Assembly: GCA_903813345.2 (NCBI GenBank)
Contig: CAIIXF020000003.1
Location: 6,037,815 to 6,101,814, forward strand
Origin: Owenia fusiformis
Lineage: Eukaryota > Annelida > Polychaeta > Sabellida > Oweniidae
Direction of reading: 5' to 3'
DNA length: 64,000 nucleotides
The notes beneath the pieces were generated by a model. That model was not told the DNA's origin, did not search any database, and saw only the letters and a list, made by a program, of their open reading frames with translations. This document shows, one piece after another, positions 1 through 64,000 of the stretch (positions within the stretch are counted from its first letter, which is position 1; every line of letters begins with the position of its first letter). The position numbers and the translations under genes are program-made.

Positions 1-3000
1 GGTGTCGAAGTTACCCCACATGTCGAAGTTACCCCAAAACGGTGTCGACGTTACACCCCTTCGCCCTAGTTCTTATTCTTATTTGTCGTTATGGACACAA
101 ATTCCACTATATCTGGACTTACTAGGACGGAGAATATAGAGCACTGAATACACTGAGGTAAGAATTTATTACATGTGCGACAGCATGTAATTTTCATAGC
201 TATAGTTATTCTTTATTACTTCGGTCCAAAGCCTTCTCTATATTCCGGCTTTGAGGAGATTGAGCTGCCTTAGTATTATAAATATTGTAAATCATTGTGT
301 CACACGCACAGTAAATATGGCATAATAATATGAAATATACCTTTATGTATAGATTTGTAGAACATCAGCTCACATCCCCGTCTGAATCTATTGTTATATT
401 TGATTTCTTTAAGCGAGAATAATTTCAAATGTTATTCACGTCCAGAACCGGAAGCCATTTTTAGCTACAGCGAGAAAATTTCACCATGTGTCAAAACTCC
501 GAAATGAAATTTTGAAATATCTAAATCCAGACAAGCAACGCTTCATCCTAAATATGATTAATATTCTTAAAAATATTTATAAAATTTATTAAAAATGAGT
601 TCTAGGTGCGTGTAGGTGCGTGTAGCACAGTACATACGAAATCAATGAAGTTTCGTCTAGCTGTAAGCTAGAGACTCGAGTAAATTCTTTATGTTCCCCA
701 CTGTAAATCCAAGTTTAATGTGAGCGATAATACCGTGAATTTCATAATTTTAAAATTTCATTTTGCCATACGTATAGAATTACTCACCAAATGCTGCATA
801 ACTTGTCACCTTACGCATCTTTAACATACGTTGAATCGTTCTGCAAGTTTAGCACTTGGTATAATAGGCTCATATAATTCAAATACTTGATAGAAATGAC
901 AGAAATTTTCACAAAATATATTCACGGGAGCATTTCAACACGTCTTTTCAGAGACGCGTATTTTATTTTCACACTGCACGAAACAGTTGTTAATCCCGGG
1001 ACGCACTCCACCCCTGACAGTGAACAGAGACTTCTGACACGGCCACACGCACGGGAATGCATCATTCCAGCACAACCAAAGTTCGATAATACAATTCACT
1101 ATACTAAAGTTGGCTCCATCAAGACAAATCCTGATAGTGTAGGATCGGTTGTGCTTTAGTAGAATTTATAAAAGCTAAACTAATGTGTAGAATTGCATGA
1201 AATCCCTGCACCCCCCCCCCCACCCCCATTCTAGTTCATCTTGACTTGAACATACAAGACTACTCAATGACTTCTCACGGCCCCAACCCTGTTTTCTCAG
1301 AAGCAATTCTTGTACCAGGCAGTTAATGTTACAATCAGCCCTGTGGTTGCCACCAAGTGAAACCTGAAACAACAACAGAAACATGATACCATGAGGAACT
1401 GTACCCAAAATATGTGAACCACACGTACCAAGTGAACAACAGGGACTGATCATTTTCTTCAACATTTGTAAATATTGAATGATATAATTTTGTTAACCTT
1501 CTCCATAAATTTTTGATTTTCCATTGATGGAATGATAGGCATTAATTTATAAATATAATATTTATTTCATTTTGCTAAAAGCAATAGCTCAATAGCTAGC
1601 TGTTCTAGATTGATTGCGCAGTATAATACCAAAGTTTAAGTACAATTCGATCGACATAAATCCCACGATGATGACCTAAACAAACGCTTTCTGTTATTAG
1701 TAAAGTTGGGTTCAAATAGTGGGAATATTCGTAGAGAATTGTTTAGCATACAATGATAAGACTATCTTTACAACAATGAATTGTCATTGCGGCCAATCTC
1801 AATAACACACCACGCACTGGATCGATGATATGGAGTTCAACATATCTCAAGAATTATGTATACAACATTTAAAGTTGAAAAAGACAAAAACAGCAACATA
1901 TATGACTAAAGGTGAGTAGACATATTCAGTTTATAAAATGAATAGCGCATATAATATATTATCACTTATACAAGAAGTACATCCTATTTTTTATTAATAT
2001 GACTCGGAATCGACAACGAAAACGTAAAAAGCTAAGATTTTATATGCTTAATGCTTTTGAATGATAAGAGTTTTGCTGAACTCGTACTCACATCAGGGGT
2101 AGACCCTAGACGGGTGGGATTGGGAGCCTAAACGGGTATGGTTTGCATCCTATTCCTATCCACTAAGTACCTTAATAGGCTACCTTTCCATGCATGGTTC
2201 ATAGCCTTGCCCAATTCAAGTCGGTATTATTTACTTATCTGATCTTGAATTACTACCCATAATAGAAATCATAAGTTAAAGAGACCGACTTGGCCAAGGC
2301 TACATGGTTCACTACACTGTCAATATTTATCATTGTTGTAGAACTAGAAGTTATTTTAAATTGTATTTGTACAGGTAAATATGTTACGGAAGAATAAAGT
2401 TGCAAATATGGATAAAACATGTCAGGATAACCTAATATTAACCTAAATAACAAGTATGTCATGTAGTACGTCCAAACTGGAAACAGTCATAATTTTGATG
2501 ACGTACATTTATTCAAGTTGACTTGTAAGCAAAACTCGTAATACAACAGTGCGTATTATATCAGGTTACCTTATTTTCAAGGCAATTATCGAAAAACAAA
2601 ATTAAAAACAACACCAGGCATTCGTAATCAGATAAACTGAAATAAAAAAGATAAAGTTTATGTCTAAAAGTTGCGTAAAAGTTATCCAAATTGAAAAGAT
2701 TTAAAGTTTGGGCACTGCGAGAATGACCAAGTTTTCGGATGAAATTATTTGGAAGGATACAACACCTAACTTATCCATAATTCATCATAAAGAGGCGGCC
2801 ATGATCTGGCATATCAGGTCTCGTTGTGTTTTGTAAACATCCAAGGCCACACATTGTCCAAGACACTCTCTTTTATAAGGCATTCTGTGGTTTGAACTGA
2901 ACGCGCTATTGTTGCATTAGCATTAAAAATTGGAATAAAAATCGTTAGAGTGATACTCATAGAATTAGCAACAATTTTTTATCTCATCTTATTTTCATGT

Positions 3001-3994
3001 ATACAAATAATATATACTTGTCTATGTAAGGCAATACGGAGGTTTTGATATTCTTCTTGGCAAAAATACCCTGGCAAAAATAAAAGGTCTAGGAGATATA
3101 TTTACTTGCAATATTTTCAGCATTTTTATCAGTTATATATTAGATCGCATTTTACCACGGACAAATGCTCTTGAGTGTTATGTGATGTGAAATAGCGATT
3201 CCAGGAATGAGTTTATATTGAACCAGGATGTTCAATTCTGAGACACGATGGTAAGGAGATGCCAATGGAAGACGAATCAGCGTTGACAATAAAATAAAAG
3301 AACAAAGTTTTTGAAAATGACAAAATCGAAAATTAACATAGACTGCATATTTCAGATGAGCATCAAAACAAAATCTAATGCAAACAAACAACAATGTGGG
3401 GACATAAGGGCTATGTAGAGATTAAACAGCCAGCAAAGCTAAGAGGAAAGGCGTTGGGCAGGGTATGTATCACGAATCTCAAAAGAATCACGTATCGTGT
3501 GTCCTAAATATTCCCCATGTTTTATTTAAAGCTAGCATCAATCATTCCAGATCGCCTCGTACGTAATATTTCACATTGCATGGTACATTTGGATATCGTG
3601 GCTTGCTTTTCTGAGTATCAGGTGATTTTAAAGTTTATCTGTTATTTTATCCTATTTAATCATGGTTTGTTTTGAGTTGATCATTCTTTAAATTTTGTCT
3701 TTGCATTTATGTATTTGTCAGTTGTACGTCCCTTCTGCTGAATTTATCATAAATATGCATGGAACAAGACTTCTCATATAAGCTTAATGTTTTGCCCCGA
3801 CCCTTGTTAGCTAGCAATACTGAATACATAAGCACACATTTAGTCAATCATTAATAATTTATATCAGTAGCCTAATACTAACAAAAATAGTCTAAGAGAA
3901 TGTGTTATCAGAGAAGTACTATCAGGTAAAGGTCAAGAGGAAAATCTATCAATACTTTAAATAAACGTCTCGGTAAGTGAGGCCCGGTAAGTGA
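1..3994. other. Gene-poor AT-rich region
   Basis: No coding exon could be supported on either strand. The first 60 bases carry repeats of the type GTCGAAGTTACCCC. Positions about 80-170 resemble a second stretch at about 55,050-55,135: both share TTATGGACACAAATTCCA and then GAGCACT and a CACTGAG/RTAAGA end. This is a dispersed repeat or a shared non-coding exon. Short open frames (887-1159, 2253-2462 minus, 3152-3394 minus) have no recognisable domain and no splice context. A poly-C run lies near 1208-1220. Confidence 0.6.
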
Positions 3995-4068
3995 GGCCCG
4001 GTAGCTCAGTTGGTTAGAGCGTCGTGCTAATAACGCGAATGTCGTGGGTTCGATCCCCATCCGGGCCA
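3995..4068 (+). tRNA. tRNA-Ile (anticodon AAU), copy 1
   Basis: A complete 74-nt cloverleaf with no intron. The acceptor GGCCCGG pairs with CCGGGCC and is followed by discriminator A. The D arm is GCTC..GAGC, the anticodon stem TCGTG/CGCGA encloses loop CTAATAA (anticodon AAT), and the T arm GTGGG-TTCGATC-CCCAT is intact. A TTTT follows within about 5 nt, fitting a Pol III terminator. The 5' flank contains a partial duplicate of the tRNA start (GGCCCGGTAAGTGA just before the real start). The same GGTAAGT-rich flank precedes copy 2, so the copies arose by duplication of a longer segment. Confidence 0.96.
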
Positions 4069-4260
4069 TACAGTTTTGGTTTTGCAGTACTCTGCGTCAG
4101 CAAAACCTAAAAAATAAGAAAAGATCATTGTGCATTGACATTTGGAAATATATACTGCACATGAATAACATTTGTTTATCTTGGATTGCTTCAAAGGCTA
4201 ATAAAGTGTGTAGCCTCTTATATTCAGGTTGATGCTTCTCTCATAGTATTTTCAAAAAGA

Positions 4261-4514
4261 TTAACATATGGCTGAAATTCTTTAAATTACAAGAGGGCTT
4301 ATTGCACAAAAAACTAAATAATCTGAAATATACAAATGATATTCATGTACAATATGAATATACCTTTGCTCAATGGTCTCCTGATTAACATGGCTGAAAT
4401 TCTTTAAATTCCAAGAGGGCATAGGCTTTATTGCACAAAAAAACTAAATACTCTGAAATATACAAATGACATTCATGTACAATATGAATATACCTTTGCT
4501 TATTGGTCTCCTGA
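4261..4514. repeat. Tandem duplication of about 124 bp (two copies)
   Basis: Copy 1 (4261-4384) and copy 2 (4385-4514) share GGCTGAAATTCTTTAAATT, TTGCACAAAAAA and ATATGAATATACCTTTGCT in the same order. Differences are a few substitutions and a short insertion (CATAGG region) in copy 2. No gene overlaps it. Confidence 0.9.
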
Positions 4515-5010
4515 TTTCTTATTTCTTGGGGTTCTACGCAATAAAACAGTGAAATGCATGGGCTGCAGAAAAAGCATAATGAGTTTGACCAAACGGAATT
4601 CCCTCCCAAGTAATCCAAGTTTTACTTCAAAAAAAATAAACAAAGGTTACAGCCGATAGAAATTGGTATCAAAATTATCATGGATATAAGCTAGAAACAA
4701 TTTATCCCATCAATCAACATAATCGCTCTGCTGAAACAACCACATGCTAAAAAACTTACTTGTCATGCAAAATATCTTAACCCTTTTTCATTCATAAAAA
4801 TAGCGAATATAAACCTTGATGACGGAAATCAGATTAAAAGGGTCTTTGCTATCATTGGCACACCTGGCCATTGGTCAGGTGCGGAATCACTATCAAGAGA
4901 TTTCGGAGATATAATTTTTTTAATACTGTGGCTGTAAGTGTCCTATGACCTTGCGCCCTTGTTAATATCAACGTAAAAATTACCGAAGTCATAGAAGAAT
5001 ATGACTCATT

Positions 5011-5551
5011 CACTGCTACCCACCTAATTACACAGACGTATCGTCGGTGTATCATGGCGGAACTTCCTCCGGGACTAGGTTTCGGTAAGATTTTTTTATT
5101 TCCCGATTTACACCTACTTATAAGTCACGTTGTGGATAATAATTTGGCTCGAAGTTAAGGAAGATAGTCTAGTTTGAGAAGGTGTCGATGGTTTTAGGTT
5201 TTATATGTTAACAAAGACACAATTCACGTATTTAGTCCCTCGCTTTTCTTACACTGACGATCGGCATTAATATTGCCAATATTAAAACTGACATTGGTCG
5301 TTCGTCAGTGTAAGAAAAGCGAGGGACTAAATACGTGAATTGTGTCTTTGTTAACATATAAAACCTAAAACCATCGACACATTCTCAAACTAGACTATAT
5401 TCCTTGACTTCAAGCCAAATTATTATCCACAACGTGACTTATAAGTAGGTGTAAATCGGGAAATAAAAAAATCTTACCGAAACCTAGTCCCGGAGGAAGT
5501 TCCGCCATGATACACCGACGATACGTCTGTGTAATTAGGTGGGTAGCAGTG
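5011..5551. repeat. Large near-perfect inverted repeat, 250-bp arms
   Basis: The left arm (5011-5260) and right arm (5302-5551) are reverse complements with only a few mismatches, around a 41-nt spacer that itself contains TAATATTGCCAATATT. Each arm carries, outward to inward, a start-like ATGGCGGAACTTCCTCC followed 14 nt later by a good splice donor (GGTTTCG/GTAAG). A potential first exon encoding MAELPPGLGFG is therefore present once per strand, diverging toward the centre. The reading phase at that donor (phase 1) does not match the next DOK exon at 8169, so it was not used as exon 1 of that gene. It could be a foldback transposon or a recent inverted duplication of a promoter/first exon. 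Confidence 0.93.
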
Positions 5552-5960
5552 TCAACCTCACTGTGATTTTGCCGTGTGCGAGAAATAAATGAACGAATGC
5601 GTTTTAGCCAAACAAGCTTAATTTTAAATCTCTTTTATGCCAACGAGACAATCATATTAAAATAAGCCATCGAGGTCAGCTGATTGGACTCTAATTTTAG
5701 TTCAGACTTCCCGACGTTGGATGAAATGTACAAAATACCAATTGTTCGTGAACCGAAATATTTCATCTGGTCCGGAAAATCAGTTTGTCAAAGCGTTGTC
5801 ACCACGAACGTCTTGAGCACAAGCGTCGATTCCCATCCGACCTTATATGTTGGACAACTTTTTGAACCGACTTTTATCTAAACGTAATTTCCTGACCAAT
5901 TTCATATGAACACGGTTCCATCCGGCGAAAGGCCCCGAGACAGATGTCGACTCGATTTTT

Positions 5961-6104
5961 TTTATCGGAGTGGCTCCAGGACCGACAATTGTCGGTGCTG
6001 GAGACTGTCCAGGGGTATTTGCTGGGGTACCGTTTATCGGAGTGGCTCCAGGACCGACAATTGTCGGTGCTGGAGACTGTCCAGGGGTATTTGCTGGGGT
6101 ACCG
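5961..6104. repeat. 72-bp tandem duplication
   Basis: Two adjacent essentially identical 72-bp units (5961-6032 and 6033-6104), each containing the 16-nt palindrome ACCGACAATTGTCGGT and GGGGTATTTGCTGGGGTACC. The third palindrome at 6101 marks the start of another partial unit. Open frames across it on both strands exist because the unit is a multiple of three; they are not taken as genes. Confidence 0.9.
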
Positions 6105-7317
6105 ACAATTGTCGGCACTCTATCGTCACCTATTAGTGCCAGATAGAGAACCGACAATTGTCGGTACGCAATTGGCTGCTACGTGTTTTTGCTAGAGAGC
6201 CGACAATTTCATAAATAATTCCACTACTTTTACACTTTGAAATAACCTCATCACTGGTAGTCTAGTGGTTAGCGAGCACGACTCGAACACCCTCGGTCCC
6301 GAGTTCGAATCCCGACAAGACCTACTTTTTTCTTTTGAGGGGGGCATAGTGCTTCTTTTGCAGTATGGAATCGTACAGGCATTAACTTGTAGTGAGCCAT
6401 AATTTATTTCGACAAAAATTGATTCAACTTCCATCAAAATTGTCCTACAAGCTTCGATTAAAAAACATTTTAAAGCTCTTTTCTTGTCCTATCTAATGGG
6501 TCGATATATACAGTTAGGGGAGGGGATGCTTTCGCCCCCGTCGCTCCCTACCCTTACTACGACATTGCACAGGAGAAATATCTCATTTGGAATATATCAC
6601 TGTTTACTTTGCGTTTGGTAGCTCTCTCATGCGAGTTGGAATCGTGGCCATTAACTAAGGGAGCCAAATGCAACTTCCATCAAAAATTGTGCTATAAGGT
6701 GTGAGTACCGTAATCCAACACCAAATTCGAAAATTCATAACAATACTTTGCACATATGGCGTTCGTGACCAACTATGAAACGCTTACCCCCCCCCCCCCC
6801 CATAGTGTTATATATCAAAATGCACCTGTCCATATAGGGGTTCGATTGACCTACATCAAATTATAGGGAGTCAGGCTACTTTTTGAGATATCAGCGTCCG
6901 TTTATTGTAACTCGCGTTTGCTACCACTTCCTCAATTCTGATATGAAGGGCAAACGCGTAGTAAACATGCTCACGTTCGGAACTATTTTGACCTACATCG
7001 CTATATATTTTCGTAATTCAAAAATCAACCCTACCATTCCCTGTTCCCGGGCTACCATTTTTTTACTGGGTTTGGTAATCCCCGGGTAACCGGGGCTAAT
7101 GCCCTCCCCGGGTTTTGCACTTGTTCCCAAAATATCCGTATGATATCTGAAATATCCCCCCGCGCATTGCGCATGCGCCAGAAAATTCGAAAATCAATAT
7201 TTGTCGGTCCTCTAGCGTGTAAACACAGCATATCTCCCGTACCGACAATTTATTTGTCGGTCCTCTAGCGTGCCACCACATCAGAGTCTAGAGTACCGAC
7301 AATTGTCGGTACTCTAG
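5981..7317. repeat. Cluster of ACCGACAATTGTCGGT palindromes
   Basis: The palindrome or a close form occurs at about 5981, 6053, 6101, 6150, 6200, 7195, 7241, 7256 and 7295. The last sits in a perfect 30-nt palindrome (7288-7317) beginning CTAGAGTACCGAC. Half sites facing each other at about 6191 (CTAGAGAGCCGACAA) and 7197-7217 (TTTGTCGGTCCTCTAG) could be the termini of one ~1-kb element, with shorter relatives packed head to head. No protein-coding exon is visible between them. Confidence 0.6.
6250..6323 (+). pseudogene. tRNA-like sequence (degenerate tRNA or SINE head)
   Basis: It contains a recognisable A-box/D-arm (GGTAGTCTAGTGGTTAGCG) and B-box (GAGTTCGAATCCC) at tRNA spacing. Acceptor and anticodon stems do not pair properly and no unambiguous anticodon can be read. 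It is most like a tRNA-Glu/Asp-derived relic or the 5' part of a SINE. Confidence 0.45.
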
Positions 7318-7384
7318 CCTTTACGTTTTTTATACATGTTCGCGGGGCATATCATGCCAGCTTAACATGGAGCTCGGTAAGTAA

Positions 7385-7458
7385 GGCCCGGTAGCTCAGT
7401 TGGTTAGAGCGTCGTGCTAATAACGCGAATGTCGTGGGTTCGATCCCCATCCGGGCCA
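7385..7458 (+). tRNA. tRNA-Ile (anticodon AAU), copy 2
   Basis: Identical in the mature region to the copy at 3995-4068: same acceptor, loop CTAATAA and T arm, 74 nt. The 5' flank GGTAAGTAAGGCCCG resembles that of copy 1. TTTT lies 3-4 nt after the gene. It sits between the palindrome cluster and a hAT-like element. Confidence 0.96.
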
Positions 7459-7500
7459 TACCTTTTCGCCAAAGTTTCATTTTAATACTGTGGCTGCGAG

Positions 7501-8046
7501 TTATCCCGTTCACGGACTATAGTCCTGCACTGATCGCATTCATTTGCCTGTACGATTACAACTTGGGAGAATTATCTACGCCCCTTACACTTAAGATACC
7601 TACCTCAATGCATTATAGAACTCAAGATGTAACTTCTAATATATTGGAACCGCCGATTGTCTGGGTATATCGGCAGAACGGGAACATTTTCTCTTTTTCA
7701 TCGAGAGAGATTCCATCACTTTTCAAAATGGCGGTTGGATTTAAAAGGGGAATCCCCCGTTTGGCTGTCCCGGATGTAGCCCGGAAGTACCAATATGGAG
7801 GAATTTGACGGTTGAAATAAGTTAAATGTTACACGCAAATATTGCGATCAAAAACGAAAATGTCTTCGTTCTGCCGATAAACCCAGACAATTGTGGATTC
7901 AACTACACGAAAAGAATGCTAAATTACCAAGGAATCTATTGAAGTAGGTATCTGAAGTGTAAGATCAGTAAAAAATTCTCCCATGTTGTAATCGCACAGG
8001 CAAAAGATTGAGATGTTCACAGGACCATAGTCCGGGAACGGGATAA
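7501..8046. mobile_element. hAT/P-type MITE, 546 bp, with 8-bp target duplication
   Basis: The flanks carry an 8-bp direct repeat GCTGCGAG (7493-7500 and 8047-8054). The element starts TTATCCCGTTCACGGACTAT and ends with the reverse complement of a near-identical sequence. The arms continue as an imperfect inverted repeat almost to the middle, for example ACCCAGACAAT and CGTTCTGCCGATA facing CGGCAGAACG. An 8-bp duplication is characteristic of hAT and P superfamilies. A related empty site occurs near 4920-4950, where TAATACTGTGGCTG runs directly into AGTGTCCTATGACCTTG. There is no transposase, so it is non-autonomous. Confidence 0.85.
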
Positions 8047-8168
8047 GCTGCGAGTGTCCTATGACCTTGTTTGTTTCTTGAGCCTGAACATTCATATGGT
8101 TTGACTGTTTTGTTGTTTTAAATGGGTATCTTTACGTGTCAAATTTAATTATAAGTTTGTAATTTTAG

Positions 8169-11100
8169 GTATGGAAACGCAAATGGATTATCATACATCG
8201 AATGAACGATATTTCAACCAAGAAATCAGTCGCAAAATTGGAAATTTTCAACACAGCCGAAGATGAACCTAAACCAAAGTACGAAAAGACAGTCTTGTAT
8301 CTAGAGAACGTTTCCGTCATTCGGAAAACGAAATCGCGCACACACCCATACGCATTCGAAGTGTGCGATGCGGTTGGGTGCCTGCTCTATCTCGCCGGGG
8401 AGAGTGAGACAGATTCCCAGACCTGGATATCCAAGTTGAGGCAAATATTTTGGCCGAGTAAAGATTCGTCAACTCTAAAACTTGGAACAGGTAACTTACA
8501 TTTACGCACCTTGATCAGCTTTTAATGATCATTTTTCTCATTTTGATTTTAACATTACCACTGAATAGAAATATTTTAGTTTAGATAGTGTATTCGTAAA
8601 AAGAAAGAGCTTGGTCACTTTCAAATGGCCTTTGTGATCTCAAATGAATAGGCTACGAGTACAATTCCTCAATGATTTGATTTATGGATGCAATTAGCCT
8701 CTACTGGGTAATCAGCTCAGGAAACAGAACATAAACTAAGTATATGTTTCAGATACCTGCTTTCCTGTTGCCCTCGTAGACAACGCTCATTCCGAGAGGC
8801 TAGGGTTTAATGGAAACTTCATCTTGGGGATCTTCCCCACGTCTCTCAAGCTCTTCAAGCCGGACGACGGGAGCCTGATCTTTCAATTGCAGATGGGAGC
8901 TCTCAGAAGATTCATGATCGAGGACAAATGCCTGCCCGTCGACCAAATGTCGATACTGAAAATACAAGAAGGACCGTAAGTATAAGCTTAATTATTGCGA
9001 CGGAATTTCTGAAAGGCTACTAAACACTAACAGAAAACAAGGAAATGATATGTATTAATGCTTCTCTTATTTATTACTGATCAATCCAGTATAAATCTCA
9101 TGATGATAATAAATATAATATACTCCCTAATACATAATCCCTACATAATAAAACATAAACATATATGTATCGAAAAACAAACACTGACCGGTGACCATAT
9201 ACATTCACATAGAAAAGGGCAGGTAATTCATTTTACATTAAATTAATTTTAATTATCACTACCGTAGTTTTGAGATATCACTACTAATATTCAATATAGG
9301 CTATGTACCTTTAACGTATTTCAAAATGTTGCCAGTTATGCATTGACGCATATGATATATGTAACTTGAATATTGTTCTTTGAACCTCTTATATCTGTGA
9401 GTGTTATGTCATTCCTACTTGTACATAGAGTTAGAGTCGGCGTAATTGCCGTATAAAGATAAGTTTATACTTAAACAATCTCAGACTACAATCCAGTTTG
9501 ACATTGCACTAAATAGTACTCTTCTAGTTTGTATTTAATTACATCATTGATAAGTAATTGCACTTAGTCCCGGGAGATTAACCGACTAACGAATTGTTTA
9601 CGAACACGAAAAAATGTCATAAATAATCTATGATTAAATCATATAAGGATAAAATAAATTGTAAAAAATAAATTTGTATTCTTATGATCACATATACACA
9701 TGATCATTTAAACATGAGACTGAACGAAACATATTACCTGTTTATCGGTAGTTGCATTCATCGGCCCTTTGGCTTAGCGGTTAAAGCGCCTGTCTAGTAA
9801 ACAGGAGATCCTGGGTTCGAATCCCAGAAGGGCCTATTTTTATCCTATCATATGTTTTTTTAATTATCCCCATAACTTTTATTTTTATGAATGAAATAGA
9901 AAATGAATGATAATTCACATGGTAATATCAAAAATGACATGAAATGATTTTAGGATTCTTTCAAATGGAATTTTTTGTGCGATATATTAATAATTTAGTT
10001 ATTTACATTCACCCTTCCTGTTGGGGTCGCACATAGGTAACTTTTTCAAAATACAACTCAAACAAAAACTCATAAAGGGTTTTCAATGCTTTGATATATT
10101 TCTAATTCCCAGGTAAACAAGCATTCAAAAATACTTCAGATTAAAATCCACGTAATTGTTCTTGAAAATTTAGGTTCCTTTACCATGGCGTGATTTTCAA
10201 GCCACGCGTTGCCTCAAATGTTTGGGTTACTAATTTTCCATTTATTGCATGATTCTATAAAGCTTGGACATATTACGCTAGGAAATTAAAGAACTTATTG
10301 CAACTGAAACCCAGGAATGCACTTTTTAATCATTTTAAACGTATTACTAAATCTCAGATTTTCAAGGTCATATCTGTCAACTTTCGTAGAGGAGTTTCAT
10401 CATTGGACTTCAGAAATGAATTCGACTTGAAAGGAATAAAAGTTCACCTTCCAGGAAACATAATAATCATCATCAAATTACGCAATATTTGTATACACGT
10501 ATTACAACTTCCAGTCCATAACATTGATTTAATGCGCCGGTCCCTCAACCATGGCCCTTTGGCTTAGCGGTTAAAGCGCCTGTCTAGTAAACAGGAGATC
10601 CTGGGTTCAAATCCCAGAAGGGCCTATTTTAATGCTTTAAAACTAAAAATATGATATTTTTACATCGTATTATATTCAAGAATTGTCATGGTTATATGTT
10701 ATGTACTATTGTTTTGTAATTTACTGAATCATTGTGAAATGATTCGGTTTCTGCATAACTTGTACTTTGTTCTGTAAAATTATTGCCAAAATTATTTCTT
10801 GTTTGTCAATTGTCCAACGTTGATTTTATTTAAACATCCAAGACATACTATACTTTTAACATAGCGTGTAGCTTGATACATGGTGACTATCCAGGCCCCA
10901 TATAATATATCGCGAACAAGTTCCCACTGGCATCGCGAGCAATGAGCTCATGTTAGAAGTGGTGCCTTGAGAGATGTGATAAAATATAGTTATAGTTGAA
11001 GAACGTCGTTGCCCTGTAATTGAAATAGTCATTGTACTATGAAATAAATTTGTATTTTCACATCTAAATTTTCATAGAAAATGTTATATTTCAATTTTAT

Positions 11101-14100
11101 CATATCTCTCCAGGCCCCGCTTATAGCATGAGCTCATTGCTTGCGATGTCACGGGGCCTGGATAGCCCCCGTGTTGATATATCACCTGATATGCATAGGC
11201 CTATATTTGTAGATATTGAAATATGCACGGAGGCTTTTCCTTAGATTTGGCAGTCATTTCAATCTCACGACTTCCTTAACCTGATATCTTGAATTTTATT
11301 TCCAGAGACGAAAAATGTGAATATCAATTTTACACAACTGAAGCCCCTAAAATACTGAAGACAATCTACGACAATATTCAACAATGTATGAATAGCTTGG
11401 ACACTAAACCTACCATCGAACATGCCAATATAAATAGAGGTGCAATAAATCAGATGTCGCCAACATCCCATTCTGTGATCAAACCTGACAATAAACGAAA
11501 TGCTGAACCTGCCATTGCACTATCGTCAAGTGACGATACTACAGCGTTACAAGGGGAAAATTATAATGTAAACCAAGACTTGATGAAGTCTGTGCGTTGT
11601 GAATCTAGCCTTTCTAATGCATCGTCTGCTTCGTATGATAGCAGACGGTCTTCAGTTGGATCGTTGAATTCTTCAATGTCGTCAAAGTGTCAATCACACG
11701 AAAGCCCTCTTCCAAACATCCCTGTTTCGGTTGACGAGACTCGTCAAACAAGTTTTGAGTTTAAACGTGATTCAAAATCATTGCCGCGTCAGTTACCCAA
11801 ACTTCCTTTGGATGGTCAGATGGAGTACAATGAGTTAACTTTTGGTAGTCTTAAGCATAGTTTTAGGAAGAGACGAGGACTGAGTGATGTCAGTCATATG
11901 GATTATGGTCATGTCAAATCAGGCCAACAAAGTAAATTTAGAAACTCTAATTCTGACATAAACCTCAAGGCAATGGACCAATCAATGACAATGTGTTACC
12001 CTGACTCAGTATTGCTTTCTCCATTACCCAAATCCCCCGCCCTTCCCTGTAAAGATCGTGGATTTTCTGTATCTTCCGGAACGTCACAAGTTTCCCAGGC
12101 ATCTACGTGTAGCAGTGGGCATGATTCTGGTTTTATCACGACTCCAGATGTCAAATGGACGAACTTGTTTGATGATTCTTTCACTGCGTCTGATGACACC
12201 GGTGACCACCACTTCTTTCCCGACAGTAAACCAGTCGTCGTTGATACACTGGAAGAAGTTGGGACTATTAAACCAATTGATTCAGATGAAGAACTATACG
12301 AAGAACTTGATCAATACACGACTGAATCTTATTGTGAGCATAATAGAAAAACTGAAACATTGCCGAACCCTCGCAAAACAGATACCATAGTTGGAAGAAG
12401 GCGAGCATCGTCTTGCGAAGACTTGGCAACTGCAAAGGAGGTAATTTATGAAGACTTAGACGGATTTAGAAAAGATGTAACTAAGTTGCTGGGCGTCGAG
12501 GGACTCAAGTCGAGCGATGGTGGCACTAGGAGTACAATATTAAAATCTAGTATTGTGAATAAACGGTCGAAAGGCGACTATGAAGAAGTGACCATGAGAA
12601 GTCACAGAAAGGATGTTACCAAGCTACTTGGTATGTCAGAGCTTACAGTTGCACCTACCCCACCTGCTCTTCCCAAGCGTCCCAACTCATTAAATGTCCC
12701 TAAAACGCCTACAGGATTGAAGGCGATATTTGGCGGTAGCGCGTCACCGAGAATGAAGGAAAAAACTCAAAGTGCCGCCACAACACCTAAGTCTGCTCCT
12801 ATCATACAAAAGCTTAACACGTGGCCTATACATAGCCAAGGACACAATGCAGATCATGATGAAACTGAGGATATCATCATTGAAGCTCAAGAAGAAAACA
12901 AACTTGTCCAAGGAAGTGACACTAACGCCTCATTTGTTGACAATGCTTTATATGATCGAAGACGATCATCCAGTCTGTCGCCTTCATTCAGTCCTCTATC
13001 GCTCAAAATAAAAGATGTCACTGTAGACGTTAAGCTGGATGAGACAAAAGACGATAATGATATTTCGATTCCAGATGAATCGGTGAATCTGTTGCAACTT
13101 GATGATAATGACGACATTACACCATTTGACCCAATCAGTATTATGGACCCTATGCCCTCCAGACAAGTTGTTGATTTGTTGACTGGTGATTCCGTACCTC
13201 AAATCACTGATACACTCGTACCTCTTTTGCCAATTAAAGCCATCGACCAGTTCCTTGTTCCTGATATCATAACGACGCCAAACGTTTTGCCAAATCATGA
13301 TCCAGTAAACGTGATTGATATTGCAAGTGCCTCCATTGAGGAGTTTGGAAATGACACGAAGCTGAAGAATGAAAAAGTTCATCAAATACAGGCCACAAGT
13401 GGACATCCACAATTCAGTTGCCCCCTACTTCCTCTTTCACAACCCCCCATCCAAAAACCTGATTCTACCAACGCATGCCAAATGGAACCCGGAAAAATTG
13501 AAAGTGGAATATCATTCGGTCATTCTGTGCCACGTATGGATAAAACGAGTAACATTACAATTTCCACAGGAGCTTCCAGTGCAATATCCTTATCAGGTCT
13601 GTCAATAAGTGAATCCAATACAAACATTTCTGTAGTTGATGCCCAAAACGACAGCAATATACAGTCAGAAAATATATCATCTTATACATCACACGAGGTA
13701 CTTCCAAACCAAAATGCAGCATTTTCGCATAATACTGGATCGACTTCACGGTCAACTATTCCCTTGTGGAATCAATTTAATACACAAACGCCCTCCCAAA
13801 CGAACGAACACGACCTGGGTCCTGACAATTGGACCACATTCGACTCAAAAAAGGACGTTAAATCGGAATGGGTTCATTTCAACAACAATACTGTTGGAAA
13901 TATTTCAGATAGCAATGCCCATAATGCAACAGCATCGTCTGCACCATTATCTGTATTTGATTGGTCGATAAGTGCAATACAACCAACTCTTATGTCACAT
14001 GATGACACGACTCCTCATCTTACAGGCGCTATTGACGATGTACCGACATATGAAAATGCGACAATTGAAGCAGTTGAGAGCAATTATATGTCAATGGATG

Positions 14101-14171
14101 GTAACAGTGACAAGTTGAACCAACTCGACTACGAGTCCATGGATGATTTTTTTAAATGTAGTCAATTTTGA
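8169..14171 (+). CDS. DOK-type adaptor (PH + IRS-type PTB), 5' exon(s) not found
   Basis: Exons 8169-8490, 8753-8975 and 11306-14171 join in frame (phases 1 and 2) to 1,136 residues. Exon 1 here opens in the PH domain (VWKRKWIIIHRMND; the C-terminal helix ends WISKLRQIFWP). The second exon and the start of the third form an IRS/DOK-type PTB domain (ERLGFNGNFILGIFPTSLKLF, GALRRF, YQFYTTEAPKILKTIY). The remaining ~920 residues are low-complexity tail in one exon. They carry tyrosine motifs typical of docking proteins (YEELDQY, YEDL, YEEV, YENA and a YMSM of YxxM type for PI3K SH2 domains) and a proline motif APTPPALPKRP. By family it would be a membrane-proximal scaffold phosphorylated by receptor or Src-type kinases. 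RKDVTKLLG occurs twice (about 12,468 and 12,606). The first PH strand and the start codon lie upstream and were not identified. IRS proteins share the layout, but the PH segment fits DOK better. Confidence 0.85.
9763..9835 (+). tRNA. tRNA-Thr (anticodon AGU), copy 1, intronic
   Basis: A 73-nt cloverleaf. The acceptor GGCCCTT pairs with AAGGGCC, anticodon stem CCTGT/ACAGG holds loop CTAGTAA (anticodon AGT), and the T arm CTGGG-TTCGAAT-CCCAG is intact; the discriminator is T. A run of five T follows. It lies in the DOK intron between 8976 and 11305, on the same strand as the host gene. Confidence 0.96.
10553..10625 (+). tRNA. tRNA-Thr (anticodon AGU), copy 2, intronic
   Basis: Same as the copy 790 bp upstream except for one base in the T loop (TTCAAAT instead of TTCGAAT). 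This changes the B box consensus and may lower transcription. All stems are intact and TTTT follows. Flanks are not obviously shared with copy 1. Confidence 0.93.
10887..11165. mobile_element. Foldback/MITE of 279 bp in DOK intron
   Basis: Terminal inverted repeat CTATCCAGGCCCC at 10887 faces GGGGCCTGGATAG ending at 11165. Inner arms also pair (GCATCGCGAGCAATGAGCTCATG against CATGAGCTCATTGCTTGCGATG). No target duplication could be assigned and there is no coding capacity. Superfamily unknown. Confidence 0.75.
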
Positions 14172-17100
14172 TCTGAATATCATCATGACAAAGTCATTAT
14201 ATCAATATATATACAGGGTGATACAAAAATGCAACCGTAATTTTTGAATATTTTTTCGATAATGGGGGAAACTTTTTGAATCATAGTGAAGATACTTAAA
14301 GCCCCCATATAAACTTTAAACCACTTTGACTTATATTGAAGTCTTACCAAATGTTATCAAAATGTGATTTGTGAAATCTGTATCAAAAAGTTGTTCTTGA
14401 AGGACTTTTTCGAAAAACTGTGAATTTATTAAAAATAGATTTTAGACGTCACACGCGTCTTTTAATATGGGTTACTTTACACACTATTCATCTTGGCGTA
14501 TTGTTTTGTCGACGTAAATTAATTGATAAATAAGCGAGAAATGAACTCATCCATGCATGAACGTTAGACAAATAGCATTATTTTTGATGTTTATCATTAT
14601 AGGAAAGATTGACATGAAAAAAAATTATTTTCAAAAAACGTTTGCCACCCGAGTGACATCACGATGCTATCAGTAAGGTTACAAAATCCTTTTAATACCC
14701 CGAAACATTTAAGTTACATTAGATATAACAGGAAATTTGAATATTTGAGAAATATTAAAATCTTAAAGCAACAAAGACATCGGGGTTGAGAGATACATAT
14801 TTGGATACATCTATTCATTTACCAGTTGGCATCTTTGATAAGCATAGCAAGTGAACACTGTCCTTGAATAAAAAGTTATTACCTTCGCCAAGATCTTTTC
14901 CAACATTTTTCATTCAGGTTTATTGCTTTAATGTATTGTATGCCATTGTTTGTCCAAACAGCAGGTAACATTTTTGTATTTTCATATGTTTCTAGCAGCA
15001 GGTAAGCAAGCAAAAATACCCCGATCTAACCACTTATTTGACAATAACTGTGAATTAGCCATAAATTTAGCTTTTGCAAATCTTTTGAACCGAAAAAGAC
15101 CCATGAAAACCGGTAAACAGTGCAGCCAATTTTATAAAGTTAAATACTTTGTATAGTGGGTGTTTTTCATAAAGGTATCATTACTAGTGTACATAATACT
15201 ACTATTGCTTTGGAAGTATATAATTAGATATATGTTTCTCCATAACGATTGCCAAATAAGTAACCACCTCCCGAAGATAAAAATGTTGAAAAATTCCTAT
15301 ATGTCGTTACATGTGTTATACTTCATATCCACACACAAGAAGTTGTGTATGTTTCCGTTTTAGAAGTAACTCGTGTCAATAAAGGGCAAATGGCACTTTA
15401 AAAATGCGGCAAGGATAAAAATGAAATTACAAAATTGAAAAACTTGTCATTGGGTTCCATTTGTGTTGCCTCAACTTGACCTATGTCTCTATGTCTATTT
15501 TACGTTGGTTGAGTGAGGGAAAGAGTTGGAGCAATTGATGTAATCGAGTTAGCAACAACAATTAATATAATTGTTATTATTAGTAACGATGAAACACATA
15601 TTCATTTTGAATGTGATGACGAATTACATGTGTATTTTGTATACAATGTATGTGAAATAAACTGCATAATAAACACTTCTTATCATTCAAATGTTTGCTC
15701 TTTTCATATTCTGAATAAAAGAAGTATTCCGGATTCTCTTCCGGACGTTAGATCCGATGAGAGTACACTGTCTTCCAAATTACCAAGTTTGAAGATGTAA
15801 TAAAAGAGCGCAAAGGGAAACATAAGAAAATACAAAACACCCCTGACCATGATCTTGACCTTAATGGGTCACGAAGTCTTGAAATGATATACAGTCAACA
15901 GATTGCAGTATTCTATTCGGGGAAGGGGGCGCTAGAGTTGCACTTTGGTGGAGCATTTGTTAAAGTTGATGTCTAGAAGGCTGAATGGAGGGAATTCCTG
16001 ATGATGGCCTGACTTGCAGTTCCCAGGAGAACTACACAAAACAATGCCAAATCTGACTAATTAATGGAAATGAGAATGCTAATGCAAGCGATTCTATGTC
16101 ACGGGGACCGCGTTCCTTCCATGCAAATAAAAAACGCGACTGACGAAAACACAATGGGCAACATAAAAGTATAAGTATATAGATCATACATCAAGTCATA
16201 ATTACGGGTCGAATCTTCTATACCTTAGATTGGAATAGTTATAAAATGGTTGATATTTAATTCACGGGTGATAAAATATGTTGGATTCAGTTCTGGAACA
16301 TATCCAAAACACTTGGTCAAATCTAGAATAGTTAAAAACGGGAATCCGATGATAATAACCGCCAAGGTGAAAGCGACGTTTCATAAGTAACAAAGTTTGC
16401 ATTAATGACGAAAGCATCGCATACAATTCTAAACAAATGATTATTTTCTGATCAAGAGGAACTACTTTTGGACGACTCTGCTCGATCTCAGAGTCATGCA
16501 AAGGGATAGGTTTATTCCGGTACAGACAAAAATACCCTGATTGACACCCTTGAATACTCCCCTTGGGACTCCAAAACTGCAAAATACACCAGAGGACTGG
16601 GAAATGAAATAAAAGTTAAATTGAAAAAGCACGATTTATCTAAGCTTTAATTAAATCATTGAAAACAGAGATACCTGAGCGCAACCAACAACGAGTTGAA
16701 GAAAACATAAAGTTATATTTGATATTTGATGACTGTCATTAAATATTTTGGATGGTGGATATAAATAATGTTTGATGGTGCTTGAGAAGTGAAGGTTTTA
16801 AAGTTAAAAACGCAGACCTTTAAATTCCTGAGCGGGGCAAAGTCTCTCGATGATAACACCTAACACACAGATTAACGAAGGGATTAACACAACTTGGGTG
16901 AGTATAATCTCTAGTAACTCTATCTTCATTTCAAACATTTAGAATCTGATGATGTATTTTTCAAATACTTTTAAGCAGGTTTTATTATGCACAATATGTT
17001 CAAATTAATTTAATTAAACTTAATGTCCCATGTAAGACTGCGAGGCCGTGGTGTAAGTACTATACGTGTATTACTCTGTTTATCATAGTATTTACATAGG

Positions 17101-18525
17101 TATTGATTGAAAGCTCTATAATATTGTAATTTACATGACTGTCAACAATTGTAAAACAGTGATTGACTCGTTATAAAACAATGTGGAAAAACAATGCAAA
17201 CACCTTAGGCCATATAAACCATGCAAATAAAAACACCCATCAGCAAGTGTTTTGACATGTTTTAGTTGTACCTAGGCAATAGAAATGTTATTTGACTTTA
17301 ACATTTACAATTTGACGAGTCCCCTTAAAACACACACATGTATCTTTTCTCTGCTGAATTATTCCTTTAAGTAACCAAGATAGTGTTATGGAATGAATAG
17401 GACGTTTTTGAAGAGTTGCTACATGTGCTCTGGCATCACTGGTGTTTGTGTGTTATTAACATTCAAGTCACACTTCTATGTTGTTTTGCTATTTTGGCAC
17501 TAGGGAAGCGTTAATGATGCCAAATGGTAAGCAAAGTGATGGAAGTTCAAGAGCAATCCCTCTTCGTAACTGGGAGGGGTTCACAGTATTCTAGTAATCT
17601 AACTAATTGGAGAACGTATCATCATAATGTCGTTTATTTTTTCGTCCACTTCAATATAGTTAAAATCTATGATAAGTATGTTTACATTGAATTTGTAGTG
17701 TGAGTTGTGAGTTTTTTTGTTTCTTGTGGAGAATGTTAGTCCCTTTCCTGAAATATTTCTTATAGATTTACACCCTCCTCCATAAGTTTGACAAGTTGGC
17801 AAGATTCGACAATTTACAGCCTTTAACGAGCTATTTTAAATGTAGACTTCCGATGGTCAAACTTACTGCGGGTATGTCACCAAGAACACCAAGGACTTAA
17901 AGTTTAAGAAAAGTCTCAATAGTAGGTTCTAGTAAAACTACATACGTATGATTCTCAGAGACTTCTAAAATAGAATTTGAAAACGTTTATGCAATGTATG
18001 TTTATCCATTACAAGTTTTATATGTCAAAATGCAATTGATATCTCGAGGCCCATGGATCCTATGGTTGGGAATACGGTAACACCCGGGGTGTAACATTTA
18101 TGATAGCGATACGTTGACCTCCTCGTTTTACGTTTATATTGATACTTGTATTTTATGAAATATGCAATTCATTTCTATTTTCAATAAAGTGTTTTACCAA
18201 CTATTGTAAGAAGGTCTTAAAGCAGTCATGAAACTCACATAAAAATTGATTCTGCAAATAAAATTCATCTTAAGACACCAATAAAAATTTGCATAAAATA
18301 AAATATGCTTGGCCAAGGTAAATAAGTAAAAAATATTGGTATATCCTTCATTCTTATGCATTTACTTATATTGATATATATCCTCTTTTTCCGACAGATA
18401 TCGTCAGCAAACAAACTGGGGATTGACTGACATTAGACACTTAGTGCATTGCATTCGATACTGCATTTGGAGTATGCTTCAAAATATAAATTCAAAGAGG
18501 GATTAACGATACTGAATTGACAAAA
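14172..18525. other. Intergenic region between DOK and MARVEL genes
   Basis: It holds the DOK 3' UTR (candidate AATAAA near 14,865 and 15,370), a repeat starting ACAGGGTGATACAAAAATG at about 14,213, and a TTAA-flanked MITE fragment from 14,300. Open frames at 14,950-15,363 and 15,513-15,800 are AT-rich, lack domains and splice partners, and are not accepted. The rest shows nothing recognisable. Confidence 0.6.
14300..14640 (+). mobile_element. TTAA-flanked MITE fragment (piggyBac-type target), copy A
   Basis: It begins immediately after TTAA (14296-14299) with AGCCCCCATATAAACTTTAAACC. It aligns over about 340 bp with 34,467 onward, both containing TGTTATCAAAATGTGAT or close variants and AAATGAACTCATC.ATGCATGA. 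The opposite terminus is not visible, so the copy looks truncated. Confidence 0.6.
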
Positions 18526-21500
18526 ATGGCGAAGGGTTGGAATAAGAAAAAATCGAAGGAGAAAGACAAAGATGATCCTGGAAATGAGCAGGGAAATAAC
18601 AATCATGATAGCACTGTTGCAAACAATAATCAGCAGCATAGCAATGTTGCAAACAAGGATTCTAAGAAAGAGGACAAAAAGAAGTCATCCAAACCAGACA
18701 ATACAGTTCTATTGGTTGACTCAAAATATGCAAGAAGCAAACACGGTATCATGAAAGTCCCAGAAGTGGTAAGTAGTGAATTTCAATCAGTCTATCGTAT
18801 AATGTAAGTCACGAGTGCTCAAGTTCAAATGGTATACATGTAACTAAAGGGATTTTCTCTGTAATTCTGACCACCCCCTCTCCAATTTGTAACTTGCACC
18901 ATTGATAGGTATTTAACAAATCGCCTTTTAAAATTCACCCGCTTTGGAATTCTCGAGCTGCTGTTTTTGAAAAGTATACGTGAGCAAAGTTTCCAATCTT
19001 TAACTTTTACAAAAAAAACTATAAAGTGCATTTGTGGGGCAGGTTATACCACATTGAAACTATAAAGTGCATATGTGGTGCAGGTTATACCACATTGAAA
19101 CTATAAAGTGCATATGTGGTGTAGGTTATACCACATTAAAACTATTAAGTGATATGTGGTGCAGGTTATACCACATTAAAACTATAACGTGCATTTGTGG
19201 TGCAGGTTATACCACATTAAAACAAGGCATTGACATGTAAAAATTTCACCACCTGGTGATGGTTACAAAACTGTAAAAGTCACAGACGGCAAACGCCAAT
19301 GCTAAACGGATCAAATCAAATCTGGGGCTGTAACAATATGTCAGCATAAACATTTGTTGGTTGAATGATTTAAGGACTGTCCATTTAAGAACCTTTATTT
19401 CAAAATATTATTATCATTGCTCAAAATCCAGTTGAATATGGTATTGTCCAGTCTCACATTCATGATAATTGAATTCTATGTTTATCAATTTGCTTAACAG
19501 CCGTTTAAATATTTTATAATACGTGAATTAAAAAAACTTGTGAACATATAAACTCGTAAGTATGGAATGTCGTCGTTATCAAGTCTTGACATTAAAAACA
19601 CAAGTATTGATAATAATATTAACATACAAGTCAAAGTTGGATTTGCAAAGTTCAAGAGAACTTAAAAAGTAGTTGTTAGTAAAGTAACTCATTAATACCA
19701 TTAAAACTCTGAAAACTATGATAGACATAGATATGTCTGATAGTGTAATGATTATAACACTACCCTTTAAAAGTTTGGTAACCAACTTCTGACTTCCCCT
19801 TTTTGACCATGTTTTAAAAACCGTTCATTTTTTGCGATTCTCGAAAATTCCATCACTGTCATTAAGTTCCAGACCTATTGTATTCAGGATAAAATTCAAA
19901 TTTAAATGTTTATGCTTTCACACGCTATTCAATTTTGAGGTTGAGCTTGCCAAACATTTTCAAAGGAGTGTATATTGGGACATTCTTGTGGGTGTCGGAG
20001 TAAAGATGGGAAGGTCATGTTACATTATAATTATCACTTACCTTTCAAGAACTCGCGTTTAATCATGTCACAAAAATAAAATAATTTACATTGGATTACC
20101 ATTTTCAGTATTTTGAAAGTACAATTAACGGCCAAATAATCATAGACATTCCCTTGAAAATTACTTGGATCGGATTTGTCACTGCCTTTTAAGCAAGATC
20201 ACATTGATTGAAAACATATTTCTAGATTAGCTTTCATAAGGTTTCATATATCATCATCCAGTCGGCAGAGGAACCAATCTTATCCTATGCCAAGTAGAGT
20301 TTTAGGGAGATAAGTTGGTAAGATATATCCCGTATCATGATTTTGAGGTTTCCATATCCCGAACCTCCATATCTCTCGCCATATCTCCCGCTCCAGGGCA
20401 TATTTTCCCGCTTCGAAAAAAAAATTTGAAAAAATAAGAAAAAATTGAAAAAAAAGAAAAATTGTGAAAAAATTGAAAAAAATAAAAAAAAAATGAAAAA
20501 AATAAATAATAAAATTTGAAAAAATTGAAAAAAAATTAGAAAAATGTGAAGAAATTGAAAAAATAAAAATAAATTGAAAGAAAATTAGAAAACTCTACTT
20601 GGTATAGGATAAAGCAGTTATGAACGGTCGGTTTGGATATAGGGTTCATCCCTCGTGAGATATGCACATCTACCTTCGGTCCCTACGGTCCCTCAGGTAG
20701 ATATGCATATCTCCCTCTGGATAAACCCCATATCCAAAACCTCCCAGTACATAACCCTATATATTAAATGTGATCATGCCGCTGGAGTGATAACAAAAAC
20801 TATCATACATATAATTCAATCCTCTTACAATTAATGAAAATACAATTCGGGATTATATTGTAAGTTACTGCTTTCACCAAGTATACTGTAGCATTGAGAA
20901 ACGATCCCGACTCTCTATGATAATATATAATTTCTAATTCTTGGGTCAATCCCAAGATTTGTGAATACCAGACAATAAAAAAAAAATTATTTTTATGTTG
21001 CTTAGGTCAGAATAAGTTGAGTAGATAAAGTGAAGTATGAGCAATTGGTATGCAGGTCGAATACATTAATTAAATCTTGAGTTGATTTACAACTCTTCAG
21101 TATTAGTGCATATTTAGCCTACATTTACTGATTTTACTGATCACGAGAAGGTCACAAGATTGTTAATTCGTGTCTTTCAATGAATGTGTCAGAGGGTAAA
21201 AATATTCAGAAGTAACTCTAATACTGACTTACTTTCATCAATGAATTGATCAGAAACGTGAAATACTGTAAAACAATAATGTTCATAATATGACTCTTTT
21301 TTAATTGTATAATAGATTAAACTTTAAAGAAAAAGAAAATAAACACAAAAGGAAATGGTATCAAAATATCAGGAAAGTGGGTAGATTCCGTTTTGTAGTT
21401 TTTGTTTTAATTAAACGGGAAATTATCACTACTCTTTTTGGAAGGAATTGCAATTAAACTAATTTTAATATTCTAATTATATTTGAAAACCCCAATTTCC

Positions 21501-24500
21501 TGTTTTAAAACTCCAGCCCTATTTCAAGAATTGATTCGAAAGAAACACGCATACTTCTACCCATTAACTACAGAGTTGTGAGGAGATTTTGAAAAATATT
21601 AAATACTTCTGAGCGATCAGATTTGACTAAATATTAAAATCCACGAGATGATAAGTTTATTGCCAAAAGTAGGGTTTATTTCATGGTCATAGCGTTAATA
21701 ATATGACTCCACCAACTTCACCACAGTTGATTCTGGCGACTGCCCGAATATGTATGCTGGTCAGTCATTGTGAATACTTTCTATTGACATCTGGCCAAAT
21801 AGATTGAATTTTTGTAGAAAAAAGTAATAATGTTTAGCATAAGTTATTTTAGGCTGATTCTGAGGGACCTCAACATCGAAACATTAGCTGTCTGTCTTAC
21901 CATCCCGTCCAAATCGCTCAGTGGCACTTTCGCCTTCTCATTTACAATGTCATACTCATTGTCTCATAGACCTTATTTAAATCAGATAAATCCGATTATA
22001 ACTCTTAGTCATCGTGGTAAGCCACCCCCTCTCCATCTCTATCCTTCTGCGATGTAATAGAGAGAGATGCTACGAGTACCTTTTTTACATCATGTTACCC
22101 CAATTGCACCATTGGCTTTCAAGAGAGCCTGTGGTTGTAGGCCTACGCACCACCCATTAACGCCCACGCAAGAAGGCGTTTGTATAATGCATAATTCTGC
22201 ATTCAGTTAGTCTCCAGACACCCAAAATAGTTATCAAGATCAGATAATGACATGTCTATGATAATTTTGTACCTGCCCCTGCGTTAACCCCCCCCCCCTG
22301 CTTATCATATCACGGGCATAGAATACTTTTGGAACATCCTGTATGTATTTGAATGTACATGTATGTTTGAATTGCAGGTATTTGACATCATAGCGTTCTC
22401 CATCTGTGATATAGCCACCAGATCATTCACGTGTGAGCCAGTGATCCACGCCGTGAACTTCTTCAGGTTCGTGTCCATAGCGTCCTTCCTGACTACCATC
22501 CCATTCGGACTGTTCTTCCTCTTCTCTCTGCAGGACAGGTTCTCTGCGAAGATCCCCTGGCACATTGTGGTAAGTATACTGGGCAACTCAATGTCTTAAG
22601 TTTATATGCTGATGCCTTTGTATTATCCATCCTCCAAACGCAGGTTGAGATATCATTGTCTTTCAAGAAGCAAAGTGGATGATGTCTGTGCGTTCGGAGG
22701 ATGTCCCAAGATAATGGTAAGGGATAAAAAAGAGAATGGATGCAAGTTATACAACAAGTATAAACAAACAGTTTAGTAGTTGAGCTGTGAGTGAGTAGTT
22801 GGGTAGTGCGGACTGTCATCAGAATACTACATGGCATGACACTATATGACACTATATGATACTACATGATACTACATGACACTACATGGCACTACATGAT
22901 ACTACATGACACTACATGGCACTACATGATACTACACTACACTGTTCACACACTTTACCAAGTGAACAATAGCTCCAGTTATTTTAGGTCAAAAGATCAA
23001 TATCAAAATCTAATCATTAATATGTATACAATGTTTTAACGAAAATGTATTTTTCAGCAAATTGCATTCCCTGCGTTCTGGGCACTGATGTATGCTATAG
23101 CATCCCCTGTCCTGTTGGCGCTTCATGTTACAAAAGGGTGTGGACAAGGCCAAGACGCTTATATTGCAGCAGCGGTGAGACTTGAAAATTCCATAGTAAT
23201 CCATTGTATAAAATCCAATCCAATCCAATGAAATTGCATATGTGGCTATTAGCTAAATATGCTCACAGAGATCTACATTGATCTGTAGGCTAGTGTTATA
23301 GTATGTACATGTATTAATGCCCTTATGGTTATGAGATAGCACAAATGACAACATAAGAAAACACAAAACAAGACATATGTTAAATTTTACTGCAATAGCG
23401 CAAGTCTAGTTCTAAAATGATACATTTTTGTATATCATTCATTTCCTGACTTGCGATTATACATCATGTATGTGTATGTGTACATGTATGATGTATGTGA
23501 TGATGAAAAGGAACATATGACAACACGAGAACACGACGAAAAACTTCCTATAAACAAAATAGAATAAACAATTTCCTTTTCAGGTGTTTGGCTTTCTAGC
23601 AATGATAGCGTACATTATAGATGCTATCATGGTCTTCCTGGACTGGAGGAAGACTAAGAAACAAGCTGCTTTGAAGACTTCCACTACAAATGGACCAAAC
23701 CTCACCCCCGCTGTAATTGAAGAAGGTAGCTTCGAAGGTAGGGTAACAGGTCCAGGCACGTCAGAACGAGATTTGCGAGATACCCCAGATGTAGAACCAT
23801 ATAACGTACATCACCCTCAATATGACAATCCGGGGTATATACCTGACGTAAAAGTCCCTGGTGCAGACGTTAAAATGGTTCCAATCCATGATAACGACAA
23901 TGAAGAACCGACAAGAAGCAAACTGTATGTTATAACAAAGGATGCAGTTTTAGAAACACCATCAGCTGACGCCAATATGCCTAAGGTAGATATGCATGTA
24001 GAAAATGAGCCGAAACAACAAAGAGGGTGTTCCCAGCGTGATACTCCAGATTTTGTAGAACCTCAATTGAAAATCTCAAAAGGAGACAAAGAAGAAATAG
24101 AAATAACCGCACCAGATCTAAGGATTCAGACACAAGACGACAAATGGAAAAGTGTCCCACAAAGGAAAGACGAAAAGGCCGTCAAAGTCACACGTAAGGT
24201 GTCTGATGGTGGCTCATCTATAGGTAGCATCAAGGAATATATGTACAGCGTTAGAGGTGACCAAGACGAGTTAAATAAAGAGACGACACCAAATTTTCAA
24301 CTGACAACTGTAAAACCTGATGCGGCCTATATCGTCGATGAACCTCAGCTTAGACCTTTGAAACGTGAAGTCAAATACGTGGAAGAAAAAAGAGAACCAC
24401 CGAACATTGACTCTACATACGAGTATGACATGAATTACACCCAAGATGATGAAGGTCCATCTATTCAAGATTTTATTATGGATAAAATTAAAGACATGGA

Positions 24501-27500
24501 CTTTGAAGAAAAGACAGAGTTGAGCGAAACTCTTAGCAGAGAAAACAGCAGACCATCCACTCCAATTTTAGGTAGCCCTAACAAAGAGTTTGTCATTGAG
24601 GAAATACATTTTGAGCCTCCGAGTTCTCCTTCTGGTCAGGATTTCCATACAAACAAGTTTAAAGAACAGAATTGGAGGCTTAAATCCCTTGAAATCCCAA
24701 TTAATGATAATGATGACCTCCCTTTACAATTGCCTAATCAACAGTCCACTATTGTAATTAATGGCTCCGATACATCCCCTGTAAAACCTATGTCGGTTGA
24801 AAGGCAGATTCCCCTCCAAACTACCAAAAATGATCCTCAGATTTTAATCCTTGAAGGTTTTGATGGTAAGCCTCTTGTAGTAAGAAGGGATCAATTAGAT
24901 GAGTATCCATACTCCCTTCTTTATGCCCAACAGTATGGTACCCCTAAACAGCCAGAAAAGCAAAATGTTGAAATTGATCGCAATGACGAAGTCTTGGAAG
25001 TCACTGACGGGGACATGACAGAATTCAATATGCCTCCATTAAGTTTCAGGAGGCGAAGATATTCAATAAGCTCAGACGAAGATGAAAAGAAAGCACAAAA
25101 AGCTGAAGGCATGAACAAGGATACGAGTATAGTCTTGGATGTCACTGACGGGGACATGAAAGAATTCAATAAGCCTTCATTGAGTTTTAGGAGGCGAAGT
25201 CATTCAATAAGTTCAGACGAAGATGAAAAGAAAGTACCAAAAGAAACAAAGAATATCACTATCGAACACGAATCAATCAAAATAAAGCCTAGCATCGACA
25301 CACCTGAAGAACAGAAAATTGAAATTAAACCCACTGTTCCAGAGGTCCAAGATATGACAACACCACACGTGAAAGTTGACACACAAGTGGGAACAACGAA
25401 GCTTCAGGCGAGCGAACCAGAAAATAAAAATAAAACAAAGAAGAAGGCAGGTCCAAAAAGAAAAAGTCAACATGAGAAAATTGTTGACAACAAATATGTG
25501 ACAGACATTAACACTAGATCTTTATCCCCGACTAGGTTGCCCGTGATGGAACCAGATGGACGTATAGCACAACAGACATACTCAAAGGGTACCAAAACTA
25601 CAAAGGTTCCAATATCCATCGTTCCAAAAGAGGAGGTTGATAAAGCGAAAGCAAGTGAAATCATTGTTTCTGAGGAGAGACTGACTATCGAGTCAAGCAA
25701 GAGAAAGGATAGTCAGTCGTCAAAGGAATCCAAAAGCTCGACTGAAAGCACGAAGGAAGTGGCTTTTGAACAGGAAATAAGTGACACTAAATTGAAACCT
25801 ATAGAAATCAGGAAGAATGGAAGTGACAAAAATCCAAAATTGGAGAAAGTTGTTGAGATTAAAACAGTGTCTGATGTCAACTTGAGGTCGCTGTCGCCAA
25901 CAAGACAGACTTCCAGAGATGCCACAACTGAAAAAAGAACCAGCGATATCATATACAAAGATGACTTGCATCTTAATCAATACACATCTGGTGATAACGC
26001 TGATAAAACAGAACGAAAATCACAGGAAATAGAAAAGGAAACACGAAAGGGAGAGTTCGATGTAAACGTAACAATCCCGAGTGTGGACTTATCCATCGGA
26101 AGCTTGAGTGAAGATCCAAGTGTCACAAAACAGCCGAAAATACCACAGGTTGAGGAAACCGTAACAAAAACAACATCTGTAACAGAAAAGGATGATGATG
26201 CAAAGCGAAAAGAAGAAAAACCTAAGAAACCTCCCAAAGAACCGCAAATTGAAAAAATTGTTGAAACAAAAACTGTTTCAGATATTAATGTTCGATCTTT
26301 CTCTCCTACTCGCCAACACTCGAGAGAGCAACGCAATGAGACAATACAAAGACAACGTTTCACGAAGGATAACTTTCATATTGATCAATTCTCCAATGTA
26401 AATATGCAATCACCAACAAAGGAACAGCGCAAAGACAGTACAACATCAGAGCAAAGTAAACAATCTAAAGATAACCAGAAGGACGGAATGGCAACAGAGG
26501 TCATGGGGCTACAAGAGATTGAAGAACAATCATCAACATTCCACATTGAGAAACCTCAAGCAGATATACAGGATTCGGTATCAGACACAAGTGATAGAGA
26601 AAAGCATGAAATACCAAAACCCCAAAAATCTGTTACGAAATCTGATCATAAAGAAAAGAATAGCAAATCGAAAAAACATAAAAAGGAAAAACAAGAAGAA
26701 AAAATAGTTGAAACTAAAACTGTTTCAGATATCAATGTTCGCTCATTTTCACCTACTCGACAACCATCGACTGAGGTAAAAAACGAAACAATTCATCAAA
26801 AGGGAGTGACTAAAGACAACTTCCACATTGATCAATTTACAACAAGCCAATCTGTAGAGCAAAAAGAGAAGCCAGTAAAGGATTCAACTCAATCCAAAGG
26901 GATGAAGTTTAAAACCTCTATAAATATAACAGACGTGGACAAATCTCTAGAGGCTCCGAGCCTGAAGTTGAAAACGAAGACACCCGAGGTTCCACAAGCG
27001 GAGGCGGTTACGTTCAAAACTCCAACAGTGAAAGATTTAAAAGTTAAGACTCCAAAACCTGATGTTGATGTGAAAGTAGAAACAAAAGCACCGCAAGGCG
27101 AGGAAATAAAATTTGAAGCACCTACTGTAAAAGAGTTAAACCTAGAAAAACCAAAGACAGACATCGATGTGAAGGTGAAAGCCAAAGTGCCACAAACTGA
27201 AGCAGTGGTATTCGACAGGCCAACTGTAAAAGATATAACTGTGCGAAAACCAAAGGCAGACGTCGATTTTAAACTAAAAGGAAAAGCCCCACAAGCTGGA
27301 GGTATTAAATTTGAAAGTCCAACTGTGAACGAGTTCGCTTTAGACAAACCAAAAGCAGACGTCGATTTTAAATTAAAGGGAAAAGCCCCACAAGCTGAAG
27401 GTATTAAATTTGAAAGTCCAACCGTGAAAGAGTTCGCTTTAGACAAACCAAAAGCAGACGTCGATTTTAAACTAAAAGGAAAAGCCCCACAAGCCGAAGG

Positions 27501-29775
27501 TATTAAATTTGAAAGTCCAACTGTGAACGAGTTCGCTTTAGACAAACCAAAAGCAGACGCCGATTTTAAACTAAAGGGAAAAGCCCCACAAGTCGAGGGT
27601 ATTAAATTTGAAAGTCCTACTGTGGAAGAGTTCGCTATAGACAAACCAAAAGCAGACGTCGATTTTAAATTAAAAGGAAAAGCCCCACAAGCCGAAGGTA
27701 TTAAATTTGAAAGTCCAACCGTGAAAGAGTTCGCTTTAGACAAACCGAAAGCTGACGTCGATTTTAAACTAAAAGGAAAAGCCCCACAAGCTGAAGGTAT
27801 TAAATTTGAAAGTCCAACCGTGAACGAGTTCGCTTTAGACAAACCAAAAGCAGACGTCGATTTTAAACTAAAAGGAAAAGCCCCACAAGCAGAAGGTATT
27901 AAATTTGAAAGTCCAACCGTGAAAGAGTTCGCTTTAGACAAACCAAAAGCTGACGTCGATTTTAAACTAAAAGGAAAACCCCCACAAGCTGAAGGTATTA
28001 AATTTGAAAGTCCAACCGTGAACGAGTTCGCTTTAGACAAACCAAAAGCAGACGTCGATTTTAAACTAAAAGGAAAAGCCCCACAAGCTGAAGGTATTAA
28101 ATTTGAAAGTCCAACCGTGAACGAGTTCGCTTTAGACAAACCAAAAGCAGACGTTGATATAAAATTACAGTCACCAAACCTACCACAAACAGAGAAGGTA
28201 GGCTCACAATCTTTCACCGTTAAGGAAGTATCACTTGAGCCATCAGCAAGTGCGAAAAGTAAACGTGTCAAATCAAAAGAAAAACAAATCGAAAAAATAG
28301 TTGAAACTAAAACTGTCTCAGATGTCAATTCAAGAGCACTCTCTCCCGGGAGACAAATATCTTACCATGAACCCAGGGAAATTCAAAAATCTGGTAGTTT
28401 GATAGAGGATAAGAGACATATTGATCAATTCACAGACGTTGCATCAATTCAACCGAAATTTGAACGAGAATCAAGACGCGATAGTTTCGAAAAACGTGGC
28501 AAAAATATGAAAAAGGGAAAAACAGGTGCATATGACGTAACATCAGTTGATCCAGAAACGGAGCAAGTACAAATGAGACACCCCGAAAAACAGAAAATAA
28601 GGAAAGAGAATCAAGAAGAGCAAATTAAAGAAATCAAACGAGTTTCTGACACCAAGTCCAAGTCATTGTCCCCTACACGAGGGTCAGTTCAAAGAGATCC
28701 AGAAACCATAATACAATTTACAGGGGAAAAACCGCCGGCGTTTGAACAACCTGTAACTTTAACAAAATTCCGAATAACGTCCAATGAGGGTGCTTCAACT
28801 GATCCAGTGCATATACGACCACCAATAATATCGCAACCCCACGAAACCATCACAACGATAGGCGATAGAGAAAAATCAGAAAACAAAAATGAAAAAAGAG
28901 CACCCAAGACATCGGACGATTCTGACAAAAAAGATCGCAAATCTAAAAAAGAAAAACGAGCGTCCCAAACAGAACGAATAATAGAAACAAAGACCGTTTC
29001 TGATATCAACAGGCGATCGTTCTCGCCAACTAGACAGACACGTCCGCAAGACTCTATAGAATATATCAAAGGAGATACAATAGTTCGCGATAACCATATT
29101 GCACAGTTTGATACTTCTGAAGGCGAGAGTCCCAGGGTTAAAGGCAAATCAAATCTCAAGGCACCAAAATCGTCTGTGAAAAGTGAAATTAGGGTCAACA
29201 TAAATGATAAAGAAAATGAAGGAGGGAAGTTTGATACTGCGATTCGGCCAATAACCCCGACCGGTATTGCATCTGAACAATTATCGTTTGGTCTCAGACC
29301 ACTTGATTCTTCAACTACCGACCAACCAAGCAATACGTTCCCCTCAGAATCAAAAGATATTGTGATGGCTGTTCCTTATTCGGACCACTCTGATACTACT
29401 CGGAGAACTTTCACTTCTGAAACAATTACTGAAACCATTAATGATGAACGAAGGCAACAAACAAAGGAGGTGAGAGTACTCGAAGGGGAATCTGATGACG
29501 TATCATGGAATGAAATGCCAGTGGATGTTCCTCGATCCCAGAATGCACCTATATCTTACAGAACTGAAATAAGCCCTGGGAAGGGAGAAATGAGCTCAAT
29601 TGCAAGTGATGATAGTTCGGATTCGGCAACAAGACGGTACAGAATGGAGACTGCCAGCCCAACCGCATTCTTACCTTCTTCAACCCCTCCTAAACGACTT
29701 TCCTCAGGCGGCGATGAGTGGGAAGTTGTGTCCTACATGTATGGGGTCAGCACATCCCCCTCTGTCAATTTATAG
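18526..29775 (+). CDS. MARVEL-domain protein with giant AHNAK-like repeat tail
   Basis: Exons 18526-18768, 22378-22569, 23058-23174 and 23584-29775, all phase 0, give 2,247 residues. ATG 18526 is in good context (AAAATGGCG) and replaces an upstream non-ATG reading. Residues 1-78 are lysine-rich and hydrophilic. Four hydrophobic segments follow (about 78-98, 109-131, 147-170, 183-206), in the pattern of MARVEL/CMTM/plasmolipin four-pass membrane proteins. The rest (~2,040 residues) should be cytoplasmic and disordered. It has two SISSDEDEKK blocks (about 673, 721), seven blocks around KTVSDINVRSFSPTRQ (about 818-1982), mostly followed by HIDQF, and a 33-residue array (about 1320-1708). AHNAK/periaxin tails are the closest analogy, from composition only. 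MARVEL proteins are typically 150-300 residues, so this length is exceptional. The end is VSTSPSVNL. Role unknown; a membrane-to-cytoskeleton scaffold is inference. Confidence 0.85.
19018..19222. repeat. 41-bp tandem repeat, five copies (MARVEL intron 1)
   Basis: Units begin ACTATAAAGTGCATATGTGG at 19018, 19059, 19100, 19141 and 19181, and end GGTTATACCACATT. Divergence is low. It lies within the first intron, about 250 bp after exon 1. Confidence 0.9.
20282..20742. repeat. Foldback region with A-rich core (MARVEL intron 1)
   Basis: ATCCTATGCCAAGTAGAG (from 20282) faces CTCTACTTGGTATAGGAT (ending 20610). They enclose an extremely A-rich stretch at about 20,417-20,590 built from TTGAAAAAAA-type units. 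A second hairpin follows directly: GGTTTGGATATAGGGTTCAT (about 20,630) faces ATAAACCCCATATCCAAAACC (ending about 20,742), with a CGGTCCCTACGGTCCCT loop. It is probably a pair of MITEs or one composite element. Confidence 0.65.
22824..22942. repeat. Short tandem repeat ACTACATGAT/ACTACATGAC/ACTACATGGC
   Basis: About ten 10-11-bp units of the ACTACATG type lie in MARVEL intron 2. It is a simple minisatellite with no coding potential. Confidence 0.85.
27252..28155 (+). repeat. 99-bp coding repeat array (9 near-identical units)
   Basis: Inside the last MARVEL exon, nine 99-bp units encode 33 residues around FESPTVKEFALDKPK. Units differ by only a few bases. Three more diverged units precede them (about 26,990-27,251). 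The residue after PTV alternates among copies (N,K,N,E,K,N,K,N,N), which suggests that two-unit blocks were copied. The minus strand is also open for 479 codons across this array; that frame is judged a by-product. Confidence 0.95.
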
Positions 29776-29889
29776 TTACCCAATCTCTTGTATATAAGTA
29801 TTCCCCATTCATGATATGTACATCTCGATGTCCTTATAACTATTACCCATTGTAAATAAGATATGTAACACATAATAATATATAACATA

Positions 29890-29895
29890 AATAAA
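29890..29895 (+). terminator. Polyadenylation signal AATAAA (MARVEL gene)
   Basis: The first AATAAA after the stop, 115 bp downstream, in AT-rich sequence. Position is typical; cleavage is not proven. Confidence 0.55.
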
Positions 29896-30584
29896 AGTTC
29901 TTCATAATTTATCAATGAAAGCTCATTTTTATCGATATAATATGAAGAACTTATCCAATATAACATATTTCATGATGTTCCTATTACATACTTTTAACGG
30001 CATTATCATATTATTTGCACCTGGGAAATATGAGGTTTTTCACAGTTACAGACATCATCATTGTGTATAAAAATGATATAGCAGCAACATTTATCTTGCC
30101 ATTAAGTAATATCTTTCAAGTAATATCTTTCATGTATGCATACCTCTGCAGGCTACGCTGTATATTATATCTTATGAACTGTAAATACCATTTCTATTGA
30201 GATTAAAACGGATGCAAGAATTAGACTTAAAGTTATTGAACAGATTTTTACCTGTAAATGTATGTGTACGTATCTAAATTATTTGAAAAATCACTGAATA
30301 TGCTGTTTTTCAAGTAAAATCATTTATTTTGACGAAGTATTCTATTCTGCTGAAATGACAATCCACAATAAAGAATGCTTATATTGATTGATGATTGTAA
30401 ATGTGTAGAGTGAACATTCAGGGAAATTTGTAAATTGGACTTATTGATCACCCCTCGTGGTCTTGTTATTACACCAAACGTCACGTAATTTAATGCTGTA
30501 ATTCCATGAATAGTTTAACGAGCAATTAATCATTGAATGTATTTATGATATTAGTAACAATCTACTATCATCGCATTATTACCA

Positions 30585-30756
30585 GGGACGCAGCTAGGAT
30601 TTAGGAAATCGGCGAGGCAAATTCAAGTTAAAGTGAATATTATTATCAACAGGACTTCAACTGCACTGTTACTGTCACTGAAAACAAAAAAACATGTATT
30701 TGTGGTATTTTTGGTGAGACAATTGCCTCGCCATTCCTTGCAAGTAGCTACGCCCC
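30585..30756. mobile_element. Small inverted-repeat element (GGGRCGTAGCTAGG type)
   Basis: It begins GGGACGCAGCTAGGATTT and ends GTAGCTACGCCCC. Inner arms GGCGAGGCAA and TTGCCTCGCC also pair. Related ends occur at 49,853 (GGGGCATAGCCAGC) and in the element at 62,718. It is non-coding. Confidence 0.65.
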
Positions 30757-31708
30757 ATGATTCCATTGTTTGTTGGTCTCATTCTATAGTTTACATTTCA
30801 TATTAATGTGTACATTGTAACATCTTGCTTAATTATAATTACATTATGCGTAAATGCATACTATTAAATTATGCGTAAATGCATACTATGATTGTTATGA
30901 TTTGTAAAAAGAAGGATTTCTTTGGTGCTATTATTAAAAATCGATTATTCTGTACAGCTATTGAAAATAAATTTAACAATGGAAAATACCAAATATATTT
31001 TAGTTAAGATGTTTAAAAAATAAGGAAAATGGCCCCTCTGAAACTTGCTTCAATATCTATTCACTGTGTCTTTCAGTATATGGTAAAGAGGACATCAGCT
31101 CTCAATAAAATTTACTAGAGCCAAAGAATCCGAAACGTTTGTCGTGGAAAAGGATCGTGAAGGTGCACAAAAAAACGTTTTAATGAATTCAAATAAATTA
31201 AAAGTCCAAACCAGGCTCCTAAAGGAGAAAATATACACTTTCTGATTCTTTTCAAGAAAGATTGATTCCTCTCAATACTTGCAAAGTTAAAAATGTTATC
31301 TATTGATCTGGATATGTAACACATTGCAGACACTCTACACAGATTGCGATCCTCATAATGAATAAATATGCGAAAATTGATAAATATGTATGATTTCATA
31401 TCTAAGACAAACGTAGAAGGATTTTATTGGTGGCTAATTCATTTAAAAATTGATTTTAAATCGGACATTTTGAAACCTTGCATAAAAGCAAAAATAAACG
31501 TGCTATTGGTATATTTTCATAATCAGTATTTGGTTGAACAGTTGCCGAAAATTATTTATCAATTATCTCTGTCAAGAGTACATCTTTTAGCTTTAAAATT
31601 GCACAAATTGAACCAAGTGTTGTACAAACACTTAAATATATAGAAAGGGTTGTAGCGTCTTATTCTCCAACATCATCTTTTGTGACCTATTATTCATCGT
31701 AAGACAAC

Positions 31709-34700
31709 ATGGACATCTCTGGATTACTCACTACATTTATCATACTATTAAACCTATTAAAGGATGGAAGGAGCATCTACCGTGTTCCCCTCTTGGATGT
31801 GTCCATGATTGATGAGGTATGTAGCAAGTTTGATCGACTAGAATGGTTCCCATATTTTGATTTACCCTCAAAGCTAAAAAAAGGGGATGTGGCTTATCAC
31901 GATAACTATGTCTTGCATAAGCATTTCTCATAATATAAATTAAGTTTGAGTTCCAAAGTCTTCCATTATCATACAATTACCCGCCGAGAATCCTTAATGT
32001 ATGTCGTATGCATGACTAAATTGACAAAAATACACATTTATTATTGTAATTCGTATTGTGGCCAGGTTTACCATTGTGAATGCTCATTTCTCATATTAGT
32101 ATAGTACTAGATCCGAACGAATTTGTACGGGGCACTCTAATATTAACGAGTAACATTTTGATTTGATAACAAGTACAACTTGTAATTTTGATTTCAGTTC
32201 ATAGATGAGTCTCGAGACAAACTCTACATCATCCTGTTTTACTCTTCAGGTGAATATTACCATTTTTATGTTTTGCATAACGTATTCCATACCAATTTAA
32301 CTTTTATTCAAAAAACCTCTCCCATTGAAATAACACAGGAGGCGAAAAATAATTTTCAAAAATGATTTTGAAGCGCTGTAACTTTAATATTCATCAAATA
32401 AACTAAACACTTAGTGTTAAAAAAAGTTAGATAATTCAATTTTCTATATAAAAATATTTTTTGCTGAATCTTTTACTGAAAAGATATCCTGGTTTCTGAT
32501 TTTCCCCGAACCCTCCATTTCCCATTGGATTACATGAGAATGACGATTTTCAAAAATTCATCAAATTTATCATCAATTTTCGACCTATTGTAATTGAGGA
32601 AAAAATTGAGAAAATTTGGAGGTATTGGAAATAAAGTCAAGTTACGTTTCCATCAATATCATAAGTTATTTCATCGCCGGTTAAGTAAATAAAAATTCAA
32701 ACGTAAAGATGATTTAACACGTAGTTCAATGGAGAAAAAAGGTTGCCAAACTTATGGAGGGGAGTGTATTTACTAGGTTAATGAATCGTAAAAGAATATC
32801 ATTGTCTCATTGCTGTTTTAGTGGGATGCCTGGATTGTAGAGATGCCATGAAAGAGTTCCAAGATGCTGCTGAACCATTCAATGATCCGCGGGCTGATGT
32901 TGAATTTGCGCAGATAGACACACTCAGAGACAAATATGTGGAAATGAGATTCAACGCGAGGATGATACCATTGGTTATCTATTACCTACCTGGTAGCACT
33001 GAGCCACTGAAGTAAGACCATGATAGTGTTGCCAAATATACATCCTCCGTTTGTAGGGTTACATACACCATCTACTATGGAAGAAGGAATGTACAGAGTG
33101 GCTGATGTAGTCTTGTGTTCGGAGGATGGCTTTTCCTCGATCAACTTCTTTATTAACTCCTGGTATTTGATGTTCAAGTTTATTTTGTCGTGTATGAAGT
33201 CTCGCTTGTCACGACTACTTGTACCAACACCATCATAATTAACCAGGGGAGGAGTGCACAAGGGTTCTATGCAAGACTAGGTGTAAACCTTTTTACATCA
33301 ATGGGCACCTATGGTACCGGTGGCGATTTAGCTCCCAGTGAATGATCTTCGCATACTGATCTTATGTTATGGTTATAAATTCTATAAATCGCACGCAATT
33401 AGATATCTATTGGTTTTGTCATTGTAATAAACATGTTCGATACATGACGTTGATTCCTTCAGAAATGTAAAAATGAGGCCATTTATCATTGAACGCCCTT
33501 CGTATTTTTCCAGGTTGGATCCGGATGAAGCAATAACGAAGAAGAACTTACTAGACCTAGTAAGCAAGAATATTAAGATGAAGCCGTCCAAGAAACCCCC
33601 GAGTATTACATATACCTCTAAGCTTGTATCTAACATTGAAAGGATAAATAAGGTGCTTGAAGAAAAGATGGCCAGCGTTCTGCTGTTATTTTATGCTACC
33701 GGTAAGACCAACTCACTTTCCTGAAGTATCGCTGTTTTTTTCACGAAAATCATTTGGATATTCTATGATCATTGTGTTTCATAAGCATCATTATTCTCGT
33801 TTGCATAATTTATGTATAAATATGTACAAATGAAACATCCATACTTCAACGGTGACTATTAAACAGTGGCGTTGATTCTAGGATGTACGAAAGAATGTCA
33901 GTACTTTGAAGAAGCTGCCCAGGCGTTCAAGAATGAAGTTAGAGTTCTTTTCTTGCGCATCAACGTCAATGATAAACCGAAACTTATCAAGCAGTAAGTA
34001 TTATGTACATGTAGCATTGAATGTACCACCAAAACCGATATATTCAACCATACATTAGTAATGCTTGAAGACCCCCCCCCCTTTTTTTTAATTTAACAAC
34101 AGGTGAAGTAGATAGGGGGGGGGGAGGACCAGTCTTGAAGCGAGACTAATCAAACATGTAGTATCAACTTAATATATATCATATGATTCAGCAATTTTAA
34201 ATTATGGTATATTGGGGGAGGCTGAGTCACTTTAAGATAGCATTGTGTTTCCACCCATATGATGCCTTATGTAACCTCCTTTTCCAAATTAGTTAATAAA
34301 TAGGCCCAATGAGTAATATATAATATTTGCACTGGAGAATCATGTCTTTTTCTACTTTTAGACTGGACCTAAGATCAAACCCATCTGTCAAGTGGTATGA
34401 CAGGAAAAAAGAAGGACGTTCCAAAGAGGTAAATGTGCATCTATCTAAAAATACAGAGAATGTTAAAGCCCCCATATAAAGTTTAAACCACTTTGGCTTA
34501 TATTGTAGTCTTACTCAATGTTATCAAAGTGTGATATGTGAAACTATTTTTTTTAATTTCAAAAAGTGGTTTTTGAAGGACTTCTTCTTCGAAAAATCGT
34601 GATTTCATTTAAAACAAACTTTTAGAGGTCACACGTATCTTTTAATAAGCGATAATTCATACCAATGCATTCATCCTCACGTGTTTTTTGCCGAAAAAAT

Positions 34701-37639
34701 TAAGAACATCGGTTCATAAATTTAAGCAAAAAATGAACTCATCAATGCATGAAAATGGTTCAGAGAAAAATGCATTTCAAAATTTTAGTTTAATTTACAG
34801 GGTGCCGACTGTTTTTCAACAGGGTGCCAAGTAATCCTGAATTTTGAACAAGGTACAACACCGGGTTGCTACACTACTGGGGATACCAATGGATAATGTA
34901 TGTTAAGTGATAGTCAACACTTTGGATGTTATAATTTATATTCCAGTTCATTGGGACCATTACAGTCGACAAATTGGTAACATTTGTCAACGATCAAGCC
35001 ATGCTTGCAAGAAACAAAGATGGAACTCTCAAAGAAAAGGTAGTCAAATATTAGACTTGCTCTGTTTAATATTCTAAACCTTCTTTCAAATTCTCATTAA
35101 TGTACAACTATGATTAGCCCCTGCATATATTTGCAGTTGAAATACAGAATTGATTGAATCATGGATGAGCATTGGAATTTGAGAACTGGGGTGTTAACAT
35201 TGAAATATTGCAACGGTTGAAAAGATTGAAAGGGTTGAATTGCTGTTCGCTGGTCTGCTTTGAACCATTCCAAACAGGTCAAGATATGATAGATTATGGT
35301 TTCCAAATTTGAAACAAAATATGGCCTCTCTTTATTCAGGCTGCAACATCTCCGGAGATGAACGTCGTAGTTGAGATGAACATAGGAAACCTGTTGGCTG
35401 GCGACATTAATGCAATAGTAAGACAATCATACATCATCATTATATACGACACTTCAGTCGAGTGTAAATTATGTTTCTCTAAGATTAAATGACTCTACAG
35501 TATACAGAAAACCCGGAGTTAGTGAACACATCTATCTAGTGAACACCTTTCAAAAGTGAACTTTTCCCCGGCATTACCTTTTTTTCCCATTGACTCCAAT
35601 GTTAAAGTACAATCCAACAGATTGGATTAAAATTATAATGATAACCCTTAATTTACTCTTATGTCCTTTAATAAATTCAATAATGTCAACTGTGTCAAAG
35701 ATTCCTCTTGAAAACTACTGCTAAATAAATGCTGTTTGTGTAAAGTAACTTATAGAGAATATATGTACAGTAATAAGTATCATTTTATAAAAAAAGCTGA
35801 ATAACTGAATACAGAAACTGAACGGAGTTTACGTGACCAAAAGTTACAAATTAAATTGATTATTCCCTCCTATCTTTTAGCCTTGTTTAGTAACTGGTCT
35901 CTTTATGATATGCCGCGAAATCAAATCCTTGCTGTAGTGAACACCTACCAACAGTGAACGTTTTTTCTTGAAAAAATGTTCACTATACACAGGTTCTACT
36001 GTATATCACTTGATATCTTTAATATTTGCAGACAGCAGTAAAAGGCGAAGGAAGACGGCTAAAGGCAGAAACTAATTATGATGAGTAGTAAGTTCAATAT
36101 CCTGTCTTATACATGTACTAGTATATTAACCTCATCTTGAAAGAATGATATTTAAAGTCCCCATGTAAAGTTTGAAAATATGTTTTTATCATTCATTTAC
36201 TATTTACTATTTGTGATGTCATGATTTGTCATGTAATTTTAGAAATAAAAAATATTTGAAAAACGTTTTTCATTTCTCAAATATTCAAATTCCCACCATT
36301 TTTTCAAATAAAAGTTGAAATCTTTTAATAGTTACATAATAGTTACACATAGTTCTCTATAAAGATTATTTATTGTAGTTACCTGAACTACTACATGGAG
36401 ATTGTGGATGGATTGCATGACCATGGAGAAAAAGGATTGAAAGAAGAGTCTGCTCAAATAGATGCAATATTAATAAATGGTATATAATGGTTTTACTTAC
36501 ACTGCCAATCTCAAACAGTACTTTATAGCAGTGTTCATCAAGTGTTTTTTCTTAACAAAGCTGCCGTGTTTCCAAAACGGTGCTGTACCACTGTACCATG
36601 CACAGCATTGTACTAGAGATACAGACTGGGAATGACTGTGTATAAATATTTGCATAAATATCTGATCGACTATACTAGAGATTTCAATAATTTTCATTAT
36701 CTGAATGCAGGATTCTAAGATTCTGTAATGTCTCAATGAGAAATTCAGCCTCCTGTTCAATAATTGATAATTTTAAAATTCTATGAGCATGCAATTCCAA
36801 ATTAAGATCTTTTAATACACATGATTTATATTTTGAGTGACAGTATCATATTTCTCAAGAGCACAAAGTTACCTAAGTCTGATAAACCAATAAATCCAAC
36901 ATATACAGGGTGTCAAAGAACAATAACGCAGATGCGAGTAGGTAGTTACCAATTTCACCACCAGGTGGCTCGTTCGGGTCAGATAACATGGCGGGTATGG
37001 TAGAAAGTTCCCTTTAACTTAAATTACATCTGTTTTGGTGGTTCAATTTTCATATAACCCTCATGTATCTAATAGTTATGCTAATTAAAAAATGTCCAGT
37101 GAAGGAAAATGATATTTGTCGATTACAAGAAAAGATATTTCACTTTTTGTGACTTTGTAACATGGAGTCTATGGGGATTCAACCCGAACTAGAAATCACA
37201 TTTTCAAAATAAATTAAATTTTCAAAGTTGATAAACAATTTTCGAAACCATATTTCTAGTTGTACTTTTACATGTAGATTTCAAATATGACATCACTTTG
37301 ACTGAATTTTGAATATTTAATGACGTAAATCAAGGTTATTTCTACTCGCATCTAGTTTATTACACACCCTCTGCGAGTCTACAGCAATAGCAACTAGACA
37401 ATGACACAAAGTGTAGATTAATGCAATATGATTATTTTCCAGCTGACCCTAAAAAGGAAAGCAGACGTCTTGATGACGCCACAAAGAAAAAGAACATTCT
37501 CGATGTTTTCTACGCTGCAGCTGCCAAGAACATGTTCCAGAATATGAATATTAATGCAGGAGATATCAACAGAGTTCAACTTGATGAGCTGCCTAAAGCA
37601 AGGGTAGCTCCACCTATCCGTGGACATAGAGAACTCTAA
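31709..37639 (+). CDS. ER thioredoxin-fold protein with ERp29 C-terminal domain
   Basis: Eleven exons: 31709-31816, 32198-32249, 32822-33011, 33514-33701, 33882-33993, 34362-34428, 34947-35039, 35340-35417, 36032-36087, 36379-36479, 37443-37639; 413 residues with all phases consistent. An N-terminal hydrophobic stretch (GLLTTFIILLNLL) fits a signal peptide. Thioredoxin-like domain 1 carries CLDC (56-59) and a cis-Pro region RMIPLVIYY. Domain 2 carries CTKEC (181-185) with NPSVKWY at the cis-Pro position. Residues about 315-380 match the helical ERp29 C-terminal (D) domain (YYMEIVDGL, KKKNILDVF). It ends HREL, close to KDEL/HDEL, suggesting ER retrieval. Domain 1 keeps a CxxC and could be redox active; domain 2 has CxxxC and probably is not catalytic. 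A chaperone or redox role in the secretory pathway is inferred from family. Confidence 0.86.
32305..32766 (+). mobile_element. Truncated Tc1/mariner-like MITE (copy 2)
   Basis: It aligns with the right two thirds of the element at 52,798-54,035 and ends with the same terminus TTGGAGGGGAGTG-type sequence followed by TA. The left ~500 bp are missing. It lies in intron 2 of the PDI-like gene. It preserves the uninterrupted sequence GAATGACGATTTTC, which is the empty site of the element nested in the other copy. Confidence 0.8.
34467..34760 (+). mobile_element. TTAA-flanked MITE fragment, copy B
   Basis: It starts after TTAA (34463-34466) with AGCCCCCATATAAAGTTTAAA. It parallels copy A at 14,300 for about 300 bp and lies in intron 6 of the PDI-like gene. 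Confidence 0.6.
35498..36001. mobile_element. Pogo/Tigger-type MITE, 504 bp
   Basis: Flanked by TA on both sides (35496-35497, 36002-36003). It begins CAGTATACAGAAAACCCGG with GTGAACAC following, and ends GTTCACTATACACAGG then TTCTACTG. The TA duplication and CAGTA..AACC..GAACAC terminus are typical of pogo-like elements. It is non-coding, in intron 8 of the PDI-like gene. Confidence 0.7.
36156..36330 (+). mobile_element. TTAA-flanked MITE fragment, copy C (other terminus)
   Basis: After TTAA (36152-36155) it reads AGTCCCCATGTAAAGTTTGA and then ATATGTTTTTATCATTCA, matching the left end of the full-length copy at 63,220. The 3' boundary is uncertain. Confidence 0.5.
36931..37352 (+). mobile_element. 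TIR element, GATGCGAGTAG termini, in PDI-like intron 10
   Basis: It starts GATGCGAGTAGGTAGTTACC and ends CTACTCGCATC. Its 422 bp align in reverse orientation with 39,804-40,223. Internal landmarks are the CACCAGGTGGC region, GAAAAGATATTTCACTTTTTG and ATGACGTAAATCAAGG. Superfamily and target duplication are unresolved. There is no ORF. Confidence 0.8.
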
Positions 37640-37899
37640 CAATAACACAAATTAGGATGTAAATACTTCAGTATGACACTCTTCAAAAACTGAGTTGAAA
37701 CACACAGAATTAATTCATCATTCTTGATAAATGAGCATGACACAGTTAAGCTCTTATAGTACAGCATGAAGTCAGTATGTAGCATGTTCCTTCACAAAGT
37801 AGTTATTCATTATACAAGACCCTTAGTTAACACCAATAGTAGGACTTATTGTATTTTACATGGAAACCTTGAATGAACAATCATGTAAATATTATATGA

Positions 37900-37905
37900 A
37901 ATAAA
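37900..37905 (+). terminator. Polyadenylation signal AATAAA (PDI-like gene)
   Basis: It lies 261 bp after the stop codon. The minus-strand AATAAA of the converging gene lies 30 bp further on. Confidence 0.6.
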
Positions 37906-37934
37906 TGACATGTACAATATCGTAGAATATTTTT

Positions 37935-37940
37935 TTTATT
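37935..37940 (-). terminator. Polyadenylation signal AATAAA (PhyH gene, minus)
   Basis: TTTATT on the plus strand, 205 bp beyond the PhyH stop codon in the direction of transcription. Cleavage after it would place the two converging mRNAs in tail-to-tail overlap. Confidence 0.5.
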
Positions 37941-38144
37941 GACGAATATCTGACGTTTTTCTGACTCGATACACAGGCAAAGAGAGAGCCTGAATTACAT
38001 ACAATAAGGTTCTTTATTTTCCTTATCCTGAGACAACTGTTCATGAACTGCCCACATGGCATATTCAGTGTCCATTTGTGGGTAACATCATATAGTTTAC
38101 TTTTATGTCGATGTTGATAAGCCATAATTGGCTGCTATTAATGT

Positions 38145-41100
38145 TTATTTCCCAGCCTCTGGTTTGTCAATCTGTTTGATGCTAAAGTCCTGACTGAGGC
38201 TGAAGAAGTCTTTTCCTGATGTGTCTGTAAGATTTGCACATTCCATGATGGCAGAGTCGGGAACCTGAAATGCATAGAAGAAATGTTAGTAGTCTGTGTT
38301 AGTCTAGGATACGTTTAATTAAATGATTCTTGACTTTTTTCAAATATAGAATGTATCTTTTTCCTTATCTAATTGTCTTGAGTGAAGCCATTCCACAAAG
38401 GAATGTTTCATTTCATTATAATTTTATCATAGGGTATTTGTGAAAGATAAAATGTGAATCAGCTATTTTACCTCCAATAACCATAATAAGGACAGATTGT
38501 TTTTTATTAAGGGGAAAATACATAGTCATGAAAAACATAGTACTATTTTAGCTTCTATTAAACAAACAGTCAGCAGAATTCAAAGGCTCCGATAAGATAT
38601 TCTGAAGTGCACAAATGTGATGCTACATGCATAAATTCAGAGTTATATCACCAACCTTGTCAAGTTTTGAGTAGCATGGGTGGTGGTGCTCATAGACTGG
38701 GTTGTTGCTGGCACGATTGTAGCAGCAGAGGAAGCCCCAGCGTCTGTTTGGACTGTTGTTCTGATCGCTACGATGAAGGACATTGCAATGGAAGAATAAA
38801 GCATCTCCTGGCTCCATCTCACAATGTACAAGACCTACAACAAAATAATCACAAACAGATACAGTATGAACGCAGTTCCACGAAATTTTCAGTTTTAAAA
38901 TAATTTGAACAGCCTAATACTCAACTTCATCTTTTACAGCCTAATACTCAACTTCATCTTTTAATATATCAATATTGAAAGCTTCTAAAGCTTGAAAATG
39001 TACTTTTCAATCAATGGAATTTGATACAAATAAATATCTGGGCACTTCATAAGATTTCTACTCTTAATTTGTCTTTGGAGGCAGGGGTGTTAAATAATTA
39101 AACATATTATATGCAGTTTTTAACTTTGACTGGCCTAGTTCCCTCTTATACCTACCAAGCTGTTTAGTTGCCAGTTCAACTCTCTCCAGATCAGCACCTG
39201 CCTGGTCTCCCACATGACCATGTTCTATACGCCCAAGCTTATGGGACCCAGGGACAACCTGAATATATATTTTATATATTAACACAATGTCTTCACACAT
39301 ACTTTAAAAATGACACTTTATCTTTGAAACAAAATGATTGTAGAAATTTTACAATCCAATATTGGAATGAAACTCCAGATTTCTGATTTCTTTAGAATTG
39401 AAATTGTTAATAACTATCAATTTCGATCAGTTCATTAAAATTTAACAATAATGGCTGTTGACTAATGATATTACTGCAGGTAAAGAAGTGTTTGCTACAA
39501 CTGGGGTACTATTGAGAGAGAACAGTGTGCATTTTTATCGGTAGACTACATATTAAGTTGTGAATTTACGTAATTTTGAAACAAATATGTTGAAAGTGTG
39601 TACCTTCAAGCAGCCATTGTCTTGTGTTGCCTTGTCTACTGCCATCCACACTGTGCCCATGTCTGGGAAGAGACACCCATTAAGGTACCAGTACCTATTA
39701 ACATGATATTCTAACTGTATCACTGGGGTACAAGCACAAGCCAAAACTAAATTACACGTACCTCGATTGTCATATACCAGATTTATGATTACACAATATC
39801 CTAGATGCGAGTAGAAGTAATCTTGATTTACGTCATTCAAAATTCACAGTTCAGTCAAACTGATGTCATATTTGAAATCTACATGTAAAATTACATTTAA
39901 AAATGTGGTTTTGCAAAGAGTTTATCAACAATGAAAATTTATTTTTCTTTGAAAATGTGACTTCTAGGTCGGGGAGATTCCCCATAGACCCCATGTTGTA
40001 AAACCACAAAAAGTGAAATATCTTTTCTTGTGTTGGGCAGATAATATTTTCTCTTACTGGACATATTTTAATTTGTATAACTATCACATTCATAAGGGTA
40101 ATATGAAAAGTGAACCACTGAAACTGATGAATATTCAAGTTTAAAGGAATTTTGTAATACCCTGCCATGTTATTTACCCCGAATCAGCCACCTGGTGGCG
40201 AAACTGGTAACTACCTACTCGCAACTGAGTAATTGTGTTGATACATAAAGTAAGATTTAATATCAAGCTGTTCATGGTATCACTAATGCAATTTATATTT
40301 TTGATATCAATGAAGCATATTACATCACATGTCAACAACATTTAACCATTACTGACAGTTAGAAAACCATGGGTCATTAAACAAAAGGCTGGAATTTTAT
40401 ACACATGTTGAGTTTTATTGCTTTGTCCAAGCATTATTATATCAATTTGCATTCCCAACCAAATGTATCTGAGTGTTAAAGTTTTTGAAATAAAGGAAAA
40501 TATTTACTTTTAAATTAAGTAACAAAAGAAGGTAAAATTACCCATAATCCTGGTGCCACACATGAGCACCTCCTGTGTGGGGATCCTTCATTATGACCTT
40601 AGAATGATAATGGTAAACCTCTCCTCCTAGAAGCTAAATAAATATTTCAAATCACAACAGTTAAATGTAAATATATATTTTCTATGTAACTATACTTGTC
40701 ACATACATATATTTCAAATCATAACAGTTAAATGTAAATATATATTTTCTATGTAACTATACTTGTCACATACATATATTTCAAATCATAACAGTTAAAT
40801 GTAAATATATATTTTCTATGTAACTATACTTGTCACATACATATATTTCAAATCATAACAGTTAAATGTAAATATATATTTTCTATGTAACTATACTTGT
40901 CACATACTTATATTTCCCATGAGCAAGGGCGGTTTGGAATATTTTGTTTTTCATGTTGCACCCTCACACAAAAATTGTTTGATTTACAACTTTCTTTGGT
41001 TATCTCAAATCAATTTGATAACATGACATGTGGCTATAATAATTCAAATCATTTTATTATTATCTAGAAGTAAATATAATAGCAATAGCTAGCTGCATTG

Positions 41101-42314
41101 AAGCTCAGGTGTGAGTTTTGATTAGATTCTGATTTTTCTAAATGTATGACATACACTTAAGGCACTGACCTGCTCCATTGTGCCAGCTATTTTCTCAGTC
41201 CTAGAGGCTACCCCTGTGATGTCACTTCCTGGTTGGTTCCACAGCACAGACTTAGTTTTCCTGCCAGCACCATCATCACGCCCATATACATGCTTCATAA
41301 CTCCTAAAATGGAAAAATAAAGTTAACAAGACACACAAATAATCTCACTTATTAGAAATTCTAATGGCAAGATTTGTGCACACCCCCCCCCACCTTCTAC
41401 CTAGCAGCAAAAGAAGAAAACAATATAGTATTTGTACTTAAGAAAAAGTGCGATAAAAAAGGATAAAGAGTCAAAGGTGTATATTAAAATAAAAACATGA
41501 AAAAAAGCTCACCATCTTCACTCTCTAAAGCACCCTTCAGTTTCTGAACTTCCTCTTGTGATAGAAGATTCCTATAACAAACACAGCAATTTATAATAAA
41601 AAAATGACACATCAATGTTTAATCTCATAAAATCAAAGCACGGTTTGCTAAAAAATATAATTTAGAACTAGAACAAGTATAATGTATTTAATAGTAGTTA
41701 GGTCAGTTCCTTTCTGATCCAAAGAATGTACATACGGGATACATGCAAAAAATCAGGGTAATTGCGTACCTTAGAAAGATGAATCCATTGTCCTTGAAGG
41801 CTTCCTTCATCTCCTGGGACACCTGGAATTGTCCATCATGACTGAACTGGAAGTCTGAATGCAATGAACCATATACAGAGGAATCAAGCTATGAAAAACT
41901 GTATTACTAGTATACTTATATGAACCAACATGGGTGCTATACAGACCTATAGCACCATGGGTTTGCTCATGGTACCATTATCTCAAGGAAAAGCCTCATT
42001 TGCATATAAATGTAGCCCCCAACAATATAGCAAATACCACATGCAAACTCAGGTAACATGGTTCTAATGGAGATATTTTATGTTGCAGTATTAACCCTTT
42101 CTAGTTTATAATCATTTAACTACAAATATATCCATTGTAATTTGCAATATTCAAAAAAAACTATTAAAAAGTGTGTTAGACATTTAAGATGGTGTCATAC
42201 ATAAATACCTGTATCTTGTTAATTCTTGTTTACATTTTCAGAAACTAAATCTTCAATTTTCTTCAATACTTCTAAAATTCCTCGATCTATTTTCTCACCT
42301 GAGTTAGTAGCCAT
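38145..42314 (-). CDS. Phytanoyl-CoA dioxygenase (PhyH) family oxygenase
   Basis: Nine exons in transcription order: 42314-42299, 41854-41770, 41571-41513, 41303-41170, 40633-40542, 39694-39604, 39258-39156, 38834-38656, 38264-38145; 292 residues. All borders are GT-AG and phases agree. The fold is that of an Fe(II)/2-oxoglutarate-dependent PhyH enzyme. The N-terminal part has [19 protein letters not shown]. The iron-binding HxD is in [10 protein letters not shown] (H125, D127). VVPGSHKLG is the typical turn, and [19 protein letters not shown] supplies the distal His (H214) with Arg 224/225 nearby for 2-oxoglutarate. All catalytic residues are present, so it is likely active. There is no obvious PTS2 or C-terminal SKL, so a peroxisomal location is not supported. 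The substrate cannot be told from sequence. Confidence 0.9.
39804..40223 (-). mobile_element. TIR element, GATGCGAGTAG termini, in PhyH intron
   Basis: The reverse-complement relative of 36,931-37,352. It starts GATGCGAGTAGAAGTAATC and ends GGTAACTACCTACTCGCA. Similarity runs over the whole ~420 bp with many substitutions, so the two copies are not very recent. Confidence 0.8.
40644..40911. repeat. 67-bp tandem repeat, four copies
   Basis: Units start at 40,644, 40,711, 40,778 and 40,845 with ATTTCAAATCATAACAGTT and contain CTATACTTGTCACATAC. They are nearly identical. It lies in a PhyH intron, beginning about 10 bp upstream (in transcription) of the exon at 40,633-40,542, so unit 1 abuts the acceptor region. 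Confidence 0.93.
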
Positions 42315-45300
42315 TGTTGATTGTGTGTACATGTATTCTGTTATCAGTTTCTATTATGCTATGGTAGGTCAAGTTTACATGTTTATCTTCATTATCTGAA
42401 GGTTGAAACAGTGTGTTAAAGTACATATATACTGAACCGATACAGTACAAGTCAAAATTAACTGTAAAACCACAATCTGTAATTTCACTGGAAATGGCTT
42501 TTTAAATACATTGAAAAAAGCATTTAGTGCTATTTGTAATATAGAGAGGAGATGAATGATTGTCAAGAACAATTGATATATTTCAGTATTTAAATTATAC
42601 CCGATTAAATACTTAAATTAAATTATTATCTTGTCATTACTTGCCTAGTCCCTTTTACATAATAAAAAAATTATAATACAGTACTGGTATTTCTGAAAAA
42701 TACAAATGCCTACCTTAAGGCCTACCTTTAATTATACATAAAATCAACCACATGGAACTAGTCAGCGTGTATACAATGTAAAAGTCGCATTTATAATATA
42801 AAACAAAAAAATATCACATTCTCAACCTAAATAAATAAGTTTACATATGCCTGAGCACTTCATAATATCCATAAAATGCTTACTTATTAAGGTTCCGGTT
42901 ACAAAATATATTAAAGACAATAATGAATAGAGAGACTACATTTGAAAAATGTTTTGACAAATATTTATGCTGTAAGCGATGTCATGGTCTTCAATACTTG
43001 TATGTTTCATTAACATTGCAATATTATTTGAATTGAAAAAACAGCAGTCTAAATATATAAAATAACATATGGTGACTCCTTAACAAGTACCTCATTTTTA
43101 TATTGTTTAAAGGAATGTCTTTGAGTTTAAAACTAATGTAAATCTTAGGTAATAATACAAAAACTGTTGGGATATTATGCAGAATATTAACATTAATATG
43201 AAACATGGAGAAAACACACATTGGAACAAATTTGATTCAAATATTACTCACAAATAGGGTTACATACCAACATCAATAATACTGAAAGTAGTTTTTATAG
43301 TACTGGATGGGTGCTATAGTCCCTATGGAGAAAATAGTATAAACAAAAACCAGCTCAGAAAATACTGCATTTAAATTTCTTATGGACAAGACTTTGACAA
43401 AATTAGTTCATTAAATTGTATCAAAAATAAATAATAAATTATAATGCATTTTAGTATGATTCAAAAATAAAATATTTATAAAATATATACTCTGATTAAT
43501 GTACACTGTATACACATTTTAAATAAAAATGGAAGTTTAGAAAATGTATAAAATTAATAATACAATTTTTGGAATAAATATGTATATGTTTAGCACCTAC
43601 CTTGAATTGATAACAATTATCTTCTTTAATAACAGCTGTTTGATGTAAAAACATTTTGGAAATATACAAACTTAATAAAAACAAGCATATTTTATCCCTT
43701 TCTGTGGGACCTAAATAAAATAAAATACAAAAAAATATTCCACATTTTTTTAATGATTCCTGAGATTCTTTCTGTCATCAACTATTCACAATTATTTCTT
43801 TTACAAAATTGTGCGTCAAGGATGGGCCAATAAAGATTTCAAGTTTAGGCCCTACACATGATTGTAAACTTGACATATTTCTTATATTTTATAAATAATA
43901 AAATCAAAATTCTAACTCACCTTTGTCTGCCCAAACATGGATATCTTTAGACACAGTTATTGAATAAAATACTATAACAATAAATGCTTCAAAAAGCACA
44001 TTTCACCCCTTAATTTTCAAATATTACTTCTAAAACATATACCAAAGATACTAATTTATATGTTTAATGCATGATTAATGACAGAAATAAAATGTAACAC
44101 CATAATCATGAAAATGCTGATAAAATCATAGCACAAGAGTTACAATTTTAACATTTCCATTTTATTCAATAGAAGGATAAAAAGGACATGATATAATTAC
44201 TGAGTAAATAAAAAATGACTTGTACATCTCAAAACCATTGAGCTAATGTATCAAATGATTATATGATTCAGGGGTTCTAGGTTATTCCCAATCCCAATGA
44301 TTATAATATTGATTATATGTAGCTTCAATAAAATAACATACATAATACATTTTGAAGCATTTGTAGAGCCAAAGTCATAAAAGACATCATTTCTTTAGAT
44401 TGTTGTTTTCAAAATTATGGAGTAAAATAAAATCACCTGTACATCTTATAGAGTAAATATAAAATATATCTCAAATGCATAAAACATACACTTGTAGCAA
44501 TTGTGGAACCATATTTGAAACAATCAATGGCATATTAAAACTATTTGGATTCACAAACAATCATAAAGCATACATTTACGATTCAGGGTAAAAAACTGCT
44601 GAAGGTTTGAAGATTAATTATTTCATACTGACAGCGCTCTTGTAAAATCTCGTAATTTTCAGCCTAATCATACTTTTACAGAAGATTAATAAAATGTGCC
44701 CTAAGATTTCATTTAGCACATTGGTTTCTAAATAAATCTTTTACATAGTTTCTGCAACAACAGATCTTGGTTAAAACAAAAATACAAAATCTTTAACTTT
44801 TTGTTACAGAACATAGTTTATTTCCCTTGGATTAATAGTATTTATATTACAATAACATATATGTTAAGTATTTCACAACATTTTAAGCAAATAGGAACAC
44901 AGAATTATCAATATAGCCTGCATTTACAATTGAATTCCATAAATAAAAGTAATGTGCCTTGACCCTTATGTATTATTATTATACACTGTGGTCACAATTA
45001 TTTGCTAAAATCTTCACAAGTCCATTTCATGTGTCAATGTATACTAGATGTAATATCAAAAGCACTTTCTTTTTAACATAATGCAAATCGTTGTTTACAT
45101 TTACCCTTAACCTTATTTCTACATGTATGCAAAAAGCTGAAATGAGCATTAAAATAACATCATTGTTACACCATATACTGTAATTGTGTTGTTATATATC
45201 AAATTATATTTTACAAACATGCTCATAAACCTTGTAGAAGATAGCACCACTTTTAATCAGATGACCTAATTCTATAAAATTGGGGCATGATAAAGTAATT

Positions 45301-46222
45301 CTTGAGCTTCATTATAAAGTTTAACCATATGATTTTTTAAGAATTTGTTTACAAACTTCAAAGAAATGCAGAAAATTAAAATGGTCTGAGGCCCCAACTC
45401 TCAGAATTTCAAAGAGAAAAATATCTCTAAATAATTATGATCTATATGACCACTTGTTTTTACTGAACTCTTTGTTTTTCTTAAATATACATATGATTTA
45501 ATACTTATTCAGCTAAAGGCTGTAGAATTTAATAACAAAAATAAACTATTTAAACAGTTGTTATTATGATAAACCCATTAAAGATAATTCCATCTTGGAA
45601 TCTTACATCTTCACTCTTATACAGCTCATACCTTATTTATTTTGCCAATTTTTGGTTATAAACAATTAATGAGTTCTAAAAGTATGTACATAATGCCTGA
45701 TTGACTATCTGTCATCATATAGCTATAGATCGTTCAAGTTCTTAATGTATCACCACTTTGTTAGCCACTAATATACATCATATTACATACTCTAACTTTA
45801 ACATGTCAACCTTCTCATTTTAGCACATATATTTTGTTTCGTTGCATTGAAATGCATATTTGTATGTTATTGCAATTTAAAGTTTGAAAATCCTACAAAT
45901 GAGAACTTGAGATCCACAATACTTCTTCCACAAGGAGGTGACTTGAGGACAATCACTGGACCTCTGTATTAAATGAAAGAATTGTAGTAAAACCTGTGTA
46001 AATGGAATACTTGGTTCTGGCACAATGGGTTTTACTTTGGAGGTTCATATTAACATAAAGACAAGAATTTGGTTTAGGGATTTGCGAAAATTTTGGCCTA
46101 ACAGAGGTGTTCCACATGACAGTTTCACTGTACTAGAACATCATGAACCTAAAATATACATTCTCTTACTTCTCTGCCATGTCAAATGTCAGTTCCCCCA
46201 AGATATGTTACATTGTGGTGGT
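42315..46222. other. AT-rich intergenic region, PhyH 5' side to RRM gene 3' side
   Basis: 3.9 kb with no acceptable exon on either strand. It should contain the PhyH promoter (from 42,315) and the 3' UTR of the minus-strand RRM gene; TTTATT at 45,636-45,641 is a candidate minus-strand polyadenylation signal. The small open frames here are AT-rich noise. Confidence 0.6.
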
Positions 46223-49200
46223 CTAGCCCAGGAGGTCATCCTCCAGTTCCTGACTGATATCTCCTTCTACAGCACCATCAGCCTCAGCTTCATCAACCAC
46301 ATCATCTTTAACATCATTGCTTGCATCCTCAACAACAATCTCTTCAGTTGTGGTTGTCTCCTTAGTTTCCTCTGCAGTTGCATCATCCTTGTTAGCATCT
46401 TTATCCTCATTAGCTGTTACCTCATCTTTATCTTCTTCTTTGTCATCATCCTGTGTTAACCAGTGAACAAGACATTTCATTTCAATTTCATTACTTGATT
46501 TCATATCATTTCTATCATGGATAATAAAATGTACTTGAAATTAATCAGAACACATGTTATGGGTTACCCTGTAACAAAGATAACATATAACAAAATCAAC
46601 GAGAGACAAATAGTAAAAGATTTAAACAAAGATAAATGAACAAAATTGAAATGAAGTAATATACAAGTCCATCTTAACATGTAAGATGCATATCTAGAAG
46701 AAACAATTACTCATCATGCTCAAACATTTAAATGTATGCCTGAGGCCTGGGACATTTTATATTTTACACTTTTTCAAGATGTGAGAATCAAAATATTAAA
46801 TCTACATTTCTTGAGATTGAAACATACTGTAATAATTTTGCTAATAAATTAAATTGATTTGGTGATATAAATTTATTTTATTTGGTATTTTGGTTCTACA
46901 TGTAAACACTCAACGATGTGGTATGTAAATATCTTTTAACATGTTTGTTTAAAAATTGGTTACTCATATGAACTTTTGAGATCAGATTCTTTCCTCTATG
47001 GAATGAACAAGGGAATTTATCTCAGTAGTTCTCTTCTTTCACTTCTACATACCTGAGTGGGTTCCTCCATGTATATGTTCATATTGTGGTTGTATTGGCA
47101 ATGCTACATACCTGAGTGGGTTCCTCCATGTATATGTTCATATTGTGGTTGTATTGGCAATGCTACATACCTGAGTGGGTTCCTCCATGTATATGTTCAT
47201 ATTGTGGTTGTATTGGCAATGCTGCATCAACTCCCAGCTTGTCTCAAAGCTACTTCCACAAGTGGCACAGCTAAGAATTGAGGGTTCACCTAGAGTGGAG
47301 AGAACAAGTGGAAACCTATTCATGGAGGGTATCTTATATATTTGTACTGCATCTCACTTTAAATGCAGCAATACAATTGTGCCAAAATTGTAATACATGT
47401 AAAGGGTATGATAATTTCACTCAAATTGTCATCACATCCAATATGCCCAAAGTAACATCACATTTTAAATTAACTTAAATCAAACTGAGTCCGGGTAGAT
47501 TTATTAAGACCGATCTAAACAAACATAAATAAATAAGAATAGATTATTCATTCTCAGTTGATGACATGTTTCCCTGTGTATATAAACGCGTTATTTTGGG
47601 CCGATTTTGGGCCGATCTTGGCACTTTAGCGACATACATTTTCCCATCGGCCGAATCGGCCCAATGGCACTCAAAGGGTTAAGTGATACTTTATTTAAAG
47701 TGATGCCTTACTAACAGGACTTGACATATCGTTTCATTGATAGTGACATCAAAATAATGTGACTTCTGATAAAAAGTGACATTGAATCATAGTGATACTT
47801 CATAAATTTAGTGTCACACTTGAACTGACATCTTATTGTAGTGTGGGGATTACTATATCAAAATAATAAATCTTGTCATAGCTGCTTTATCAAACCAATT
47901 TCTCAAATCAGGCAACTGCAAAAACAGTAACCATTATTGTAACTGCTGACTGCCGAACACCAACTGCCAAACACCATATGTCCTGGTGGTGACATAGAAA
48001 TGACATCAGATCTAAAGTGACATAATGCTGCCAGTAGCCTTTCTGTTTACCTGCTTTGAGGCCCTCTTGTTGCACTATCTTTAAGTGACACCTGTTCTCC
48101 CTGTGTTTAGACAGACTCTTTATACTGGTGAACATCTGTTTACACTGGCCACATATTAGAATATCTGGCACCACTAGAATAAGAAAAAAGAGGAATAAAA
48201 GAAACAGTCAATTCAATTCTGACAATTACAATCAGCAGGGTGTTTAGCCAAACATTTGTTATTCAATTTTCTTGCCGATATTGTGTGCATTTGATATTGC
48301 ATAATTTTCTTAACAACAGCTTTTCATCAAGATTTTAAGGCTTGATGTTTTAACTGAATTTTGTTCTAGGCTACCTAAGCATTCAATGCAAAGTTCTCCA
48401 AAAATGTAACACCCAAGCTATCAACATTCCCATCTTAAAAGAGGTATTCCCTTAGCAAAGTATCTTACTATATGTATGCAGTTTTTGTGCAGGTGGGGGT
48501 TGACTGGCAGGTACATTGACTGTTGTTATAACTGGCTGCTGAACTGCAGGGGAAGCACTCACTTTCTTTGGGGTGGTACGGGTTATTGCGGGTGGTTTTG
48601 ATGAGCCTACATTGTTAGTTAATGTTACTAGTGTTGTGTTGTTTCTCTGGCGGGGAATGTTGAAGTCATTTCTTTGACGTTTTTGAGGCGGGCCACCCTG
48701 CATTGGATTATGTCTCTGCTGTTGCTGGTTGAAGGGAGGATTGCTGGAAGGTAACACCCCTATGTTAGCATATTACAAAACAATAAACTCTTCTGCAATG
48801 ATAATATGTGTTCGCTATTCAGTATGGACCAGTTTATGGAGGTTAAAAGATGTACAATTTAATTTTGATTATTCATATAAAGCATTAGAAGAACCAATTA
48901 ATAAGTTCTTAGAATCAAAGGATCAGATATCTTTTGTAGTCTGATCATAATTATTTTTTTACTTTTACTCATCTAAATAAAGGGTTTTAGACCACTCAGG
49001 TTTACATGGTGCACTCAAATTATTTACCCTTGGACATTCCCTGGGACTCCTTTCTTTGGCCTATGTTTCTTAGGTTCATTTGCCATTGTAACATCTGAAA
49101 TCAAACCATATTTATCTTCATACTCTAAGCCTATACTTCAGCCAACCAAATGGAGTTCTGTATAACTGCACATGGGATACATCCAGTAAGTTGTTCTTAT

Positions 49201-49805
49201 TATGAAAGGAGGATTCAGGGATACAGAAATAATCCCCAATTTTTTTTATCTTTTAACCAGCCATTTCTTGTCCTTATTTTCAAAAAATCCAAGAATTCAA
49301 TGGATGGGAGATGAAAAATGTTGTCAATTACACATGTGTTTGGTGTATTTTTTCTGTCTGTCTGTCTTATGAATATCTCCATTCATTAAAATTTGAGAAG
49401 GCAATAAAAACAAGGAAATCAATGGTTTTGAAAATATTCTATATGAGCAATGATTTTCATACTTAAGTGAAATAAATGTGTTAATACTGTGTTATGAATC
49501 TAGTTGAAAATTTCATTTTTGTGTTCTCGTGCCTCACCTATGACCTGGCCTGCATACATATTGCGATCCTCGTTAGCAGCTGCAGCACGTGCATTAGCCT
49601 CGTTAAAGAATTGCACAAATGCGTAACCTATGTGCACAGACACAGCCATAACTCTGCCGTAACGTTGGAAGATCTCAGTCACTTCTTTCTGCTGCATTTG
49701 AAATGTATTCAGGTTGCCCACAAATAATCTTGCGTTTGTGAACTTCGGGTCTTTGGACTTTATGGGATTCATCTCATTTGGTTTGTTCTGCCATGTATGA
49801 GCCAT
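46223..49805 (-). CDS. hnRNP C/RALY-type RRM protein with two C2H2 fingers
   Basis: Six exons in transcription order: 49805-49538, 49094-49028, 48743-48469, 48173-48051, 47289-47171, 46450-46223; 359 residues. The N-terminal RRM has RNP2 LFVGNL (27-32) and RNP1 GYAFVQF (60-66), with the short hnRNP C/RALY spacing (RYGRVMAVSVHIGYAFVQF) and the following DVTMANEPKKHRPKKG basic segment. Then comes a Gln/Pro/Thr-rich stretch with KRQR. Two C2H2 fingers follow: C211-x2-C214-x12-H227-x5-H233 and C252-x2-C255-x12-H268-x4-H273. Residues 285-359 are an acidic tail (EGDISQELEDDLLG end), as in hnRNP C. By family it binds U-rich pre-mRNA in the nucleus; the fingers are an addition not seen in vertebrate hnRNP C or RALY as far as I know. 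The donor of the second finger exon is triplicated (see findings). Confidence 0.88.
47051..47227. repeat. 59-bp tandem triplication covering an exon end and splice donor
   Basis: Three near-perfect 59-bp units start at 47,051, 47,110 and 47,169. Each holds, on the minus strand, the last ~50 nt of the zinc-finger-2 exon (GAACATATACATGGAGG, CCCACTCAG) plus the donor GTATGTAG. The first unit met by the minus-strand transcript (47,169-47,227) is used in the gene model. Confidence 0.93.
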
Positions 49806-52250
49806 ATTTAATCTGGAAGTGAATTAGTATTTCAAAACTTAATATCTGTTCAGGGGCATAGCCAGCAATTGTCAGAGGGGTGTGCTTTTTGGGTTTGCAT
49901 CACTATACTGCAAGCAAAAATTGGACTTTTGGAAAGGTCACCTAACAGAATCTGAGCCAAGCCACAGGAAAAGGGATCTTATCACAGATTTCTTGTTTAT
50001 CTTAAAAAGCACAAAGAGACCTTTCAAATGAGCCAGATTACATTGCAGATAAAGACCAAAAAGACAGATTTGAATTTAGCACATTTTCCTCTTAATCTTG
50101 GGCACATTTTTGGCTCTGTTGCACAATTTTAATTTTTGTGATGAGACCGATTTTTTGGAGGCTCATCTCTTGAAATTTTCAGAAAATGTGCTCAATATAT
50201 TACTTAAATGAAAGGAGCTTTGAACTTCATTCCTAGAAATAGAAAAAATGAAAAACAACTGATTTGAAAAGCGATCCATTTTTCTTTTCAGAAAATAGCC
50301 AAAATCCAACATGTCCGAAATCTGTTGCGATACTTTCAGTCCTCCCAATGGCTTAGCGTCATATACGCATAAAATGCCATGGCGTACTCTCAAAATTTAT
50401 CTCAAAGTTTATTTTCTACATTGAATTGCCCCAATGGGTAAATGCTTTTCCGACTTTTTCATTTTTCATCAGTGTTGACTTTCGGGAAGGCGTTGTAGTT
50501 ATCACGAAATAACGCATTGACCCTTGAACTTTACTTTGTTGACGTGTCAACCAAGCATGTCTGGTGTGAAAATTAAAAGAATATTAAGCAATGTTCTACA
50601 TCCGCCAAGCTAAGTGAAGTAGCCAATATAAAATTACCAATTTGAGTGAAGTACGCAACGAACGAAACTGCGTGATCTACAGTCCCACTATTTGTCTGAA
50701 CGAAATGCTACGTAGAAATATGAGCCGTCTGCTGTATTAGTCGATTAATAGAGTAAGACCTGTTGGTGATGCTTTATAATTTAGACCAAAACATTGAAGA
50801 ACATACGAACCTGTAAATCGTGAAAACAACGAACAAATATTCGGTTTTCATATATGTTCGGTAATTTTTCGTATTGAAACTTCCGGAACTTACAAGGAAA
50901 TCATTCATTTTCTCGGTCCATGATTTACCTCTTGGATGTTGTGGCAAATGCTCCATGGTTGACGGAACAAAGGTGATATGGTTTCATTAGGATTCGGGTT
51001 CTAACCTTTAGAAGGTAAGTCAGACTCCCAAACGTCAGCTAACTCTTATATTTAGCATGTTAGCGACGAAGTCAGGCCTTGCAAAAAGTAGGAGCGAAGA
51101 ACAATATCAAAATATTCATACCCTTCAAGAACTTACACTAGATCTACTGCAATACTTATGTGATGCTTTTTCTTTATTTAAGAAAACATTCGATCTCTTC
51201 ATTCGTAGTATAGTAGCATTGCACCTTGTAGAAATTATTCACCACATTTGTTGACCTATTATCGCCCATCTAAATTGAAATTTCAATTTATATGTCACTT
51301 TCCAACGAATCAAGAGTGTTTCCCGATAAAAGATACCTTCTTTGCCTAGAACATTTCAATTATGTTGCCTTACCTTCTTCTTTATGCCCAATGTTTGATC
51401 AAAAGACTTGCAAAATCCAGTCGAAGTCAAAGTTTTGAAATAATGCGTTTTTCAAATTTGTGCCGGAAGTATTTTTCACACCGCGGAGTGATATATAGTT
51501 TTAAGTTTCTTCTTTTTTATCAAAAATAGGCTCATATCTGATAAAATGTGATGATATATAGTTTTTTGTACTATTGTTTGACCTATTATTAACAGTTGCA
51601 TACACTGTTTTAATTTCTACGATCATCACATTTAGAATTATATTACAACGCACATATACAGCTTTTATGAGTTGTTCGGTCACAAAAATATATCGCATGT
51701 ATTTTTCAACACAATAATATTTCGCAAAAATCTGTGAACTGATGGTTGGCTTTGTATGTAAGTATGATAATAAATGGTCACACGTACTTGTTCTGTCTGA
51801 GCTGATCTCTGTATATGAACCTGTATTAACTCCAGATTTCACCCTGCCAGGAGCCTGGGGGGTAACCAATCCACACTCAGGGGCCATAGAATATGGTAAA
51901 CCAAACCCTCCTTGGTCTCATTGCACTTCGAGGTAATTTTTAAAAAACAAGACCCACTAGTCTACTGACGATTGAATCTTGTTGAATGCCCATGATGCTT
52001 CGTAATGTAACAATTGGATTGGATGAAAAAAACCAAACACATTCCGTACATACTTTTCACAACATAAATTCAGTAAATGTCACGCATTTGGCTCGAAATA
52101 TGTGTATAGTCTGAGACATTAAAAAACCTCAACCATCAGAAGTTGTCACAATGAGCTAAATTCTAAGTTTCATGTCTCAAACTCTCTCAAGCGGTAGAAA
52201 AAAAATTCCCGTTCACTCTGAAGTAGCATAATAAATGAATCCAAAGCTTC
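49806..52250. other. Non-coding region upstream of the RRM gene
   Basis: It contains the RRM gene promoter side and an isolated GGGGCATAGCCAGC repeat end at 49,853. Open frames at 50,774-50,956 (minus) and 51,742-51,936 (plus) were examined. The latter is bounded by plausible exon-like sequence but has no recognised domain and no partner exon. Nothing else could be supported. Confidence 0.5.
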
Positions 52251-52797
52251 ATACCTCACTGGGGGGTATCGTGATGCAACAACACCGTGTTGTTGCATCA
52301 AGATGGCCTACCTTCCGGTGATAGATTTTCGTAAGATATTTTGTTTTCTCAATTTAAACCCATTTTTAAGACGAGTTTCCCAATAATGCATATACGTGCA
52401 GTTAGTGCACGATCTATATTTTAAATAACTGTCATTTGTATACATGTAGTATCATCGAGAAGCGATTAATTCACGGTTTTAGTTCCTCACTATTGATGCA
52501 ACAACACCAAACCGAAGATGCAAAAACACCCATCTAGATTTGAGCAATGATGCAACAACACCAATGTATGTCATATTGTTAAACCATAATGTAATAGGAT
52601 TTAGGTCCCAAAAAGGTAAATTGAGAGCGGTAGACTAATCCCAGGGGTCGTAAAATTATATTGGACATTCATATTACATTGTACATCTTAAAAAACGTGT
52701 CGCTTCGTTTTATACTCTTTTATACCTATAGGTGAACCTTTTCTGAAGTTAATGCATCTATCAAATATACACGTTTCTAAACATATGATCAAATATA

Positions 52798-54035
52798 CAC
52801 TCCCCTCCAAAAGTTTGTCAACCTTAGCACCCCCCCCCCCCCCCCCCCCCATTGAACTACGTGTTCAAACCTCTTTATATTTGAATTTTTATTTACATAA
52901 CCTACGAGGAAAATACTTAATATGATATTGATGTAAATTGACTTTATTTCCTATGCCTCCAAATTTTCCCAATTTTTTCCTCAATTACAAAAGGTTGAAA
53001 ATTGATGATAAATCAATTGAATTTTTGAAAATCGACATTCCTATGTAAACCAATGGGAAATGGTACTGTAGGTTTGCCGCAAGTCATATGACAGAATATT
53101 CATCCATCCGAGTTCTTGTAAAAAATACAAGTTAGGTAGTCCATTGAATTTGCTAACTTTATTGAATAATAAAATTGATACGTTTCTTCAGGTTTCAAAA
53201 AGTTAGAGATCTTCAAAGTCAAAATTATTATTAAAAAAACTCCTCCCATTGAAATAACACATGAGGCGAAAAGGATTTTCAAAATGACTTTTAAGCTGAA
53301 CAATCAGCGTACAAAAAGTTAGATAATTCAATTTTCTATATAAAAATATTTTTTTGGTGAATCCTTTACTGGACTATATTATCCTGAAATCAGATTTGCC
53401 CCGAACACACCATTTCCGATTGGTTTACATAGGAATGACGCAGGGTTCTCACTAGGCTTTTAGACTCCGGAGATTCTCCGGAGTCTAATGTCTTAAAACC
53501 CTCTTGCTCCAGAGTCTAATAGCTTTTCCGGAGTCTAAAGTGTTTTTTCCGGAGTCTAATTTTACATTTTTGTCACATTATTTGTGTTAAAACTCTTGAG
53601 AAAATACAGAAAACTGGATACAAACAAGGAATAGGAAGTCAGAAAATAAATATTGGGACTAAAATAGCATGATAATCTTAAGAAATATGTTGAAAAGTAT
53701 ACTAATAGGATATATCTGATCTCACATGGGGTAGAAGTAGTCGCGAAACCGCGAAAAAAAAGTAGTCACAATACCGCTAAAAATCCGGGGTCTAAAAATT
53801 ACCTGGTGAGAACCCTGTGACGATTTTCGAAAATTCATCAAAATTATCAATTTTCTACCTTTGTTGTAATTGAGGGAAAATTTGGGGAAATTTGGAGGCA
53901 TTGGAAATGAAGTCAAGTTACATTTCAATCATGTATCTTCCTCACAGGTCAAGTGAATAAAAATTCAAATATAAAGAGGCTTTAACATGTAATTCAATGA
54001 GGGAGCTAAGGTTGCCAAACATTTGGAGGGGAGTG
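52798..54035. mobile_element. Tc1/mariner-like MITE nested in the foldback element
   Basis: Termini are CACTCCCCTCCAAAAGTTTG and the complement of a near-identical sequence, with TA before the left end and TG (probably mutated TA) after the right. Arms pair further (GTTCAAACCTCTTTATATTT against AATATAAAGAGGCTTTAAC). A 21-C run occupies 52,830-52,850. A truncated relative lies at 32,305-32,766. No transposase frame remains. Confidence 0.8.
53441..53817. mobile_element. 377-bp inverted-repeat element nested in the Tc1-like MITE
   Basis: Flanked by the 5-bp duplication TGACG (53436-53440, 53818-53822). Ends are CAGGGTTCTCACTAGG and CCTGGTGAGAACCCTG. The relative at 32,305-32,766 has the same site uninterrupted. 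The left side holds several TCCGGAGTCTAA repeats. Confidence 0.88.
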
Positions 54036-55423
54036 TGCAACACAAAAATGACTGACATCTGTTAACTTTCCATAATTATATTAGTTCTTTGTTAATAAAA
54101 TCAGACCAAAATCAGAAATATTTACTTGACCAAAGCATGAAAAGTGTAAAAAGCTAAACGTAATATTTCCAATAAACACGGCTTAACGGGAAATCTATTT
54201 TATTCAATAATTAATCAACGCGATGATTTATTCTACGCATTCCTGAAAAATAGGGTTCGGACCATTGTGTTTTCGAACGAATTGGGCGACCAGCCTTTTC
54301 ACGTTTAAGTTGACTTTAAGTTCAAAGTAGTTTCAAGATGTGGGACATCCTCCGAACACAGGCCTCCAGACTTGGGATCACATTAGTGTCTGTTATGATT
54401 TCATTTAGAAAGTGATTAACTTACTTAGTAAACGTACATGTACTACAATATCATAATATGTGATTGAATACTATTACTATGTTTATCGTTTGGCTCGTAT
54501 ATCCTTTTAAGTTTGATAAAGACGTTGGCGTTGTTGCATCATCACATTGGTGTTTTTGCATCATTGATAATAAACATAATGGTGTTGTTGCATCAATAGT
54601 GGGGAACTAAAACCGTGAATTTTTCGCTTCTGAATGATGCTACATGTATATCAATGACAGTATTTTAAAATATAGATCGTGCGCTAACTGTACGTGTATG
54701 ATTATCGAGAAACTTGTCCTAGAAATGGGTTTAAATTGGGAAAACAAAATATCTTGCGAAAATCTATCACCGGAAGGCCGGCCATCTTGATGCAACAACA
54801 CGGTGTTGTTGCATCACGATACCCCCCAGTGATACCTGCAAATGATGGATAAATTCCTACCAAATTGCCATGTTTGTGATCCAAGGAAGATTGACTCCCA
54901 GAATGCAACATCAGTTAACCTTATTTACTCGTGTCAGCATTTTGAAAGCTGGCATGTGTCATGTAGCATTCTGGGAGCCAATCCTCCTTGCGGCATAATC
55001 GGGCTTCAAAATCGCCTCAACATTTGAAGAGTCAGCATTAACATGTGAATATCACTTATTTGTCATTATGGACACAAATTCCAATATATTTTGACAAAGA
55101 AAAAGAGCACTCATTTCACTGAGATAAGATATTTTGATCAAGGTGTTCAGTTTTGAACCAAGGTGTCCACAATTTGAATGAAGCTGTTCAACATTTGTAA
55201 GTCACTCATCAGTTAGGTGTTCCCAAGTTGACAGGCCTGCATTATTCATATAGTTTAAAAAATATATGTAAGCTTGGTGGAAATATAGAATGTCACTTGA
55301 CTTTTGAGTGACAACTTACACTTCCTCCGAGTCAGAAAAATGATGTAGCAGTTGATATGTTGTTTTAACAAATCAAAAAATGTCAAGTAATGTTTTGACT
55401 ATTTTCTACTTCCAGGAGGTATC

Positions 55424-56137
55424 ATGGCTTCTAATAACCTGCTGAGACGCATCTATCATACACTAGCCCCTGCAATACGGATTGCTGAACAAACAACAAG
55501 GCCATTATTCTCAGATCGATACCTCTTATACACAAACACTGGGATAACTGTTTTTCTATCAGGAACTGGGGACTTCCTCGTCCAACATTATGACATAGTC
55601 CAAGGGAGGCAGGACTATTGGGACCCCCTTCGGACTCTACGACTCGCAACTTCAGGGGTTTTTATTGGACCTATGTGCCACTACTGGTATCGTTTCTTAG
55701 ATAGAGTCATCCCTGGCAGAACTATCAAGGCAGTATCAAAAAAAATATTTTGGGATCAGTTGATCTTTTCCCCAGTGAATATTTCAACATTTTTTATAGT
55801 GGTTGGAATTATTGAGGGACAATCTCTAAAATCATTGTACCAGGAGTTGAAATGTAAAGGACCGACATTATTCAAGGCTGAACTGATGATATGGCCCCCT
55901 GCTCAATTGATGAACTTTGCCGTTGTGCCTTTAAGATTCCGTGTATTATTTGATAACACGGTGTCTTTAGGATTTGACTGGTACTACTCACATGTTAAAC
56001 ATAATCATCCCAGTGGAGATGAAAGTGAGGATGATAATAATGAAAAATTTATTAATGAAATTCATATTAATGTTAATGAGTCAAATCAGAGGAAGGATAA
56101 TCATAGTTGCACAAGTGATGACAAAAACAATTTGTAG
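55424..56137 (+). CDS. MPV17L2: MPV17-like protein 2 (Mpv17/PMP22 family)
   Basis: A single coding exon of 237 residues. The start has good context (TATCATGGCT) and a likely acceptor (TTCCAG) lies 12 bp before it, so a 5' non-coding exon is expected upstream. The order of motifs is that of Mpv17 proteins: an N-terminal YLLYTNTG segment, GPMCHYWYRFLDRVIPG, WDQLIFSPVN, EGQSL, and the family signature IWPPAQLMNFAVVPLRFRV followed by WDxYxS-like FDWYYSHVKH. Four hydrophobic segments are present. Length exceeds the usual ~200 because of an acidic/Asn-rich C-terminal extension (about residues 204-237), which is not conserved. In vertebrates MPV17L2 is an inner mitochondrial membrane protein linked to mitoribosome assembly; the same role is inferred. 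Confidence 0.92.
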   Translation: MASNNLLRRIYHTLAPAIRIAEQTTRPLFSDRYLLYTNTGITVFLSGTGDFLVQHYDIVQGRQDYWDPLRTLRLATSGVFIGPMCHYWYRFLDRVIPGRTIKAVSKKIFWDQLIFSPVNISTFFIVVGIIEGQSLKSLYQELKCKGPTLFKAELMIWPPAQLMNFAVVPLRFRVLFDNTVSLGFDWYYSHVKHNHPSGDESEDDNNEKFINEIHINVNESNQRKDNHSCTSDDKNNL

Positions 56138-56434
56138 GATTTATATAATGCCAATATAATTGCTTCAAATGCATCAAGTGATATGTCTTATACTCTAGTC
56201 AACTGCTGCATTATGATAAACTGCCCAGCTACTTACATATGCTCAATGATGAAACCATGATAAAGAATTTGTGATTTTGACTCTTGAGAATTTCTAGAAT
56301 TTCATTCTAATGAGAGATCCTCCAATGCTCACATAGATATTCACAATGATGAGATAATCCATATAAGCATTTTTTGTGCATTTAGGACACAATCTATGCA
56401 CTAAAGCTATTCACCATTGATCTTGATAACAGCC

Positions 56435-56440
56435 AATAAA
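56435..56440 (+). terminator. Polyadenylation signal AATAAA (MPV17L2)
   Basis: The first AATAAA downstream, about 300 bp after the stop (GCCAATAAACAC). Confidence 0.5.
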
Positions 56441-59400
56441 CACTCAGTATTTAAAAACGTTTTTGTTGATAAAAGATGATGAGTATTTACAACAATTACC
56501 TTAGAACTGCCCAATGCTCAGTACAACAGCATACATGTATCAAATATGCAATGAACAGTTGAAGCTATTGACAATCTACGTAATAAGCATGGACAATTCA
56601 AAAACATTTGATATAGCATTTCCAAAGGGTGCTTATACGAGTAGAAGTAGCATAACAATGTAATGTCTGACAGAGGTAAGATAAGATTCATGATTATAAT
56701 GTAGTTAAGAGTTCACTGTTCAGTTTTATATTTCTTAGTTAATGTGGCATGCCTGAATAACGACTGCAAGTCCATGATATCTTGTGCATGGGACGTACTG
56801 CAATACCGTCCTTTTAGTTAATGTGGATAATTTTATTTTTTTCTTATTAAAAACCATTCGAATGCAGATTTGATAATAAAAACAAGTCTATGTTCACTGT
56901 ATTGGAAATTTTATCTAGGCAGTAACGGTGAAAAGTATACATTCTAAATGGAGAAAAGATTCAGGAAATGGTTATTGTAAAATTGGAATTTGAAATAAAT
57001 CAAATATTATATTTTATTCATAAACAAATGTTTGATTTTCTATCATCAAATCATTTTGTACAAATATGATTGATAAAATGTGTTTTAAAAACAAACAAAA
57101 ATAGTGATCTCCCCAGTATTAGAGAAATTGGTGCTGTTTGAATGTCTGAAAATAACATGTATTGTTTTATGTTCATGTATTGACACATGGTTACCAGGGT
57201 GACATCTATTCATATAATATCTAACATATTTGTTATTTCAAATTGAGCATTCTCAATGTGAATGAATAAAATCAAAATTCTTGAGTGAATTTTGTAGCAA
57301 AGAAATAAATTATTTAACAAGGTCAAGTTACTGATGGGCAAATTATTACACTAAAATCCTCATTGACATATAAATGTTCATTGGAATGTTAAATGTTTAT
57401 TTACTATTTCAGGGATTATAAAGTTCAATCAAAATCAGCATTTCAACAAGATCATCATCTTGTAAATTATCCATTGAATTTAACTAATATCCATCTAAAT
57501 ACAATGAGTGAAAACTATTTTTATATTATATTGATTGAATCCAGACATCTTCGGGACAAAACCAAGGTTACTTACAATGACGTTTACAGTTGATGATCCA
57601 CATGAACCTAACTTAAAATGATCACGAATTTGAAAACATATAAAATGTCCATGAAGTGATTTTATGTCACCACTTTTTGGTGGTGACATTGTTATGGTTG
57701 GTATTTGGCGCCTGTAACAAATTCTTATAACTATTTCCAATACTTAACAAATACTGTTTTGACGGACATAAGTTTTTATCAAAATCATCTACAAGTTATC
57801 AGAAGTCTTTTTCAACTTGCTTCAAATTGAATTATTATTTTTCAAAATCATCTACAAGTTCTCAACAGTTCAAATCTGACTATAGATTTTACCTTCAATG
57901 ACTTTGTCAAGGTCAAAAAAGATTTGACCTTCAATGACATTCTCAAGGTCAAAAGGTCTTTTTCATTTTGCTTCAAATTGACCAATGTTTTTTCAAAATC
58001 ATCTACAAGTTCTCAGAAGTTCAAATCTGACTTTAGATATTTCACCCTCAATGACCTTCTCAGGGTCAAAAAGGTCTTTTTCAACTTGCTTCAAATTGAC
58101 CAATGTTTTTTCAAAATCATCTACAAGTTCTCAGAAATTCAAATCTGACTTAAGATTGAACTGATAATATTGTGAGCGACTAGGTGGTGACATTTTGTCA
58201 TGTTAATGCCTTGTTTAGTATGTGTCCTGACCTGAGAATTGGTGATTGTTATGTCAAGACCAAAAAAGTGATGATGTTATATGTTATATCTATTAGTGAC
58301 TTTAGATTGTGGTCAGCATCTGTAACAATTGTTACAACTATGAAACCATATATGCTAATAATGTAAGAACTAATGTTGAGCCTTACTTCAAACTTTTATG
58401 AGACATCTTGTAAGATTTTGGCAGTGAATGTTTTCATGACAATAAATGTGGGGACTTGAGGACATTGAACAATTTTGACATAATATTGATTTTTAAATCT
58501 CAACAATTATAGGTAAGTGTCATTATTATAATAAAAGTGTCATACATGTATATATTTATTGAATATATTCATAGATTTCTATGTTATAAATAATATATTC
58601 AACTTTTGAGGTTGGGTATTAATAGAGAAGGTGCTCCATGTATGCCATAAATCAGTTTTTTTGTAAATCATTCAAGTATTAAATTGTGTTCAAACATACC
58701 ACATCTTAACTTAAATAATGAACTTAATGTGAAAGTATGCTTATTTAGCTCTTTAAATGTATTATGCTTAGAAGTTGAGGATATATACATTTTATATTTG
58801 TTTAAAACAGGGTTCACCTTAACAAAACAATACACTATTTTCCTTTTTATTTTTGAGCATTTCAGCATTATAAATAGTGTCAGTGATTGGACCAATGGAA
58901 TGTTTACAAGGATAATAAACAAACATTAATTTATATGGCCTTTAGCCCTTCCAAGAAAGTACATTTTATCTCATACATTTATGTATCCTCTTATATAAAA
59001 ACATAAATGAGCCGAATCATAGTGTCTTGATATAAATGGTATACTTATCCAATATTATTTACTTATTTAGTGACCATATTTTGGAAGAGGGCCAATGTGG
59101 TTTTTAATGGGAGTCGTGTGACAGACTCATGTGGGCTACATGTGTAGAAGTCAGCTGGTTGGATAACTCTTCTAAAAGGTGCTAGTTATTGTGTGTTTTA
59201 TGTACGATTACTAAAGGATATATTCAGAATAGCGAAAAGTTTCAACCCACTAATGTTGATGATTAAGAGTGACAGCTATAGACATAAAAAACTTGATATT
59301 GAAACTATGGATATATGAAAAAACATCATTTGTGTTTATTTCATTAATGGATGTAGAAGAACACGACAACAGGTAAGGGAATTGATAAAACATTTGGAAT

Positions 59401-60049
59401 GACAATTTCAGTTCTACACTTCACATATATCCATGTATGTTTAATATTAAAGGCAGTAATGTTTTTCTACCTGAATCGGCTTGAAGAATTAAAGGTTACT
59501 TTACAAATACATAAATGTATTAAAGTGTACGATGCTTTTGTATACTGACTACTATATACTAGTATAGTAATTGGATTATATTAAAACAGGCCTGTAAATG
59601 TCTCAATGTTAATGGTGTATGCATTCATTTTGTTGACAAAAACCTCACGGAGACACTTACCAAAGCCAATTGTATTGTAAGTAAGTGCACATATTATTTC
59701 CAATACATATGAATCACCATTTATTTTATAGGGTTAACTTTAGGTTCTTTGTGCCAATTATTATGAACCCAAATGAATGTAACTGAATTTTACAATTGTT
59801 TGTTTAATTGTTATATTCACCTTATACAATTTTGGCTAGATGACAGTAGACTGTTGTATAATAGTAGGAAGAGTGTTAAATTGAACAAGTGATGGTGGCA
59901 GCACTGGTAAACTGGTATAAGGCTAATGTAAAAAAATATGTTTAACATAACCACCTGAGTTGACTACACTGTAAAAACATATTAATTGATGTCTAGTCTG
60001 TTTTAATCTATTATTTTGGCATAACTTAGATGTGTGATCATTACATATA
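56441..60049. other. Repeat-bearing intergenic region
   Basis: No exon could be supported. It contains the TGTCACCAC hairpin (57,665-57,688) and the direct repeats at 57,779-58,150. The remainder is AT-rich without recognisable structure. Confidence 0.55.
57779..58150. repeat. Irregular tandem repeat with TCAAGGTCA sites
   Basis: The segment TCAAAATCATCTACAAGTT starts at 57,779, 57,842, 57,993 and 58,111. Units also contain TTCAACTTGCTTCAAATTG and AATGACCTTCTCAAGGTC-type segments. Exact TCAAGGTCA occurs at 57,907 and 57,943, with TCAGGGTCA at 58,060. The block is bracketed by TGTCACCAC (57,665) and GGTGGTGACA (about 58,183). Similar GTCACCAC..GGTGTTC..CTGTAACAA patterns appear near 61,078 and, reversed, near 47,930-47,990. 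Confidence 0.75.
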
Positions 60050-60217
60050 CAGTAAAACCTGTCTTATTGGAACACCCCTGGATTGGCTGAATAAAGAGTG
60101 ACAGGTGTTCACATTTCAAGTTGTTTTAAATGGAAGTGTATGCCAGATTTTCAAAAATTGGACCAAAAAGTGATCACATTCAGATTTGAGAGATGTTTGG
60201 GTATACAGGTTTTATTG
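60050..60217. mobile_element. Pogo/Tigger-type MITE, ~168 bp
   Basis: After TA it begins CAGTAAAACCTGTCTTATTG and ends GTATACAGGTTTTATTG. Internal GAACACC/GGTGTTCAC pair. It is non-coding. Confidence 0.65.
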
Positions 60218-60358
60218 TTAGTACCTCAGTGTAAAAACTCGCATCTGATTGGTCAATTAGCGGTCAACATTTTTGCCTGTACCCCACCTGTGCATCATGG
60301 GATATCATATTATTGACCGCGTTTGTTACTGTACTACACTTGTGAATTATGGGGAATA

Positions 60359-60366
60359 TGACGTCA
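60359..60366. promoter_or_regulatory. CRE-like TGACGTCA
   Basis: An exact palindromic cAMP-response-type element 20 bp upstream of the ATG at 60,387. It is a CREB/ATF consensus by sequence; occupancy is not known. Confidence 0.4.
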
Positions 60367-60386
60367 TAATGTTTACAGAAAAAAAC

Positions 60387-60499
60387 ATGGTAGACGACGG
60401 ACATTTTGTAAACGTTAATGAACGTGATATTTTTACTTTACTAGACGACAAGAATAGCAAAAATACAAATAGAAACGTAAAATTAACATTAATTTACTA
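60387..60499 (+). CDS. Probable first exon of Crypton/KCTD1-ZMYM-like protein, partial
   Basis: ATG (AACATGGTAG context) opens a frame of 37 full codons ending at a strong donor CTA/GTAAGT (phase 2). The peptide contains NERDIFTLLDDKNSKNTNR. The pattern of a short acidic start followed by (D/E)xDSKNTKR and a basic helix recalls the N-terminal region of invertebrate Crypton-derived tyrosine recombinase / KCTD1 / ZMYM-like proteins. This comes from memory of the family, not from a search. No second exon was found before the window ends at 64,000, so the gene, if real, continues beyond or is a fragment. Confidence 0.35.
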
Positions 60500-60688
60500 G
60501 TAAGTACGCAGTGATGTGCCGGAAACAGAGAGTTACATGTAAGCTACCACTGTCTTCAGATTTTCTTAAAAAATCATTGCTTGGTTCGGAGAAAAGATTG
60601 TAAAATGAAGCCATGATTGATGATTGTCGTCTATATGTGTATTATTAGATTCTTCTGACTAACAAAACAATTGTAGACCTTTCCATTC

Positions 60689-60813
60689 GGTCAACCGTCA
60701 AAATCATATACCTTGACTGTAAACCTTGAAACTACTGTTGACCTCGACCTTCGGTCTCTGTCAACAGTAGTGTCTCGGTTTACAGTCTCGGTATACAATT
60801 TTGCCGGTTGACC
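60689..60813. repeat. Long hairpin, GGTCAACC termini
   Basis: GGTCAACCGTCAAAATCATA faces TATACAATTTTGCCGGTTGACC. Inner arms GACTGTAAACC / GGTTTACAGTC and CTACTGTTGAC / GTCAACAGTAG pair too, around a CTCGACCTTCGG loop. It is a foldback element in the first intron or flank of the preceding exon. Confidence 0.85.
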
Positions 60814-60943
60814 TCTGGAGAGGTCAACAATTGTATACTGTACATGCATAAAGATTATAAGGATATAACAATATAAAAAGATTCATCCCAATCATTCGAT
60901 TGAAACAAAATAAATCTTTAACAATAAATGACTTGGTCTAGGA

Positions 60944-61310
60944 CAGTAAAACCTCTAAAGTTGAACATCTGATTAAAACAGAAATATATCGTCCCTAATT
61001 ATTCCTCCCATTGGTTTGAATGTTAAACCCAGCTCTGTAAATGATTATTTCTGTAACTTAAATACTTTTCTATATGTCACCACTGGTAGTGATATATTGT
61101 TATAGCCAATAACTTTTTTTGTGAACAGTCTTCTGCGGTTGGTGTTCATTGTCTGTAACAAATGGCAGGTTGTGACAGTTTGCATGTTAATTCCTTGTTT
61201 ATTCTTCCCATTGTCTCCCATGCTAAATTCTTCTTTCTGGAATGAATATCCCCAAACCTGAACATTTTGTTTCTGTCCTAAGAATGTTCACCATGGAAGG
61301 GTTCAACTGT
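60944..61310. mobile_element. Pogo/Tigger-like fragment
   Basis: It begins CAGTAAAACCTCTAAAGTTG and GAACATC. A possible opposite end reads ATGTTCACCATGG then GGGTTCAACTGT. Flanking TA is not clear, so the limits are approximate. Confidence 0.4.
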
Positions 61311-61872
61311 ACAATGTAACTCTTGCTAGAGAATATGATTGTTCCATCAGGCAGCGTTCTGATATAAGACCATAATCTGAATATTTATTTGTTCTTTGAA
61401 ATATTAACACTTTAGGCATAAAACACAGTTATTCAACACACAAAGCACTTGTACATGAAGTTTTCTTTACACTGACCCCAAGGCCCATTAAGTCATGACT
61501 CCTCTATTTGCTTCCTTTTATCCATAGCATACCTTTTGCTAGTTTTTTAATCTTCAAATATTTGTCATTGATGAGTCAGGTTTCTTTAAGAAGAAATCGT
61601 GATCTTTATTTTCTTATTGGTTATTTCCTTGTACCTACTTAAAGTGATGACAGACTCATCTCAGATTGGACTAAAGAAATATAAGGCTAATATAAATAAT
61701 TACATGTTTAGCATTTAATCTTATGTGTACATGTGTATTCTATATTTCATACTGAGAAATAAACTATAACTCTAGAACATTTCATCTAATCTATTTATCA
61801 TGCACAATGTACAGAAAATGCCAAATTCTGCTGTTAACATTAAAAACATCATTATCTCATACAAGAATAAAA

Positions 61873-61986
61873 CAAATTGTTGAGATTTACAAATTTTCGA
61901 TGTATTCATACATCTTCACCAGGTAAACAGTTGTCTGTGATGAAGATGTATGAATACATAGAAAATTTGTAAATCTCAACATTTTG
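61873..61986. repeat. Hairpin with 46-bp arms
   Basis: The left arm (61873-61918) and right arm (61941-61986) pair almost perfectly over GAGATTTACAAATTTTC and GTATTCATACATCTTCA, around a 22-nt loop (CCAGGTAAACAGTTGTCTGT). Confidence 0.9.
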
Positions 61987-62505
61987 TTTTGTTTTTAACA
62001 CTTATTAACATATTACGTCATACAAGAATGAAATACATGTATGCTGAACATGAAATTTAATTTCTCTGGCCTTACAGGTATGATTGATGATTTACAAAGC
62101 CCACAATATCAATCTTTGTTTTTGGATTTAAATTGCTGAATTATGTTTCATTACATATGCTGAGTCACTGTTTTAATGCTTTATAGTTGAATGATTTGGT
62201 CAATGTTGAAAACTATTTGATGTTTATGTAAATGTCAGATATTATGTCAATACACAATTTGGGCTTACCTCAGACACCCTTGCTCCAAATGGCACTCCTC
62301 GTCTACTCTTTGTAAGAACTTAACCTCATCTTCACTCTTTCAATATTAGAAACCTTTGAGCTGACCCATACCTGAATCATATACATGTATGAGCTGTCTG
62401 AAAATCATTTTTTATCTATCAGTAGCTAACATTCATTTGCATTCCAAATTCAATAAAAAGCTGCTATAGGTAAATTTGAGATTGTTAAGATATTAAAACA
62501 ATATA

Positions 62506-62583
62506 CAGTAAAACCAGAGAAAAAACATTCAGTGTTAGTAGGTGTTCACTAGAGAGAGGTGTTCACTTAGACAGGTTTTACTG
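62506..62583. mobile_element. 78-bp mini pogo/Tigger-type element
   Basis: TA then CAGTAAAACCAGAG at the left; CACTTAGACAGGTTTTACTG at the right, with GGTGTTCAC copies inside. It is essentially two joined termini. Confidence 0.6.
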
Positions 62584-62717
62584 AACATTATTTTGTTAAT
62601 GTGTCTAGCTGATTCAGATTACAGGTGTTCACGGTTCAAGGTGAAAAAAACTTGGATGTCTTCAAAGGTCAAAAGCAGAAAAATGGGACTGAAAATAAAT
62701 GTTCACATATGAGAGGT

Positions 62718-62926
62718 CAGGCCCTTAGCCAGGGGGGTTCGCAGGGTTCTGGTGAACTCCCCCCCCCTGGCCAAAACTTCTTTCAAAATCATGCAGTTTT
62801 TCACCATTTTGAGCACTTCTCAAGTAATTTTAGCCATATTTGGGGCAAAATTGTCAAATGTGAACTCCCCTGGAAATTTTTGAAAACTGAACCACCCCCC
62901 TTGGCAAATCCTGGCTACGGGCCTGG
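62718..62926. mobile_element. Inverted-repeat element, CAGGCCCTTAGCCAGG termini
   Basis: Starts CAGGCCCTTAGCCAGG and ends CCTGGCTACGGGCCTG. Inner arms GTGAACTCCCC.. and ..CCACCCCCCTTGGC partly pair. It sits inside sequence with pogo-like ends (GGTGTTCAC at 62,625; CAGATTTTACTGTA at about 62,960) and accounts for the open frame at 62,625-63,044. Confidence 0.65.
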
Positions 62927-63219
62927 AGATGGTCAGACAAGAGAGGAGTTTAGATATACAGATTTTACTGTACATTGGGTTTATTTCACCTTAGATCTGT
63001 GTCTGAGATTAGGGCCATTAGGGACATTGCCACACTTATTATGACATATTCTGCCATATATGCGTGTTAAAATGTCCTGGTAAAAAGTAGCATTTGTAAA
63101 CTTAAATGCCCTGTGGGTGACCTATAAAAATCTAAAAAAAATCATCAAGTACTTATCTGTTGTCACGAAATGTTTATCCGACCTTACTAATTAGGTATTA
63201 TGTATGCCATTCATGTTAA

Positions 63220-63857
63220 AGGCCTTTGTAAAGTTTGAAAATATAGTTTTATCATTCAGATATCACCTTCAACTTTTAACTCTGGATCAGCAATTAAGTC
63301 ATATTATTTCAACATATAGACTTTTATAGTATCTTGTGTTGTAATTTGTCATGTTATAATGATGCGCTGTCATGTCACTCGATCAGCTTACAAAATATTT
63401 TTACAAAAATTGTCAAATATTTTTCTAAATATGCTATTTACCTTCAAAATAAGGCAATATTGTTGCCTGTCTAGGTTGAAAATGAGTTTCTATCATAATT
63501 TAAATATTTTGTGTACTATTGGATTCAAATTTTAAAATGCTTTTTTCTCTGAATCACTTTCTGCTCTTATGAATTAATTTCTTGCATATTTTCCAACCAA
63601 TTTTCTTGATTTTTTCAACTCAAAATAACGTCAGGATATGTACTATTATGTTTTGGTGTAAATCATTACCTAACAATACATGTGCATGACAACTAAAATT
63701 CAATTTCAAATAAATTCACAATTTTTGGAACAAAAAGTCCATCAAAATCTACTTTTGGAAATTAAATTGAAAGTTCCACATAGCATATTTTGATAACATT
63801 GGTTAGGACTATAGTATAATATAAGCTAAATAGTGGTTTAAACTTTATATTGGGCCT
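63220..63857. mobile_element. Full-length TTAA-flanked MITE, 638 bp
   Basis: TTAA flanks both ends (63216-63219, 63858-63861). The left terminus is AGGCCTTTGTAAAGTTTGA, and the right is GGTTTAAACTTTATATTGGG then CCT. The right end, reversed, matches copies A (14,300) and B (34,467); the left matches copy C (36,156). TTAA duplication is the hallmark of piggyBac-type insertion. There is no transposase. Confidence 0.75.
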
Positions 63858-64000
63858 TTAAGTATAAGAAAGATAAACATTCAATTGAGGAATATATGGT
63901 TTGGCATACAGTATTAGTTTCAAATTTTTATTACTTTTTTCAGGATAGACTCGTGAAAATTAATTGATGAACCCAGATGAAACAAATGATGAAGGAAAGC

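Follow-up and report, generated by a model that had tools for sequence, protein, structure and literature searches.

A Probable MAL-Type MARVEL Gene of Owenia fusiformis with a Candidate Giant Scaffold Tail in Its Last Coding Exon

Results

Gene Structure

A gene with four coding exons lies on the forward strand of the window, the whole 64,000-nucleotide stretch of Owenia fusiformis DNA that was analysed (contig CAIIXF020000003.1). Its features are listed in Table 1. Rebuilt from the sequence, the exons were 243, 192, 117, and 6,192 bases long, each length being divisible by three, and they joined into a single 2,247-codon frame with a lone stop at the end. The ATG start codon has A at −3 and G at +4, and the frame of exon 1 was open from 18490, after an in-frame stop. 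The donors of exons 1, 2, and 3 were GTAAGTAG, GTAAGTAT, and GTGAGACT; the acceptors were TTGCAG for exon 2 and TTTCAG for exons 3 and 4. All borders were GT-AG and every junction was phase 0, in agreement with the phase-consistent junctions of the original prediction. Exons 1–4 are predicted to be spliced into a single mRNA. The last exon had also been said to run unbroken from the fourth membrane helix into a long coding stretch, and this was borne out: its 2,063 codons were open, with no stop before the end against about 133 expected at its base composition. The two other forward frames of exon 4 contained 133 and 215 stops. AATAAA or ATTAAA occurred 16 times in all within 29776–33500, including the candidate signal at 29890.

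Table 1. Positions of the gene features in the window.
Feature	Position	Strand	Residues and remarks
Coding exon 1	18526..18768	+	1–81; Lys/Asn-rich N-terminus, MARVEL TM1 begins
MARVEL domain (PF01284)	18730..23628	+	69–199; across exons 1–4, three introns between
Coding exon 2	22378..22569	+	82–145; remaining TM1 and TM2
Coding exon 3	23058..23174	+	146–184; TM3 and loop
Coding exon 4	23584..29775	+	185–2247 and stop; TM4 (~185–206), then tail of ~2,040 residues
VLEVTDGDMxEFNxPxLSFRRR..SISSDEDEKK, copy 1	24991..25104	+	654–691; two-copy repeat
Same element, copy 2	25132..25245	+	701–738
SPTR motif copy 1	25459..25542	+	810–837; 56.7 bits
SPTR motif copy 2	25828..25911	+	933–960; 56.1 bits
SPTR motif copy 3	26236..26319	+	1069–1096; 63.5 bits
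SPTR motif copy 4	26683..26766	+	1218–1245; 62.0 bits
Array of 33-residue units	26950..28236	+	1307–1735 (429); both ends degenerate
Nine near-identical units KPKADVDFKLKGKAPQAEGIKFESPTV[N/K]EFALD	27247..28137	+	1406–1702
SPTR motif copy 5	28276..28359	+	1749–1776; 58.3 bits
SPTR motif copy 6	28603..28686	+	1858–1885; 49.4 bits, most divergent
SPTR motif copy 7	28957..29040	+	1976–2003; 57.1 bits
Candidate poly(A) signal, first AATAAA past the stop codon	29890..29895	+	Pattern only

MARVEL Domain and Intron Positions

Residues 69–199 matched PF01284 with 51.3 bits (E 1.6e-13, profile positions 2–134 of 135), above the curated cut-off of 32.8 bits, so the earlier assignment of the first four segments to MARVEL held. 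Without the TM4 exon the score was 36.1 bits and with it 52.4 bits, so the end of the domain lies within the 6.2-kb exon. Hydrophobic stretches were present for TM2, TM3, and TM4, and TM1 was below the hydropathy threshold of 1.6. Among the sequences of solved structures, no MARVEL protein was found for this part; two weak matches to photosynthetic reaction-centre chains (E 0.3 and 3.6) were taken as chance. Nothing was found in searches of the prokaryote, viral, phage, and plasmid collections.

According to PMC8145151, human MAL has 153 residues, is encoded by four phase-0 exons of 31, 56, 42, and 24 residues, and has both termini on the cytoplasmic side. Intron positions were compared with MAL as the single MARVEL gene, using a working copy of its sequence. 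Against this copy, introns 2 and 3 fell at MAL residues 87 and 129 in all four gap settings and also in a MAFFT alignment; the 3′ borders of exons 2 and 3 thus coincided with the MAL exon 2/3 and exon 3/4 positions. Intron 1 fell at residue 31 of this copy in one of the four settings and at residue 25 in three, and in the ungapped comparison offset 0 was the best of 17 (score 0, next −3). The shared intron pattern may extend wider than MAL. The joining of MARVEL in frame to a giant tail, as originally proposed, was supported by the Pfam score, the gain from the last exon, and the MAL-like intron positions. The gene looks like one of MAL type in which the last coding exon, once tens of codons long, has expanded to 2,063.

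Composition and Repeats of the Tail

The predicted tail of about 2,000 residues was right in length (about 2,042). Its description as a repeat tail was overstated because the tandem array covers only 429 residues, about one fifth, and a second, older repeat had been missed. The tail contained 1 Cys and 4 Trp among its 2,042 residues, and the charge–hydropathy analysis placed it on the disordered side of the line (0.384 vs. 0.415). Its comparison with Pfam gave nothing better than E 4.4, and the sequences of solved structures gave no match with E ≤ 10. In the exon 4 frame, the sole Pfam match to E 10 was OAD_gamma (E 4.4), and Occludin_ELL was not found. No PDZ was among the Pfam matches to E 10 for residues 1–328 or for the exon 4 frame.

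The core of the array was located by a tandem-repeat program at 27247–28158 with a period of 99. The 36 pairs of its nine units had a mean pS of 0.155 and a mean pN of 0.024. A minus-strand ORF of 490 residues (26889–28361), antisense to the array, was set aside. The missed repeat is the SPTR motif, KIVETKTVSDINVRSFSPTRQ, of about 21 residues, with seven copies scattered in the tail. The scores in Table 1 were obtained with a profile built from these same seven copies. S-P-x-R was present in every copy, and seven of the 12 S/T-P-x-K/R sites of the tail were within the motif. H-[IL]-x-Q-[FY] followed 5 of the 7 copies at a near-fixed spacing, 40–41 residues from the motif start. Structure prediction from the seven aligned copies gave no structure (pLDDT 58.3, pTM 0.13). 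The motif is an old repeat, older than the tandem array. The two-copy VTDGD element (pS 0.16, pN 0.10) gave no clear selection signal.

The tail is a real translated protein under selection, because pN/pS was 0.155 in the array and pS was 0.79 against a pN of 0.23 over the 21 pairs of the SPTR motif. The codon usage of the non-repeat tail in frame 0 correlated with that of the ORF at 11280–14168 (0.77; other forward frames, 0.18 and 0.40). This is weak as proof of coding, since reverse frames reached 0.66 and intron 1 gave 0.67–0.71.

Discussion

Alternative Explanations

It is scarcely credible that the 6-kb exon comes from a different gene and that the MARVEL exons have their end at another place, as the TM4 that completes MARVEL opens this exon, in phase, at the position of MAL intron 3. 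Production of two proteins, a MAL-sized short one through a donor inside exon 4 and a giant one limited to some tissues, is unlikely. Three donor-like sites (24194, 24880, and 29470) were found in exon 4 by a scan covering GTRAG with A, G, or T as the next base, and shorter products have precedents in the minor splice isoforms of MAL (PMC8145151) and the 17-kDa form of AHNAK (PMC10682155). However, the two candidates that could remove most of the tail, CAC/GTAAGG and GTA/GTAAGA (the slash marks the splice point), have poor exon sides as judged by eye, and the site at 29470 (GAG/GTGAGA) resembles the exon 3 donor, yet lies only about 300 bases upstream of the stop. The window also holds no second TM4-like exon; the next-best translated TM4 match had an E of 0.57 and was on the opposite strand.

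The tail had been called AHNAK/periaxin-like, and its capture by a MARVEL gene as a true repeat region of that family is very improbable. The comparison was made with a working copy of one AHNAK repeat. The array scored 89 against this repeat and 42 in the reversed comparison, and none of 500 residue shuffles scored as high. AHNAK and AHNAK2 likewise have a giant exon beside small ones, as stated in PMC10682155. However, when the AHNAK repeat was shuffled in blocks of 2, 4, and 8 residues, the score was reached in 1, 39, and 312 of 500 shuffles. Because the 4- and 8-residue block shuffles often reached it, the resemblance was regarded as a likeness of short motifs and homology was not accepted. 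The unequal unit lengths, the missing PDZ match, and the weak Pfam matches of the tail also argue against capture. What stands of the AHNAK/periaxin comparison is the set of short motifs in common with that one AHNAK repeat. A folded β-solenoid rod in the array, with the tail serving as a rigid or elastic spacer, is likewise improbable. AlphaFold2 without an alignment gave the array a regular strand pattern at moderate confidence (pLDDT 70.3, pTM 0.76), and this model, if right, would mean a fold instead of disorder there. It was not believed because AlphaFold2 is reported in PMC11795689 to model near-perfect repeats confidently as solenoids that are unrealistic, and because none of the 37 matches to solved structures (to E 10) had E ≤ 0.001, the highest probability being 0.10. 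The array is, moreover, only a small part of the tail, and the SPTR alignment yielded no structure. The elastic linker of the original prediction was not upheld.

Proposed Function

The favoured interpretation, considered reasonably probable, is that a gene of the MAL/plasmolipin/CMTM type, with its last exon enlarged by about 2,040 codons, encodes a membrane-anchored scaffold that is cytosolic and mostly disordered and bears multivalent docking motifs, probably under phospho-regulation. The membrane-attached scaffold suggested earlier is plausible, and we infer it from the features described above. The four-helix domain would sit in the membrane with both termini in the cytosol, and it may gather in condensed or closely apposed membrane, as is thought for MARVEL proteins. 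The tail would form a long cytosolic arm, mostly disordered, and the seven copies of the SPTR motif could be repeated docking sites for a single partner. Docking would most likely be switched by proline-directed kinases, given the S-P-x-R in each copy. The 33-residue array may be a young, expandable spacer or an additional binding surface. The protein probably holds a long flexible docking platform at the inner membrane face. At a membrane domain, it would act like AHNAK and periaxin in tethering or clustering partners from the cytosol or cytoskeleton, but with its own helices as anchor.

A broader interpretation is somewhat doubtful and is put forward tentatively. Through growth of its last exon, a MAL-type protein of rafts and membrane apposition may have become a giant membrane-anchored scaffold, reaching the giant-exon design independently of AHNAK and periaxin and carrying a sevenfold, strongly conserved, undescribed putative phospho-docking motif for a partner at specialised membranes. 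If this is true, membrane domains would be tied directly to cytosolic partners through a built-in giant scaffold, and a giant protein would have arisen from the growth of a single exon. The SPTR motif, with its seven copies, would offer a concrete handle on the binding partner.

Comparison with Known Proteins

Most MARVEL proteins known so far are small organisers of membranes. Among the matches listed, no title or abstract opening of open-licence papers on the MARVEL domain, plasmolipin, or CMTM describes a giant MARVEL protein, and none is shown in the passages covered in PMC11788884, PMC10792014, PMC7691587, PMC5620054, and PMC10216460. The protein resembles the MAL/plasmolipin/CMTM8 group in its one MARVEL domain, and MAL likewise has four phase-0 coding exons with introns 2 and 3 in the same places. 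It differs from MAL in the residues of the last exon (2,063 vs. 24), of the first exon (81 vs. 31), and in total (2,247 vs. 153). In occludin and tricellulin, of the TAMP family, the MARVEL domain is joined to a more extended cytosolic region at the C-terminus. The predicted extended cytosolic C-terminus is a likeness to them, whereas the tail here is several times longer and lacks an Occludin_ELL match. AHNAK, AHNAK2, and periaxin differ in that the anchor here consists of the protein's own helices and a PDZ match is absent; the units here have 33 residues, against about 128 (the AHNAK repeat unit) or 165 in PMC10682155. The repeat-bearing giant exon next to small exons is common to this gene and to AHNAK and AHNAK2 as described there. 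As a functional model, all three proteins offer the submembrane scaffold to which the candidate protein can be likened.

Gene Structure and MARVEL Domain

The coding exons of the four-exon MARVEL gene are listed in the table. All exon lengths were divisible by three, and the joined frame comprised 2,247 codons with a single, terminal stop; together with the GT-AG borders, this agreed with the phase-consistent junctions of the original prediction. In the frame of exon 1, an in-frame stop was followed by open sequence from 18490. Exon 4 (2,063 codons) had no stop before its end, against about 133 expected by composition, and the other two forward frames contained 133 and 215 stops. The claim that the last exon runs open from the fourth membrane helix (TM4) into the tail was thus borne out. 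We infer that the four exons are joined in one mRNA by splicing.

Features of the MARVEL gene and its surroundings (window positions unless residues are stated)
Feature	Position	Strand	Remarks
Coding exon 1	18526-18768	+	rebuilt from raw sequence, GT-AG
Coding exon 2	22378-22569	+	rebuilt from raw sequence, GT-AG
Coding exon 3	23058-23174	+	rebuilt from raw sequence, GT-AG
Coding exon 4	23584-29775	+	rebuilt from raw sequence, GT-AG
Array of 33-residue units	residues 1307-1735		near-identical core of nine units, 1406-1702
Tandem repeat in intron 1	19015-19223	+	about five copies of a 41-base unit
Four tRNA genes	3995, 7385, 9763, 10553
U11 spliceosomal RNA gene	4835-4960	+	94.9 bits
Upstream neighbour	8169-14171	+	possible DOK/IRS-type adaptor
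eIF2-alpha, weak match	33431-33721	+	16.2 bits, under cut-off 22.8
Phytanoyl-CoA dioxygenase (PhyH) type gene	38626-39843	-	two pieces, one of 34.5 bits and one of 17 bits (cut-off 22)
RRM-containing exon	49503-49823	-	41.4 bits vs 20.7
Mpv17/PMP22	55391-56137	+	248-residue open frame, whole profile, 68.0 bits vs 27

The predicted MARVEL identity of the first segments was supported: residues 69-199 matched Pfam MARVEL with 51.3 bits (E 1.6e-13; cut-off 32.8 bits) over profile positions 2-134 of 135. Exons 1-3 only scored 36.1 bits and reached profile position 100; a control skipping exon 3 gave 35.7 bits, also to position 100. Since adding the start of exon 4 raised the score from 36.1 to 52.4 bits and extended the match to position 134, TM4 opens the giant exon, which places the joint of domain and tail inside one exon. 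Two results count against the MARVEL assignment: the first helix was below the hydropathy threshold used, and among solved-structure sequences the domain segment matched no MARVEL protein and gave two weak reaction-centre matches.

Tail and Its Repeats

The tail of about 2,042 residues contained 360 acidic and 351 basic residues, one cysteine, and four tryptophans, and the charge-hydropathy line put it among disordered sequences. No Pfam match was better than E 4.4, and solved-structure sequences gave none up to E 10. No relatives were returned for the whole exon 4 frame from prokaryote genomes or plasmids, for 755 residues of that frame from viral contigs, or for the residues after TM4 from phages, as expected because the gene is eukaryotic.

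Seven copies of a second repeat, KIVETKTVSDINVRSFSPTRQ (the SPTR motif), were dispersed between residues 810 and 2003. Over 21 pairs, synonymous difference was 0.79, near saturation, and non-synonymous difference 0.23. That these old copies stayed alike across nearly 1,200 residues is the tail's strongest sign of function. The seven copies scored 49-64 bits against a profile derived from them, which is partly self-fulfilling as these were its training copies; among 200 shuffled proteins, the top row was 5.5 bits, with 3.2 for its best domain. S-P-x-R was present in all seven copies, which held 7 of the tail's 12 S/T-P-x-K/R sites. S-P-x-R fits the consensus for CDK-type proline-directed kinases. 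H-[IL]-x-Q-[FY] followed five of the seven copies, with H at +41 from the motif start in four and at +40 in one; a looser form had one extra match, at residue 261, away from the SPTR setting. No structure was obtained for the motif alignment.

Among the nine core units of the 33-residue array (36 pairs), mean difference per site was 0.155 synonymous and 0.024 non-synonymous. The array is young and constrained at the protein level, although exchange between copies may also depress both figures. Two older units before the core differed from it at 0.71 of synonymous and 0.23 of non-synonymous sites (unit 1340) and at 0.54 and 0.29 (unit 1373); units 1307 (0.77/0.51) and 1703 (0.50/0.55) were too divergent for such a contrast. 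For a two-copy element at residues 654 and 701, the selection signal was not clear. AlphaFold2 gave the array alone a strand pattern (pLDDT 70.3, pTM 0.76); this model was not relied on, as AlphaFold2 is reported to produce confident yet unrealistic solenoids from near-perfect repeats (PMC11795689) and none of its 37 solved-structure matches up to E 10 had E ≤0.001 (top probability 0.10).

Neighbouring Features

The upstream neighbour may encode a DOK/IRS-type adaptor. Its PH match of 24.9 bits falls barely short of the 25.1-bit cut-off, a weak IRS/PTB end lies at 11280 (12.5 bits against 22), and a long open frame carries tyrosine motifs; against this, Pfam matched nothing in the 963-residue frame or in 8740-8976. 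A single NPxY occurs in the tail of the MARVEL protein, as NPGY at residue 266; this is a type of site bound by PTB domains. A link between the two is speculation. The U11 gene, the four tRNA genes and the presence of intron-bearing genes mark the source as a eukaryote, most likely an animal. The intron 1 repeat unit contains GTGGTGCAGGTTATACCAC, and its ends are self-complementary by eye.

Proposed Function and Comparison with Known Proteins

The reading frame, the MARVEL score, the places of introns 2 and 3, and selection on both the array and the SPTR motif are established; the following model goes beyond them. The MARVEL domain would be embedded in a membrane with its two ends on the cytosolic side, the arrangement that a review (PMC8145151) gives for the termini of MAL. 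The tail would extend into the cytosol and gather partners via its repeated motifs, probably under kinase control. The novelty of a MARVEL protein with a giant tail is provisional.

The tail had been likened to AHNAK. A single AHNAK repeat scored 89 against the array, reached by 0 of 500 residue shuffles (reversed, 42). Because block shuffles of 2, 4, and 8 residues reached this score in 1, 39, and 312 of 500, the likeness lies in short motifs, and homology was not upheld. AHNAK and AHNAK2 are described in PMC10682155 as having a giant repeat exon next to small exons, as in the present gene; this layout supports analogy only.

MAL was the one MARVEL gene compared, so this arrangement of introns may extend to a larger group. 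Aligned with MAL (153 residues, in agreement with PMC8145151), residues 69-210 scored 84, reached by none of 1,000 shuffles (highest 67). Introns 2 and 3 fell at MAL residues 87 and 129 under all four gap settings and again with MAFFT. For intron 1, one setting gave residue 31 and the other three gave residue 25; of 17 ungapped offsets around this intron, the best was offset 0 (score 0; next -3). The simplest reading is an old MAL-type MARVEL gene whose last exon has grown, rather than a shuffled-in domain. According to section 11.1 of PMC8145151, the four human MAL exons encode 31, 56, 42, and 24 residues, compared with 81, 64, 39, and 2,063 here, and every splice lies between codons in both genes.
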